From assembly GCA_029248755.1 (NCBI GenBank), contig JAQWIR010000035.1, forward strand, positions 1-56,482: a DNA stretch of 56,482 nucleotides. The letters are read 5' to 3'. The translations under genes were made by a program, and so were the position numbers. Below the pieces are notes generated by a model. That model had not been told where the DNA came from. It made no database searches and saw nothing but the letters and a program-made list of their open reading frames with translations. The first letter of the stretch is position 1. Every line of letters begins with the position of its first letter. Shown here piece by piece: positions 1 through 56,482 of this stretch. This stretch comes from Porticoccaceae bacterium. GTDB taxonomy: Bacteria > Pseudomonadota > Gammaproteobacteria > Pseudomonadales > Porticoccaceae.

Positions 1-408
1 TCCAATCTTGTGATAATTAACGATCGGCAAAGCCAAAAGTATTTCATCTTCAATCACAACATCTAAATCTGCTATTTTATCAACTACAATCCAGGGTTCA
101 TAGTCTGGGGCAACATTGGCTATATGATCCTCTGACCAAACAACCTGAAGCGCAATAGCGGCCTTAATCTCAATATTGACTATATCTAAACAACGCTGAC
201 AAATAACATCAACACAGACACTAGCCTCACCGGTCACCATGGACTGACGCGACGGATCAAGGGAGAACTGAAGAGATGCCTTTAATGCACCAGTAACAGC
301 TTCCACCGATTCGTTCAATCTAGTTAAACCCTTGGCAGCAAATTCACCCTGCAGGGATATACCCTGTTGTGCTAGCTTGCGTGGATCTATTTGAGTCGGC
401 AATGACAT
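1..408 (-). CDS. yceD: YceD/DUF177 family protein (partial, C-terminus outside window)
   Basis: I translated this stretch by hand from the reverse strand. An ATG at 408 opens a frame with no stop that runs off the left edge after 136 codons. The product starts MSLPTQIDPRKLAQQG and has the CQRC cysteine pair typical of the DUF177/YceD family, whose E. coli member is needed for normal 23S rRNA accumulation. In gammaproteobacteria this gene precedes rpmF and the plsX-fab cluster and is divergent from yceF. Both the orientation and the yceF neighbour fit. The missing C-terminus and rpmF should lie just left of the window. The 115 bases between 408 and the yceF start must hold both promoters. Confidence 0.85.
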   Translation of the reverse strand, partial: MSLPTQIDPRKLAQQGISLQGEFAAKGLTRLNESVEAVTGALKASLQFSLDPSRQSMVTGEASVCVDVICQRCLDIVNIEIKAAIALQVVWSEDHIANVAPDYEPWIVVDKIADLDVVIEDEILLALPIVNYHKIG

Positions 409-523
409 AGTTTACGACGGTATCAAGTTAGGCGCGCATAATAGGGATAAGACCGTGAATAGTCAAAGAAAATTGCTTAAAATAGGCCGATATAAGCATT
501 ATAACCTCAAGAGAAACCAACTA

Positions 524-1120
524 ATGGCAAATCCTGTAATACTAGCGTCAACATCCGCCTACAAAAAAATGTTGCTCGAACGGTTAAAAATACCTTTTAC
601 AGCTGTTGCGCCAAACACTACAGAAGAGGCTAAGCCAAACGAAACGCCAATAGAATTGGCTTCAAGGCTTGCCAAAGAGAAAGCCCTAGCTGTATTAGCC
701 CTTCACCCTAATGCCATGATTATAGGGTCAGATCAAGTCGGTGAGGTTAAAGGCGATATATTGGGCAAGCCACACACATTTGACAACGCTGTTGCACAAA
801 TCAGCAATCAATCAGGGCAAAAGGTCTTATTTCACTCAGCTATATCCGTAGTAAGTCGGGACAATATAGGGGGAATCGTTCATAAATCAGCACTAAATAC
901 CACCATAGTGCAGTTTAAAACCCTGAGTCAGTCGCAAATTGAAAGATACCTAAAAGCTGAAGAGCCCTTTGATTGCTCTGGAAGCTTTAAATCTGAGGGC
1001 TTAGGTATCAGTTTATTTAGCAGTATCAATAGCAACGACCCAACCTCGCTGGTTGGATTGCCATTGATAGATTTATGCACCATTCTTGAAAGCTACGAGG
1101 TAAAAATACCTCACATATAG
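524..1120 (+). CDS. yceF: Maf-like nucleotide pyrophosphatase, YceF subfamily (7-methyl-GTP pyrophosphatase)
   Basis: This 198-residue Maf/Ham1-fold house-cleaning enzyme is expected to hydrolyse m7GTP and related modified nucleotides to monophosphates in the cytoplasm. The family signatures are visible: LASTSAYKKMLLERL at the N-terminus, GSDQVGEV in the active-site region, and FDCSGSFKSEGLG near residue 150. The frame stays open upstream to an ATG at 455, but the first 23 residues of that version are basic and have no family equivalent. The start at 524, giving MANPVILASTS, matches homologues and is preferred. It is divergent from yceD, as in E. coli and Pseudomonas, and converges on the HAD gene across a short AT-rich gap with no clear terminator. 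Confidence 0.9.
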   Translation: MANPVILASTSAYKKMLLERLKIPFTAVAPNTTEEAKPNETPIELASRLAKEKALAVLALHPNAMIIGSDQVGEVKGDILGKPHTFDNAVAQISNQSGQKVLFHSAISVVSRDNIGGIVHKSALNTTIVQFKTLSQSQIERYLKAEEPFDCSGSFKSEGLGISLFSSINSNDPTSLVGLPLIDLCTILESYEVKIPHI

Positions 1121-1148
1121 ATTTAATATAATAATATAAAATATTGAT

Positions 1149-1796
1149 TTATATATATTTAATTATATCTGAAAAGCAATCTATACAGGCAATAGGCTCA
1201 TACTTTAATAACCGGTCTTTAGCATGCGCACCATAGCTAACTGCAAGCCTAGGCATATTGATTTGCTGCGCCATATCTAAATCAAACTCGGTATCACCGA
1301 CCATCAATGCCTGATCCGCAGATAGGTCAAACTTTTCAAGCAGCTCATTAAGCATCAGGGGGTTGGGCTTAGAGGCGGTTTCATCAGCACAGCGTGAATC
1401 ATGAAACAGATGCTCAATATCAGATGTAACAAACGCCCTATTTAACCCGGCACGGCTCTTACCTGTAGCAACTGCAATAAGATATCCAGATTGCTTAAGC
1501 TCGCCAAGCACTTCCAAGACATGAGGAAAGAAATCTGTTGGACCCGCATTTTTTTCACGATAATAACTAGAATAACTTTGCGCCACAGAGGCAATAACTG
1601 TCTCATCGGCATCGGGAAACAAATAAGCAACAGCCTCTTTTAAGCCCAGACCTATAATGTTTGAAGCCTCAGCAAAACTTGGCACAGGCAGCCCCTGCTC
1701 TTTTGCAGCATGCTGAATACAAGTGGAAATAGTAGTAACAGAATCACACAAAGTGCCATCCCAATCAAAGATCAGTAATTTATATTGATGATTCAT
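1149..1796 (-). CDS. HAD-superfamily hydrolase, phosphoglycolate-phosphatase-like
   Basis: This 215-residue haloacid-dehalogenase phosphatase has motif I FDWDGTLCDS at residues 10-19 (nucleophile and acid/base aspartates), a helical cap, motif II/III ATGKSRAG near 110 and motif IV GDTEFDLDMA near 167. It is cytoplasmic, and the substrate is probably a small phosphate ester; sequence alone cannot choose between phosphoglycolate and others. It sits 5 bases downstream of rluC on the same strand, so the two are very likely cotranscribed. The same rluC-HAD pairing occurs in Pseudomonas next to rne. Length and all catalytic motifs are normal. Confidence 0.85.
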   Translation of the reverse strand: MNHQYKLLIFDWDGTLCDSVTTISTCIQHAAKEQGLPVPSFAEASNIIGLGLKEAVAYLFPDADETVIASVAQSYSSYYREKNAGPTDFFPHVLEVLGELKQSGYLIAVATGKSRAGLNRAFVTSDIEHLFHDSRCADETASKPNPLMLNELLEKFDLSADQALMVGDTEFDLDMAQQINMPRLAVSYGAHAKDRLLKYEPIACIDCFSDIIKYI

Positions 1797-1801
1797 ATTC
1801 T

Positions 1802-2755
1802 TTATCTTAGCTGATTTAAAATGTTTTTTAGCTCATTTGGTAGCGAGGCGCTAACAGCGATCTTTTCACTTGATATTGGGTGTCTAAACTCCAGGGAATT
1901 TGCGTGCAAGAACAGACGCTTTAGCCCCAGCCCGCGCATATTCTGATTAAATATAGTATCGCCATACTTTGGGTCGCCGGCAATCGGCTGCCCAGAGAAC
2001 TGGCAGTGAACTCGAATCTGGTGTGTTCTTCCGGTTTCAAGCCTTATATCCAGCAAAGTTGCCTGCTCAAATGTCTGCGCAATTTTAAAATGTGTCACCG
2101 AGGCCTTACCATCGACATCAACTCTAACCAGGCGCTCACCGGATGACAGTGTATTTTTCTTAAGTGGCGCGTTAATGGTCGACTTACCTTTTGGCCAACG
2201 ACCCATTGCCAACGCCTGATAGGTCTTTTTAATCTGGTTTTTTTGCATTTGCTGCTGCAGATGCACCAAGCAAGCACGACTTTTAGCCAGCATAAGGCAA
2301 CCTGAAGTATCGCGATCTAATCGATGAACAAGCTCTAGAAACTTACTTTCTGGGCGGTCAGCTCTCAAACCTTCAATAACACCAAAAGAAACACCGCTTC
2401 CACCGTGGACTGCTGTACCACTTGGCTTATCAATTATAAGCATGGCGTCATCTTCAAATACAATACTGTCATTGAGTCGCTTACGCATCTGACTGCCCGG
2501 CTTTTCTGCTGACTGCTGCGATGTGCGTATTGGCGCTACGCGAATAATGTCACCAGCTTTAAGCCTTGTATCAGCTTTAACTCGGCCCTTATTAACCCGA
2601 ACCTCACCCTTGCGTAGCAGGCGATAGATACGCGACTTAGGCACGCCTTTTAACAGCCTAATTAAAAAATTATCCAGCCGCTGCCCGTCATACTCAGTAT
2701 CAACAGTATGAAAAGTTACGGCTTCGAAGGGGTTATTTTGCTGAGTATCTGACAA
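1802..2755 (-). CDS. rluC: 23S rRNA pseudouridine synthase RluC
   Basis: This 317-residue enzyme is predicted to isomerise U955, U2504 and U2580 of 23S rRNA. An S4 RNA-binding domain covers about residues 22-80 (RLDNFLIRLLKGVPKSRIY, KGEVRVNKGR). The RluA-type catalytic domain follows, with the HRLDRDTSG motif near 143 that contains the catalytic Asp, and GRTHQIRVH near 242. The start is TTG at 2755. An in-frame TAA lies three codons upstream and no ATG precedes the S4 domain, so a TTG start is the best reading. It is divergent from rne, the classic gammaproteobacterial arrangement, and leads into the HAD gene. Confidence 0.93.
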   Translation of the reverse strand: MSDTQQNNPFEAVTFHTVDTEYDGQRLDNFLIRLLKGVPKSRIYRLLRKGEVRVNKGRVKADTRLKAGDIIRVAPIRTSQQSAEKPGSQMRKRLNDSIVFEDDAMLIIDKPSGTAVHGGSGVSFGVIEGLRADRPESKFLELVHRLDRDTSGCLMLAKSRACLVHLQQQMQKNQIKKTYQALAMGRWPKGKSTINAPLKKNTLSSGERLVRVDVDGKASVTHFKIAQTFEQATLLDIRLETGRTHQIRVHCQFSGQPIAGDPKYGDTIFNQNMRGLGLKRLFLHANSLEFRHPISSEKIAVSASLPNELKNILNQLR

Positions 2756-3503
2756 GATTTTTTACAACTCTAAGTAATTTTTGGCAAGTATACCCGTGGT
2801 TTACTGATAATTCATAAAAACTATATCGCCATGAAAGGCTAAAATTTAAAAATTGCCACAAAAACACAAAATTAATAGAAAAAACCCAAAAATTTATGAG
2901 TTTTTTTGCCATAAAGCCCTCTATTTTACTTAATAAATTGTAGATAGGCCCCATCATTGCTACAATGAGACCGATTTCGAGTTAAATGAAGTGCAAAAAA
3001 ACCGCACAGAACCGAAAGATATATTATTATTTAAGAAAGAATTTGTAGTTGTTTGCCGCCCTATAAGCGCGGGAGACAACAAAAAGTAAAACTGAGAAAG
3101 CTCAGTTAGATTACATCAAGTACAGATAAAAGCTTGTGATCATAATACGCCGAAAAATTAGAGCATTACGACTCATAACGGCTGAATCACAGCATGAGAA
3201 TTGCGTTTTTTGATGGCTACAATCTCCAGTTGAGACCCTGTTACCTCAATAACCCAATGGAATGAACTAAAATCATTCCCGGTATGGTTACATCTGATTA
3301 AGATGACCTAAGTAGCGTAGATATTCGCTTTAAAAGGATTATTGGCACCCTAAATGGATCCAAATATCCTTCTGGTTTGCAGATGGATCACTGCCCCGAA
3401 AGCTTTATGCCCCCAAATGCTGGCAAAGGCTTTACTTCTCCCCTATCTCTATCTTGCCCATCTAACTTCTGCTTGATCACTTTAAACATTTAAGGTGTTA
3501 TAT
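2756..3503. other. Long rluC-rne intergenic region, including the rne 5' leader
   Basis: These 748 bases hold no convincing gene. A candidate sigma70 promoter at 2938-2966 would give rne a leader of about 530 nt. In E. coli a long structured rne 5' UTR mediates autoregulation by RNase E, and a leader of this length fits that scheme. I did not identify the E. coli hairpins by sequence. A good ribosome-binding site (AAGG at 3492-3495) sits 8 bases before the rne ATG. Confidence 0.6.
2938..2966 (+). promoter_or_regulatory. Candidate sigma70 promoter for rne
   Basis: TTGTAG at 2938-2943 and TACAAT at 2961-2966 are separated by exactly 17 bases. This is the best promoter match I saw in the rluC-rne gap and points toward rne. 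It is predicted from sequence only. Confidence 0.45.
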
Positions 3504-6257
3504 ATGAAGCGTATGTTAATTCATGCATACCATACTGAGGAGATGCGTGTAGCAATGGTCGATGGACAGAGACTTTATGATCTCGATATCGAAAATAGAA
3601 CCAGAGAACAAAAGAAATCTAATATTTACAAAGGCAAAATCACTCGCGTTGAGCCCAGCCTTGAAGCCGCATTTGTTGACTACGGTGCTGATAGACACGG
3701 ATTCCTCCCTCTCAAAGAAATTTCCAGAGAATATTTCAGCAAAAAAGCATCTGATAATGGCCGTGTCCGCATTGTAGACGCTGTCAAAGAAGGTCAGGAA
3801 GTTGTTGTTCAGGTTGAAAAAGAAGAGCGCGGCCAAAAAGGTGCGGCACTTACAACCTTTATCAGCCTTGCAGGTCGCTATTTGGTATTGATGCCAAACA
3901 ACCCTCGTGCCGGTGGTATCTCACGCAGAATCGAAGGCGAAGATCGCGCTCAGCTGCGCGATGCTATGCGCACCCTTGAAATCCCCGATGGTATGGGCGT
4001 TATTGTTCGTACTGCGGGTATCGGTCGCGCCGCACAGGAACTGCAGTGGGATCTAGATTATTTGTCCCAGCTGTGGGGTACGATTACGCAAGAATCAGAC
4101 AACAGTAAGGCACCACATTTCTTATTCCAAGAAAGCAATGTTATTGTTCGTGCTATTCGCGACTATCTTCGCCAGGATGTTGGTGAGGTTATTATTGATA
4201 ACGAAGATGCCTACGCCCTAGCAGCGGCATTTATTGGCACCGTAATGCCTGACTTCAAAAGCAAGATTAAATATTATCAGGACGAAATTCCTCTATTTAA
4301 TCGCTATCAAATTGAAAATCAAATTCAAACTGCCTTTGAGCGCGAAGTTTCATTGCCCTCTGGTGGCTCTATCGTTATCGATATCACTGAAGCAATGGTA
4401 TCAATTGATATCAACTCCTCTAGAGCGACAAAAGGCGGTGATATTGAAGAAACAGCCTATACAATCAACCTCGAAGCTGCAGAAGAGATCGCCCGACAAT
4501 TGCGCCTACGTGATGTCGGCGGACTAATTGTTATCGACTTTATCGATATGCTTAATAACCGTCATCAAAAAGCGGTTGAAAACAAAATGCGTGAAGCCCT
4601 AGAGATTGATCGCGCTCGAGTTCAGGTTGGTCGAATTTCTCGCTTTGGCCTAATGGAAATGTCACGCCAAAGACTACGTCCGTCGCTTGAAGAAACCATG
4701 TCTAAAGTATGTCCGCGCTGTAATGGTCAGGGTACTATTCGTGGCACCAGATCACTCGCCTTATCTATTCTTAGACTGGTTGAAGAGGAAGCGCAAAAAG
4801 AATATAGCCGTGAAATTAGAGCCATAGTGCCGATTTCTGTTGCAACCTTCCTGCTCAATGAGAAACGCACTGAAATCACTAGCATTGAGTCTAGAAACAG
4901 CATCAAGATCACAGTGCTGCCAAACTCTGAAATGCAAACACCCAATTTTGAGGTGGTTAGAATCCGCACCCAGGACGAGGATAACTCAGACTTTAGCTAT
5001 AAGATGGCTAACGAGCTTAGCAAGCCAGATCTAACGGTTGAAATAGAAGGTAGCCAGTCTGTACAAACCATTCCTACACCAGCAGTTAAGACTATAGTGC
5101 CAAACACACCTGCACCACAGGTTGAAGTGTCTAAGAAGCCAGTAGGTCTTGTTCAGCGTTTATGGAACAGTATGTTTGGTGAAAGCGAAGAAGAAAAAGA
5201 AAGCACACCTAAAAAGCAGTCTCGCTCTAATAACAGACGTGGCTCGCAACAAAGACGTGGCAAGCAAAATAATCAGCGCAACCGTAATAATGACAATCGA
5301 TCACGTCGTGGTGAAAAATCTTCTCAAGGACAGTCTGAAAATAATCAAAACCGTGATTCAAAGAATGATCAACGTCAAAATGACAATCGCTCCAGAAACC
5401 GCAATCAGCGTAACCAACGTAATGATCAGTCTAAAAACGACAATAGCACCGAGAATACCTCTACAACTGATAACAAGCAGAAAGAAGAATCAGGTATACA
5501 ACGTCGACCAGATGATCGTAAACGCGGCCCTCGTAGACGCCGTCGCAGACAAGACGTACCACAAGAGATGCTAGAAAACACTGTAGATACATCTAATACA
5601 GATACAGCCGAATCTACAAAGCAACAGACAGCAAAAGATACTGCTAAAAGCGAAAAGGAAGTTGCACCTAAAGGTCGCAAACGCCCTGCTTCTAAAGCTA
5701 GTGAAAGCTCAGCATCGGAAAACACTAAAGCAGATACTACAGAAAAAGCTGTATCTGAAAAGACTAGTGCTGAGCCAAGTACCGCACCTGATAAGGTAGA
5801 AGCTGCGGAAAAGCCAAAGCGTAAACGAAGAACTACAAAGCCTAAGCAAACAGCAGAGGCTGATTCGACGCCAGTTGCCGCAAAAGATAACGCAAAACCA
5901 ACAGAAGATACTTCTGAGCCTAAAGCAAAAGCCAAACCAAAGGCAAAGGCAAAACCCAAAGCCAAGGCAAAACCGAAACCTGAAGCTAAGGCAGAAGCTA
6001 AGGCCGAAGCTAAATCTGAGACAAAGCCAGTTGCAACATCAACAAGAGCTACTAATGACCCAAGAAGCAAGCCTAAGGCTGCTACAAAGGTAGAAACAAG
6101 CTCACAGGGACGCACATCAAAAAAAGGCGCCCCAACGACTTCAGATAAGCCTGTTGAAGCTGCCGCTAAGGAATCAGCACCGGTAAAACGTGCATCAAAT
6201 GATCCAAGGCAAAAGCGCGCAGCAGAAAAAACTGAAGAAAAACCCTCAGAAGGCTAA
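3504..6257 (+). CDS. rne: Ribonuclease E
   Basis: This 917-residue endoribonuclease is the degradosome scaffold for mRNA decay and rRNA/tRNA processing. The N-terminal half is canonical: [21 protein letters not shown], an S1 domain (about 35-120), the 5' sensor region, the catalytic Asp motifs SIDINSSRA and IVIDFIDML, and the Zn-link CPRCNGQG near 400. The C-terminal half is disordered: an Arg/Asn/Gln-rich stretch (about 575-690), then Lys/Ala/Glu repeats, with NDPR motifs twice (TNDPR and SNDPR) close to the end. A GTG nine bases upstream (3495) is in frame, but the ATG at 3504 has the ribosome-binding site and matches homologues. The low-complexity tail produces long antisense open frames that are not genes. 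Confidence 0.96.
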
Positions 6258-6264
6258 TTCATGC

Positions 6265-6292
6265 TTGTCACTTGAAACTAGCGCGGTATAAT
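6265..6292 (+). promoter_or_regulatory. Predicted promoter of tRNA-Ser(UGA)
   Basis: TTGTCA at 6265-6270 and a perfect TATAAT at 6287-6292 are 16 bases apart, about 43 bases before the mature tRNA. A GC-rich stretch directly follows the -10 box (CTGCGCC), a pattern typical of stringently controlled stable-RNA promoters. It lies immediately after the rne stop codon. Confidence 0.7.
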
Positions 6293-6334
6293 CTGCGCCT
6301 AGTTTCAAAGTCAAACTTTGAAGGTTAAAAATTA

Positions 6335-6425
6335 GGTGGGATGGCAGAGCGGTTGAATGCACCAGTCTTGAAAACTGGCATAGGTTAATAGCCTATCTAG
6401 GGTTCGAATCCCTATCCCACCGCCA
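6335..6425 (+). tRNA. tRNA-Ser(UGA)
   Basis: This is a class II tRNA of 91 nt including the encoded CCA. The acceptor arms GGTGGGA and TCCCACC pair fully. The anticodon stem CCAGT/ACTGG encloses loop CTTGAAA with anticodon TGA at 6369-6371. There is a long variable arm, and the T-arm is GGGTTCGAATCCC. It is followed directly by a strong terminator. Its 3' end faces the accessory block on the right, and degenerate copies of its tail occur in the next 325 bases. Confidence 0.97.
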
Positions 6426-6495
6426 TATTAAAGAAACCTCCTTCGGGAGGTTTTTTTATGGCTGGGATTTAGGGTGAGAAGCCTAGTGGGTTCGA
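6407..6495 (+). repeat. Direct repeat, copy 1: tRNA-Ser 3' tail plus terminator
   Basis: This 89-base segment starts in the T-arm of the tRNA (AATCCCTATCCCACCGCC), passes through the terminator hairpin and ends at GTGGGTTCGA. It recurs almost unchanged at 6569-6656. Confidence 0.9.
6434..6457 (+). terminator. Rho-independent terminator after tRNA-Ser
   Basis: The perfect 8-bp stem AAACCTCC/GGAGGTTT has a TTCG tetraloop and a run of T. A second copy of the same hairpin lies at 6596-6618 inside the duplicated segment. Confidence 0.9.
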
Positions 6496-6568
6496 CAAAA
6501 TGCAGCGCATTTTGGGCGCCGCAGGCGGTCCGAAAGGACTGCGTTCAGCCCCTAGGCTGATAAGCACC

Positions 6569-6656
6569 AATCCCTATCCCACCGCCATATTAGAAAAACC
6601 TCCTTCGGGAGGTTTTTTATGGCTGGGATTTAGGGTGAGAAGCCTAGTGGGTTCGA
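6569..6656 (+). repeat. Direct repeat, copy 2: tRNA-Ser 3' tail plus terminator
   Basis: This is a near-identical copy of 6407-6495, containing the last 19 bases of tRNA-Ser, CCA end included, but no tRNA body. A third, shorter and diverged tail (AATCCCCTATTCCACCGCC) lies at 6732-6750 next to the subtilase stop codon. Between copies 1 and 2 (6496-6568) are small hairpins, including a perfect AAAATGC/GCATTTT stem at 6497-6513 and a GAAA-loop hairpin. I see no protein gene in 6426-6750. Confidence 0.85.
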
Positions 6657-6750
6657 GCAGCGCGCACTAGCCCGAGACAGCGCACGAACATCGTGAAGGC
6701 GACCCGTAGGGCAAAAACCAAAGGTCTGAGTAATCCCCTATTCCACCGCC

Positions 6751-7764
6751 CTACTCTAAAAGCCTACTCACATTTAACTTACCATAACCATAATAGGGGT
6801 TATGCCCCTCGATATACTCAATATTGCCTATCTTATCGGTGCGGTCTTTTATTCGTTGCTGAACCTGTTGACGGGTGAGCTGTGGATTTTTTTCTAGTAA
6901 CAAGGCTAAAGCAGCAACGACTATAGGTGTTGATGCAGAGGTGCCTATAAACCCATCTGAGTCTTCGGCCATTAAAAATGCACCATTCCCATTATCTCTT
7001 TGATTAGTGGTGGTAATGCCCAATTTATAGCCGCCTGGTGCCACTATATCTAGGCCAGTGCCAAAATTACTGTAAATAGCTCTTAGGTTATCTTCACCAC
7101 TCGCCCCTACCCCTATCACCGCCTCAAGCATCGATTCATCATCGGGGACTTCTTTGCCCTCATTACCACTGGCAAATACCAATAGAATCCCTTTTCCGTC
7201 TCTGCCTTTTGTGGCCATATGGTTAATTTTTTCAATAATTACTGGCGATACATGTTCGGTACCCCAGCTATTGCTGATAATATCCACATCCATTTTTTCG
7301 GCATAGTCGAATGCCGCTAGGATTTCATCATCACCTGTATAACCACCTAAATCGAGTTTAATAAAAATGATCTGTGCATTTGGGGCAATACCCCTTAATC
7401 CATAGCCATTGATATTAGCGGCAATAATACCAGTCACTGCGGTGCCGTGATAACAGTCCTCTGAGTGCTGGCAACTCACATCATCTGAGCCATCCGCACT
7501 GTTGATAGTATCAATAATATTATCTTTAAATTCTGGATGATTTATATCTAAACCAATATCAATAATCGCTATTTTTATGCCCCTGCCAGTATAGGCGACT
7601 CCCTCAGTGTGAATATGAGCATTTGGGTCAATGTTATAGGCTTCATAGAATAGTTTGTTGTAGTGAATCGCCCACTGTTCTTGATACAGGGGTTCAGGGG
7701 TGGGTAAATTATTCTTTTTGTTACAACCTAACAGGAGTAAACAACAGAATAAAACGAGTCTCAT
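6751..7764 (-). CDS. Subtilase (S8) lipoprotein lacking its own propeptide
   Basis: This 337-residue serine peptidase is predicted to be lipid-anchored: signal LVLFCCLLLLGC with the lipobox Cys at 14. The mature part starts QWAIHYN, the usual first strand of S8 catalytic domains, and no propeptide lies between. The triad is clear: Asp69 in AIIDIG, His106 in CYHGTAVTG, Ser276 in GTSASTP, with oxyanion Asn201 in ASGNEG. It ends cleanly after the last helix with no C-terminal additions. The start codon overlaps the stop of the upstream propeptide-like gene by 4 bases, so the two are probably translationally coupled. It is the last gene of the leftward operon that begins at 12715. Substrate is unknown. 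Confidence 0.88.
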   Translation of the reverse strand: MRLVLFCCLLLLGCNKKNNLPTPEPLYQEQWAIHYNKLFYEAYNIDPNAHIHTEGVAYTGRGIKIAIIDIGLDINHPEFKDNIIDTINSADGSDDVSCQHSEDCYHGTAVTGIIAANINGYGLRGIAPNAQIIFIKLDLGGYTGDDEILAAFDYAEKMDVDIISNSWGTEHVSPVIIEKINHMATKGRDGKGILLVFASGNEGKEVPDDESMLEAVIGVGASGEDNLRAIYSNFGTGLDIVAPGGYKLGITTTNQRDNGNGAFLMAEDSDGFIGTSASTPIVVAALALLLEKNPQLTRQQVQQRIKDRTDKIGNIEYIEGHNPYYGYGKLNVSRLLE

Positions 7765-8111
7765 CGCGCTTGGATTTTTTTAATAAAATTTGGGTAAGCG
7801 TACTGAGTTAAAGGATCAGCATCGATTTTTTCAATTAACGCTAATAAATCGGTCTTAGACTTGGATTGAACTTTGTGAAGGTTATTGGAATAGGTTTTAA
7901 CTAAATGTAAATTGTATCTATCTAAAATCACTGACAACTCCTTGTCTTGTTTGATAAAAAAACTATCGCTAATACCAACTACATTACCCTTATCATTAAG
8001 GTAACGATCTTGGTCTAACTTTTGTAAAGAAATTTCCTGCCCCTTAAAGAAATAAATATCCGCTAAGGTGGCAGGAGTAATAAGCAATAAACAACCTATA
8101 AAGCGAAGCAT
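7761..8111 (-). CDS. Stand-alone subtilase-propeptide-like secreted protein
   Basis: This 116-residue protein has a Sec signal peptide (MLRFIGCLLLITPATLA). The C-terminal part reads LALIEKIDADPLTQYAYPNF, the pattern that ends the N-terminal propeptide of many S8 peptidases (a short helix, then a strand with YAxPN just before the cleavage site). The next gene supplies exactly the missing catalytic domain. The two reading frames overlap by ATGA. I infer a trans-acting intramolecular-chaperone/inhibitor made as a separate polypeptide. An I9-like inhibitor with another target is possible. The family match is by pattern only. Confidence 0.7.
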   Translation of the reverse strand: MLRFIGCLLLITPATLADIYFFKGQEISLQKLDQDRYLNDKGNVVGISDSFFIKQDKELSVILDRYNLHLVKTYSNNLHKVQSKSKTDLLALIEKIDADPLTQYAYPNFIKKIQAR

Positions 8112-8112
8112 A

Positions 8113-9099
8113 TTAGTCCCAGTAAATCTTTTGCTTATGTTGGGCTACTGTTGGCTGATCGGGTTTATACATTTCAAAGTAGAAGTATTTGCCGTTGGCC
8201 TCGTCAGTATCGTTGTAGAAGGCATAAAGATTCTGGTTTTTATCAAAATATACTCTAGGGAAATCCGTAGAGTCGTATATTTTTTTTATAGTAGCGCTGT
8301 ACTCAGCGGGCATAATTTCACCGTAGAGTTTTTGCAGTGAAACCTCACCATTTTCATACTTAACTAGACACTTAATTGAATCATCATAAATACCTTCAAG
8401 AGTATCTTTTCCCATCCAACTTTGGCACAGGGAAATATTAGAATTAACAAAAAGTTTCTGTCTAGAAATACTACTTATATTTGATATTTCTGAATTGCTA
8501 GAATGAACTGATCCACCATAATAAAGCGCACTGTGGGGAGTTAACTGTCTTAAGTGGCGTATATTCCACAGACTATTTATTTCATCATATTCAAATAAAA
8601 AGCTATTTATTTTGGTAAAATCATAATAGTCGCCTGTAACTTCTTTATTGATACCCACATTAGCAATAATTGTTTTTCTATCCCAACGATAATCTTTGCC
8701 TGATCTAAAATATTCATAAAAGGCTTTGGGGCTAGGTAGCGATATATCAGTCTGGCTTTCAATATCAGAGATACTGGGAATAGGCTGTTCAAATACAACA
8801 GCGCCATCCCCGTTCTTAACAATGGTTTTACCCTTGGCTGTGATTATCTCTTCATCAGCTATCACCTTTTTGGCAACATTAGATGCTTCCCATTTGTAAG
8901 TATCTGTATTTAACTTAGCAAACTTTGTAATATTATCTGGATTATTTTCAAATGCCCTGTAGCCAAGTACAAGAACATCTTGATCGTCATAAAATAACTG
9001 ATCGAAGTAAATTTGATAAATTGGCGGACCACAGCCACAACAGGCGGCCGCCAAACATATTGACATAATAATTACTGATAATTTAATAAACTTTGACAT
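8113..9099 (-). CDS. Lipoprotein of unknown function, copy 2 of a duplicated pair
   Basis: This 328-residue protein has a lipoprotein signal (VIIMSICLAAAC) followed by Cys-rich CGCG. I do not recognise the family. It contains many Tyr/Asp/Asn residues and short repeated strand-like motifs (KFAKLNTDTYKWE, IVKNGDGAVVFEQPIPSIS), suggesting an all-beta periplasmic or surface domain. It is clearly paralogous to the gene at 9320-10290, especially over the middle and the C-terminal YFDKNQNLYAFYN segment. Its start overlaps the end of the peptidase-tail fragment by 17 bases, the same overlap as in copy 1. One base separates it from the propeptide gene downstream. An immunity or inhibitor role toward the C39-like protein is a hypothesis only. 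Confidence 0.7.
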   Translation of the reverse strand: MSKFIKLSVIIMSICLAAACCGCGPPIYQIYFDQLFYDDQDVLVLGYRAFENNPDNITKFAKLNTDTYKWEASNVAKKVIADEEIITAKGKTIVKNGDGAVVFEQPIPSISDIESQTDISLPSPKAFYEYFRSGKDYRWDRKTIIANVGINKEVTGDYYDFTKINSFLFEYDEINSLWNIRHLRQLTPHSALYYGGSVHSSNSEISNISSISRQKLFVNSNISLCQSWMGKDTLEGIYDDSIKCLVKYENGEVSLQKLYGEIMPAEYSATIKKIYDSTDFPRVYFDKNQNLYAFYNDTDEANGKYFYFEMYKPDQPTVAQHKQKIYWD

Positions 9100-9316
9100 A
9101 GGTCACCGAACCAAATCGTCCATAATTAGATCTCGAATCAAAGCGCATATAGCCTCTTTGCTTGTATGTGGTATCAACCAATAACCACCTTCTATCGGGT
9201 AATATTTTTTTCCAGCATGAGCCACTGTATTTTTGCCGCTTGTACCCAATAACCGGCATTGTGTGAGTTCTAACTGTACCCCATCCAGATACTGTAGCTT
9301 TATCAACATTAACCAT
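9083..9316 (-). pseudogene. Orphan C-terminal fragment of the C39-like lipoprotein gene
   Basis: The 77 codons from an ATG at 9316 match the last about 62 residues of the protein encoded at 10274-12715 (HTMPVIGYKRQKYSGSCW, then RRWLLVDT and the FDSRSNY end). The catalytic His and Asp region is present, but the Cys-containing N-terminal half of the domain is absent, so it cannot be an active peptidase alone. The first 15 residues have no match. It marks the upstream edge of a duplicated cassette. It may be untranslated debris, or a short product. Confidence 0.8.
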
Positions 9317-9319
9317 TAC

Positions 9320-10290
9320 TTAGTCCCAATAAATCTTTTGCTTGTGTTGGGCTACTGTTGGGTTGTCGGGTTTATACATTTCAAAGTAGAAGTATTTGCC
9401 CTTGGCCTCGTCGGTGTTGTTGTAGAAGGCGTATAGATTTGGTTTTTATCAAAATATACTCTGAGGAAACCCTTAGCAGAGTCGTATATTTTTTTAATAG
9501 TACTGCTATACTCAGTGGGCATGATTTCACCGTAAAGTTTTTGCAGCGAAACCTCACCATCATCATACTTAACCAAGCATTTGAGTGAATTATCGTAAAT
9601 ATAAAAAATTTCATCATCAGATACTTGACGATGACAGAGAGAAATATCAGAGTTGAAAAACAGCTGTTGTATAGTGCCTAAAACATTTGAGCCATCATTG
9701 TAGCGCTCTCTTTCAGCAGCTATTTCTTTTAAATACTTAATATTCCACAGACTATTTATTTCATCATATTCAGCGAGAAAACTTTGAATATTGGAAAAAC
9801 CATAATAATCATAATAATAATCATCAACTTTTTTGTTAATTCCGACATTAATAATGATTGTTTTTCTATCCCAAGGATAATTCTTGCCTGATTTAAAGTA
9901 TTCGTAATAAACCTGTGGGTTGGGTAATAAAATATCAGTTTGGCTTTCAATATCAGAGATACTGGGAATAGGCTGTTCAAACAAAACAGCACCGTTCCCG
10001 TTCTTAACAATGGTTTTATCCTTAACTGTGGTTATCTCTTCATTAGCTATCACATTTTTTGCAACTTGGGTCGTTTCCCATTTATAAGTATCTGTATTTA
10101 ACTTAGCAAACTTTTGAATACCATTCTTATTTACCGTGTAATCTAATCTGTAAACTAGGGTTAAATTTCCTGATTTGTCTGTATATAACCCGTCAATATG
10201 AATTTCATAACGCTCAGGTGCCGAACAGCAACAGGCAGTCACTAGGACTGCCAAAAAAATGATTGGTATTAATTTAATAAACTTTAACAA
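9320..10290 (-). pseudogene. Lipoprotein of unknown function, copy 1, frameshifted near its 3' end
   Basis: This is the paralogue of the lipoprotein at 8113-9099, with lipobox LVTAC. As read, the frame ends at 9352 with an unrelated basic tail after YFDKNQ (312 residues). Around 9444-9446 copy 1 reads AGATTTGG where copy 2 reads AGATTCTGG, a one-base loss. Restoring one base reopens the frame to YFEMYKPD...IYWD and a stop at 9320, matching copy 2 to its last residue. I therefore annotate 9320-10290 as one gene with a single frameshift. A sequencing error is possible. The start overlaps the 3' end of the C39-like gene by 17 bases. Confidence 0.75.
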
Positions 10291-12715
10291 AGGTCACCAA
10301 CCCAAATCTCATATAATTAGATCTTGAATCAAAACGTATGTAGCCCCTGTGGTTATACAATGTATCTACTAACAACCACCGCCTATCAGGCAATGCTTTT
10401 TTCCAGCATGAGCCACTGTATTTTTGCCGCTTGTACCCAATAACCGGCATTGTGTGCCAGCCTAATTTTTCCTTCTGGCTAGATACCCTAGTGACTTTCA
10501 TGGCACCAAACATAACGGGTTGATTTCTTCTGACGTAGTGCGAAATTATCCTGTGTTGGTAAGCCCTATTCCAAGGCGACGAATACCAAGTGTAGGCAAA
10601 ACCTCTCATGCCCTTTTCGCGAATAAAATCTTTGGTAACGCGCGGTAACCGCCAGAAAAATTGCCTTATATGAGTACCACCTTTTTCCGTTGTTTTTGTT
10701 CTTTTAGCTACAGCTATAGCAAGTGGGTTGAATTGACTATATCTATCACTTTTAGCCGCTTGTATTTGTTGTTCGGTTTTATATGGTGCTATGTTCTTAA
10801 CATTCGCTGTATAAAATTCCTTTTTCCCTTTTATAATGTGGTGGTGATAATTCAGAATCATAGCGACACTTGCCACTACGCAATACTCAACATTGTTATA
10901 GATTGATATATCCCTATACCAATCATCTCCTTTGTAATAAGCCTTATCGCTTTTAACCCCCTTAATCCGCCTTTTTTCATATTTCTTTTTACAATCCCTA
11001 AAAGTAACTTTCTTAAAGAACTTTTTGATTTTGCGTCTTAATTTTTTAAACCAACCCCTAGTTTGACCCTTGCTTTCAATGGCTATTTCTGCGACTTCTA
11101 CTTGCTTGTTTTCAGTCGCTAGGTCTTTATATTCGACCCATTCATTGACCCTGTCTTCGGTGGCTTCTTGTTCAAGAGCAACTTTATCTACTGATTGTTC
11201 AGCTTCTATACTGTCGTTCATTTCGGTTAAAACTTGTTCTTTTGTCTCTTTATCATAGTCGTCACTGGCAATAACTTCCTGTTTGGCGAGTGCAAATTGT
11301 TCTTTTGCCTGTTCTTCGCGTTGCTGTTCTATCTCTGCTTTGTTATCTATTTCATAAATAGCACCCGCTCTGCCCTCTTGGGTGAGCATTATTGGGTTTT
11401 CTTGATTAAATGAATTAGCAAGGGAGTAAACCTGATAGGTACCAAGCAGATTGCCATGTTGATCTTTAAAGCTGTGATACAAGTTAGAGGGTGCTATATC
11501 TAGGCTTTCGCTGATTTTAATGCCGCTATAACCCTGATCAGCGAGTTTTTTAATTATCGCTTGTTTGTTGGCAAAGTAAGGGCTTAGGCCATCAAATTTT
11601 TGCAGCTGTGCGCCATAGTCGATACTGGCACCATAGAGGTAGGACTTAAATTTAAAGTCATCTATTTGGTCATTTTCTATTAACGCATTAAGTATATTCT
11701 CGTTAAGAATATAGTCACCCTCTACAAAGGTGAAAAGCACCACACTGTTTTTGCCTTTTACATCTGAGAATAACTGGGAGTGGACCAGCGTCATTGAAAT
11801 ACTTTCTTCACCGGCCTGTTCTTGGGCTTCGTAAAGCGCTGCTTTGAAGATATTATCAAGAAAGTTGATTTTGGCATCGCCATATAAATTCACATCACCA
11901 TCGATTTCGGCATTACCTAAAATATTAACTTCGCCATAAGAGGTAAATGACCCACTGCCATGCAGCCGACCAATGGTAACTAGCTTTTCAACGCTAATAT
12001 TTCTATCGACTATTAGGGCTTTTTCGAAGGGGGTGCCAGTATTGATATTAAGCTCACCCCGCGCATCTAAATCACCCTTAACCATCAAGGTACCAGCAAT
12101 AAATAAATTAGCAGCTTGAATAGAAAGGCTAGCTTCAACCACTAAGGGCGCATTTAAGGTGGCTTGGTTGGTGGTAAGCGTCCATGTGTTATTTTCGTAT
12201 GAAAATTCTATATCGCTGTTGGCTATGTCGGTATCTTTTAAACCCTGTTGTTTATAGAGAGCTTTACCGTCAGCGCTCAGCAGATAGTATTCATCAAGGT
12301 TGTTGGTATTAAGGTATTCACTGACCTTTAAGGCTCTTATTTGTACATATTTACCTTCTTTCTCATCTAATGGACTGTCATAGTTAAATGAGCGAACAAT
12401 GGAGCCATCAGGGTTATTAGCAGCAGTAACTCTGCCAGATATATCGAGCGATAGACTTCGGGCATTAATAGCCCCATTACTATGCACATCGGCCAGAGGG
12501 CCATCGGTGGCAAAGTTATTTTGTACATTAATATCGCCACTGGAAACCAGCGCATATTTTCTAAAGGATGCGGGTTCAGTTTCAAGTGCTAGTGTTTGGT
12601 TACGTTTTTGATAAGCGGTTTCTTTGGGTTCTGAGGTTGATTGTTTACAGGCGCTTAGGCCTATAACAATACTTAGACTTATAGCTATAAGTTTTAAAAT
12701 CTTTGGTATATCCAT
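10274..12715 (-). CDS. Large lipoprotein with bactofilin-like repeats and C-terminal C39-like cysteine peptidase domain
   Basis: This 813-residue lipoprotein (signal to LSAC, Cys23) has three visible parts. Residues about 45-290 contain short hexapeptide-like repeats (GDLDARGELNINTG, GNAEIDGDVNLYGDAKI) like polymer-forming beta-helical or bactofilin-type modules. Residues about 430-560 are Glu/Gln/Lys-rich and probably coiled coil. Residues about 595-813 form a papain-like C39-type domain with candidate triad Cys612 (NNVEYCVVASVAMILNYH), His754 (GWHTMPVIGY) and Asp784 (LLVDT). A strong ribosome-binding site (TAAGGAGGTA, complement of 12721-12730) precedes the ATG, and this is the first gene of the leftward operon. 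The last exported segment is duplicated downstream with its lipoprotein partner. Substrate and role are unknown; a surface protease or a C-terminal effector domain are both possible. Confidence 0.75.
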   Translation of the reverse strand: MDIPKILKLIAISLSIVIGLSACKQSTSEPKETAYQKRNQTLALETEPASFRKYALVSSGDINVQNNFATDGPLADVHSNGAINARSLSLDISGRVTAANNPDGSIVRSFNYDSPLDEKEGKYVQIRALKVSEYLNTNNLDEYYLLSADGKALYKQQGLKDTDIANSDIEFSYENNTWTLTTNQATLNAPLVVEASLSIQAANLFIAGTLMVKGDLDARGELNINTGTPFEKALIVDRNISVEKLVTIGRLHGSGSFTSYGEVNILGNAEIDGDVNLYGDAKINFLDNIFKAALYEAQEQAGEESISMTLVHSQLFSDVKGKNSVVLFTFVEGDYILNENILNALIENDQIDDFKFKSYLYGASIDYGAQLQKFDGLSPYFANKQAIIKKLADQGYSGIKISESLDIAPSNLYHSFKDQHGNLLGTYQVYSLANSFNQENPIMLTQEGRAGAIYEIDNKAEIEQQREEQAKEQFALAKQEVIASDDYDKETKEQVLTEMNDSIEAEQSVDKVALEQEATEDRVNEWVEYKDLATENKQVEVAEIAIESKGQTRGWFKKLRRKIKKFFKKVTFRDCKKKYEKRRIKGVKSDKAYYKGDDWYRDISIYNNVEYCVVASVAMILNYHHHIIKGKKEFYTANVKNIAPYKTEQQIQAAKSDRYSQFNPLAIAVAKRTKTTEKGGTHIRQFFWRLPRVTKDFIREKGMRGFAYTWYSSPWNRAYQHRIISHYVRRNQPVMFGAMKVTRVSSQKEKLGWHTMPVIGYKRQKYSGSCWKKALPDRRWLLVDTLYNHRGYIRFDSRSNYMRFGLVTFVKVY

Positions 12716-12984
12716 TGGGATACCTCCTTATATTAGTTAAATTTAGGAGTGATATACAAAAGAACTTCTACCAACAATAACTACCCAATTAAGAGGTAAT
12801 CAAATGAAACAACAACACGCCTTTGTATCAATGCTAGTAGTTATTTAGGCTGTTATTGAAAAAATTATTCAAACTTGTGACACAGTTCACGAAAAAAACT
12901 GGTTTTTAGAGTGAATAAGGCTTAGAGATGGTTTTATTAAGGGTGTTTTTACTGAAATTTATTATTTATGAACTATGTTTCAAT

Positions 12985-13191
12985 CTAGACAAACTGTGTC
13001 AGCAGAACTATGCCGCCTACCGCTACTAGACTGTAGAGGAATATTTTCCATAGGGAAAACTTGCGAGAAGACCAGTCTATCCGGTCTTCTCGGTTTCTTT
13101 GTTTTGATGAGGCTCTAAAGCGGCCTAAGTAGAAAAATATGGCTAAGGATATTAGTGAAATACTGCCAAATATTAGGGTATTGGCATCCAT
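12985..13191 (-). CDS. Small two-helix membrane protein
   Basis: This 68-residue protein has two hydrophobic segments (about 6-22, LIFGSISLISLAIFFYLG, and 50-66, IFLYSLVAVGGIVLLTQ) joined by a basic, Arg-rich loop. Its ATG overlaps the stop codon of the Bax1-I gene (TAATG), which strongly suggests cotranslation and makes it a real gene despite its size. I do not recognise the family. A small partner subunit of the Bax1-I protein is an inference from coupling alone. Confidence 0.65.
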   Translation of the reverse strand: MDANTLIFGSISLISLAIFFYLGRFRASSKQRNREDRIDWSSRKFSLWKIFLYSLVAVGGIVLLTQFV

Positions 13192-13982
13192 TAGCGGCTT
13201 CTCAGCTTGGCGAGAAGGCGCAGCATTTCAAGATATAGCCATATTAGGGTTACCATTAGCGAGAATGCGCCGAACCATTCCATATATTTGGGTGCACCCA
13301 TTTCGGAGCCCTGTTCTATAAAATCAAAATCAAGCACTAGATTTAATGCCGCTATACCGACAACAAATAGGCTAAAGCCGATTCCAAACAAGCCATTGGA
13401 ATGAATAAAGCCAATACCGCCTGAGCCAAAGATATTCATTAGCATACTGACCAGATAGAGCATAGCTATGCCCATAGTGGCTGAGGTGACCATTAGGCGG
13501 AAGTTTTCTGTGGGCTTTATGATCCCTGTTTTGTATAGAAATAGTAATGATGCCAATGTGCCTAGGGTTAGCCCTACTGCCTGTATAACAATCCCTGGAT
13601 ATTGTGCTTCAAAGATGGCGGATATAGCACCAAGAAACAGACCCTCGGCTATGGCGTATAGAGGTGCTGTTGTTCCGGACCATTGCTTTTTAAAGATGGT
13701 GACTAGGGCTAGTATAAAGCCAACAACAGCGCCACCTATAGCGAGAGGCATTACGCTGGCTGGATTGCCTGTAGCGAAGAACTCTGACCATGTGTAAAAG
13801 GCCGAAATAACCACAAGCACAAGCAATATGCCTGTTTTATTAACTGTGCCCTCTAGGGTCATTGTTGATGCTGGCGATTGGGCGCTAAAGGTTGCATCTT
13901 TTGTACTATTCGAAAAGGTTTGGTCATTTAGTGAGGGGTTACCTGAACGACCAAACATATTCAACGCTTTGTGATTAGACAT
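13191..13982 (-). CDS. Bax inhibitor-1-like family membrane protein
   Basis: This 263-residue polytopic protein has about seven transmembrane helices after a 45-residue soluble N-terminus. The core matches the bacterial Bax1-I-like family (APLYAIAEGLFLGAISAIFE, QYPGIVIQAVGLTLG, and the long conserved end LNLVLDFDFIEQG followed by MGAPKYMEW). Family members are thought to be pH- or calcium-sensitive leak channels, but no substrate can be read here. It lies between the protease operon and the GH16 gene on the same strand, and is followed by the coupled small membrane gene. Confidence 0.88.
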   Translation of the reverse strand: MSNHKALNMFGRSGNPSLNDQTFSNSTKDATFSAQSPASTMTLEGTVNKTGILLVLVVISAFYTWSEFFATGNPASVMPLAIGGAVVGFILALVTIFKKQWSGTTAPLYAIAEGLFLGAISAIFEAQYPGIVIQAVGLTLGTLASLLFLYKTGIIKPTENFRLMVTSATMGIAMLYLVSMLMNIFGSGGIGFIHSNGLFGIGFSLFVVGIAALNLVLDFDFIEQGSEMGAPKYMEWFGAFSLMVTLIWLYLEMLRLLAKLRSR

Positions 13983-14097
13983 AACACTATCCTATGGTTT
14001 TAACTCAATACGTTTTGTAACGGTATTTAATGTTAATTTCATTACTGATTATAGCTAAATTTAAACTCTGCTAAAGAACTTATCTTTACCATAAGTC

Positions 14098-17000
14098 TTA
14101 AAAAGGGTTTTCTGTGCAGCTACCATAAGCGACAAGACCAATTACAATATCTGAATTACCTACATCAATAAAGCGGTCATCCCAGGTCCCGGTACTACAA
14201 CCACCAAAATATAAACCAACGCCACTTTCAAAACCATCCCATGTGCCATATGAAGGTTGGTTGCGGAACTTATACATATAAGACGCATTAGCTTGCAACG
14301 GAATTGTAATGGACCAAACGTCGCTTCCATTATCAGTCATTAGGAAACCGGTTTGGCCCAGATCACCTCCTGCTAGATAGACACCCTCAGTATTGGTATC
14401 TACCAAATTCATGTCAACCTGAAAGGTCACAGAGACATTATCTGCAGGCGGTTGAGAATCTCCGTTAAGTGAGTTAATGGCGCTTTCAAGCCAATCCATT
14501 CTGTCTTGATACCATTGTTTTAAGTGGTCTACCTCTTCTTGATAAGTTTCATAGAAAACTGGATTTGGCCATACATACTGACCTAGTGTTTGCCATTTAT
14601 TGTCATTTTCCTGCTGTGACCATTGAAGTCTATCTGCATGGAAATCAATTTTTTCAAGAATAAATTGCTGATTGTCTCTAAAGAAATTAAATCTTTCTCT
14701 TACTTTGGTAACAAAATTAGGATCTTGTAAAAGTCTACCAATCCATGGATTCTGTTTAATCCACCAACCATAAGTATATTCTGTGTCATCATAATCAACG
14801 TTACCAAAACCAAGATCATGATCCCATAATGGCCCCATTTTTATCTTTTCACCGGGTATAAGATGGAAGAAGATACTTGAATACCAACGTGCATCTTGAT
14901 TTTTAATAATTTCGTTAATCAAATACCAATCAACAAAGCTGTCTACATCGATATATGCCGCGTAGCCGGATACTGTGCTTGCAAAATTACTTCCAAACAG
15001 AGCGTCTTCAAACTGGTTAACAAAGCTATTTATGTAGGTGTAACGTGGATCCTGTGTAAACGATAACCCTGTCTCATCTATTAGATCAATACTCGGCTCT
15101 TTGATAGCTATGACATTAAAAGAATTAGTTGAAAAATATACATCGTCATCATCCAGCCTGTGTAGCTGATCTATTTCTAGTAAATAACCATCATTTGTAA
15201 TGGCTACGCGCCTATTAGTCTCTTCAACTTTTTGAGTTATGTTATAGGTACCTTGATAGTCATTGTTAATATACACCTCCGCATATTCGCTTTTTGGCGT
15301 CCAATCTAAATTACTGATATACCCCATTTCAAAGGCTGTAGTATTGCGAACTAGAGTTTTATCAGAATACTCCGCTAAGAAAATCCATTTCTTATCTTCA
15401 GGCATATCTAGAAATTCTTCTTTTGATGCAAATTTCATTTGATAGGGCTTTTTGGGATGAATGCCCCAGGTTGAATTTCCACGTCCCCTTATTTCTATTG
15501 CGGTGCTATCCATATCTGAAATATAGCGCCCGCCATCGACTGACACTGTACCGTTGACATAATTTTCTTTTGAGTCAATTGATACGAAATTTTCAGTGGT
15601 GATATTTACAATTGGCAGACCCGTAAATTTAGTAACATCTACGGAATAAGATTTACTGACCCCTGAAGGTTTTGAAATCTTGTAGACCACTGGCTGAGTA
15701 AAATCATTTACCGTCGAGCTATTTTCCTGATCAGTTGTGAAGACAGAAATGTTAGTACCATCATGTTCAAAGGATGCAATAAGTTGTTTTACTGATGTAT
15801 TTACAGGTATTCGACCAGTTATTGTATTGGTATTAATATCAAGTATTACATCATTTATAAGATCTGGATTGTTAGACCTTAAGAACTTAAAACTACCCAT
15901 ATTTGGTGCCTGATCAACAGTTATAGTCCTAGAAACTGAAGAGGAATTGCCTGCGGAATCAATGGCAGTGTAAGTTAAGGTATAAGAGCCAAGGGTTGTG
16001 CCAATTGATCCTGTAATAATTACATTTACATCGCCATCAGTTGCATCATTTGCAACTGCTCCTAGCTCGACATAATTATCACCAATTGCTAAGCCTACGG
16101 CTGCATCTCCATTTAAGGTAATTTCAGGGGCTGTATTGTCTGGTGCCTCTGTATTTTGCCCAGGCATATGATCTTGTATATATTGCTGTACATCAGAGTG
16201 AGTTGATCTTGTTGAACCCTGACCAATTGCACCATCGATTAACGCGCTTCCGGTAATACCAAATAAGTAGCGAAGAAGTAGCAAGCCATCAGTCAATGCA
16301 TCAACTTGTCCATTATTGTCAATATCAGCAATGACCATCGATGAATTAATTGACTGCTCAACTTCCTCATTGGTTAATGGTGAATTTTGCGCAACTGCAC
16401 CATTAACTAAGAATTCACCTCTTAAGCCAAAGGCATGACGCAACATCATAAGTCCATCTGATAGCGCATCTGCGGTACCATTTTTGTCGAAATCCCAATT
16501 CGCCGGAGAAATTATTAATTGATAATCATCACCTGCGAAAACAAATCCTTCAGAATTACTAGATTTAGAAAAACCAATGGTTGTATATTCTGTAAATTGT
16601 TGGGCTACATTAGCCGCAACAGCAAAATCAATACTAAATAAATTAGCGGGTAGCGCTTGATTTGGCCAATCGCCATTAACAGAAGCCCATGCAAGGGATA
16701 CATAGCTATCAGTGCTTTGATTATTATCGAAATTATCAACATCAAGTTCAACCATTGAACCACTGAAAATATTGTCTTTTTCAATATACTCACTGACCTG
16801 AGTAAAGCTGAGCTTTGTACTATCAAAATGAATTCTTAAACCAAGCCCAGTAAGTTTGTTATTATTAGTTGATACCTCATAGTTAACGTCTAGGGTAAAT
16901 TGTTTACCTGGAGATAACGTGGGTGTATTTAAAATACTCACTATCTGAGATCTAGTGGTAAAACTTGGATCAAGAGGCGCCATATCGGAATTATCTCCAG

Positions 17001-19398
17001 TACCATCTCCATCCGTATCTAACCATTCCTGATCATTATCTGGAAATACATCAGAGTTATCGCCTACACCATCAGCATCAGTATCAACCGATTCGCTGGC
17101 ATCATCTGGAAAAACATCAGAGTTATCGCCTACTCCGTCACCGTCTGTATCAGTAGTTTCGTTTGAATTATTTGGAAAAACATCTTCATTATCACCAATC
17201 CCATCTCCATCAGTATCCACTGATTCACTGGAATCATCTGGGAAGGCATCGTCATCATCTAGCACACCATCGCCATCACTATCGACAACACTGTTAAATT
17301 CATCTGACCACACAAGATCATTTGACCCTGATTCATAGACGCGAATGTAATCAACTTCCATTTGGCTTTGGGTAAACCCACTAACTATATTCGGTTCAAT
17401 CGCTACGTTAAGTAAGAGAAAGAATTCTGAATCATAAGGCCATGTATCTGCATTTTTTACAGATGGGTTGTAACGGTAATGCTCTATTCCGTCAATTTTG
17501 AAAATAATTCTACTGGCATTCCAATCCATGCTGTAAGTATGAAATTCTGACGAAATATTAGAAATACTTCGTCCACCATGGTTAATAGTCCCACCATAAC
17601 TTGAGGTGGTATGCATTGCACTCTGAGCATAGCCAGGGTTACTTCCCCAATGTTCTAGGATATCTATCTCACCAACAGCGGGCCAGCTTGTTGTACCATA
17701 GCCCTGTGAGGCCCAATAGGTGCCTGTTTCACTGATACTTTTACCCAGCATCCATACTGCAGGCCATGTACCAGCTCCAACTGGCATTTTCGCCCTAAAT
17801 TCTACAACACCATATTGAAAGGCAAATTTAGAATTAAGACGAGCTGATGTATATTGCTTAGTAACATCCTGATTTGTATAAGCCTCGCTTCTAGCAACAA
17901 TTTTAAGTGTGCCGTCACTTACATATGAATTTTCGGTGCGGTCTGTATAGTGCTGCAGTTCATCATTGAACCAACTATCAGCACTACCATCTCCATTGGT
18001 GTCCTTAGGCAATAATGTTTGATGAAACCACTTAGTTGAGTCAATAGGGACACCATCAACGTCTATATCATTGCCATTAATTGGTGGTTCATCAGCCACT
18101 GCATTGGTTTGAGTTAGACTAAACCAGTTTAGATTCATACCTGCCGAAGCAGCATCAAATCTTATAATATGAGTACCCGAAGTAAGTGCAACAACGCGTC
18201 CTTGTTGTGATTGCCAATTTTGCCAGCCACCCGAAGAAGGAATTGCAAATACGTCTGCATATTGATTATCAACGAATACCCTAAAACCTAGACTACTACC
18301 ATTCTGGCTGGCTGTTCGATAGTTAAAGATATAATTAGAGGTTGAGGGCACATTTACAACATATGTCATTGAGTCAAATGCATCAATATAGCCTATATTT
18401 TGCCCACCACCCGTATCAGTGGTATCTTCGATTTGAATACCATTTTCAAGGCTGAAACACTCTGCTTCAACTTTTATAACACTATTGTTTTGTGACGATG
18501 AACTACAACCGATCTGATTATTATTTCTCGATACTTGAACATTTTTTATAGTTACAGGTATATCACGATTGGTTAAATACAGGATCAATGATTCATAACT
18601 ATTATTAGAGCCCGATGGAATAGCAATTGAATATGTAGTTTCTGTAGAACCACTTACAGTAACTGAGGAAGTATCAAATGCTGGATCTACATCTGGAAAA
18701 GGAAGTTTTTCAAAGCGAAAACGAACACCAATTGCACTATTAGACGATGCAGTGAAGCTAATAACTCCACCATCAGGAAAACTTAAGGGATATATATCAT
18801 CATTAATATTTGCATAACCAGACCAGCTTTCAGCGCCTGAAGGAAATTCAAGTGTCGACTCAGTAATGGTGGCTCCACCAAATGCTGCCCATGATGCTAC
18901 ACCACTAGACCCAGTTCCAGAAGAGGGGTCTGAGGAGCCTGATGGACAGCTGCCATAGGCCACAACGTCCAACACCATATTGGCACTACCAACATCAACA
19001 TAGCGATCACTGTAATCACCTGTAACACAGTTACCTGCAATTAATCCTGCTGAATCCTCAAAACCATCCCAAGTACCATAGGATGGCTGATTACGAAATT
19101 TATAAAGATATGTGGTATTGGATGATAGTATAAGTGTCACAGAATATATATTGTTGCCACTGTTTGATAAAAGATGACCCTCTTGGCCAAGGCTGCCTCC
19201 GGCTACATATACGCCATCGGTATTGATTGTATCTACCGCTGACATATCAACCTGGAAAGTCACAGTGACATTAGAATAAGCAAATCCACTGACTAAAATA
19301 GAAACAAATAGAGTAACTATTTTTACAAAATTAAGAGTTTTATTATTTAAATGGCTTTGAATACTCTGTTTTTCTATTTCAAAATTCATGACTGACAT
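14098..19398 (-). CDS. Secreted multimodular GH16 laminarinase with cohesin-like, dockerin-like and CotH kinase domains
   Basis: The product is 1766 residues. Modules by rough position: signal peptide to 43; module A 44-152 (VTFQVDMS, YLYKFRNQPSYGTWDGFE); module B 170-292; CBM6 310-430; GH16 450-690 with catalytic GEIDILEHWG (Glu577, Asp579, Glu582); thrombospondin-3-like DTDGDG repeats 705-810; cohesin-like 818-965; dockerin-like doublet 968-1080; Ig-like 1090-1163; a beta domain 1166-1258; CotH kinase 1265-1650 (RGRGNSTWG, GPLWDHDLGFGN); and a second module A 1660-1766. The GH16 motif points to endo-beta-1,3-glucan (laminarin) cleavage. Start: a GTG at 19416 opens the frame, but GAGGGA sits correctly before the ATG at 19398, so I use the ATG. 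It is 119 bases downstream of the di-haem oxidoreductase gene on the same strand. Confidence 0.92.
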   Translation of the reverse strand: MSVMNFEIEKQSIQSHLNNKTLNFVKIVTLFVSILVSGFAYSNVTVTFQVDMSAVDTINTDGVYVAGGSLGQEGHLLSNSGNNIYSVTLILSSNTTYLYKFRNQPSYGTWDGFEDSAGLIAGNCVTGDYSDRYVDVGSANMVLDVVAYGSCPSGSSDPSSGTGSSGVASWAAFGGATITESTLEFPSGAESWSGYANINDDIYPLSFPDGGVISFTASSNSAIGVRFRFEKLPFPDVDPAFDTSSVTVSGSTETTYSIAIPSGSNNSYESLILYLTNRDIPVTIKNVQVSRNNNQIGCSSSSQNNSVIKVEAECFSLENGIQIEDTTDTGGGQNIGYIDAFDSMTYVVNVPSTSNYIFNYRTASQNGSSLGFRVFVDNQYADVFAIPSSGGWQNWQSQQGRVVALTSGTHIIRFDAASAGMNLNWFSLTQTNAVADEPPINGNDIDVDGVPIDSTKWFHQTLLPKDTNGDGSADSWFNDELQHYTDRTENSYVSDGTLKIVARSEAYTNQDVTKQYTSARLNSKFAFQYGVVEFRAKMPVGAGTWPAVWMLGKSISETGTYWASQGYGTTSWPAVGEIDILEHWGSNPGYAQSAMHTTSSYGGTINHGGRSISNISSEFHTYSMDWNASRIIFKIDGIEHYRYNPSVKNADTWPYDSEFFLLLNVAIEPNIVSGFTQSQMEVDYIRVYESGSNDLVWSDEFNSVVDSDGDGVLDDDDAFPDDSSESVDTDGDGIGDNEDVFPNNSNETTDTDGDGVGDNSDVFPDDASESVDTDADGVGDNSDVFPDNDQEWLDTDGDGTGDNSDMAPLDPSFTTRSQIVSILNTPTLSPGKQFTLDVNYEVSTNNNKLTGLGLRIHFDSTKLSFTQVSEYIEKDNIFSGSMVELDVDNFDNNQSTDSYVSLAWASVNGDWPNQALPANLFSIDFAVAANVAQQFTEYTTIGFSKSSNSEGFVFAGDDYQLIISPANWDFDKNGTADALSDGLMMLRHAFGLRGEFLVNGAVAQNSPLTNEEVEQSINSSMVIADIDNNGQVDALTDGLLLLRYLFGITGSALIDGAIGQGSTRSTHSDVQQYIQDHMPGQNTEAPDNTAPEITLNGDAAVGLAIGDNYVELGAVANDATDGDVNVIITGSIGTTLGSYTLTYTAIDSAGNSSSVSRTITVDQAPNMGSFKFLRSNNPDLINDVILDINTNTITGRIPVNTSVKQLIASFEHDGTNISVFTTDQENSSTVNDFTQPVVYKISKPSGVSKSYSVDVTKFTGLPIVNITTENFVSIDSKENYVNGTVSVDGGRYISDMDSTAIEIRGRGNSTWGIHPKKPYQMKFASKEEFLDMPEDKKWIFLAEYSDKTLVRNTTAFEMGYISNLDWTPKSEYAEVYINNDYQGTYNITQKVEETNRRVAITNDGYLLEIDQLHRLDDDDVYFSTNSFNVIAIKEPSIDLIDETGLSFTQDPRYTYINSFVNQFEDALFGSNFASTVSGYAAYIDVDSFVDWYLINEIIKNQDARWYSSIFFHLIPGEKIKMGPLWDHDLGFGNVDYDDTEYTYGWWIKQNPWIGRLLQDPNFVTKVRERFNFFRDNQQFILEKIDFHADRLQWSQQENDNKWQTLGQYVWPNPVFYETYQEEVDHLKQWYQDRMDWLESAINSLNGDSQPPADNVSVTFQVDMNLVDTNTEGVYLAGGDLGQTGFLMTDNGSDVWSITIPLQANASYMYKFRNQPSYGTWDGFESGVGLYFGGCSTGTWDDRFIDVGNSDIVIGLVAYGSCTENPF

Positions 19399-19517
19399 TC
19401 TTATTCCCTCACACAATAAGCTTTCTTAAATATATTTCAAGATGTGTCTATTTTTTAATACGGGGTTAATAGGATTAAAGCCCTATAACAGATATTTATT
19501 ATGTTTGTCCTATAAAG

Positions 19518-22500
19518 CTACAAACTCTCTAAAAAGTCAATAACTTGATCTTTTTGACTCGATGAAAGCGCTTGATATGCATCTTTAGAATCCAACGCTT
19601 CGCCACCATGCCAACGAATAGCCTCGTCAATGGAACGTGCACGACCATCATGTAAATAACCGATACGATTTATATCATTGGAATCTCTTGATTCAGATAT
19701 TAAGTCATTGCCTTTTGCATCACCTAACATTACGTTTTTAACCAGACCTAGACCCCATAATGGCGCTGTTCTCCATTCGGAACCGCTGGCATTTCCTTCG
19801 GCAAGATTATCCGCTAATCCAGGGCCCATATCATGTAGTAGTAAATCTGTATATGGATAAATTGTTTGACCTCGAAGCTCTGCTAGTGGGTGGAAGTCAC
19901 CTGTCACAATAGATGGCCTATGACAGCCAGCACAACCTATTTCTTCAAATAGAGTTTCACCTGTTTGATTATTGTAGTTACGTCGTGCACCTACGCCCAA
20001 TAGTGAGATATATTTAACTATGTCTTGAATGTGGTTATCAGCTAACTCAGCGCCAGAATTTCCACAATTTGATTGCTCACTACCACAATCTGGATTGGGT
20101 AAGGCTGATGTCATAACACCCATATCTGTGTTTAAGGCTGATTCAATTTGGTTTTTGACGCTAAAAGTACCCGCTTTGTAGCCAAAGCGCCCCAATCTTG
20201 TAACACCACTAACTGGGTCTTCAACCAGTGAAGCATGACCTGAAATACCATCTTGGTTTTCATCGGTTTCATCAACCCAAGCTAGAATTGTTGACTCATC
20301 AATAGCCTCTAGAAGCCCCATACCAACAATTTGAGGGGCAATTCGAGCAGAAAATTGTGGTGGCGTACCAATAGAAAATTGATAATTTGGAGAACGCAAA
20401 CCGTTATCAAGTTCTGTCCATTGACCCAATTTTACAGTGCCCTCAGAAGTACCTGAGCCTAATTTTTCTGGCTGCAAGACTCGGCCTATTGAGCTGAGGG
20501 GCTCACCATTTTCATTGCCTACTCTAAATACCCATTTTTCAAGCTCTTCGCCAACATCCGCTACCAAAGCCTTACCATTTCTGACATGGCATGAAGCGCA
20601 AGATTCACCTATATAACGATTACCCGCTTTTCCTGCCTGTTCTGTCCAAGCTGGATTATCATGACGTTCACCATGAACACCATCAACAAAACTTGTATGG
20701 TGAAGCCGACGCCCTCTGACAAATGGCTGTGCGTTACCTGGGCTCATATTGGTCGCCATTTGCATAAAGCGACCTGCAGGTTCATTGGTGTAGTTATAAC
20801 CTAATGTGGTTTTACCGCCACTCAAACCTTTTGATGGGATGGGTGTGCCATCTTGCTGAGCAGTTTGCCATTCAAAGGGATGGATCCCCTGCTCGCCTAT
20901 TACGTAAACAAAACTAGTGCCATAGTAATTTTTACGAGATCCAGCCGGAGGATTAAGTAGAAACATACTGGCCTCAAACTCCATATTCATACCTGTTTGA
21001 AGTGTCTCCTGTATCTGACCGCCCAACTGCCACCGACTGACAATGCTTAGAGTATATTTATGCTGACCACCCTCGGAGCTGGTTTTAACAAAGTTATCGT
21101 CCCATGTACCGGACCCGTGGTAGCCAACACCGGGCTCATTGGGATTAGCCTGTTGGCCTATTGGCTGTGGATTAAACCAAAACTGACCGGTTGTTGATGC
21201 GCCTGAATACCATACTCTAAATTCTTTGGCGCCTAACTTAGCTTCGGTAATCCAAGTCACTTTAATAAGACTTTGACCATTTGGCACATAGTCCTCAAGC
21301 TGAATGCGCATGGTTCTATACTCCCAATAATGGGCAAGATAGTGATCGTAGTGGTCTTGAAACCCAGAATCTTTGGCATGTCTGTCTCTACCTCTATCTG
21401 CCAAGCGCGTTACTACAGCTCCATCATCTCTGATAAAAGAAACAATAGGCTCAAGTTCTGTACTATCGTTATATAGCTTATTTATTTGGCCAATATTGCC
21501 ATATTCAATTGAATGCCACCCGCTAACATTGTCGCCCGCTCTTTCGTCAGGTGCTTGATCACCGGCATAGAAATAAAGGGGTCGACCCTGATAGGTCACT
21601 TGTTTTGTTCCATCATCTCTATCTATTGAACCAAGATTTGAAATACCTGAAGCTGAATCATCATTAACATAGACAGGCGGCCAAGCAGAAGCACAACCAT
21701 CATAGCAATTGCTTACACCTCCAGAAATTGGATCGCTATCAAAAACATAAACAACAAATTGTGGCTTATCAGAATTTGCGCCACCCACTAGCAAACCATT
21801 TGCCGAAGAAATTTCATCTGATGGCTCAACTATGATTGGCTCAACTTCATTGTTTTGATCAAGCTGATCATCATTAGCTTGATCATCAGGGTTATCATTT
21901 AAATCAGAGCTACTATCACTATCACTATTACTATTACTGTCACTATCACCAGCATTTGAATTAGATTCATTACAAACTGCATTAGTAGGCACAGAAATAT
22001 TTCTTAAAATCCAATTTCCACCCGTGCTGAGTTTACTCCAAAGAATATTAAGAGACTCATTGGCTGGCATAGATCCAGACCATGTAAGAATTTTACCTAT
22101 AGTCTCGTTATCGCTTGATGGATCGTCAGCAATACTTGCACCAGTGGAGCTTTCTACTAATAGAAAATCAACTGGATCACTATCGCTGGCAGTTATAGCT
22201 ACTCGAAGGCTATTGTCGTTTATATTTTCAATTGTTAAATCAATGGCCGTTGCTGACTCTGCTTGCATTTTCAAATGGTAAGCCGTAGTTGCACAGTAGT
22301 CTGAATCAGGCCCAGTTTGAACGAGTTCATCGTCAGAAGAATTTTGATCTGTGTCAGTGGGATTAGAAACATCATCGTTGCTATCTATATCAGAATCATT
22401 GTCAGCGGCATTAGTATTGGGCATAAAATCAGCTAGATATTGACTAACTTCTTCAGCTGAACTTCTTGAGGCTGAAGTTGCAGTAGCGCCGCTGATAAGA

Positions 22501-22835
22501 AGCTCATTTGTGAGCCCAAATAGATAACGAAGAAGAAGTAAGCCATCAGTTAAGGCATCAGTCTGTCCGTCAGCATCAATGTCGGTAATATTGCTAGCTG
22601 AGGCTATTTCTGATTCAACCTGCGAAGCAGTCATTATTGAGTCATTCGATAAAGCACCGTTTACTAGGCTTTCTCCTCTTAACTCGAAAGTATATCTAAG
22701 CATCAACAAGCCATCAGTTAACGCATCAGCGTTTCCATCACGATCAAAATCCCAGCTCGAATGACTGTTATTGGCAAAACTACTAAGACTTATTAGGTAT
22801 AAACCAAAAAGTCCAATAGGGATTAATCGAAGCAT
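19518..22835 (-). CDS. Secreted dockerin-like di-haem oxidoreductase (DHOR/DUF1111) with COG4315-type repeat
   Basis: This 1105-residue exported protein has a signal peptide of about 21 residues and a dockerin-like doublet at 28-138. A Ser/Asp/Asn linker is followed by an unassigned beta module (180-288), then another acidic linker. At about 345-445 is a domain like the secreted repeat of COG4315 ([28 protein letters not shown]). From about 460 to the end it resembles the DHOR family of di-haem thiol-oxidoreductase/peroxidase-like proteins, with haem motifs CASCH (746-750) and CAGCH (968-972) and the [15 protein letters not shown] signature near the end. It would act outside the inner membrane and needs cytochrome c maturation. 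Its ribosome-binding site AAAAGG is good. The substrate is unknown; proximity to glucanases suggests a polysaccharide-linked redox role. Confidence 0.85.
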
Positions 22836-23188
22836 ACAAAAACCTTTTAATACTTTTATATTAGTATATTAATGCATTTGGTTGACTTTAAAAATGCTTA
22901 AAAGCTATATTAAAGCTTAATTTGTGACCTTTTGGTCGTGTAAGCAGTGTTTGTGACAATATAGTTTAATGAACATATCATGTCGTCCGAATAGCACAAT
23001 TCATACTCGAAAGATTTACCCAAACAAGCATTTTTTAACACAGCTTGTTTTGACTGACCTGAAAGGCTAACGCTAATATGTCTCATTGGTAACATATTAA
23101 TAAACTATAACTTTGATACAATTTTGTATGATATAAGTACAGATATGATAAAAAATACGGCTCTTCGACCCCAATAGGAAGTGTTCTT
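22836..23188. promoter_or_regulatory. Divergent intergenic region between oxidoreductase and scaffoldin-like genes
   Basis: These 353 AT-rich bases separate two divergent dockerin-like genes and must hold promoters for both. An open frame of 61 codons exists on the minus strand (22910-23095), but it has no ribosome-binding site or recognisable content. A good site (AGGAAGTG) precedes the rightward gene. No clear operator palindrome was found by eye. Confidence 0.5.
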
Positions 23189-25072
23189 ATGTCTTTAATA
23201 AAAAAATTAGGCTATACGCTTAAAATATATTTAGCCTTGGCAGTAATGCTAGGTACGACTTCATTTGCCAACAGCGCATACCAATATAAAGATTATGACT
23301 TTTATGATCCTTATGATGAAATTGAGTATGACTCAGAAAAAGAAGATATCTATTACAATGATAATGAGATGTTATCTTTATCTGAAAAACATCAGGGTGC
23401 CGAAACATGGGATGATTACTATGCAGAAGCTGATCATATCTATTCCGATATACCAAAAGGTTTCAAAAAGAGATTAAGAAATTTTTTCGATTTTATCCGT
23501 TCATATAGATTGGTGATAGAAGATATTGGCAAAGACTGGCACGCCTATGAGTGGGATTATGAAGATGATGATCATCATGAAGATAATGATGATAATTTTG
23601 ACGGTTCTATTTCAATTCAGCTTACTAAAGCATTTGGTGGTGCAACCTATGATGAAGGTTTATCTTCTTATGTAATTCCCTCAACCGCAAATGATAAGTC
23701 TGGATTTCGCGGAAGATTTCATGACTATTTCCCCTTAAATTTTGAAGATGGCGGTCAAATTCACTTCACTGCTACTTCAGAACAGCCAGCAAATATTACT
23801 TTTTGGTTAAAATCTAAATTCAAGCGCCATAAAAATATTAAGACAGATAGTATCTTAGTCAGCGGCGAATGTGCTACTTACTCAGTTGATATATCGTCTA
23901 ATAAACGCTCCGTCTACAAAGCGTTATATATGTTTATAACGGAACGTGACATCCCCGTTAGTATTGGTGAAATAGTGATCGGAAACGACATACCCTCCTG
24001 TGACCAAGAATCCAATGATCTTGATGACGGGGATACCGACGGTTCTGATACAGACGGCTCTAATACCGATGGTTCAGATACAGACGGTTCTGATAGCGAT
24101 GATTCAGATACAGACGGGTCTAATACCGATGGTTCAGATACAGACGGCTCTAATACCGATGATTCAGATACTGACGGCTCTGATACAGACGGTTCTAATA
24201 CTGATGGCTCTGATACCGACGGATCAGACGACACCAGCAATGAAACAACAAAACCAGTCCAAAGAATCACTGTTTCTAATCAACCTACTGGGCTTTTAGG
24301 TGATATAGCTCAAATTGAAGTGACCTATGATGCTAGCACCAACAATAATCAGCTGTCAGGTATAGGCTTGCGTATCCATTTTGATAGCACTGTACTAACA
24401 TTTAATGCCGTAAGTAATGTTCTACAGCAAGATAACATCGTCAATGGCGAAGGCCCAATAAATGATGTGGATGATTTTGATAATGATCCACAGACCGATA
24501 GCTTTATTTCATTTGGCTGGGCATCATTGTTTAATAACTGGCCTAATACGGAGTTACCCTCTGTATTAATGAATATTACCTTCGGTGTTTCGGCTTCTGT
24601 TGATCTTAATAGCGTAAATTCAACGCAAATTAACTTTTCAGATATAACCACGTCGACTGGCTATGAATTTGAAACAGTTAACCTAAATCTTGAACTTACT
24701 GAGACAGAATCTACATGGGATTTTGATGGTAATGGAGATGCCGACGCCCTAACCGATGGTTTAATTATGATGCGTTATTCCTTTGGTCTTCGTGGCGATT
24801 CTATGGCAGATAATGTTATGGCAGCTAACTCAGTCATGTCTGCACCTCAAGTTGAGGAAAGAATACAAAAGTCGATGCAAATAGCTGATATTGATAATGA
24901 CGGTAATGTAGATGCACTCACTGATGGATTAATATTGCTAAGACACTTATTTGCAATAGAAGATGAAAATTTAACGCATGGCGCAATTGGTATCAGTGCT
25001 ACTAGAAAAACAAGGACTGCTATTAAACAGCATTTAAATAAACATATGCCCAAGAAAAAGCAAAAGGATTAA
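23189..25072 (+). CDS. Scaffoldin-like secreted protein: module B, acidic linker, cohesin-like, dockerin-like
   Basis: This 627-residue exported protein has no visible catalytic domain. After a signal peptide (about 1-27) comes an extremely acidic, Tyr-rich stretch (28-140). A homologue of module B of the GH16 protein follows (about 145-272: AFGGATYDEG, FPLNFEDGGQIHFTAT, ITERDIPVSI). Next is a linker of thirteen 5-residue DTDGS-type repeats (282-346), a cohesin-like domain (about 352-500, GIGLRIHFDSTVLTFNAV) and a dockerin-like doublet (511-623). Binding module plus cohesin plus dockerin, without an enzyme, is the layout of a cellulosome scaffoldin. Assembly is inferred, not shown. It is divergent from the oxidoreductase and ends in a strong terminator. 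Confidence 0.8.
   Translation: MSLIKKLGYTLKIYLALAVMLGTTSFANSAYQYKDYDFYDPYDEIEYDSEKEDIYYNDNEMLSLSEKHQGAETWDDYYAEADHIYSDIPKGFKKRLRNFFDFIRSYRLVIEDIGKDWHAYEWDYEDDDHHEDNDDNFDGSISIQLTKAFGGATYDEGLSSYVIPSTANDKSGFRGRFHDYFPLNFEDGGQIHFTATSEQPANITFWLKSKFKRHKNIKTDSILVSGECATYSVDISSNKRSVYKALYMFITERDIPVSIGEIVIGNDIPSCDQESNDLDDGDTDGSDTDGSNTDGSDTDGSDSDDSDTDGSNTDGSDTDGSNTDDSDTDGSDTDGSNTDGSDTDGSDDTSNETTKPVQRITVSNQPTGLLGDIAQIEVTYDASTNNNQLSGIGLRIHFDSTVLTFNAVSNVLQQDNIVNGEGPINDVDDFDNDPQTDSFISFGWASLFNNWPNTELPSVLMNITFGVSASVDLNSVNSTQINFSDITTSTGYEFETVNLNLELTETESTWDFDGNGDADALTDGLIMMRYSFGLRGDSMADNVMAANSVMSAPQVEERIQKSMQIADIDNDGNVDALTDGLILLRHLFAIEDENLTHGAIGISATRKTRTAIKQHLNKHMPKKKQKD
24032..24226 (+). repeat. In-frame 15-bp tandem repeat (13 units) encoding a DTDGS linker
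   Basis: Thirteen units of 15 bases encode DTDGS or close variants (NTDGS, DSDDS, NTDDS). Codon variation between units argues against very recent expansion, but the tract could still change length by slippage without breaking the frame. It separates the binding-like module from the cohesin-like module. Confidence 0.9.
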
Positions 25073-25108
25073 TACATAAACTCATACCAATTTGCTTCAA
25101 TATTCATT

Positions 25109-25136
25109 AAAAAAGGCTCCTAGAGGAGCCTTTTTT
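25109..25136. terminator. Bidirectional intrinsic terminator
   Basis: AAAAAAGGCTCC and GGAGCCTTTTTT flank the tetraloop TAGA: a perfect 12-bp stem with A and T runs. It serves both the scaffoldin-like gene (rightward) and tRNA-Arg (leftward). Confidence 0.92.
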
Positions 25137-25162
25137 AATTTAAATCTTTAATCATTGAGAAA

Positions 25163-25238
25163 TGGCGTCTCGTGAGGGACTCGAACCCCCAGCAGTCGCT
25201 TAGGAGGCGACGGATTTATCCTGTTAATCGAACGAGAC
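25163..25238 (-). tRNA. tRNA-Arg(CCU)
   Basis: The tRNA is 76 nt with encoded CCA. The acceptor GTCTCGT/ACGAGAC pairs fully, the D-stem is GATT/AATC, the anticodon stem GTCGC/GCGAC holds loop CTCCTAA with anticodon CCT (complement of 25202-25204), and the T-arm is GGGGG TTCGAGT CCCTC. A TATAAT-like -10 box lies about 10 bases upstream. Its 3' end faces the accessory block to the left. Confidence 0.95.
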
Positions 25239-25338
25239 TTACTCTTATTATATTCTTACATCAAACAAATTCCATTAAACACTGTTTGTTTCTTGTAGTT
25301 TATTAACCCTATGGCTTTAAATCCGTTACAATTTCTAA

Positions 25339-26049
25339 ATGAATTTACTACTCCTAAAATCTAGCCAAATTAATGGTACCGAAGCTACTGTAACGGGCCG
25401 TCAATTAGAGCATCTTAATAGCGTTCATCAGGTAGATGAAGGAGCATCGGTGCGCGCGGGTGAAGTTAATGGCTTAATGGGAGTTGGCCTTATTAAATCC
25501 ATTAATACTAAGCATGCGGTTTTGGATATTAACCTAGACACCCCTGCTCCTGCGGCAATTCCTCTTAAGCTTATTATGGCCATGCCTAGACCTAAGATGT
25601 TGCGACGTTGCTTGCAATCAATAAGCTCACTTGGGGTTAAAGAAATCTATCTTATAAATTCCAAGCGAGTGGAAAAAAGTTTTTGGCAGACGCCGTTTCT
25701 TTCTGATGAGGCTATACAAAATGAGTTGATTTTGGGGTTGGAACAGTCGCGGGATACAATTTTACCAAAGGTTTATTTGCGCAAACTGTTTAAGCCGTTT
25801 GTTGAAGATGAATTGGGTGATTTAATTAAAAATACTAAGGCTTTGGTGGCTCACCCCAGTGGAACACACAACTGCCCTATTGATATACAAAAGCCAACCA
25901 CTCTAGTAGTTGGGCCTGAGGGCGGATTTATTCCCTATGAAATTGAAAAAATGAAAGAAGTGGGTGTTGAAGCCGTAACCATTGGACCACGTATTTTAAG
26001 GGTTGAAACCGCGATACCTACGCTAATATCACGCTTATTTCCCGGCTAG
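25339..26049 (+). CDS. rsmE: 16S rRNA (uracil1498-N3)-methyltransferase RsmE
   Basis: This 236-residue SPOUT-family methyltransferase modifies U1498 in the ribosomal decoding centre. It has an N-terminal PUA-like domain (about 1-70) and a C-terminal knotted domain with the SAM-binding motifs TTLVVGPEGGF and TIGPRILRVETA near the end. Length is normal for the family (about 240). It is the first core gene right of the accessory block and converges on ygiQ with 2 bases between stops, so neither has room for a conventional terminator. Confidence 0.95.
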   Translation: MNLLLLKSSQINGTEATVTGRQLEHLNSVHQVDEGASVRAGEVNGLMGVGLIKSINTKHAVLDINLDTPAPAAIPLKLIMAMPRPKMLRRCLQSISSLGVKEIYLINSKRVEKSFWQTPFLSDEAIQNELILGLEQSRDTILPKVYLRKLFKPFVEDELGDLIKNTKALVAHPSGTHNCPIDIQKPTTLVVGPEGGFIPYEIEKMKEVGVEAVTIGPRILRVETAIPTLISRLFPG

Positions 26050-26051
26050 AA

Positions 26052-28217
26052 TCAACGGCTGCGGCGCTTGTTAAGCGCTCCCCTCGCCTTAGGCTTTTGC
26101 TTTACCCTGCGGGACTCACGTTTTTGTATTTCTTTTTCCCGTCTAGACTCTCCCGGCACTAAACAATCATCACCATGACCAATTAACTCAGCCTTACCCA
26201 TACGACGTAATGCCTTGCGTAACATGGGCCAGTTTTCTGGGTCATGGTAGCGCAAGAATGCTTTATGCAGCGTACGCTGCTCTTTACTTTTGGCGCTAAA
26301 GATAGGGTCATCTGCGTTACGCTTAAGGGGCTTTAACGGGTTTTTCCCAGTAAAGTACATGGTGGTTGCCGATGCCATGGGCGATGGATAGAAATTCTGC
26401 ACCTGATCCACCCTAAATTTGTTCTGCTTTAACCACAGCGACAAATGCATCATATCCTTGTTAGTGGAACCTGGATGAGCAGAAATAAAGTACGGTATTA
26501 AATACTGCTTTTTACCGGCTTCTTTAGAGAAACGTTCAAACATTTCTTTAAATTCATAATAGCTGCCCATACCCGGTTTCATCATTTTAGAGAGCGGGCC
26601 TTCTTCCGAGTGCTCTGGGGCAATTTTAAGATAGCCACCCACATGATGAGTCACCAGTTCTTTGACGTATTCCGGGTCTTTAACCGCCAAGTCATAGCGC
26701 AGGCCAGAGGCTACAACGACTTTTTTGATACCGTCTAAGTTGCGCGTTTTACGATACAACTGGGTGGTATGCTTGTGGTCAGTCTCAAGATTAACGCAAA
26801 TTGAAGGATAGACACATGATGGTCTACGACAGGTTTCTTCAATCTTTTTATCTTTACAGTTTAGGCGATACATATTGGCGGTCGGGCCACCTAGATCAGA
26901 AATTACGCCAGTAAAGCCCGGCGTCATATCACGGATATTTTCTACTTCATTGAGAATCGACTTTTCTGAACGACTCTGAATAATTCGTCCTTCATGTTCA
27001 GTAATCGAACAAAAAGTACAGCCACCAAAACAGCCACGCATAATATTGACTGAAAAACGAATCATCTCATAGGCCGGAATCTTAGCATCGCCATAGGTTG
27101 GATGTGGAACACGCTTGTAGGGTTGTTCAAATACCCAGTCTAGCTCTTCGGTTTCAAGAGGAATTGGCGGTGGATTAACCCAAATATCGTTTCTACCCTG
27201 ACTTTGAACTAGTGGCCTGGCGTTGCCGGGATTTGTCTCGCGATGAAAAATACGATCTGAATGGGCATATAGCACCGGATCATTTTCTACCTGCTCAAAG
27301 GATGGCATGCGAATATAGGTGCTATTGGGATCTGTTTTAATCGCCTGAGTGTCTGGCACTAGAGAGACAATCTGCGTTTCTTGCTTATCTATCTTGGGCG
27401 CTTCAGATTCCGTTCTTATTTTTTTAGCATCATCACAGTTACTGGGATGGGGCGCATCATAGGGATTTTTAGCTCTTTTGGTAGTACCAATCTGATCGAC
27501 ACTGGTCGAATCAATTTCACGCCAACCCTGAGGTATTTTTTTGCGCAAAAAGGCAGTGCCTCGCATGTCAGTAATTTCTTTTATTGATTCTCCATTGGCT
27601 AAACGATGGGTCAGATCAACCAAGGCTCTCTCAGAATTACCGTATAAAAGCATATCAGCAGTTGAATCAATAAGAACTGAGCGCTTAACCGACTCAGACC
27701 AGTAATCATAGTGGGCCAAGCGTCTAAGACTTGCCTCTATACCACCAATTACTACAGGTATATGTGAATAGGCCTCACGACATTTTTGAGTGTAAACCGT
27801 AACTGCTCTATCTGGGCGTTTGCCACCCTCATCATGAGGCGTATAGGCATCATCATGACGCATACGACGATCAGCGGTGTAGCGATTAATCATTGAATCC
27901 ATATTACCGGCAGTGACCCCGAAATATAGATTGGGCTCGCCAAGTACTTTATAGTTTTCAGCATCACGCCAATCGGGCTGAGAAATAATGCCTACCCTGA
28001 ATCCTTGAGCTTCAAGCACCCTGCCAATCACTGCCATACCAAAACTTGGATGATCCACATAGGCATCGCCAGTAACTAGAATGACATCACAACTATCCCA
28101 TCCCAGTTGATCCATTTCTTCCCTGGACATGGGCAAGAATGGGGCGGGCAATAAACATTCAGCCCAGTATTTGGGATGATCGTAAAGCGCGGTGGGGGTG
28201 GATGCTTGAGGGTTCAT
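26052..28217 (-). CDS. ygiQ: YgiQ-family radical SAM protein
   Basis: This 721-residue radical SAM protein has a cobalamin-binding-like N-terminal region. The cluster motif is CFGGCTFC (Cx3Cx2C), followed by SITEHEGR. The family signatures [19 protein letters not shown] and [17 protein letters not shown] are present, and the C-terminal tail is basic and low-complexity ([16 protein letters not shown]). Its exact reaction is not established. Length matches E. coli YgiQ (about 740). It appears monocistronic. Confidence 0.93.
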
Positions 28218-28500
28218 AAAAAAACCTTAAATAGATTTGAACGCCAAATTGACGGCAAAGCAATTGTAAGTAAGCCGCCATTATACCCTTTTTTACTAAT
28301 TTTCTTAATGATAAACGGTGGCAGGCTCATAAATACTTAAGATCTTACGATTTAAAATGTTAAATCGACCTAATTTAGCTTTAACTATTCTGATAAAAGA
28401 AGTGTATGAGCATTGAATTAAACGATTAAATATTGCGTATTAATAACTCAAGCACTAGAGTGTGTTATCTCAAATTTGTCTCTGATTAATCAATCTTTTT

Positions 28501-29886
28501 ATGTTTAAGATACTCAGCGAAGAAGTACCCTATCAGGCAAACAGCGAACTGCTGTTTGAATGCCTGCGTGATCTTCCTGAAGCTATTTGGCTCGATAGTG
28601 GAAAACCAAGAAGCTTGCAGGGACGTTTTGATATTATTTCTGCCTGCCCAAAATCAATAATTGAGACCAAGGGACAGCAAAGTATTATTCGATGTGAGGA
28701 TCAGGAAACAGAAAGCACAGAGGATCCATTTGAGATTTCAGCAAAGCTGCTTAGTGAAATACAGCCTATCGAAACTTTGAGCGATGTGCCTTTTACCTGC
28801 GGTTTAATTGGCTACTTTGGCTATGATCTAGGTCGCCAAGTCGAAGCTGTTTCATCCACTAATGACTCTGCTACGCAATTACCTGATATGCACCTTGGGC
28901 TGTATGTTTGGAGTTTGGTTATTGATCATGAGCTTCGAAAAACCACATTGTATTTTCATTCAACCTGCGAACAGTCATTAATTGAACTGATTCGAAGTCG
29001 ACTGGCAAATGCTCCGGCCCGTCAATCTCAAGCTTTCAAACTTACAAAGTGTTTTGCATCAACCGTAAGCAAACAAAGATACCAACAGGATATAGGAAGA
29101 ATAAAAGACTATATTGCCGAGGGCGATTGTTATCAGGTTAATTATGCACAGCATCTTTCGGCGCCCTATAGCGGTGATTTATGGCAAGCCTATCTAGACT
29201 TAAGACAGGCTAACCCAGCACCCTACTCTGCTTTTTGGCAATGGAACGATCAGGCTATACTCTCACTATCGCCTGAGCGCTTTATTCAAGCTAAATCAGA
29301 TCATGGTGAAATTAAAGCTCAAACCAAACCTATCAAGGGAACGGTTCTTCGCGGCAAAACCGTTGAAGAAGACCAAGAAAACGCGATTAGACTGTTAAAT
29401 AGCGATAAAGACCGCGCTGAAAACCTAATGATTGTCGATTTACTGCGCAATGATTTAGGCAAATCCTGTGTCGCAGGCAGTATTAAAGTACCCAAATTAT
29501 TTGATCTTGAGAGTTTTCCCAATGTTCATCACCTTGTAAGCACTGTAACGGGCAAGCTAAAGCCTGAATGCTCTGCTTTAGACCTGCTTCAGGGGTGCTT
29601 TCCCGGTGGCTCTATCACCGGTGCGCCTAAAAAACGTTCAATGGAAATTATCGATCAATTAGAGCCTATTCAACGGTCAATTTACTGCGGTAGTATTGGC
29701 TATATCTGTGCATCCAATCAAATGGATACCAATATAGCGATACGCACAGTTATTGCTGATAATTCAGAACTTCATTGCTGGGGAGGAGGAGGAATTGTTG
29801 CCGACTCTAATGTCGATAGCGAATATGAAGAATCAATGAATAAAATCCGCTTAATTCTCGATACCCTTGAAGCATCTATAACTTAA
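28501..29886 (+). CDS. pabB: Aminodeoxychorismate synthase component I
   Basis: The 461-residue chorismate-binding enzyme makes 4-amino-4-deoxychorismate with ammonia from PabA, for folate synthesis. Visible motifs are PIKGTVLRGK (catalytic Lys), DRAENLMIVDLLRNDLG, FPGGSITGAPKKRSMEIID and the C-terminal GGGIVADSNVDSEYEES. No PabA domain is fused and no lyase domain follows, so PabA and PabC must be elsewhere. The ATG at 28501 has only a weak ribosome-binding site (ATCTTTTT), so a slightly different start is possible. Its stop overlaps the trmH stop by 4 bases on the opposite strand. Confidence 0.93.
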   Translation: MFKILSEEVPYQANSELLFECLRDLPEAIWLDSGKPRSLQGRFDIISACPKSIIETKGQQSIIRCEDQETESTEDPFEISAKLLSEIQPIETLSDVPFTCGLIGYFGYDLGRQVEAVSSTNDSATQLPDMHLGLYVWSLVIDHELRKTTLYFHSTCEQSLIELIRSRLANAPARQSQAFKLTKCFASTVSKQRYQQDIGRIKDYIAEGDCYQVNYAQHLSAPYSGDLWQAYLDLRQANPAPYSAFWQWNDQAILSLSPERFIQAKSDHGEIKAQTKPIKGTVLRGKTVEEDQENAIRLLNSDKDRAENLMIVDLLRNDLGKSCVAGSIKVPKLFDLESFPNVHHLVSTVTGKLKPECSALDLLQGCFPGGSITGAPKKRSMEIIDQLEPIQRSIYCGSIGYICASNQMDTNIAIRTVIADNSELHCWGGGGIVADSNVDSEYEESMNKIRLILDTLEASIT

Positions 29887-30560
29887 CTTCCCATTACCTG
29901 TTGATGCCAATTTGGGTCGGCCACATCGCCCTCATCATCAAGTTCTGGATAGTCTAATTGGTGTTTCTGGCAATACTTAGCAAGAACCGGCTGCATCCAT
30001 TCAAACAATAGTTTTTTAAAAGTCTCAGAATCTAAACGACAGCCATCATATAAACCCGCCTGTTCTCTTTGACGACGTGCCTCAGATAGAATAATAGCCC
30101 CTGCCACACTGACATTAAAAGATTCAACCATGCCCATCATCGGGATGGTAATACTATAATCAATATAGGGTTGAGCAGCATCACTAATACCCTCTAATTC
30201 AGCGCCTAAAACCAAGACGGTTGGCTGAGTAAAATCTATCTCTCGGTAATCTTTACTATTAGGGCAAACATCGGCAGCCACTATTTGGTACCCAGCCTGT
30301 TTAAAATCTTCTAATGGCTCAGTTATTTTTTTGCGCAACAATGTCTTTACCCATTTGTGAGCACCTACTGAAGTGCCAGTATGGGCGCCAAAAAATGCAT
30401 GATCAGAAATCGAATGCAATTCCATCACGCCCACAGCGTCACAGGTACGAATAATCGCCGACAAATTTCGCCCTTTAAGCACTGAATCAGTCACAACCTT
30501 TAAATCAGGTTGCCTTTGATTTAGAACATCAATAATCTTTGACAATCTTGCCGTTGTCAC
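29883..30560 (-). CDS. trmH: tRNA (guanosine-18-2'-O)-methyltransferase TrmH
   Basis: This 225-residue SpoU-family enzyme methylates G18 in the D-loop of tRNAs. Motif 1 is RNLSAIIRTCDAVG (catalytic Arg), motif 2 LVLGAELEGIS, and motif 3 IPMMGMVESFNVSVAGAIIL. A C-terminal extension (to residue 225) is typical of TrmH rather than other SpoU members. It lies 9 bases downstream of avtA on the same strand, probably in one transcript with avtA and the AlkB-like gene. Confidence 0.95.
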   Translation of the reverse strand: MTTARLSKIIDVLNQRQPDLKVVTDSVLKGRNLSAIIRTCDAVGVMELHSISDHAFFGAHTGTSVGAHKWVKTLLRKKITEPLEDFKQAGYQIVAADVCPNSKDYREIDFTQPTVLVLGAELEGISDAAQPYIDYSITIPMMGMVESFNVSVAGAIILSEARRQREQAGLYDGCRLDSETFKKLLFEWMQPVLAKYCQKHQLDYPELDDEGDVADPNWHQQVMGS

Positions 30561-30569
30561 CTATTTACC

Positions 30570-31826
30570 CTACCCTTGCTGATAAGCCAACTTTGCCTCT
30601 TCAGCTATTATTTTTATACCTTGCTCAATCTGACTGAAATCCTGACCATAGGATACCCTAATACATTGGTGCTGATGCGGCCATTGATCGTCTATACCGG
30701 CAAAGAAATGATGTCCAGACACAACCAACACTCCTCGTTGTTTTAAGCGCTGGTAAAGTACTTCACTGGTTATTGGCAACCCTTCGAACCATAACCATAA
30801 AAATATCGCCCCTTCCGAGAGGTGTGTTCTGCATGGAATATCCGTCATAGCCTGCTGAAATAATGCCATAACTTGCTGTGAACGCTGTTTATAAAAAGGC
30901 TGTATATATTGCTTACTAAGTTCAATAATAGCGTTAGAGGCAAATAAGTCACGGGTTAAGGATGGACCCATATTGCCACTGGCTAAATTTATGACCGTAT
31001 TGGCACTGCTAAAGGCCTGAATCGTTTGTTCATTGGCGATCACAATACCTGTTCTAACACCGGGTAAACCCAGTTTAGATAGGCTTAAGACCAATACTGT
31101 ATTGTTATTCCAGTGGGGCTCTACATCGACAAAATTAATATTTGGAAATGGCACGCCATAAGCGCCGTCAATAATTAGCGGTATATCAGCCTGTTTTGCA
31201 AGGCTGTCTAGATGCTTAATTTCGTCATCAGTTAACATATTTGCAGTGGGGTTGGTTGGCCTTGAAACACAAAGCGCCGCTGTATCTTCACCAACGCTTA
31301 GATCATCAAAATTTACATGATATTTAAACTGATCATCGCCTATAAGCTCTATTTCAGGTTTACTGCCGGTAAAGAAATTATCCGATAAACCCAAATCATT
31401 GTAGCCAATATATTCTGGGGTCAATGGCAAATGAATAGATTTAAAACTGCCGTCCGGCATCTGCCCTGCTAACAGATTAAATAAAATATAAAAAGCCGAC
31501 TGACTGCCATTGGAAACAGCGATATTCGACTCCTTCAGTTGCCAGCCGTACTCTTGTTTTAACATGCTGGCAATATCACGCCTAAAGCCTAACTCTCCCT
31601 GAGGTGATTGATAGACACCCGCAGTGCTATATAGCTGTTCAGAGCTTTCTATTAGCTTTTTATATTGAGCCTTAAAAACTGCTTCCATTTCAGGAATTCT
31701 GGCTGGATTACCGCCACCCATAAAAATCATATTGGGGTTTTCATTGAGCGCAGAGCCAAGGTCTTGCATTAAATCCACAATACCGGAGCCGTTGGTTAGC
31801 TTTTCACCAAACGAAGACAGTTTCAT
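30570..31826 (-). CDS. avtA: Valine-pyruvate aminotransferase AvtA
   Basis: This 418-residue fold-type I PLP enzyme moves an amino group between valine and pyruvate, giving alanine. Length and N-terminus (MKLSSFGEKLTNGSGIVDLM, then MGGGNPARIPEM) match E. coli AvtA closely. The PLP lysine is in VLVLSLSKLGLPGVRTG, and the substrate/PLP contacts SRPTNPTANMLT and IDGAYGVPFP are present. Its ATG overlaps the AlkB-like stop (ATGA, 31823-31826), indicating translational coupling. Confidence 0.94.
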   Translation of the reverse strand: MKLSSFGEKLTNGSGIVDLMQDLGSALNENPNMIFMGGGNPARIPEMEAVFKAQYKKLIESSEQLYSTAGVYQSPQGELGFRRDIASMLKQEYGWQLKESNIAVSNGSQSAFYILFNLLAGQMPDGSFKSIHLPLTPEYIGYNDLGLSDNFFTGSKPEIELIGDDQFKYHVNFDDLSVGEDTAALCVSRPTNPTANMLTDDEIKHLDSLAKQADIPLIIDGAYGVPFPNINFVDVEPHWNNNTVLVLSLSKLGLPGVRTGIVIANEQTIQAFSSANTVINLASGNMGPSLTRDLFASNAIIELSKQYIQPFYKQRSQQVMALFQQAMTDIPCRTHLSEGAIFLWLWFEGLPITSEVLYQRLKQRGVLVVSGHHFFAGIDDQWPHQHQCIRVSYGQDFSQIEQGIKIIAEEAKLAYQQG

Positions 31827-32470
31827 TGGTATGAACTCTTGTCTAAATTATTATTCATATATCTAAAGGTAAAATTGACCCGCTCTTGCTGCATATTCTT
31901 TACTTTGGCTAATCGATGTTGATAAAAATGCTGAATTCTTGATCCCATTAATAGTAAAGAGCCATGGGGTAAGGGTAAAGACACAACTTCACCCGTTGAA
32001 TTGTGTCGTAGCTGAAAAACACGTTCTACACCTAGGCTAATTGACGCAATAATAGGATCTTCGCCCAACTCCGGTTCATCATCGGCATGCCAATCAACAC
32101 TATCGTTGCCATTACGGTAATAATTAACCAATGCACGATTAAAGGGATAATTGGTTTGCTCTGCTACTGAATCTGCCAATTCAGCCATCCATTGAGGGAA
32201 TTTAACCGCCTGCATACAAATGCCAGAATAGGTATATGAAGTATTACTGTGATCAGCGAACCAGTTTTGCAAACGAGGCACTGGTACCTGTTTACCAAAC
32301 ATTTTTATATGATCATGACGCCAGGGTATCGATTGGATTGAGGTTTCTAAAAAAGAATCTGCCTGTTGTTTTGAGAGCCAATTAGGCCAAAAAACGAGTT
32401 CAGATTGTTGGTTATTATCCGCCAGCGGCAAGGGAATTATTTGATGATCAAATAAACTCATATAATTCAA
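31823..32470 (-). CDS. AlkB-like 2-oxoglutarate/Fe(II) dioxygenase
   Basis: This 215-residue protein resembles the AlkB-homologue branch near ALKBH2/3, which oxidatively removes alkyl groups from DNA or RNA bases. The Fe-binding HxD is in VDWHADDEPELGEDPIIAS, and the distal His and 2OG-binding Arg are in MGSRIQHFYQHRL and ERVNFTFRYM. The start could be the ATG at 32470 or the Met-4 codon; the protein is almost the same either way. It is 2 bases from murB upstream and overlaps avtA downstream. Confidence 0.9.
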   Translation of the reverse strand: MNYMSLFDHQIIPLPLADNNQQSELVFWPNWLSKQQADSFLETSIQSIPWRHDHIKMFGKQVPVPRLQNWFADHSNTSYTYSGICMQAVKFPQWMAELADSVAEQTNYPFNRALVNYYRNGNDSVDWHADDEPELGEDPIIASISLGVERVFQLRHNSTGEVVSLPLPHGSLLLMGSRIQHFYQHRLAKVKNMQQERVNFTFRYMNNNLDKSSYQ

Positions 32471-32472
32471 GC

Positions 32473-33513
32473 CTAATCAGGAACGCCGTAAACTCGGGGT
32501 TCTAATTCAAGTCGCACAGAAAATTTTTGAAATACCTTAGACATTATCTCGTCAGCCAGTACCAATATATCCTCTCCGTTACCCTGATAATTAACCAATA
32601 CTAACGCCTGATTGTGATGAACCCCAACATTACCCTTGCGATACCCCTTAAAGCCGCAGTGCTCAATAAGCCAAGCGGCAGATACTTTTGAGGTTGATTC
32701 AGTGTGGGGATAAATAGGCAGTTCTGGGTAATCAACCGCTAAAGCATCAGCAATTTCTGAAGCAATAATAGGGTTTTTAAAGAAGCTACCTACATTTGGA
32801 ATTTGTGCAGGGTCTGGAAGCTTGTCACGGCGAATTTTACAAACTGATTGATAAATATCCTTAGGTGTTGGCTCAGAACTTTGGAGGATCGCCTTTAGAG
32901 ATGGATATTCACTATTAACCTGGGCCACAGTGCTTAAGCGCAGGGTCACACTTAAAATAATGTAACGATCTTTAGCTGATTGCTTAAATACACTGGTTCT
33001 ATAACCAAATTGACAGTCTCTGGCAGACAGTGTTTCCACTTCAGCTGTAGCCAAATTTATCACTTCAACAGACTGCAAAAAATCACACAACTCAACCCCA
33101 TAGGCACCAATATTCTGAATCGGTGCAGCGCCCATATTACCGGGAATAAGGGCTAAATTTTCTAAGCCATACCATTGGTTTTCAAGGCAGTAACCGACCA
33201 TGGCATGCCAATTTTCACCGGCGGCAAACTTTATATCAACCTGAGTTTTAGAAATGGCTTCGGCAAAGACGCCTTTTAGATCAATATGAATCACTAAACC
33301 ATCAATATCCCCAGCCAAAACAAGATTACTACCACCACCGATGGGGGTAATCTTGAGATTGTTGGTTTTAGCAAAGGAAAGTGCCATTTTAAGTTGAGTA
33401 ATATTCTCAACCCCACAGAAGTGCTGAGCAATAACAGAAATAGCCAAGCTATTGAAAGGTTTTAAATCTATAGACTTTTGTATTGTAAACTCTGAAGATC
33501 CAGCCTCAATCAT
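32473..33513 (-). CDS. murB: UDP-N-acetylenolpyruvoylglucosamine reductase MurB
   Basis: The 346-residue FAD enzyme does the second committed step of peptidoglycan precursor synthesis. FAD-binding motifs are GGGSNLVLAGDIDGLVIHI and NLALIPGNMGAAPIQNIGAYG. YRTSVFK holds the substrate Arg, VGSFFKNP the catalytic Ser, and the C-terminus (LELEPRVYG) the catalytic Glu. It is a type I, E. coli-like enzyme (342 residues there). The start overlaps the LMW phosphatase stop by 4 bases. Downstream genes avtA and the AlkB-like gene replace the rne neighbour seen in Pseudomonas. Confidence 0.96.
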   Translation of the reverse strand: MIEAGSSEFTIQKSIDLKPFNSLAISVIAQHFCGVENITQLKMALSFAKTNNLKITPIGGGSNLVLAGDIDGLVIHIDLKGVFAEAISKTQVDIKFAAGENWHAMVGYCLENQWYGLENLALIPGNMGAAPIQNIGAYGVELCDFLQSVEVINLATAEVETLSARDCQFGYRTSVFKQSAKDRYIILSVTLRLSTVAQVNSEYPSLKAILQSSEPTPKDIYQSVCKIRRDKLPDPAQIPNVGSFFKNPIIASEIADALAVDYPELPIYPHTESTSKVSAAWLIEHCGFKGYRKGNVGVHHNQALVLVNYQGNGEDILVLADEIMSKVFQKFSVRLELEPRVYGVPD

Positions 33514-33995
33514 AGGCGATCCTTAATCTGCAGTAATAACTCAGCAGATGCATCTTCAATTAAATCTAAAACCAAAGAAAAACCTTGATCGCCACTATAA
33601 TAAGGGTCTGGCACCTCAGAATAATCGGAAAAATTTGGGTTTCGACAAAAATCTAAAAATAAGCCCAACTCCCCCGTAAAGTTTTGACAATTCATAGCTT
33701 TAAGGTCTGCTAAATTCTGTTTATCCATAACCAAGATATAATCAAATTGATCAAAATCGTTATCAACAACCAAACGAGCACGAAGATTATCCATTTGATA
33801 ACCCCGATTTAAAGCATGTTGTTGCGATCGTGAATCAGGCGCATGACCTATATGCCAATCACCAGTACCACAAGAATCAACATAAATTTGATCGCTTAAA
33901 CCCTGTTTATCTACCATTGATTGAAACACAGCATGGGCCGTCGGCGATCGACAAATATTGCCAAGACAAACAAATAAAACTGAGATACGTGACAT
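33510..33995 (-). CDS. Low-molecular-weight protein tyrosine phosphatase
   Basis: The 161-residue protein has the P-loop VCLGNICRSPTAHAVF (CX5R; nucleophile Cys near residue 11) and the general-acid DPYY loop (VPDPYYSG, about 125). Length is standard. The phosphatase sits between kdsB and murB, the same position as in Pseudomonas, so its target may relate to envelope synthesis, though no tyrosine kinase gene is nearby. It is translationally coupled to murB (ATGA overlap). Confidence 0.95.
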   Translation of the reverse strand: MSRISVLFVCLGNICRSPTAHAVFQSMVDKQGLSDQIYVDSCGTGDWHIGHAPDSRSQQHALNRGYQMDNLRARLVVDNDFDQFDYILVMDKQNLADLKAMNCQNFTGELGLFLDFCRNPNFSDYSEVPDPYYSGDQGFSLVLDLIEDASAELLLQIKDRL

Positions 33996-34041
33996 AATAA
34001 ATTCTTAACTTATACTTTAGGTATATTTAATAAACTATTGA

Positions 34042-34788
34042 TTATAATGAATTAATTAAACTATTTAAATCATCTTCAGTGTCTATTCCGCCCGGAACAG
34101 CTGAAACAGCATCAGCTATATGAATAGCAATATTGTTATACAAAAATCTAAGCTGCTCTAAGGATTCAAGTATCTCTAGAGGGGCACGATCCCACTTAAT
34201 AAATTGATTGAGACAATCGACCTTGTAGGCATAAATACCAATATGCCTTCTTGCCTCACTAGGCACTGAATCTTGAGACACGCTAAAAGCATCTCGAGGC
34301 CATGGAATTGACGCACGACTAAAATAAGCGGCCATCTGGTTATTATCTGCCACGACCTTGACTGTATTAGGGTTAAGGAAGTCCTCAATCAAGCCAACGG
34401 GCTCACAGAGTGTTGCAACACCCGCTTCCTGGTTATTGGCAAGATTACTCGCCACCTGATTAATAACCTCTGGAGGGATCATCGGCTCATCGCCCTGAAC
34501 ATTAACCACGATTTGCTGCGCGTCTAAGCCCAGTTTATCTGTAACCTCCTGCAAGCGATCAGTGCCTGACTGATGATCATCACGTGTTAAACAAACCTTA
34601 GCACCAAATGCATGGGCTGCCTCCTCAATACGCTGGTCATCAGTAGCAATAACCACTCGGCTAGCCGAGCTTTTACATGCCTGCTCCCAGACACGCTGAA
34701 TCATCGACTTGCCCTTAATGTCACGCAAAGGCTTACCCGGCAAACGAGAAGAGGCATAACGCGCAGGTATAACTACAATAAATTCCAT
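34042..34788 (-). CDS. kdsB: 3-deoxy-manno-octulosonate cytidylyltransferase KdsB
   Basis: The 248-residue enzyme activates KDO as CMP-KDO for lipopolysaccharide inner-core assembly. Motifs are [36 protein letters not shown] and the late GIDTEDDLN. It follows lpxK after 8 bases, so the short ycaR-type (Trm112-like) gene often found between lpxK and kdsB is absent here. Confidence 0.96.
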
Positions 34789-34796
34789 ATCAATTC

Positions 34797-35822
34797 CTAA
34801 TTTGGCTGACTTATATCAACAGCAGCCAAAAGATCACTTAAAAAATTAGTTGAAATATCAGCTTCAACATCAAGCACCCACACATGACTCAAGTCGATAG
34901 AGGAAAATTTTACCGCATCTTTTGACGTGATGATTACAGGATAGTCATCTTCGAAGGTCAAATCAGAATACGTCATAACCTCATGATCATCATAGCTAAA
35001 CAACATAACCTCAAAACCCAGTGATTCTAGGGTGTCAGCAAAACGCTGAGGATTGCCAATAGCCGCCAGTGCAAATACAGTCTTTGCCCCGGACCAATCA
35101 CCGAGATTAACAATCTCACCGGAAGATAGATTACGAAAATGTTGCGGCTTTATATGGAATACTTCATCGATATTAATAGTATTTTCGAGGCTATGCTCAC
35201 CATTAACAACAACAAAATCCACAGAATTCAATCTTGATACCGGCTCTCTTAAGGGGCCTGCAGGCAAACAATGCCTATTGCCAAACCCGCGAGAGCCGTC
35301 AATCACCGCTATTTCAATATCGCGATGTAATCGATAATGCTGCAAGCCATCATCACACAAAACCACGTCACAACTAAAGTTTTGCAAAGCATATTCCACA
35401 CCGCGACAACGATCTGGGTCAACCACCACCATACACTTATCCAATGGTAAGTTTTGCCTTATAAGTAAAGGTTCATCACCGCATTCCGACGCCTTGGAAT
35501 CAAGCATGACCTGCAATGGATAATTATTAGAGCTAGCGCCATAACCCCTACTGACAACTCCAACCGTTAAACCACGATCAATTAAACCATTAGCCAAAGC
35601 AATTATTAGAGGCGTCTTGCCACAGCCACCCACAGAGATATTACCGACCACAACAACGGGGGATGAAAAGCTTTTACCCTGATAATAAAAACGAAGAACT
35701 AAACGACGAAAAAACGCCAAAAAACGAAACAATAATGAAACAGGCCACAATAAAAGGGTCCATGAGCAACTGGAGTGCCAAGCTTTTATGACTCGCTTTT
35801 GCATGCTATCCATAATAGTCAC
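34797..35822 (-). CDS. lpxK: Tetraacyldisaccharide 4'-kinase LpxK
   Basis: The 341-residue membrane-associated kinase phosphorylates the lipid A precursor at the 4' position. An N-terminal membrane helix (about 20-45) precedes the Walker A variant [13 protein letters not shown]. The second motif is [20 protein letters not shown]. Three possible Met starts lie within the first 7 codons; I keep the longest, which begins 2 bases after msbA. It is next to msbA, which moves the finished core-lipid A, as in E. coli. Confidence 0.95.
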
Positions 35823-35824
35823 AG

Positions 35825-37672
35825 TTAGACTAGCGCGTCATCAACGCTTTCAAATTCTTGGTTATACAGCTGAGCATATCGACCCGAAAGCTTGAGAAGC
35901 TCTGCATGAGAGCCCTGCTCAACAATCCGCCCCGCCTCCATAACCAATATTCGATCAGCTTTTTCAACCGTACTCAGACGGTGAGCGATAACAAAGGTTG
36001 TTCTGTCTTTAATGAGTCCCTCTAGCGCTGATTGAATATAACGCTCAGAATCAGTATCTAAGGCTGATGTAGCCTCATCCAGAATAAGTATGGGCGCATC
36101 CTTCAAAATAGCCCTAGCAATGGCTATACGCTGCCTCTGACCACCAGACAACATAACCCCATCATCACCAATAAGTGTGTCATAACCATCGGGCATATTA
36201 ATAATAAAATCATCTGCATTGGCCATCTTTGCAGCAGCCTTTACTTCATCGGAAGACTTGCCAGCCAAATCACCATAAGCAATATTATTAAATATAGTGC
36301 CATTAAACAGTGTTACCTTCTGGCTAACTATAGCAATTTGATGGCGTAAGCTAGTCAAAGAATAATCTTTAATATCAATGCCGTCTAAAAAGATAGCGCC
36401 GTCATTCAAGTTATAAAACCTTGGTATCAAACTAACTAAAGTTGATTTTCCACTACCTGAGGACCCCACCAAGGCGATGGTTTGACCGGGCTCTACTGAA
36501 AAATCAATATCAAACAAAACCTGTTTTTTACTCGACTGATAGGTAAAGCTTAAATCTTGAAAAACAAATTGACCCTTCGCTGATTTAATCTCAATGGTTC
36601 CATCATCAAGCTCAGAATCAGCATCTAAAACCTCAAAAATTGACTGTGCCGCAGCAATACCACGCTGAATAGCACTGTTTATTTCTGTCAATTGACGTAT
36701 CGGTTTTACCAACATGCCCGAGGCCACTAAAAAGGTAATAAAGCTACCCGCTGTCATAGACGACAAAATGCTTGGACTCAACATAAAAGCAGTTACGGCT
36801 GCAAAGGCGAGAGATACAATGAGCATTACTAAGGGATTCGAAACACCCTCAGTGAAAGCCATCTTCATATTTTGCCGGCGATTACTGTGGCTAGCCATGT
36901 CCATTCTTGCGCGTTCTGTTTCAGCGCCACCAAACATGCGTACCTCTTGATAACCACTGACCACCTCTTGTGTAACCTGTGTAACATCACCCATAGCGGA
37001 TTGAATACGCTTACTGATTAAACGAAAACGCGTACTAACAATAGACACTAAAAAAGCAATAAACGGCATAACTGCAATAAAAAATAGTGTCAGTTTCCAG
37101 TTAATGTAAAATAAATAGCCCATCAGGCCCAACACCAAGCTACCCTGCTGTAAAAGAGTTTTAATAGCTCTTGTCCCAGCTTCGGTAACCTGTTGTACAT
37201 TAAAGGTTACAACAGATACTAGATGCCCCGACATCGAACGATTAAAAAAGTCAGAGGGTAAGTGTAAGTACTTAGAAAGAATATCGGTTCGCAGCGCATG
37301 CACTAAAAAATTTGACACATAGGCCAATCCATAGCTGCCAATTAAATAGCCTAAACCGCGCAAAACACTTATAGCAATCAGAAATATAGGTATAACCACT
37401 GCCCCATTGACGAGGTCAGAGTCCCCATAAAAAGCCTTAGCTATTGATGAGGTAATTCCTGCAGAAGGCACACCTGAGCCATCATTTGAAGCGGAATTCA
37501 TTGAACCAACGGTATCTGTGATGTATCCGAGCAAGTCGACAAACGCAATTTCCGCAGCAGAATGCATTAATAAGCCAAGCACACTCACCGAAAATGCAAG
37601 CCAATACCGCCCCACATATCTAAGTAGACGTAGATACGTCTGAAACCCCGAAGAACCGCTATCCTTTGACAT
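35825..37672 (-). CDS. msbA: Lipid A export ATP-binding/permease protein MsbA
   Basis: The 615-residue half-transporter flips lipid A-core across the inner membrane. Six transmembrane helices occupy about residues 20-310, followed by an ABC domain with Walker A GSSGSGKST, the signature LSGGQRQRIAIARAI and Walker B LILDEATSALD. The frame is open 21 codons further upstream (to 37735), but that extension is not family-like. The ATG at 37672 has AAGAG upstream and begins MSKDSGSSGFQTYLRLL as expected. In many pseudomonads exbB and exbD sit between comEC and lpxK; here msbA takes that place, as in enterics. Confidence 0.94.
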   Translation of the reverse strand: MSKDSGSSGFQTYLRLLRYVGRYWLAFSVSVLGLLMHSAAEIAFVDLLGYITDTVGSMNSASNDGSGVPSAGITSSIAKAFYGDSDLVNGAVVIPIFLIAISVLRGLGYLIGSYGLAYVSNFLVHALRTDILSKYLHLPSDFFNRSMSGHLVSVVTFNVQQVTEAGTRAIKTLLQQGSLVLGLMGYLFYINWKLTLFFIAVMPFIAFLVSIVSTRFRLISKRIQSAMGDVTQVTQEVVSGYQEVRMFGGAETERARMDMASHSNRRQNMKMAFTEGVSNPLVMLIVSLAFAAVTAFMLSPSILSSMTAGSFITFLVASGMLVKPIRQLTEINSAIQRGIAAAQSIFEVLDADSELDDGTIEIKSAKGQFVFQDLSFTYQSSKKQVLFDIDFSVEPGQTIALVGSSGSGKSTLVSLIPRFYNLNDGAIFLDGIDIKDYSLTSLRHQIAIVSQKVTLFNGTIFNNIAYGDLAGKSSDEVKAAAKMANADDFIINMPDGYDTLIGDDGVMLSGGQRQRIAIARAILKDAPILILDEATSALDTDSERYIQSALEGLIKDRTTFVIAHRLSTVEKADRILVMEAGRIVEQGSHAELLKLSGRYAQLYNQEFESVDDALV

Positions 37673-37861
37673 AAATATGCTCTTATTAATTACAACCAAC
37701 CCGTAAACCAATGATACTTTAAAACAATTAAACAAAAAAATTAGAAACCAAAAGCAACATCAAAAAAACCATAGAATGATTAACAAAATAACTTTAACAC
37801 AAACTATTCCGTTGCCCTATCTCATAGCGTAAAAATAACTATTAGAAAACAAACATTAAGA

Positions 37862-40276
37862 CTATCGCCACCAATATCTTAAGCCAGAGGCTCTTGCCCT
37901 ATTAATTGAAAGATCACCTTTAGCGTCCCATTCAAAACTAATACCTCCATCAAGAGCTGTATTCCACAGCTGTGCTCCAGATTCTATATAGCGATTAACA
38001 ATATCTCTATGAGGATGACCAAAATGATGTCTATACCCAGCCGAAAAAACAACATGCATCGGCTTTAAGCGATCGACAAAGGCTTGGCTCGACGAGGTTT
38101 TACTCCCATGGTGAGGCGCTACTAAGATATTTATTGTGGGTAGCTTGTAATACGCCAATAACTTAGTTTCAGCCGATTTCTCAATATCTCCCGTTAACAG
38201 AATATTTTTATCGCGCCATCTTATTAGCAGTACGCAAGAAAAATTATTATCATCGGGTATTGATTCACTTAATAATGGTTTTATAGGCATCAGGACATCA
38301 AAGAAAACCGGATCAACATCAACAAAATAGGATTCCTTATAAGACCAAACCCAATGAACTGAACTATCACAGTGCCAAATATTTTTTGGCACAGAGGTTT
38401 GAGTTGAAACCTTGTCAAAATAACCGGGAGCCAATAAGTTTTGCTTCACGCCCATTGAGCGATTTAGCCCCAAGAACCCCCCTGAATGGTCCATATCACC
38501 ATGACTTACAATTAATTTATCAATAGTATTAAAACCACGACTCTTTATGAAAGGAGCAATAACACCAGAGCCAGCATTGAATTTAGGGCCATAGTATGGC
38601 CCAGTATCATAAACCAACAACCTATTGTGAACTTCCGCAACAACAGCAAGCCCCTGCCCCACATCCAAAATTGACAATCGTAAAGGAGCTTTTGAGCTGT
38701 GAAACCCAACCAAAAGTGTCAGAGGTAAAAGACACAGCCAGCGACTGATAAAACCTTTAGGAATCAAAAAACAACAGGCAGCTAATAAAAGCGCAATAAT
38801 CAAAATGCTAGAATTAGCAATCGGAAAACTAAATATACCCCAATCTTTAGGAATATTATCGAGTAGAGACCATAAAAAAGTGATTGAAATACTCGCCCAA
38901 TACCACACAATCTCTGCCCCAGAAGGAGATATAAAATAAATAATGCCCGCCAATAAACAAAGTGGGACAGTAATGATGGATACAATCGGTACTGCAAATA
39001 AATTAACAACCATACTCAACCAAGAAATCTGGCCGATAAATAAAACTAATGGTGCGGCCATACCTACAAAAAGTATCATCTGTGATGCAATAAGCTGAGG
39101 TATTTTAGATCCGGTAAAAATACGTGGTGAAAAATACAGCAAAAGTACTAACACAGCACAAAATGACAACCAGAAACTAGTCCCTAAAACAGCTAAAGGC
39201 TGTAGTAACGCAATAAAAAATAGAGACCAAACAAATATAGTATCTGCGCGCAAATGAAAGAAAAAAAGTTTCGGCAACATCACTAAACAAACGACCACTA
39301 AGGCTCTTTGAGTTGGCAAAGTAAAACCAGCCAGAAAACTATATGCAACCGCCGCAAAAAAGGCTGTTAATGGCGCAATAATGAGTATAAAGCTTGGCGA
39401 ACCCATATTTGGTGATAAAAAACCAAGACAAAATGAGACTATACGACCGAAAAAAGACCCAACCCAATAGCCAAGACCTGCAATCAAACCAATATGTAGG
39501 CCAGAAATAACCATCAAGTGAACGATGCCAAATCTTGCCAAATCATCCCACCAATGACTTAATCCCTGCTTATCCCCAACACTAAGTGCCGCAATTACAG
39601 CCTTATCTCTTAGCGCTAAATTAGAAGCAAAAATAGCCTGCCTAATAGACTCGCGCATCACATTAGCACGTTTAAATAACTGGCAAACCAAAGAACAATT
39701 TGATGAATTTATTATTTGGTTTAAATCAGACTCAACAACATAACCCGTGGCTGAAATACCGTTTTCAAACAGCCATGCTTGGTAATCGAAACCATTCTGA
39801 TTACGCATACCTCTCGGCTTGCGCAAACGAACGACAAACTGCCAAGAAGTACCGGTTTTTAGCTGTTCTTTGAGTTTATTCTCTCCATACCAACTTAAGA
39901 GCACGGTATTTAATACAATATGTTTATCACCATGATAATCAGCCTTAATACCACTTATCACGACTGAATCTGTTTCAAGTTTATAACGAAGACGCTTATC
40001 CTGTTGCTCAACTAAACCAACAATTGAACCGCGAATAATAAACTGTTGTTTATCCAACGCATCAGGTAGTTGCATGGAGATTTGTTTGTAGCCAGAACTA
40101 AAACCCCAAAATAAGCCCAACAAAAAGCTAAATAACAAAAAGGAATACTTACCCAACCAACTATAAATAATTAATAAAAAAACTAAAGCCGCAAAAAGAA
40201 ATCCTGGGGCAATAAAAAAAGGCATCACTGATGCAGAAAAAACACCAACTGATATAATTAATAAAAAAAACATCAA
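37862..40276 (-). CDS. comEC: DNA internalization competence protein ComEC/Rec2
   Basis: The 804-residue inner-membrane channel takes up single-stranded DNA in natural transformation. Order of parts: N-terminal helices and the DUF4131 domain, the Competence core (about 230-500, LMVISGLHIGLIAGLGY), and a C-terminal metallo-beta-lactamase-fold domain with SHGDMDHSGG and APHHGSKTSSS. The metal-binding histidines are intact, so a nuclease-type domain is probably active. It is the last core gene before the pilus block and is divergent from it. Confidence 0.93.
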   Translation of the reverse strand: MMFFLLIISVGVFSASVMPFFIAPGFLFAALVFLLIIYSWLGKYSFLLFSFLLGLFWGFSSGYKQISMQLPDALDKQQFIIRGSIVGLVEQQDKRLRYKLETDSVVISGIKADYHGDKHIVLNTVLLSWYGENKLKEQLKTGTSWQFVVRLRKPRGMRNQNGFDYQAWLFENGISATGYVVESDLNQIINSSNCSLVCQLFKRANVMRESIRQAIFASNLALRDKAVIAALSVGDKQGLSHWWDDLARFGIVHLMVISGLHIGLIAGLGYWVGSFFGRIVSFCLGFLSPNMGSPSFILIIAPLTAFFAAVAYSFLAGFTLPTQRALVVVCLVMLPKLFFFHLRADTIFVWSLFFIALLQPLAVLGTSFWLSFCAVLVLLLYFSPRIFTGSKIPQLIASQMILFVGMAAPLVLFIGQISWLSMVVNLFAVPIVSIITVPLCLLAGIIYFISPSGAEIVWYWASISITFLWSLLDNIPKDWGIFSFPIANSSILIIALLLAACCFLIPKGFISRWLCLLPLTLLVGFHSSKAPLRLSILDVGQGLAVVAEVHNRLLVYDTGPYYGPKFNAGSGVIAPFIKSRGFNTIDKLIVSHGDMDHSGGFLGLNRSMGVKQNLLAPGYFDKVSTQTSVPKNIWHCDSSVHWVWSYKESYFVDVDPVFFDVLMPIKPLLSESIPDDNNFSCVLLIRWRDKNILLTGDIEKSAETKLLAYYKLPTINILVAPHHGSKTSSSQAFVDRLKPMHVVFSAGYRHHFGHPHRDIVNRYIESGAQLWNTALDGGISFEWDAKGDLSINRARASGLRYWWR

Positions 40277-40374
40277 ATATCCCTTGAACGGAATAATTGA
40301 TAAAAATAGCTAAAGAAAATGTAGCAAAATAGTAGGCACATCCACTCCAGTATAGACAAACAAGATAACCGGTG

Positions 40375-40430
40375 AATCAATGACATTTATGTCATTGATT
40401 TTAACTATGCACCCTATAGTTAAAATCAAT
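40375..40430. promoter_or_regulatory. Two overlapping, mutually exclusive perfect hairpins
   Basis: Hairpin 1 pairs AATCAATGACAT (40375-40386) with ATGTCATTGATT (40389-40400), with 2 bases between. Hairpin 2 pairs ATTGATTTTAACTAT (40394-40408) with ATAGTTAAAATCAAT (40416-40430), around the loop GCACCCT. The segment 40394-40400 belongs to both stems, so only one can form at a time. It lies about 100-150 bases upstream of comEC and 470 bases upstream of the pilus genes. Attenuator, protein-binding site or recombination site are all possible. Confidence 0.75.
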
Positions 40431-40603
40431 TATACAATTAACAAAACAACTATTAGTGTGATTAAGTTCTCTCAATTTTGAATAATAAAAAAAATAAATA
40501 AATAAATAGAGAGAAAATTGGGGTCTTAATACAGTATGCCCATTAAATTAAGTAGAAAAATTTTAGTCTCAAAAATATAGCAATATCATAGTGAATTGGA
40601 CGT

Positions 40604-40692
40604 GGCATAGTGGCAGAGCAATTGAATGCTGGAATCATCTAAGTCGGAAGCGGAGATTCTAAAAAGGGAGTTTTACTGCCCACTATGGCGCC
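40604..40692 (+). other. tRNA-like hairpin element (possible small RNA or decayed tRNA)
   Basis: CATAGTGG (40606-40613) pairs with CCACTATG (40680-40687), extended by CAG/CTG across a bulge. Inside the 5' arm, GGCAGAGCAATTGAATGC matches the D-arm of the tRNA-Ser at 6335 (GGCAGAGCGGTTGAATGC) at 16 of 18 positions. The remainder has no proper anticodon stem, T-arm or CCA. I read this as a decayed tRNA or tRNA-derived structured RNA. Confidence 0.45.
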
Positions 40693-40903
40693 TTCTTTTC
40701 TCTTGTTCATAGAAAAAACAATATTATTGTATTATGTATTTATATTTATATAGATTTAACAGCAATATCCCTTACATCTGCTAAACTCATTCTATACAGG
40801 TAATTAAATCGTTGAAATAAGAAATGATTTTTAGACTAGTTGTATTAGTTTTGCACGGAAAGCAGCACTAACTAGCAGTTATAAAATTGGAAAAGTGAAA
40901 AGT

Positions 40904-42247
40904 ATGGATACTTTGCTTAAGAACCATCAGCGGCTGTACCAGAATAGTCTCCCCCCTAATAACCATAGTGGTTGGTTAGAAAGTACAAAGGCTCTTTCGA
41001 AGATATTACCCATTATGATCATTTGGGTAATTTCATCAAAGGTGACCCTTGCATCGGATATAGATGACCAATTCCGACACGCAAACGTTGAGTATTTTGT
41101 TAAATTTGAGCCTGGTAATTATCAGCAGACCTCTTCTAGTGAATTAGATGAACTTGCTCAACAGCTATATATATTGAATGGCGACCCCCTAATAAGCCTT
41201 ATAGGGAAATCACAATCCAGATCCTCTCTAGCAACACAGCAACTTGCATTAAATCGAGCCAAAATAATTAAACAGCTTCTGGTTAAAAGAGGCATTAGAG
41301 CCAGTCAAATTATACTCTCTGCTGACTATGAAAATTTTAAAACTGAAGGCACATTGTTAAATGGTGTGCTAGCCATTTCAAAAGCAGATGTCACGACATC
41401 AAAAATGATAAAAATCGGTTTTGTGATATTCCCGCCATCCCAATACAAACAAACTGCACCCGAGAATATCGATAAGATTGTTAACCAACTTAAATCACAG
41501 CCCAAATCTGTACAGTTTAATCTTATTGGAGTCTCGCAATCTGCGACATCTTTAGCAACCAAAAAACTCGCTACACAAAGAGCCCAAAAAGTTGCAGATG
41601 AATTCATCATAAGGGGCATTGCCCCCGAAAGAATTAAAATAGACGCAGAAATAACTAACTTTGTGAAAGACTACCACCTAACTCATGGCGTGCACATTTA
41701 TGCTGAAGCTGGTGATATCAAAAATGAAACAGCAAAAATAATCAGTACAGAAAAATTGAACACTTCAACTTCAACTTCAGCTTCAAGTTCAAGTTCAATT
41801 CCTATTGAGACACAACCAAAAGATAAACAACAGGCACTGAATGATGTGATCAAAAGACTCAATCAATCCATAGCGAGTGATACCAATGCAGATAATAAGA
41901 CCCAAAAAGTGAGTCAACCTGAGAATGCCAATAAATTAAAAAAAATAACTAAAACAGATACAAATATTGACCCATGTAAACAGCTAATTATTAAAAAAGG
42001 CAGTCTAAAGAAAAATATAGAACGGGAAATTGCAGACTGTGGTTACCTTATGGGCGAATGGAAATTTGGCACAGATGTAGAACTTATTGACTGGCTTATT
42101 CCTATTCCCTATAGGCTTGAAATAGACAACGGAATTTTTGGCATTCTAAAAGTAATTGAGAAAAACTACCAAATTCGCGCCCATGTACACCAGCTTGATA
42201 AATCCATCGATTTCTTAGCCAGCATTAAACGCGAAAAGGGTCAATAA
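40904..42247 (+). CDS. Type IVb pilus operon protein with two OmpA-like repeats and C-terminal TcpQ domain
   Basis: This 447-residue exported protein is the first gene of the pilus operon. A hydrophobic signal segment (about 30-52) is followed by two homologous OmpA/MotB-like repeats (about 60-150 and 165-270; each ends with a conserved RA-x-K/V pattern and IRASQI or IAPERI). A polar linker follows, then a C-terminal domain (about 350-440) resembling TcpQ/PilL (KGSLKKNIEREIADCGY, then WKFG). TcpQ-type proteins help the pilus secretin fold and assemble; the repeats may hold it to peptidoglycan. A GTG at 40895 is in frame and could also be the start. It is separated from the secretin gene by 2 bases. 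Confidence 0.75.
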   Translation: MDTLLKNHQRLYQNSLPPNNHSGWLESTKALSKILPIMIIWVISSKVTLASDIDDQFRHANVEYFVKFEPGNYQQTSSSELDELAQQLYILNGDPLISLIGKSQSRSSLATQQLALNRAKIIKQLLVKRGIRASQIILSADYENFKTEGTLLNGVLAISKADVTTSKMIKIGFVIFPPSQYKQTAPENIDKIVNQLKSQPKSVQFNLIGVSQSATSLATKKLATQRAQKVADEFIIRGIAPERIKIDAEITNFVKDYHLTHGVHIYAEAGDIKNETAKIISTEKLNTSTSTSASSSSSIPIETQPKDKQQALNDVIKRLNQSIASDTNADNKTQKVSQPENANKLKKITKTDTNIDPCKQLIIKKGSLKKNIEREIADCGYLMGEWKFGTDVELIDWLIPIPYRLEIDNGIFGILKVIEKNYQIRAHVHQLDKSIDFLASIKREKGQ

Positions 42248-42249
42248 CT

Positions 42250-43755
42250 ATGCCAAACCCACACCATCTAACGCACCAACTCATCTGTAGCCTTACCATT
42301 ATGCTAATGCTTGGCTGTAACAGCGTTAAACAAAATCAAAAAGTGGTAGAAATCGAGCCAGAACAGGCCATCAATGAAGTAAAATTACTTACTGTAAAGC
42401 ATGGTACCTTGGTATCTGACACCTCTCAAAAACCTCAGCTTATTAAAATCCCAAAACAAGCGCCCTGGCTCTATCACCCCTTAGAAGCCTCATATTCAGG
42501 AAATATTGATGCCAAAACCGCCCTGTTATCCATACTTAATAATCAACCCATTAGGTTTGAGGTTGCCAGTAATGGGCCTCCGGTAAAAGCCGACCCAAAT
42601 GCAAAAACCTTTAAACAGCACCTCGATACCATCACTGAGCAGGCTAACTGGTCCTACAGCGTCGCAAATGGTGTAGTAACTTTTTCCGACTGGCAGGTGA
42701 TTAACTACCCTATTCACTTTATATTGGGTCAAAAGAAAATAAATCTAACTCCATCGAGTATGGTCAGCAATAGCTCTGGGAGTAGCGAATCAAATAAATC
42801 ATCACAAACTACCTCCAAGACGAATACTCTAAGTATTAGCAATAACAGTCTCGAAGAATTAAAACAGATAATGAATAAACTTATAAGTAAATCGAAAGTT
42901 GGTGAAACTTCAAACAAAAAACCTGCCTATTCGATTATAAAATCAACCAACTCCATACTGGTTTCAGCGCCGCCAAATATCCAAAAGCAAGTAAAAAGTG
43001 CACTTATGACTATCAATGCTATTTCCGGTCGAACCATACATCTATCCTTTGATATTTATTCTGTTGAACTATTTGAAACCTACCAAAAAGCACTGGATAT
43101 TGAAGTGCTTAAAAAGGTAGGGGTTAAAACTGAACCTAATCTTTTATCTTTAAGCAATGCAACGTCACCCTATGTTTTTTCCTTACTCTCGAATAAAAAT
43201 AAATATGACAGCAAAATTATGCTTAAAGCCCTTAGCAGCAATGGTAAAGCTACTTTGGCTAATAAAGGCACATTATTGCTAAAAAACAATGAAGCCGGCG
43301 ATATAAGAACCACCAGCCTAAATCGTTGGGAAGAGATTGCACCCACTGATGACTTTAAATCAAAGAGCCCAGCCTACAAGGAATCTATTATTCAGGTTAT
43401 GCCATCCATAGTTGGTGAAAAAATTAATTTGCATATGATTATTTCCACTACCGATAACGAGCCCTATTTAAAGTCTTTAACTAGAGAAAGAGTGACTCAG
43501 TCCACTTCAACCAACTCAAATTTACCTGAGTATCAAATTCAAGCTGTGCTAGACACGATTAAATTAGGTGAGCAATTTGTTATACCAACAGAAGTAAAGA
43601 ATGGCGAAACATTAATAATTGGTGGCTTAACCAGAAAAACATACACCGACAATCAATCAGAAAATAAAATGTTACCTTATTTTGGTGATGGCACAGATAG
43701 ACAGCAGCGCCGTCGTGAAACTATTATCGTACTCACCGCCTACCTCTCCGAGTAA
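42250..43755 (+). CDS. pilN: Type IVb pilus secretin, PilN family lipoprotein
   Basis: This 501-residue outer-membrane secretin is predicted to be a lipoprotein (MLMLGCNS, lipobox Cys at about 24). N-terminal N-domains (IDAKTALLSILNNQPIRFE) precede a Ser/Thr/Asn-rich loop (about 170-200). The secretin beta-barrel region is at about 380-500 (NLPEYQIQAVLDTIKLGEQF, NGETLIIGGLTRK) and ends IVLTAYLSE. PilN-class secretins form the pore through which type IVb pili exit. Position after the TcpQ-domain gene and length fit R64/TCP-like systems. Confidence 0.85.
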   Translation: MPNPHHLTHQLICSLTIMLMLGCNSVKQNQKVVEIEPEQAINEVKLLTVKHGTLVSDTSQKPQLIKIPKQAPWLYHPLEASYSGNIDAKTALLSILNNQPIRFEVASNGPPVKADPNAKTFKQHLDTITEQANWSYSVANGVVTFSDWQVINYPIHFILGQKKINLTPSSMVSNSSGSSESNKSSQTTSKTNTLSISNNSLEELKQIMNKLISKSKVGETSNKKPAYSIIKSTNSILVSAPPNIQKQVKSALMTINAISGRTIHLSFDIYSVELFETYQKALDIEVLKKVGVKTEPNLLSLSNATSPYVFSLLSNKNKYDSKIMLKALSSNGKATLANKGTLLLKNNEAGDIRTTSLNRWEEIAPTDDFKSKSPAYKESIIQVMPSIVGEKINLHMIISTTDNEPYLKSLTRERVTQSTSTNSNLPEYQIQAVLDTIKLGEQFVIPTEVKNGETLIIGGLTRKTYTDNQSENKMLPYFGDGTDRQQRRRETIIVLTAYLSE

Positions 43756-43767
43756 AGGCCTGAGTTT

Positions 43768-45129
43768 ATGAATCAATCATCCACCCAAGCCAGCGAGCAG
43801 ACTTACGAAGAGCAATTCGAATCAAGCTCATCTCACCAAGGTGCGGTTATTCTTCCCACCAGTATTAATGAAAATGAATTTCAACTGGTGTACCAATCAA
43901 GAGAAGAATCCGTGGGTGGAACAAAATTACGCATGGCAAAAAATATCGTTGATTTTGCTAAATCCTACCGCTGTAACTATATACTTCTTATCGATGGCAG
44001 TTGCTGGATATCTCCAGATAAGGGGATATCACTGCTAGCCCAAATAGAGGGCAATGAAAAACTTGATAAATATGACTATGTGGTATTCCCCCTAGACCAC
44101 GCAACCTATATAGCCAAAATAAACGAGGGGATTGTTGTAGAAGAAAGGGTTCGCCCCACAGATCAAGCAGTAAATTATTTACAGCAACAAAAGACCGCAG
44201 AAATAGCCATTCTTGCAGGTGGACAGGCCTATGAACAGCTCGCCAGCCATGAATTTGTGGTCAATTGCGACTTGGTATTACTAACCAGTGAATCAGAAGC
44301 AGCAAAATACCGCTTTAAATCACTTAATTTGGCACTAATAACTCATAAGCTATTTCATCAAAGATTGCTTATTCCGGTAGCTTACACAGCTGTTCCATTG
44401 ATAATAATCGCTTTTCTATTTAGCCCTCTGTACAACATAAAAAAAACCAAAGCAACCTATGATGTTAGTGGTTCATTTTTAGATTTGGATATAAATTCAA
44501 AGGTACCGCGAACGTTAGAACCCGCGGTTAAAAAAGTGCCACAAGCGCCAAAAGTCATTCTAAATAACAGTGCCAGCCATGTCCTTATCGCAATTTCTCC
44601 ATGGGTTACTGGAAACACCATTGATTTTTTAAAAACCTGTCGCCTTAAAAGTATCCTACTTAGCAAAAAATACCTAATTTTCACAGGTGAACGCATGAGC
44701 AATATCAAAAAAAATCAACTGGGTTGTGGCAACGCGCGATTAGATGAAATTGCACAGGCCAATAATCTAGAACTCATACGATCCGAAAATACATGGACAT
44801 TTAGTTTAGAAATACAACCTAAAACTGCACAAACCACTCACAGAAAAGTCTATTCAGAAACCCTAGAAAGGCTTGAATTACTCAGCCAAATTATTGGCTT
44901 GAGATTAAATATTTTGTCCACCCAAAAAGACGGCGATAAACAGCGCTTAAAAGTGCTATTTCAAGGTAAAAATCTCAATACTGAAATACTAACTATATTA
45001 TCCCAAGGCCTATCCAAGCATGCCGCAGAATTTATAAAAGGTTCAATTAAATTTAATCCAAATAATCTTGACCTAATTGATGCACAACTTGAAATCGATA
45101 TCCACACTCAGTCGAGCGATACATTATGA
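43768..45129 (+). CDS. pilO: PilO2-like pilus assembly protein
   Basis: This 453-residue protein has a cytoplasmic N-terminal region (1-205) built like an actin/ATPase-related fold (YNYILLIDGSCWIS, LLAQIEGN), one transmembrane helix (about 210-230, LLIPVAYTAVPLIIIAFLF) and a periplasmic domain with several Cys and mixed alpha/beta repeats. This layout matches PilO/PilO2 of type IVb systems, which link the cytoplasmic ATPase to the periplasmic assembly complex. Assignment rests on layout and operon position more than motifs. It overlaps the next gene by 4 bases. Confidence 0.65.
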   Translation: MNQSSTQASEQTYEEQFESSSSHQGAVILPTSINENEFQLVYQSREESVGGTKLRMAKNIVDFAKSYRCNYILLIDGSCWISPDKGISLLAQIEGNEKLDKYDYVVFPLDHATYIAKINEGIVVEERVRPTDQAVNYLQQQKTAEIAILAGGQAYEQLASHEFVVNCDLVLLTSESEAAKYRFKSLNLALITHKLFHQRLLIPVAYTAVPLIIIAFLFSPLYNIKKTKATYDVSGSFLDLDINSKVPRTLEPAVKKVPQAPKVILNNSASHVLIAISPWVTGNTIDFLKTCRLKSILLSKKYLIFTGERMSNIKKNQLGCGNARLDEIAQANNLELIRSENTWTFSLEIQPKTAQTTHRKVYSETLERLELLSQIIGLRLNILSTQKDGDKQRLKVLFQGKNLNTEILTILSQGLSKHAAEFIKGSIKFNPNNLDLIDAQLEIDIHTQSSDTL

Positions 45130-45734
45130 ATAATCAAAACTTACTAAGCCCCCAAACTCTTGTAATCATTTTCATTCTTTCTATTTGCTTGCAGGCCACA
45201 AAAGCACAAGCTGATGGTTTAGAGATAACTTTAAACGAAAAAGAACAGGCACTACTGAATTCTTTGGAGCAAAAAAATCAAGCGGATTCATTAATAAAAC
45301 TACTAGAAACACTAGAAAAGCTCAGCGACTATCCAACAGAAGCCATCGATGAATTAACCGGCAAAAATCCTAATCATCAAGTGATAAATCGGGTGGTTAA
45401 ACGCCTAAAAAAAGCAAAAGAAAAATCTGTTAACGGTCTGGCGCCCCTAAATTTTGACAGCCACAAAGATGCAACTGATGGCGATACCCCAAAAAATAGC
45501 CCGTTAATACCGGTATTCGCTTCTGCATCTAGTGATAATGGAATTACTACAGGAAAAGTTATTTTTAAAAATAATGCCGGTACAGCCATTTCTTCTCATG
45601 TGGGTGAAGCCTTTATCTATATGGGGGAGCAATATAAATTGTTAAGCGTATCGCCCATTACAGATACCCAAGGGCAATTTAATATTAGCCTAAAAACACC
45701 AACATCTACTCAAATTTATATCTGGCCAAGGTAA
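45126..45734 (+). CDS. PilP-position periplasmic pilus protein
   Basis: This 202-residue exported protein has a signal peptide of about 30 residues (LVIIFILSICLQATKAQA), a Leu/Lys-rich helical region (40-105) and a C-terminal beta domain (about 135-200) with GITTGKVIFKNNAG and YKLLSVSPITDTQG. It sits where type IVb operons encode PilP, between the PilO-like protein and the ATPase. The C-terminal strand pattern resembles the small beta domain of PilP/GspC-like proteins, but I cannot confirm homology. The ATG overlaps the previous gene (ATGA). Confidence 0.55.
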   Translation: MNNQNLLSPQTLVIIFILSICLQATKAQADGLEITLNEKEQALLNSLEQKNQADSLIKLLETLEKLSDYPTEAIDELTGKNPNHQVINRVVKRLKKAKEKSVNGLAPLNFDSHKDATDGDTPKNSPLIPVFASASSDNGITTGKVIFKNNAGTAISSHVGEAFIYMGEQYKLLSVSPITDTQGQFNISLKTPTSTQIYIWPR

Positions 45735-45738
45735 AAAA

Positions 45739-47325
45739 ATGGATGAAGAACCAGAAATCATAACCGATGTCACCGAAATTTTAGGGATTAAACTCTCGCA
45801 AAATATCGCCTTGACCACCTATATCAAGAAACATCGAGATTTACATGCACTGGTATCAGCCTCGGGTGATATTTATTTTGTAAAAGATATAAAGCGACCA
45901 CGCATGCTCAACCAACTAGTGCGCATGGTGATTAAATCTACCGGATGGTCGCCCAAGGTAAGGCAAATAACCGAAGCCGTCTACCAATCATTTAAAGGCT
46001 CAATAACCACAAAAGCTGCCGATGAAACCTGGTCCCCCGTCACACCCAATATGGGTGTAGAAGAACTTATAGTAAGAGCCATTAGCCAAGGCGTATCCGA
46101 TATTCACCTGCATGTTTGGCAAGAAAGCTTTATCGAAGGCGGTAGTTTAACCAGCGACTCACAAAAAAATGCAGCCTCCTCATGGATTAGGTTTCGCAAA
46201 CATCAAATACTGATTTCAGCCGCCCGAATTAGCTATGAGGGCGCCTATAATATTTACCGAGCCGCCTTTACCGGTGAGCTTTATGGCAGTACCAATATTG
46301 ATGATCGCAAAGGCAATGATGCCTCCTTTCAATATAAACACAAGGGACAAAGCTATCTAGTCAGGCTGGCTTCACTGCCCGAAGCGCGCGGCACATCAAT
46401 GACCTTTAGAATCCGTAATGCCCATGATCGTATTGAATTAAGTGACTGTGGCTATTCCGATAAACAACTACAAATAATCAGCGGTTTTACTGCCAAAAAT
46501 TCAGGATTACTGGTAATTGGTGGGCCGACAAACTCCGGTAAATCAACCACCCTGACCGCCCTGCTAGCCGATATGTCCGATCGCGCAATTTTATCCTACG
46601 AAGACCCGGTAGAAGTATTGCTACCCAATGTAACTCATATACAGATGCGCCGAGATGGCCCCGATGCCGAACAGGGTATTCGCGAATTAATGATACAAAC
46701 CATGCGCATGGACCCCGATGTAATCAATTCCGGGGAGCTACGCGATGAACTTATGATGTCATTTACCAAAGAAAAGGCCACCGAAGGAAAATTAACCACC
46801 GGTACCATTCATTGTGGCCGAGTGATTATGTGCCTTAATCGGCTACTACAGCTAGGTATGACCGTAGAAGAAATGTCAGCCCCAGATACTATATTGGGTA
46901 TAGTGGCGCAAAAATTAATCCCCGTAACCTGTCAACATTGTGCCCTATCAGAACACCCACAACCCGAAATCCACCAGCACTACAAAGCTCATATAGGGGG
47001 CGACATAAAGTATCGCAACCATAAAGGCTGCAACCAGTGCGACAACACCGGTATTGCAGGGCAAATGGTAGTCTCTGAGGTATTAGCCATTAACCAGGCC
47101 ATACGAGACCTAATTATGCAAAAAAATTGGGGTGGTATTGTCGATTATTACTGGGATAACGATATAGACACCCTACATATAGATGCCTATAAAAAAGTAA
47201 TCACAGGGATTTTAGATCCGCAAATTGTTGAACGGGGAATTGATCGCTTTGATAGCGATAATCTTCGGCATTTTTGGCGCACAGAGTCAAAAGCTACCTC
47301 AGCAAAAACATTTAGCATGGTATAG
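45739..47325 (+). CDS. pilQ: Type IVb pilus extension ATPase, PilQ/GspE family
   Basis: This 528-residue hexameric ATPase drives pilus assembly at the inner membrane. Walker A is GGPTNSGKSTTLTALLADM (about 258-276). The Asp-box is SYEDPVEVLLPNVTHIQM. Walker B is slightly unusual: DPDVINSGELRD keeps the key GE-RD, but VINS replaces the more common VIMI. The His-box TGTIHCG is present. A zinc-type pair set CQHC...CNQC follows, as in many GspE/PilB proteins. No second (retraction) ATPase is in the operon, as is usual for type IVb pili. Four bases separate it from both neighbours. Confidence 0.9.
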   Translation: MDEEPEIITDVTEILGIKLSQNIALTTYIKKHRDLHALVSASGDIYFVKDIKRPRMLNQLVRMVIKSTGWSPKVRQITEAVYQSFKGSITTKAADETWSPVTPNMGVEELIVRAISQGVSDIHLHVWQESFIEGGSLTSDSQKNAASSWIRFRKHQILISAARISYEGAYNIYRAAFTGELYGSTNIDDRKGNDASFQYKHKGQSYLVRLASLPEARGTSMTFRIRNAHDRIELSDCGYSDKQLQIISGFTAKNSGLLVIGGPTNSGKSTTLTALLADMSDRAILSYEDPVEVLLPNVTHIQMRRDGPDAEQGIRELMIQTMRMDPDVINSGELRDELMMSFTKEKATEGKLTTGTIHCGRVIMCLNRLLQLGMTVEEMSAPDTILGIVAQKLIPVTCQHCALSEHPQPEIHQHYKAHIGGDIKYRNHKGCNQCDNTGIAGQMVVSEVLAINQAIRDLIMQKNWGGIVDYYWDNDIDTLHIDAYKKVITGILDPQIVERGIDRFDSDNLRHFWRTESKATSAKTFSMV

Positions 47326-47329
47326 ATAA

Positions 47330-48370
47330 ATGATAGACAAAATAAAAAAATCATTTATAAATATCTACAGAAAATTCTATCGCAAAGTGATGTTTGATGA
47401 TCACGATCGCAAAGAATTTTTAGAGATATTGCTGATTCAATTGGAAATGAACCTGCCCTTAGCGCAAATACTACAAAATATAGGACGCACCGGCAGTACA
47501 CCGCAAATTAAAGCCCTAGCTAAGCAATCATTACACGACCTAACCACCTATAACGATTGCTCTAAGGGCTGGGAACAATATTATCCACCCAGTGATACCC
47601 TAGTATTACGCAATGCCTTTAAACAAGACAATATTCAGTCTGGCATAAAACTAGTAATGCATGGCAAACAGGAATCTGTCACATTTTTTAATGCCGTTAT
47701 TAAAAGCAATAACCAATATTTTATTTTTGTCATTGGTCTTTTGGCTATGCTCTATATCCTTAGTATGGAACGCGCCACATTAGAATCATTTAATACAGAT
47801 ATGTTGCTATTTAGATACTTTGAATGGTTTGCCAAATGGAGTATGCCCATAATATTTTTCTATATTCTTTTATTAATAGTCTATTATTTTAATAGAGGTC
47901 TACTACGCGGCACACCTAGGAACTACGCCTATAAATTAGGGTTTTATTTAGCCTATGACCGTTTAGTAGCTTACCAGTTTTGTGTTATTGCCAGAGATGG
48001 CCTTAAAAATGGTATGAATATGGCAGATATTATACTTTTATGCGAAGGGGTATTTACCGAGCGGCGACAAGCCTATGGGCTATTTTTAGTGCGCCAACGG
48101 CTAACCGACGGCTTTGCCATAGCCACAGCCCTCAGAAATGCGCTATTTGAACCCATGTTTAGTGATTACCTACTCTCCCTAGCCCCCAGCGAAGGCAGAG
48201 CACAGTTAACAGAGGCCTTTGATCGAGTCGCCAAAATACTTAATACTCGGGTTGAACAACAGTTTCGTCAAATCGGCTACTATCTAATGTCAGTATTGAT
48301 GTTAATAGCAGGCGCTCTATTTTACCCCATTCTAGAACTAATGACCGGAGCAGCCCTTCCGGCCTCATAG
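47330..48370 (+). CDS. pilR: Type IVb pilus inner-membrane platform protein, PilR/TcpE (GspF family)
   Basis: This 346-residue polytopic protein has two cytoplasmic helical repeats (about 20-120 and 195-310) separated by hydrophobic segments (YFIFVIGLLAMLYILSM, WSMPIIFFYILLLIVYYF) and ends with a third (YYLMSVLMLIAGALFYPILE). This is the usual GspF/TcpE arrangement; it contacts the ATPase and pilin subunits. The start has little ribosome-binding signal, so it probably depends on translation of the preceding gene. It is followed by 48 bases and a strong AGGAG before the first pilin. Confidence 0.85.
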   Translation: MIDKIKKSFINIYRKFYRKVMFDDHDRKEFLEILLIQLEMNLPLAQILQNIGRTGSTPQIKALAKQSLHDLTTYNDCSKGWEQYYPPSDTLVLRNAFKQDNIQSGIKLVMHGKQESVTFFNAVIKSNNQYFIFVIGLLAMLYILSMERATLESFNTDMLLFRYFEWFAKWSMPIIFFYILLLIVYYFNRGLLRGTPRNYAYKLGFYLAYDRLVAYQFCVIARDGLKNGMNMADIILLCEGVFTERRQAYGLFLVRQRLTDGFAIATALRNALFEPMFSDYLLSLAPSEGRAQLTEAFDRVAKILNTRVEQQFRQIGYYLMSVLMLIAGALFYPILELMTGAALPAS

Positions 48371-48418
48371 TTTTGAATAACTTTTATGGAAGAAATTAAA
48401 CTACAGGAGTAACAAAAA

Positions 48419-48931
48419 ATGAAAAATCGAACTCAGTATCGAACAGAAACAACATTAAACACAATAGAAAAAACTTGCAATAACGCACCCTATATACCAT
48501 GTAAAAAGCGCGGTAATACACTAGTGCCTGTTATTATTGCGTTAGCCATCTCAGCCTTAGCAACTATTGCTTTTTTAACCCAAGGGGCTAATTTGGCAAT
48601 GGATAATAAAGTTGTAGTGGCGCAGAATGAACTTGCTAGAATAATCAGTGATTGGGATGTGGCAAAAGCAGCTGCTAATAATGATCCTACCGGCATTCCT
48701 GCTGGTTTTATTACGGGTAATAATTCTACATATAATCTTGCTATGGCTTATACCGTAGCACAAGCACCTGCGACCAGCGGTGGTGCCCCCACTAATGCAA
48801 CTATTACATACCAGACTGAAAGCGCTGAGGCCTGTAACGCCTTATCTATAAAGATTCCATCGGCATGGGCTGTCATATCAGGCGCCCCAAACTGTAATAA
48901 TACTGCAACTTTAACCGTAACATTACAGTAA
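48419..48931 (+). CDS. Type IV pilin-like protein 1 (probable major pilin)
   Basis: This 170-residue prepilin-like protein has a long, basic leader ending KKRG (Gly at 32), then hydrophobic TLVPVIIALAISALATIAFL. A type III (prepilin) cleavage after Gly is predicted. Position +5 is Pro, not the usual Glu. The C-terminal half is Ala/Thr/Asn-rich with two Cys pairs that could form a C-terminal disulphide loop (ACNAL...NCNN). It has the strongest ribosome-binding site of the operon (AGGAG), consistent with a major subunit. A 423-base gap follows, so it may be transcribed more strongly than the rest. Confidence 0.75.
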   Translation: MKNRTQYRTETTLNTIEKTCNNAPYIPCKKRGNTLVPVIIALAISALATIAFLTQGANLAMDNKVVVAQNELARIISDWDVAKAAANNDPTGIPAGFITGNNSTYNLAMAYTVAQAPATSGGAPTNATITYQTESAEACNALSIKIPSAWAVISGAPNCNNTATLTVTLQ

Positions 48932-49354
48932 GTAGTAGATTTGCTAAAAAAATTACTGGTATATAACTACTTAGGGTTAAAAGCCACCAAGCAATAACCT
49001 TCGGGTTAACGCCTGGTGGGGAGTGTTGGCTGTGTATTAAGAATTCGATAGGTGCTACAAGCAGTAACCAAATTGCCCTCGGTAATTTATAGCTTGAAGC
49101 AACCCTCTGGCGCTTATAAATGCTCTTATTAAGAAGCCGAATTTTGGTTGACTTTAATAAACCCAGAATAAATAACAAATACTCCTTATTCTGGGTCTAT
49201 ACTCTAATTATGGGAAATGACTAAAGGTTTATTACAAGGATTAGTTAATAGCTCGTTTCCCTAGATTATTTTTTGGGATAAAAAAGTTGTAAGCCAAAGC
49301 ATTAATCTTAGAAGCATACAGCTAACGGTTGATAGTAAAAAGGAGCACTGGTTA
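48932..49354. other. 423-base gap between pilin genes with two hairpins
   Basis: No coding sequence is supported. A nested hairpin (48984-49019) has outer arms CCACCAAGC/GCCTGGTGG and an inner AACC-TTCG-GGTT stem-loop. A perfect 11-bp inverted repeat ACCCAGAATAA/TTATTCTGGGT spans 49161-49196. Neither has a T run, so they may stabilise the upstream pilin mRNA or act as processing sites rather than terminate. A promoter for the second pilin gene may also lie here. Confidence 0.55.
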
Positions 49355-49840
49355 ATGAATAACCAGAAACCCAATAGCAGGATGCATTATGGGCTAAAAA
49401 AAGTTGCCTCAACATGTCGCGGCACCACTCTTGCACCCCTTGTAATTTCCCTTGCCATAGCTGCTTTGGCAGGCATTGCCTTTTTAAATCAAGGGGCAGC
49501 ATTGGGTGAAAGAAAAAATTTAATAAAGGCTCCTGATGAGGTTTTTGGATATATACAAGAATGGGTAAATCTCAGAAAACAAAAAGGCTCAACTCCTATA
49601 AACCCAGCGGAACTATCATTTCATGGTAAGCAAAATGTATTTGGTAGATATGTAAATTACATGCACATCACTTCGACAACTTCTACCAAAGCATTTGATT
49701 ACCCAACTCAATCACCTGCACAATGTGATGCACTAAAACCAATATTCCAAAAATACAAAATCATTCAAGAAGCTAAATGTGGTGATTTTGCTTGTGGCTG
49801 CGGTAATAGAGTTCTACATATTGAACTAAGATATAACTAA
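49355..49840 (+). CDS. Type IV pilin-like protein 2
   Basis: This 161-residue prepilin-like protein has a leader ending CRG (Gly at 23), then TTLAPLVISLAIAALAGIAF. It shares with pilin 1 the N-terminal sequence pattern, Pro at +5 and the motif AFL-N/T-QGA. The C-terminal region has five Cys, including a cluster (KCGDFACGCGN), more than usual for a major pilin, so it may be a minor or tip-proximal subunit. It has a strong ribosome-binding site (AAGGAG). It is preceded by the long hairpin-containing gap and followed by a simple-sequence repeat tract. Confidence 0.7.
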   Translation: MNNQKPNSRMHYGLKKVASTCRGTTLAPLVISLAIAALAGIAFLNQGAALGERKNLIKAPDEVFGYIQEWVNLRKQKGSTPINPAELSFHGKQNVFGRYVNYMHITSTTSTKAFDYPTQSPAQCDALKPIFQKYKIIQEAKCGDFACGCGNRVLHIELRYN

Positions 49841-49884
49841 GATAAATTAAATGCTATTTGTTCGCATGAATCAAAGGAGCAAAA

Positions 49885-49914
49885 AAGGAAGCAAGGAAGG
49901 AAGCAAGGAAGGAA
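49885..49914 (+). repeat. Simple AAGGAAG repeat tract overlapping the ribosome-binding region of the next gene
   Basis: Two perfect tandem 12-bp units GCAAGGAAGGAA (49891-49902, 49903-49914) and part of a third precede the ATG at 49925 by 10 bases. Each unit contains two Shine-Dalgarno-like AAGGAAG motifs. Confidence 0.85.
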
Positions 49915-49924
49915 GAAAATATAT

Positions 49925-51076
49925 ATGCAGACAATTATAGATAAAACACCAATAAAGCCTCGGCGTTTATTTATATCAGGGCAAAAAGGCATTAGCCTTA
50001 TTCCCGCGCTTATAACTATCTGTATTTTTACCCTTTTAACCACACAGGTAATCGTTCCAAATCAGATACGCAACGCTAATGATGTATTAATTAGTAGCCT
50101 AGTGAACAGTGCGGAAAAAATCGAACAGGCCAGCCTTGCATTCTATGCAAATAACGGTGCTTGGCCAACCTCAATTGAGACTGATTTGATACCAGACTAC
50201 TTACCAGCTTTTACGACATTAACCGATACTGGTTTTAGTTGGACACTGGTTGAGATTTATACTAATAAAGGAAACGGTACTAAAACCTATAATCCGAAAG
50301 CTAAATGGTCTACTCCTCCGAGTTTTGCGGATCCTGTTACTGGTGAAATGTGTTATTACATACATGGTTGCACATATTCAATGACTTTAATTTTAGAAAC
50401 GGGCGATCGCAAACTAGCTGAATCACTAATTAATAAAATCGGTGGGCATGTTATTCTCTCTGGTACTACGCCAGATGGGTATTCTATTTCGACTGGCTCC
50501 CAAAATTGGGACGTTGTTGAAATTCCACTTATAGCTCCAGCCACTAACGCTATTGATAGTTTAAGAATAGTTAATGACATCACAATAGGCGGCAATATTG
50601 TTTTAACTGGTCAGGTTATGGCACAGGATGGTGCAACCGTATTATTTGATGCTTCTGCCACCCCGACAGCTTCAGCTACCTCTGAAACCGGTCATTACCA
50701 TTCATCAAAACGCTTTAAACATAATATCCAGCCCCTAGATAGGCCCGCAGAAAGCATTTATCAACTTAAGCCGGTAAGTTTTGATTATGTACCGCAGTAC
50801 CAGCAATATAAAACCAATAACGCCGCGAAAACAGAAATAGGCCTTATCGCTGAGCAAGTATTGCCTCTAGCGCCTGAACTAACCTTAATTAAAGACGACA
50901 AGGTTATTGGCGTGGACTATCAAAAACTAAGTATTTTGGTATTAAAAGCCGTTCAAGAACTAAAAACAGAGGTCATCGCGCTTCAGCAAGGCAACCAACA
51001 ATTACAAAAACAGATAGAAGCACTTGATAAATCTCGCATTAATCAGATATCTAGTCAAAAAGATTTAGTAAAATGA
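49925..51076 (+). CDS. Pilin-like protein fused to a phage-tail-spike S74 intramolecular chaperone domain
   Basis: This 383-residue protein starts like a pilin: leader ending QKG (Gly at 22), then SLIPALITICIFTLLTTQ, and a typical pilin helix-to-head transition (LAFYANNGAWPTS, about 71-83). A beta-rich middle (about 140-250) is followed by a peptidase S74/intramolecular chaperone domain (about 258-365): HSSKRFKHNIQPLDRP with candidate Ser260/Lys265 dyad, then IGLIAEQVLPLAPELTLI and DYQKLSILVLKAVQEL. In phage tail spikes and some adhesins S74 domains trimerise the fibre and then cut themselves off. A C-terminal coiled coil ends the protein. In the R64 type IVb pilus the corresponding PilV carries the tip adhesin, so this is probably the PilV-position subunit. 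Confidence 0.8.
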   Translation: MQTIIDKTPIKPRRLFISGQKGISLIPALITICIFTLLTTQVIVPNQIRNANDVLISSLVNSAEKIEQASLAFYANNGAWPTSIETDLIPDYLPAFTTLTDTGFSWTLVEIYTNKGNGTKTYNPKAKWSTPPSFADPVTGEMCYYIHGCTYSMTLILETGDRKLAESLINKIGGHVILSGTTPDGYSISTGSQNWDVVEIPLIAPATNAIDSLRIVNDITIGGNIVLTGQVMAQDGATVLFDASATPTASATSETGHYHSSKRFKHNIQPLDRPAESIYQLKPVSFDYVPQYQQYKTNNAAKTEIGLIAEQVLPLAPELTLIKDDKVIGVDYQKLSILVLKAVQELKTEVIALQQGNQQLQKQIEALDKSRINQISSQKDLVK

Positions 51077-51086
51077 GCCCAACACT

Positions 51087-53687
51087 ATGAATCTGATACC
51101 TACCATTATAAGCATTAGCTTGGCCGCATCAGTCAGTTTTTTTTATTTACAGGATCAAAAGGACGAACCCAAAACCATTAATTACCGCGCCGCCCTATCC
51201 GAGTTTGAGCAATCAGCATTAACCTTTGCAGCCAATAACAAGCTGGATGCTAACAGTGCTAAACCCGCTAGTTACTGCAATAATATGTCAGATGATTTCG
51301 CCAAACGATTACCGCCTGGTACAGGTTGGAGCGCAGAGATTAAAGGGCTTGACTGTGATACCGCAGTGCTGGGTATTACTGCTAGTACAGATGAGGACTT
51401 TCAAACCTTACTTAGCGCGGCAACGGCTTCAGGACGGAGTCAAGATGCTGAAATTGACTCTACACTAAGAAACATTAAATGGAGTCAGCGTTTATATTCA
51501 AGAACAGCTTCAGATTTAGGGTTTAAAGCCAAATTGAAAAACAATAGCATCAGCGCTTGTACCACAGAATGTGGTGTCCCTGCCGCTTCAACAACAAGCT
51601 CAAGCGCGACTGCCACGAAATCTTCATCAAATCAGTCTGGACAAAACCAACCTACTTGGATAAATGAATCAAATTGCGAAGGTCAATGTGGCATTGGGCA
51701 AAAAAAACGTGAATGCAATATCACCAAATGTACGGATGGCGACCAAACCTTTGCTAAAGGTGAGCTTCAAACCCTTGAGTGTGAGACCAATAAGCAATGT
51801 GGTACTTGGTCAGAGCAGCCCTGCAATAAGCTTTGCTTGGTTGATGGCGAGCCTGACCCAACAAAATCGTATAAATGCGAAACCCAAAACAGCAATGGAA
51901 TTTGTAAAAAGAATGGGCGTTATTTTAAACCAGGTATTCATAAATCTGGAATAGCCTGTGGCATTAAAGCCTGTGGCAAGGTGGAAGTTTCGGTATGCCC
52001 CAAAAGCTGTCGTAAAGTTGGTGAAAAGGCATTACAAACAACCTATTCATGTGGCCAGTCAGATTCGGGTTATTGTAAATATGAGGGCAAATTTTATGGA
52101 TCTGGTATCTTTAAAGAAACCAACTGCAATTATCCACTTTGTGGCAATTGGGATTGGGCAACTAGCATCAAAAAATGTGTGTATAACAACAACCAGCCAG
52201 CTGTAAGTGGTATATGTAGAGGGGATAATGGCTGTAGACACCCACAAACTGATGTATTCTTTCCAAGGGGATCCACCGCTACCAAAACTTTAAATCTGCC
52301 ACAATGTGGTAGTTGGTCAGAAGAACCCTGTCCAAATACCTGCCTAAAGATGGGGGAGTCTGACCCTAAAAAATCATTTAAATGTGAAACCCAGAGCAAT
52401 AATAGATATTGTGAAAAGGGTGGCATTTACTATAAAAAAGGCATTCATGAATCGGCAATAGCCTGCGGTATTAAAGCCTGTGGCAATTGGGATTGGGGAA
52501 CTAGCACCAAAGAATGTGTGTATAACAACAACCAGCCAACTGTAAATGGTATATGTACAGGTGATAATGGCTGTAGACACCCACAAACTGATGTATTCTT
52601 TCCAAGGGGATCCACCGCTACCAAAACTTTAAATCTGCCACAATGTGGTAAATGGGGTCCGAGTAATAAGAATGAGTCATGCAGTATCTGCTTACTTGAA
52701 GGCGAAAAAGACAATAAATTTGGTAGGGAATGTAAAGGCGAAGTTTGCGAAGAGCTTGGGGTATATTATAAAAAAGGTTGGCAATGGAAACCTTGTGGAA
52801 CAAAAAAATGTAGTGAACGAGATGATATTACATGGACATCCTGTAAACATGTGGTAGAAGGACCAGGGCTTCCAGAGCCGGATTGCAGAGTAGAAAAGCA
52901 AGGAACACAACAAACATTATGTACAGGGCAAAATTGCCTTCTTAAGCCTAAATCGCGAACCTGTATCCTCGAAAGTTGCAGCATGTCTTTAAAAATTGTG
53001 CATGGTTCTATATACAATCATGTAAAACACCCCGAAAAAAGAAAGCGTGTAACCGTATACATTACCGGCGAAAATGAAGCACCAGATGTTCACAACTGTG
53101 CTATTCGCACAGGACCCACGCCATATTATTTGTACATTGAAACGACTTTTAATGGAGCGGTATATGGCGCTGATGGCAAAGGTGGAAAAGGCGTTCGGCC
53201 ATACTTTGACCCAGATGAAGAAGGAAAATTAAAATATAGCCAAAAAAGTTCTATGAATGGTGAAGATGGAGGCCCTGCAATCTGTGTTGAAGGTGGAAAT
53301 CTTAAAAAAGTTGGACCTTACATATCGGGCGGCGGTGGCGGTGGCGGTGCCGGTGGCGGAGCTTGTCTTAGGACATGGAGTTTGTTTTCTGGATATAGCT
53401 ACGAATGCCTTGAAGGCGGTGACGGCAGTGACGGCAATAAATTCATGGATTACGAAGGAAAAAAAGGCATCCCTTTTAATGAAAATTTCTCTTCAGGAAA
53501 AGGAGGCAAATCAGGTGGTGCTTATTGGGGTATAGAACCAGAGGGGGGGGAAAGAGCAAAAGAATACTCATCAATTTGGAGTCCTTTAACAAAAACTTAT
53601 TCCGGCGACCCCGGCTTACCGGGAAAAAACGGACCTAAATGCCTAATTCCTAATTTTGTTAATGAATATACTATTGAAGGCTGTTGA
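51087..53687 (+). CDS. Large Cys-rich and Gly-rich pilus-associated surface protein (putative tip adhesin)
   Basis: The product is 866 residues. The N-terminus NLIPTIISISLAASVSFFYL resembles the hydrophobic segment of the preceding pilins but has no upstream prepilin leader. A pilin-like region (to about 160) leads to a Ser/Thr linker (about 170-190). Then about 190-640 is a chain of Cys-rich repeats: module A (CGTWSEQPCNKLC and relatives) alternates with module B (CGNWDWGTSTKECVYNNN). The C-terminal 200 residues contain glycine clusters (SGGGGGGGAGGGAC, GGDGSDGN, GKGGKSGG) like the polyglycine-rich receptor-binding tips of T-even phage gp38-type adhesins. It is the last pilus gene and has only a weak ribosome-binding site. 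Function as an adhesin is inferred from context. Confidence 0.65.
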   Translation: MNLIPTIISISLAASVSFFYLQDQKDEPKTINYRAALSEFEQSALTFAANNKLDANSAKPASYCNNMSDDFAKRLPPGTGWSAEIKGLDCDTAVLGITASTDEDFQTLLSAATASGRSQDAEIDSTLRNIKWSQRLYSRTASDLGFKAKLKNNSISACTTECGVPAASTTSSSATATKSSSNQSGQNQPTWINESNCEGQCGIGQKKRECNITKCTDGDQTFAKGELQTLECETNKQCGTWSEQPCNKLCLVDGEPDPTKSYKCETQNSNGICKKNGRYFKPGIHKSGIACGIKACGKVEVSVCPKSCRKVGEKALQTTYSCGQSDSGYCKYEGKFYGSGIFKETNCNYPLCGNWDWATSIKKCVYNNNQPAVSGICRGDNGCRHPQTDVFFPRGSTATKTLNLPQCGSWSEEPCPNTCLKMGESDPKKSFKCETQSNNRYCEKGGIYYKKGIHESAIACGIKACGNWDWGTSTKECVYNNNQPTVNGICTGDNGCRHPQTDVFFPRGSTATKTLNLPQCGKWGPSNKNESCSICLLEGEKDNKFGRECKGEVCEELGVYYKKGWQWKPCGTKKCSERDDITWTSCKHVVEGPGLPEPDCRVEKQGTQQTLCTGQNCLLKPKSRTCILESCSMSLKIVHGSIYNHVKHPEKRKRVTVYITGENEAPDVHNCAIRTGPTPYYLYIETTFNGAVYGADGKGGKGVRPYFDPDEEGKLKYSQKSSMNGEDGGPAICVEGGNLKKVGPYISGGGGGGGAGGGACLRTWSLFSGYSYECLEGGDGSDGNKFMDYEGKKGIPFNENFSSGKGGKSGGAYWGIEPEGGERAKEYSSIWSPLTKTYSGDPGLPGKNGPKCLIPNFVNEYTIEGC
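52141..52311 (+). repeat. 171-bp direct repeat within the adhesin gene, copy 1
   Basis: This segment encodes module B (CGNWDW...QCG). It is nearly identical at nucleotide level to 52480-52650. The offset of 339 bases equals 113 codons, so the repeat is in frame. Confidence 0.92.
52480..52650 (+). repeat. 171-bp direct repeat within the adhesin gene, copy 2
   Basis: This is the second copy of 52141-52311, with only scattered substitutions. The module A repeat around it is also duplicated but more diverged. Recombination between copies would add or remove exactly 113 residues. Confidence 0.92.
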
Positions 53688-53900
53688 TAAGACTAGCGCA
53701 GTTGACGCTTAAAGTAAGTTCTTGTAACTTTGTTCATACTAAAAATAATATTAAGATCTCCCAAATCAAAGAGCATATGAACAAACATGTATTGTAATTT
53801 TTAAACGCTTAGAGCTTACCACTACAGACCTAAAAATTATTTAAGCTCGTAACTAAAATCATATATGATTGGGTAAAGCTACGTTTTAAATAAAGACCTT

Positions 53901-56240
53901 ATGTCGCGATTAAAAAGTTTTGTCATCACTGCCCTACTGTCACTTGGCATTAATAGCCTGGTAGTACTGCCTGCCTGTGCAGAAACACTAAGCTGGGATA
54001 TTGATAATGATGGCAATACTGATGCTTTAACCGATGGCTTGTTATTACTAAGATTTAGTTTTGAACTCACTGGTGATTCCCTTACCAGTGGCGCTATATC
54101 GGCAGGGTCTAATCTTTCTCCCTCAGAAGTAGAAACCAAACTGAATGCCACTCAAGCGATTGCTGATATTGATGGTAATGGTGAGGTTGATGCATTAACA
54201 GATGGCATACTACTTTTACGTTATTTATTTGATGTATCCGGTGATTCTTTAATTGATGGGGTTATATCGACTAATGCAACACGTAATACTGTATCTGCAA
54301 TAAATCAGTACATACAACAATATTTACCTATTTCTCGACTTAGCGCAAAGAGAGGCATTGGTTATGGCACAGGCGGAGGCCAGCAAGAGCTTTCTATTCA
54401 GGATTTAAGCCTTATTAACGAAAGAATGTCATGGTTTTATGACTGGAGTACGTCTTCTCCTGAATCAGTTAGAGGAATTTATCCATCCATGGGTATTGAT
54501 TTCACCCCAATGTTATGGGGTGCTGACTCCAACGAATTCAGCATGCGTCAATATCTTGATAATAATCCTGGCGTAAAATATTTACTTGGCTTTAATGAAC
54601 CTACACATTTAAATCAGGCCAATCTAACACCGCAACAAGCAGCTGATGCATGGCCTAAATTAGAGAGCATTGCTGATGACTATAATTTGCAATTAGTTAG
54701 CCCAGCTGTTGGCAACTCTACCCTTTATGGTGCATGGGATTATCTGGATGCTTTTTTTGCGGCATGCACTAACTGTCGAGTGGATTTTATTGCCGTGCAT
54801 AAATATGGAAAAGATCAAGAAAAATTTAAGGAGTTTGTAACTGAATCCTATCGATATGGAAAGCCAATCTGGGTAACAGAGTGGGCTGGTAACGGTGGCG
54901 GTGGCGGTGTCAATTGGCCACAGATACCGGAGGAACATATAGATTTTTTGGCCGATACAACGCGCTGGCTTGAGGCAGAAGATAACGTCTATAGATACGC
55001 TTGGTTTGTGGGGCGTAACAGACAGGGCATTGATAGTTTTCCTTATAACGGACTCTTAGGAGAAAATGGCGAAACAACGGCCCTAGGGGAGACCTATTTT
55101 TCTATACCCAGTAAGGGTTATACCTACCAAAGTGGCGCAATAATTCCAGCGGTGGGTGCGAACAATCTAGAGGGTTTTACCCACAATGAGGTTTCAGATG
55201 GCGATAATATTGTTGCAACAACCGCAGACACATCGGCTAATAGCTATTTAGAGTTTGATTTTAATATTCAAGAAGCACAAAACTATGTGCTTGAGATTAG
55301 AGTTGCATCCCCTTCTAATGCTTCACTTACCCTGTTACAGGGACAAGAAACGTTTGAAGCTATTCAAACTATCAATGTAGGGACAACGCCCAATTGGCAA
55401 ACTATTGTCTCTAACGCTTTTGAATTAAGCACAGGGAAGATAACTCTTCGAATTGAGGCAGACCCCACTATTGCAATAACCTCTGTTAAATTAGCTACCC
55501 CTAATAATTTGTCAGAAACACCGCCTACAGCGGGAATTACCGTTGGAGAAAGTCCAGATTTTATTGCTAGAGACGATACCACTTGGACCCATGTGATACC
55601 CTTAGTGTACTCATCAGATGGCGCATCAAGTCAAGGGACACAAACACTTTCGCTTAATATAACTGAATTACCGGATGATGGCGCTGGGTATAGAGTTATC
55701 AGAACAAATGCTAATGGCTTTTGGTTCAGTTCAAGTCGGGAAGAATTAGTGCTAGGCAATAACATCATTACCGTTGCCAGTGAAAACTTTGATAGACATG
55801 TCAGGATTCAGTTATCCAGTCCTGCTATTAGATTTGATTCACTATCTATCAATGAATCTCAAGTTTTACCGGATTCTGATTCTCAAGATACAGGGCAAAG
55901 TACAGAATTATCCGTGGGTGAAAGCGCAGCTTTTTCATCAACTAACAACGAAACATGGATAAAAGTGATTACATTAGCACTGGCTTCTGATGGAGCCTCA
56001 AGTCAGTCTAGCCAGACATTATCAATTAATATTACAGAGTTACCTGATGCTGGTGCGAGCTATCGTGTTTATAAAACAACAGCTAATGGCAATGATTACC
56101 TTAGTAATGGACAAGAATTAGTGCTTGGCGATAACAGTATTACAGTTACATCTGTCACTTTTGATAGAACAGTAAAAATTCAGGTATCAAGTGCTGACGT
56201 GAAATTTGACAGTCTTTCTGTGAATGGCAATCAGCTATAG
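53901..56240 (+). CDS. Secreted dockerin-like GH128 beta-1,3-glucanase with CBM and repeated beta modules
   Basis: This 779-residue exported protein has a signal peptide of about 27 residues, then a dockerin-like doublet (30-143: WDIDNDGNTDALTDG, DIDGNGEVDALTDG). A GH128-like catalytic core follows (about 148-395) with GFNEP (acid/base Glu233) and WVTEWAG (nucleophile Glu327). Next is a CBM6/35-like domain (about 400-535), then two homologous beta modules (about 545-655, 665-779; each with DGASSQ and LSLNITELPDDGAG or its variant, ending in FDSLS). GH128 enzymes cleave beta-1,3-glucans such as laminarin, which fits the GH16 enzyme 35 kb away. It is separated from the pilus genes by 213 bases with no gene. 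A weak hairpin (CTCACTTGAGTGAG) follows the stop. Confidence 0.9.
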   Translation: MSRLKSFVITALLSLGINSLVVLPACAETLSWDIDNDGNTDALTDGLLLLRFSFELTGDSLTSGAISAGSNLSPSEVETKLNATQAIADIDGNGEVDALTDGILLLRYLFDVSGDSLIDGVISTNATRNTVSAINQYIQQYLPISRLSAKRGIGYGTGGGQQELSIQDLSLINERMSWFYDWSTSSPESVRGIYPSMGIDFTPMLWGADSNEFSMRQYLDNNPGVKYLLGFNEPTHLNQANLTPQQAADAWPKLESIADDYNLQLVSPAVGNSTLYGAWDYLDAFFAACTNCRVDFIAVHKYGKDQEKFKEFVTESYRYGKPIWVTEWAGNGGGGGVNWPQIPEEHIDFLADTTRWLEAEDNVYRYAWFVGRNRQGIDSFPYNGLLGENGETTALGETYFSIPSKGYTYQSGAIIPAVGANNLEGFTHNEVSDGDNIVATTADTSANSYLEFDFNIQEAQNYVLEIRVASPSNASLTLLQGQETFEAIQTINVGTTPNWQTIVSNAFELSTGKITLRIEADPTIAITSVKLATPNNLSETPPTAGITVGESPDFIARDDTTWTHVIPLVYSSDGASSQGTQTLSLNITELPDDGAGYRVIRTNANGFWFSSSREELVLGNNIITVASENFDRHVRIQLSSPAIRFDSLSINESQVLPDSDSQDTGQSTELSVGESAAFSSTNNETWIKVITLALASDGASSQSSQTLSINITELPDAGASYRVYKTTANGNDYLSNGQELVLGDNSITVTSVTFDRTVKIQVSSADVKFDSLSVNGNQL

Positions 56241-56285
56241 CACTCACTTGAGTGAGAAGATAAGTATCTAAAAGACAAATAAAAT

Positions 56286-56361
56286 TGGAGCGGGAAACCG
56301 GGTTCGAACCGGCGACCTCAACCTTGGCAAGGTTGCGCTCTACCAACTGAGCTATTCCCCA
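56286..56361 (-). tRNA. tRNA-Gly(GCC) with mismatched acceptor-stem positions 1-2
   Basis: The 76-nt cloverleaf has an encoded CCA, D-arm GCTCAGTTGGTAGAGC, anticodon stem CAACC/GGTTG with loop TTGCCAA (anticodon complement of 56326-56328) and T-arm GCCGG TTCGAAC CCGGT. The 3' acceptor strand TTCCCGC is standard for this tRNA, but the 5' strand reads TGGGGAA instead of GCGGGAA, so pairs 1-72 and 2-71 cannot form. Its 3' end faces the accessory block to the left. It may be a pseudo-tRNA, a displaced copy or a site altered by insertion. I see nothing else in the last 121 bases. Confidence 0.8.
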
Positions 56362-56482
56362 ATGTGCTAAATCGTCAAAATGGAGTGATTGGAGTCAATA
56401 TAGAGAAACCTGTCGCAACAAAGGCACACAATCAAAGATACGCAAATGTACTACCCAAAATTCTCTTCAGTGTAACGATTTG

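Follow-up and report, generated by a model that had tools for sequence, protein, structure and literature searches.

The closest described systems are the type I cohesin-dockerin pairs of clostridial cellulosomes, in which the dockerin calcium loop carries D or N at positions 1, 3, 5, 9 and 12, and the cohesins of Clostridium perfringens glycoside hydrolases (PDB 2jh2, 2vo8 and 2w1n), which sit on non-cellulosomal enzymes and belong to a different lineage with different partner modules. Non-cellulosomal cohesin- and dockerin-like modules were reportedly also described by Peer et al. in 2009 (cited in PMC5244752 and PMC10066038). For the marine bacterium Saccharophagus degradans, a passage of one source lists 2 dockerin-like and 6 cohesin-like ORFs (PMC2386152), and a passage of another describes the function of such modules outside the cellulosome as not known (PMC5244752). 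Here we analysed a 56,482-nucleotide stretch of DNA from a Porticoccaceae bacterium (the window), and lean towards reading its modules as a non-cellulosomal cohesin/dockerin-type surface docking system of marine gammaproteobacteria. A literature search, with most subscription journals outside its scope, returned no paper containing the motif DALTDGLL and none containing both Porticoccaceae and cohesin.

Four window proteins share a repeated module (the doublet), with one copy in each ORF as first annotated, and Pfam agreed with the initial naming of three of them as GH16, di-haem oxidoreductase (DHOR) and GH128-type proteins, the last through PF11790 (Glyco_hydro_cc), which we take to be GH128 in CAZy naming. 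The features are:

14098..19416, minus strand: GH16 laminarinase-like protein; reading from a TTG gives 1772 aa, a later ATG being a possible true start (Pfam)
16162..16500, minus strand: dockerin-like doublet of the GH16 protein, internal to the protein (doublet profile)
16504..16956, minus strand: cohesin-like domain of the GH16 protein (cohesin-like profile)
17434..17907, minus strand: GH16 catalytic domain (Pfam match, PF00722)
18532..18885, minus strand: glucanase-associated module of the GH16 protein (own profile match)
19518..22835, minus strand: DHOR with Lipoprotein_15 repeats (Pfam)
22419..22757, minus strand: dockerin-like doublet of the DHOR protein, N-terminal, directly after the signal peptide
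23189..25072, plus strand: scaffoldin-like protein, 627 aa (no Pfam family found)
23627..23980, plus strand: glucanase-associated module of the scaffoldin-like protein (own profile match)
24248..24706, plus strand: cohesin-like domain of the scaffoldin-like protein (PF00963 below cut-off; model resembles PDB cohesins)
24713..25054, plus strand: dockerin-like doublet of the scaffoldin-like protein (doublet profile)
53901..56240, plus strand: PF11790 (GH128-type) glucanase with N-terminal doublet (Pfam)
53991..54329, plus strand: dockerin-like doublet of the PF11790 glucanase (doublet profile)

Secretion of these proteins was judged from signal peptides seen by eye. The GH16 protein also matched CBM6, a surface Ig-like domain and a CotH domain in Pfam; TSP3-like repeats were seen in it by eye. 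The scaffoldin-like protein comprises the glucanase-associated module, a DTDGS-rich linker, the cohesin-like domain and a C-terminal doublet, with no catalytic domain recognised in the Pfam scan, and its name is retained in the sense that it is non-catalytic and pairs a cohesin-like domain with a doublet. Such a protein, together with doublets on secreted enzymes, resembles the arrangement in clostridial cellulosomes. The motifs GLGLRIHFDSTKL and GIGLRIHFDSTVL lie within two domains of about 150 aa that are 42% identical and immediately precede the doublets of two proteins, so that the homology claimed for them by the first-pass annotation stands. The glucanase-associated module belongs to an unnamed family common to the scaffoldin-like protein and GH16, GH81 and GH5 proteins; the scaffoldin-like copy scored 60.0 bits against a profile built without it (108.5 bits, self-inflated, with it), and the profile matched nothing relevant among PDB sequences. 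The module is absent from the adaptor counterparts in three relatives (L043, L044 and L045) and was therefore rejected as a regular adaptor part, which leaves the odds on docking unchanged because these did not rest on it.

As judged from sequence profiles, the doublet is a remote, fairly specific relative of dockerins. Among the four window copies, 38 of 117 columns are invariant, the second to fourth copies being 52, 50 and 44% identical to the first; these invariant columns, with strong genome-wide profile matches, led us to reject chance repeats. In the bacterium's own genome, PF00404 (Dockerin_1) gave 8 matches at E ≤ 1, all on 7 doublets and none elsewhere, and at this threshold it also matched in 9 of 14 control genomes. 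The single match at E ≤ 1 in the window proteins scored 11.1 bits, below the Pfam cut-off of 22.9, and one gene outside the window reached a sum of 28.7 in frame and 17.5 by hmmscan. Searched against PDB sequences, the doublet profile had as best matches one cellulosomal dockerin (E 0.028 and 0.03), and hhalign gave 91.4% over both repeats against dockerins, whereas a two-sequence calmodulin control reached 59.9% over 22 columns. Loop positions 1, 3, 9 and 13 are D in 92–100% of 97 doublet copies and position 5 is N in 67–77%; D1, D3 and D9 are thus conserved, a helix follows the loop and the last acid falls at position 13. Modelled on its own, the DHOR protein's doublet is predicted to be well folded and globular (pLDDT 94.2), and Foldseek of the doublet model returned no dockerin (best E 0.88). 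The likeness to type I dockerins lies in two alignable loop/helix repeats, whereas the doublet differs in its length (~115 aa versus ~60–70), a loop of 13 rather than 12 residues, extra helices and the missing Foldseek match. The dockerin-like label stands for a remote, fairly specific relationship, and falls short in the longer loop, the structure search and the Pfam cut-off.

The likeness to clostridial pairs extends to the putative socket, as the cohesin-like domain is predicted to adopt the cohesin beta-sandwich fold. The window tandem of cohesin-like domain and doublet was modelled with pLDDT 90.4 and pTM 0.69, and Foldseek ranks 1–20 against the PDB were all cohesin or cohesin-complex entries (E 1.5e-8 to 1.3e-6, TMt up to 0.72), the aligned chains being taken as cohesins from titles and chain lengths, with the aligned range in the tandem model not shown. 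These matches, which include the C. perfringens cohesins, uphold the original cohesin-like label. Sequence searches reached less far: the sole own-genome match to PF00963 at E ≤ 1 was the 24248–24706 domain (19.7 bits, below the cut-off of 24.1), hmmscan of the window proteins gave none at E ≤ 1, the cohesin-like profile found no cohesin among PDB sequences, and phmmer of the tandem found nothing relevant there. Stops occur within the frame of the cohesin-like domain in G634, and also in G648 and G666.

A search for further doublet proteins, proposed at the outset, gave 17 doublet matches (E 8.9e-62 to 2.3e-15) and 11 cohesin-like matches (E 4.5e-89 to 0.001) in the bacterium's own 1.65-Mb assembly of an incomplete genome; half copies of the doublet also exist. 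With 13 of the 17 doublets on other contigs, the set is not compact, as had been suggested, and the span 14098–25072 is too small for it. Doublets are carried by GH16, GH81 and GH128-type proteins, as the claim of glucanases among the carriers had it, and also by haem, CotH, beta-propeller and LRR proteins. The Pfam scan covered 12 of the 17 doublet ORFs, of which 3 encode recognised glucanases from beta-1,3-glucan families, as we take GH16, GH81 and PF11790 to be; the set is not confined to laminarin, and the idea that it is built around this glucan finds no support. Given this genome-wide spread and these varied carrier domains, we rejected a compact laminarin set. Unlike clostridial cellulosomes, the system occurs in a Gram-negative organism with carriers far beyond cellulases, and own-genome ORFs hold no more than two clear cohesin-like domains each, L041 adding a third, weak match and several ORFs ending at contig ends; one 2788-aa ORF of a relative (G661:C24) has four matches.

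Among 112 genomes of the family, 37 contain doublets, 23 the cohesin-like domain and 22 both (Fisher test, p 1.5e-12), so that only one of the genomes positive for the cohesin-like domain lacks doublets; p remains 4e-8 without nine genomes (G000, G611, G629, G638, G643, G646, G648, G661 and G666) in which, among the matches listed, the two abut in one frame, both values ignoring shared ancestry, with most positives belonging to one genus. Across the order, doublets were found in 5 and cohesin-like domains in 4 of 244 genomes, the latter nested within the former, and across the class both occurred in the same 3 of 369. The cohesin-like ORFs of the other 13 genomes positive for both, and of G634, carry no doublet. 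Of the 15 genomes in which the genes are unfused, 7 have a doublet gene adjoining the cohesin gene (G523, G566, G586, G636, G642, G649 and G074), with MrtJ between them in four; in the other 8 no doublet gene adjoins it in the stretch read, some stretches ending at contig ends, which also lie close around the cohesin-like gene in G630 and G636. At L140, in G074 with its one cohesin-like and one doublet protein, the cohesin gene is next to a protease-doublet gene, and at L177, L192, L193 and L194 cohesin gene, MrtJ and a half-doublet gene occur together. These neighbourhoods, direct fusions and the predicted cohesin fold argue against the two being independent adhesion or spacer modules, gained with a surface-adhesive lifestyle and not binding each other, which we consider unlikely, even though several carriers also contain cadherin, Ig, HYR, TSP3, collagen or LRR repeats and 15 of the 37 doublet-bearing genomes had no cohesin-like domain in the profile search.

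A set of 159 distinct ORFs, including contig-end fragments, near-copies from close strains and selectively fetched cohesin-only ORFs, comprises 102 with the doublet only, 27 with the cohesin-like domain only and 30 fused. In 20 of the 25 fused pairs listed, 1–3 residues separate the two matches, as would be expected of a rigid intramolecular dyad in which the doublet is stabilised by the Ig-like part and has its real partner elsewhere, comparable to the unit that X-module and dockerin form in clostridial scaffoldins. We regard such a dyad as rather improbable, since most ORFs hold one module without the other, the doublet alone is predicted to be well folded and the pTM of the pair, read by itself, lends no support to a fixed orientation. 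Packing into one intramolecular unit, initially named as the refuting case, is thus not general, and within the 30 fused ORFs the cohesin-like domain may pack closely on the doublet. A role for the doublet in secretion or sorting, as a signal and not a binding module, is hardly credible, because the doublet's usual position near one end (49 N-terminal and 47 C-terminal of the 102 doublet-only ORFs, by our cut-offs) is set against the lack of a fixed end, the internal copy in the GH16 protein, the folded globular prediction and separate signal peptides visible by eye. A lipoprotein-like pattern (crude lipobox) was found in 9 of the 102 doublet-only ORFs, and plug and socket proteins are not cleanly split by lipoprotein signal.

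In relatives, the cohesin-like domain forms the N-terminal part of a long protein whose other end has a JDVT-CTERM-like sorting tag, and the genomes also have a gene for the MrtJ protease. A GGC-type tail, by a crude pattern written after the tails had been seen, occurs in 11 of 27 cohesin-only ORFs, 0 of 102 doublet-only and 0 of 30 fused ORFs; all 11 match JDVT-CTERM, 6 above cut-off. MrtJ was above cut-off in 10 of 10 genomes with tailed cohesin ORFs versus 5 of 19 others. Compared with the JDVT-CTERM/MrtJ pair as known, the difference here is an N-terminal cohesin-like head on the JDVT-type protein in 10 genomes, and in five (G523, G566, G586, G636 and G642) a doublet gene lies beside the cohesin-headed gene; the cohesin ORF adjoining a doublet gene in G649 has no tail. 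The bacterium's own MrtJ-linked JDVT-type protein (2338 aa, Ig/cadherin-like) has no cohesin-like domain, and the expectation that its MrtJ would neighbour a cohesin-headed protein was rejected.

In the docking system that we favour, the doublet, which in each of its two repeats has a calcium-loop-like motif and then a helix, would act as a plug on secreted proteins, and the cohesin-like domain as its socket. In the window's organism, some of the proteins bearing this putative socket have a lipoprotein signal; in relatives the socket would form the N-terminal end of a long protein, for which sorting to the cell surface by MrtJ is to be expected. The scaffoldin-like protein, non-catalytic and equipped with both modules, would serve as an adaptor linking a surface socket to further plugs, with beta-glucanases and other secreted proteins retained at the cell surface as the outcome. 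Binding between the modules, its Ca2+ dependence, the surface location and the adaptor role are what we infer. More tentatively, the whole could be a dedicated surface-display machine outside the clostridia, in which MrtJ- or lipoprotein-anchored cohesin heads receive GH16, GH81 and GH128-type glucanases, among others, by their doublets. Such a machine would equip marine gammaproteobacteria to deal with algal beta-glucan in a cellulosome-like way, and the JDVT-CTERM system would gain a proposed cargo function.

In contrast to non-cellulosomal modules as described so far, one recurrent family pair here brings together co-occurrence, fusion, neighbourhood and sorting-tag evidence, and the function of such modules outside the cellulosome is therefore open to direct tests on small proteins. 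If the docking reading is true, protein engineering would gain a new docking module in the doublet, and some coastal bacteria may break down laminarin with surface-held, not released, enzymes.

The first-pass annotation described four proteins sharing one dockerin-like doublet, two of them with a homologous cohesin-like domain directly before it. All four are present where it placed them and have in common a doublet some 115 aa long, invariant at 38 of 117 columns; in two of them a homologous domain, some 150 aa long and 42% identical between the two, lies immediately N-terminal to the doublet.

14098-19416, minus strand: GH16 protein
18532-18885, within the GH16 gene: copy of a glucanase-associated module
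19518-22835, minus strand: di-haem oxidoreductase (DHOR)
23189-25072, plus strand: scaffoldin-like protein (proposed adaptor)
23627-23980, within the scaffoldin-like gene: copy of the glucanase-associated module
53901-56240, plus strand: PF11790 glucanase

Pfam recognised GH16, CBM6, Ig-like, CotH, di-haem oxidoreductase and PF11790 domains in these proteins, and left the doublet and the cohesin-like domain without a match above cut-off; NCBIfam has no name for either. We take PF11790 to correspond to GH128 in CAZy naming.

Foldseek comparison of the modelled tandem of cohesin-like domain and doublet (pLDDT 90.4, pTM 0.69) with the PDB returned cohesin entries at all of ranks 1 to 20 (top match 5lxv_C, E 1.5e-8; 6kgf_A, TMt 0.72), followed by more cohesins, a CLIPPER adhesin domain, integrins and pilins. 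PF00963 scored 19.7 bits on the cohesin-like domain, under its cut-off of 24.1, as its sole match in the genome at E ≤ 1, and a PDB sequence search with the domain profile found no cohesin. Compared by sequence, the domain is distant from cohesins; judged by its predicted fold, it is a divergent cohesin.

The doublet modelled alone (pLDDT 94.2) gave no Foldseek match (best E 0.88, no dockerin among those listed), which counts against plain dockerin membership. The best match of its profile among PDB sequences was a single dockerin from a cellulosome, present in two entries (E 0.028 and 0.03), and hhalign against five dockerins gave 91.4% across both repeats (control: two calmodulin lobes, 59.9% over 22 columns). 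PF00404 at E ≤ 1 matched 8 places in the genome, all on doublets (7 doublets), and at this loose level also matched in 9 of 14 control genomes. Across 97 doublet copies, D1, D3 and D9 of the repeats are kept in 92–100% and N5 in 67–77%, and position 13 is an invariant D followed by a helix, so that the last D of the loop falls one residue later than in dockerins; the two repeats share a mean identity of 62% over 36 positions. The doublet is probably a dockerin relative; none of the formal tests places it in the family. In a Pseudomonadales MAG, one doublet protein (L108:7746-10376) has a ubiquitin-family domain (PF00240, E 1.2e-25) at its start, along with cadherin domains.

A genome-wide search for further doublets, which the first-pass annotation had proposed, recovered 17 (3 of them half copies) in the assembly (1.65 Mb, 44 contigs, 88.7% complete), and the cohesin-like profile gave 11 matches spread over 8 ORFs, one of which is a fragment at a contig edge. 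Among the 12 of 17 doublet ORFs scanned with Pfam, three recognised glucanases belong to beta-1,3-glucan families (GH16, PF11790 and GH81), the other recognised carriers being the DHOR, a beta-propeller protein, a CotH protein, a BspA-type LRR protein and a weakly cadherin-like protein; a GH5 protein with CBM6 has the cohesin-like domain only. A very large LRR protein carries a C-terminal half-doublet, and near-identical C-terminal ends lie on two contigs (L037, L038). Also in the window are an 813-aa protein (10274-12715) whose bactofilin match stays below threshold (16.8 bits against a cut-off of 27.9), adjoined by two similar lipoprotein-like genes, and a cluster resembling a pilus or type II secretion system (40895-53687; secretin-like, GspE-like ATPase, GspF-like and pilin-like ORFs, named by eye from translations) ending just upstream of the doublet-bearing glucanase.

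Beyond its cohesin-like domain and doublet, the scaffoldin-like protein contains a module of about 118 aa, which recurs in the window's GH16 protein, in the genome's GH81 protein (three copies) and, among relatives, in GH16, GH81 and GH5 proteins. Tested on a profile from which it had been left out, the adaptor's copy scored 60.0 bits, and no relative of the module was found in Pfam or among PDB sequences. Its companion domains prompt the guess that it binds glucan. The gene trio of scaffoldin-like protein, DHOR and GH16 recurs in two relatives' loci (L043, L045) and partly in L044 and L052; the scaffoldin-like counterparts in L043, L044 and L045 have an acidic linker in place of the module, which is therefore no constant feature of the adaptor. 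Ahead of this linker the three counterparts share a conserved stretch, basic and helix-like (by eye). The module itself, unnamed and of about 120 aa, with 28 copies among the matches listed (noted in the window and in L031, L054, L055 and L093), is a candidate new carbohydrate-binding module.

With the tandem as query, a scan of public genomes hit 494 stretches, 162 of them relatives; the best 80 formed 73 loci, mostly from Porticoccaceae, SAR92 and related gammaproteobacterial records (outliers: one Planctomycetaceae, three cyanobacterial, one Rhodospirillaceae). Within these loci, doublets occur in 99 ORFs and cohesin-like domains in 30, with 25 ORFs having both. In the class sample both modules occur in the same 3 of 369 genomes; two of the three (G074, G240) are from other families and have one copy of each on the same contig in separate ORFs. 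The G074 cohesin-like product matches IPTL-CTERM (22.7 bits, cut-off 20.5) and its gene adjoins that of a trypsin-like protease with a C-terminal doublet. The order sample (n = 244) gave nested sets of 5 doublet and 4 cohesin-like genomes, and the family sample (n = 112) 37 and 23, with 22 having both; the lone genome with a cohesin-like match and no doublet (G634) has two stops in the cohesin frame. Ignoring shared ancestry, the Fisher p for the family sample is 1.5e-12, or 4e-8 after dropping nine fused-gene genomes. Against pairing, 15 of the 37 doublet genomes gave no match to the cohesin-like domain. A doublet gene adjoins the cohesin gene in 7 of 15 unfused-gene genomes (13 family genomes, G074 and G240). 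Two loci (L060:2128-11035, L061:2643-8735) encode a stand-alone cohesin-like protein of <200 aa, then a subtilase with a cohesin-like domain and doublet at its C-terminus; the nearest to a multi-cohesin scaffoldin observed is a single 2788-aa ORF of a relative with four cohesin-like matches (G661:C24).

Relatives with unfused genes have the cohesin-like domain close to the N-terminus, and 11 cohesin-only ORFs (about 770–1720 aa) end in a GGC-type tail. A search with this pattern, composed after inspection of those tails, picked out 11 of 27 cohesin-only ORFs and none of the 102 doublet-only or the 30 fused ones; all 11 tailed ORFs match the JDVT-CTERM sorting tag, 6 over cut-off. The paired protease MrtJ was over cut-off in 15 of 29 genomes chosen by hand (10 of 10 with tails, 0 of 7 with neither module). 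Its gene lies beside the cohesin gene in G566 and G586 and, in G523, G636, G642 and G649, between the cohesin gene and a gene whose product has a half-doublet and collagen-like repeats (Pfam-confirmed in G523 and in the adjacent gene of G586; by eye in G636, G642 and G649). In the loci L177, L179, L192, L193 and L194 the half-doublet lies near the N-terminus of the protein whose gene adjoins the cohesin-like gene, with collagen repeats recognised by Pfam in the first two and by eye in the others. The available portion of PMC11980579, which describes the MrtJ/JDVT-CTERM gene pair, does not mention the cohesin-like head seen here. The JDVT-type protein of the window's own genome is without a cohesin-like domain, and the head seems to differ from species to species. 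In that genome the MrtJ gene adjoins one encoding an Ig/cadherin-like protein of 2338 aa that has a GGC-type tail and no cohesin-like domain (L201:1874-8887). Candidate anchored cohesin-like proteins there, going by sequence pattern, are lipobox proteins such as that of L041; L048 and L090 have similar ones.

We think it most likely that these modules make up a docking system of the cohesin/dockerin type on the cell surface. The accessible text of PMC2386152 reports dockerin-like and cohesin-like ORFs in Saccharophagus degradans, and that of PMC5244752 describes some ANME archaea as rich in such domains, their function there not being known; given these precedents, the system would count as a variation on a known type.
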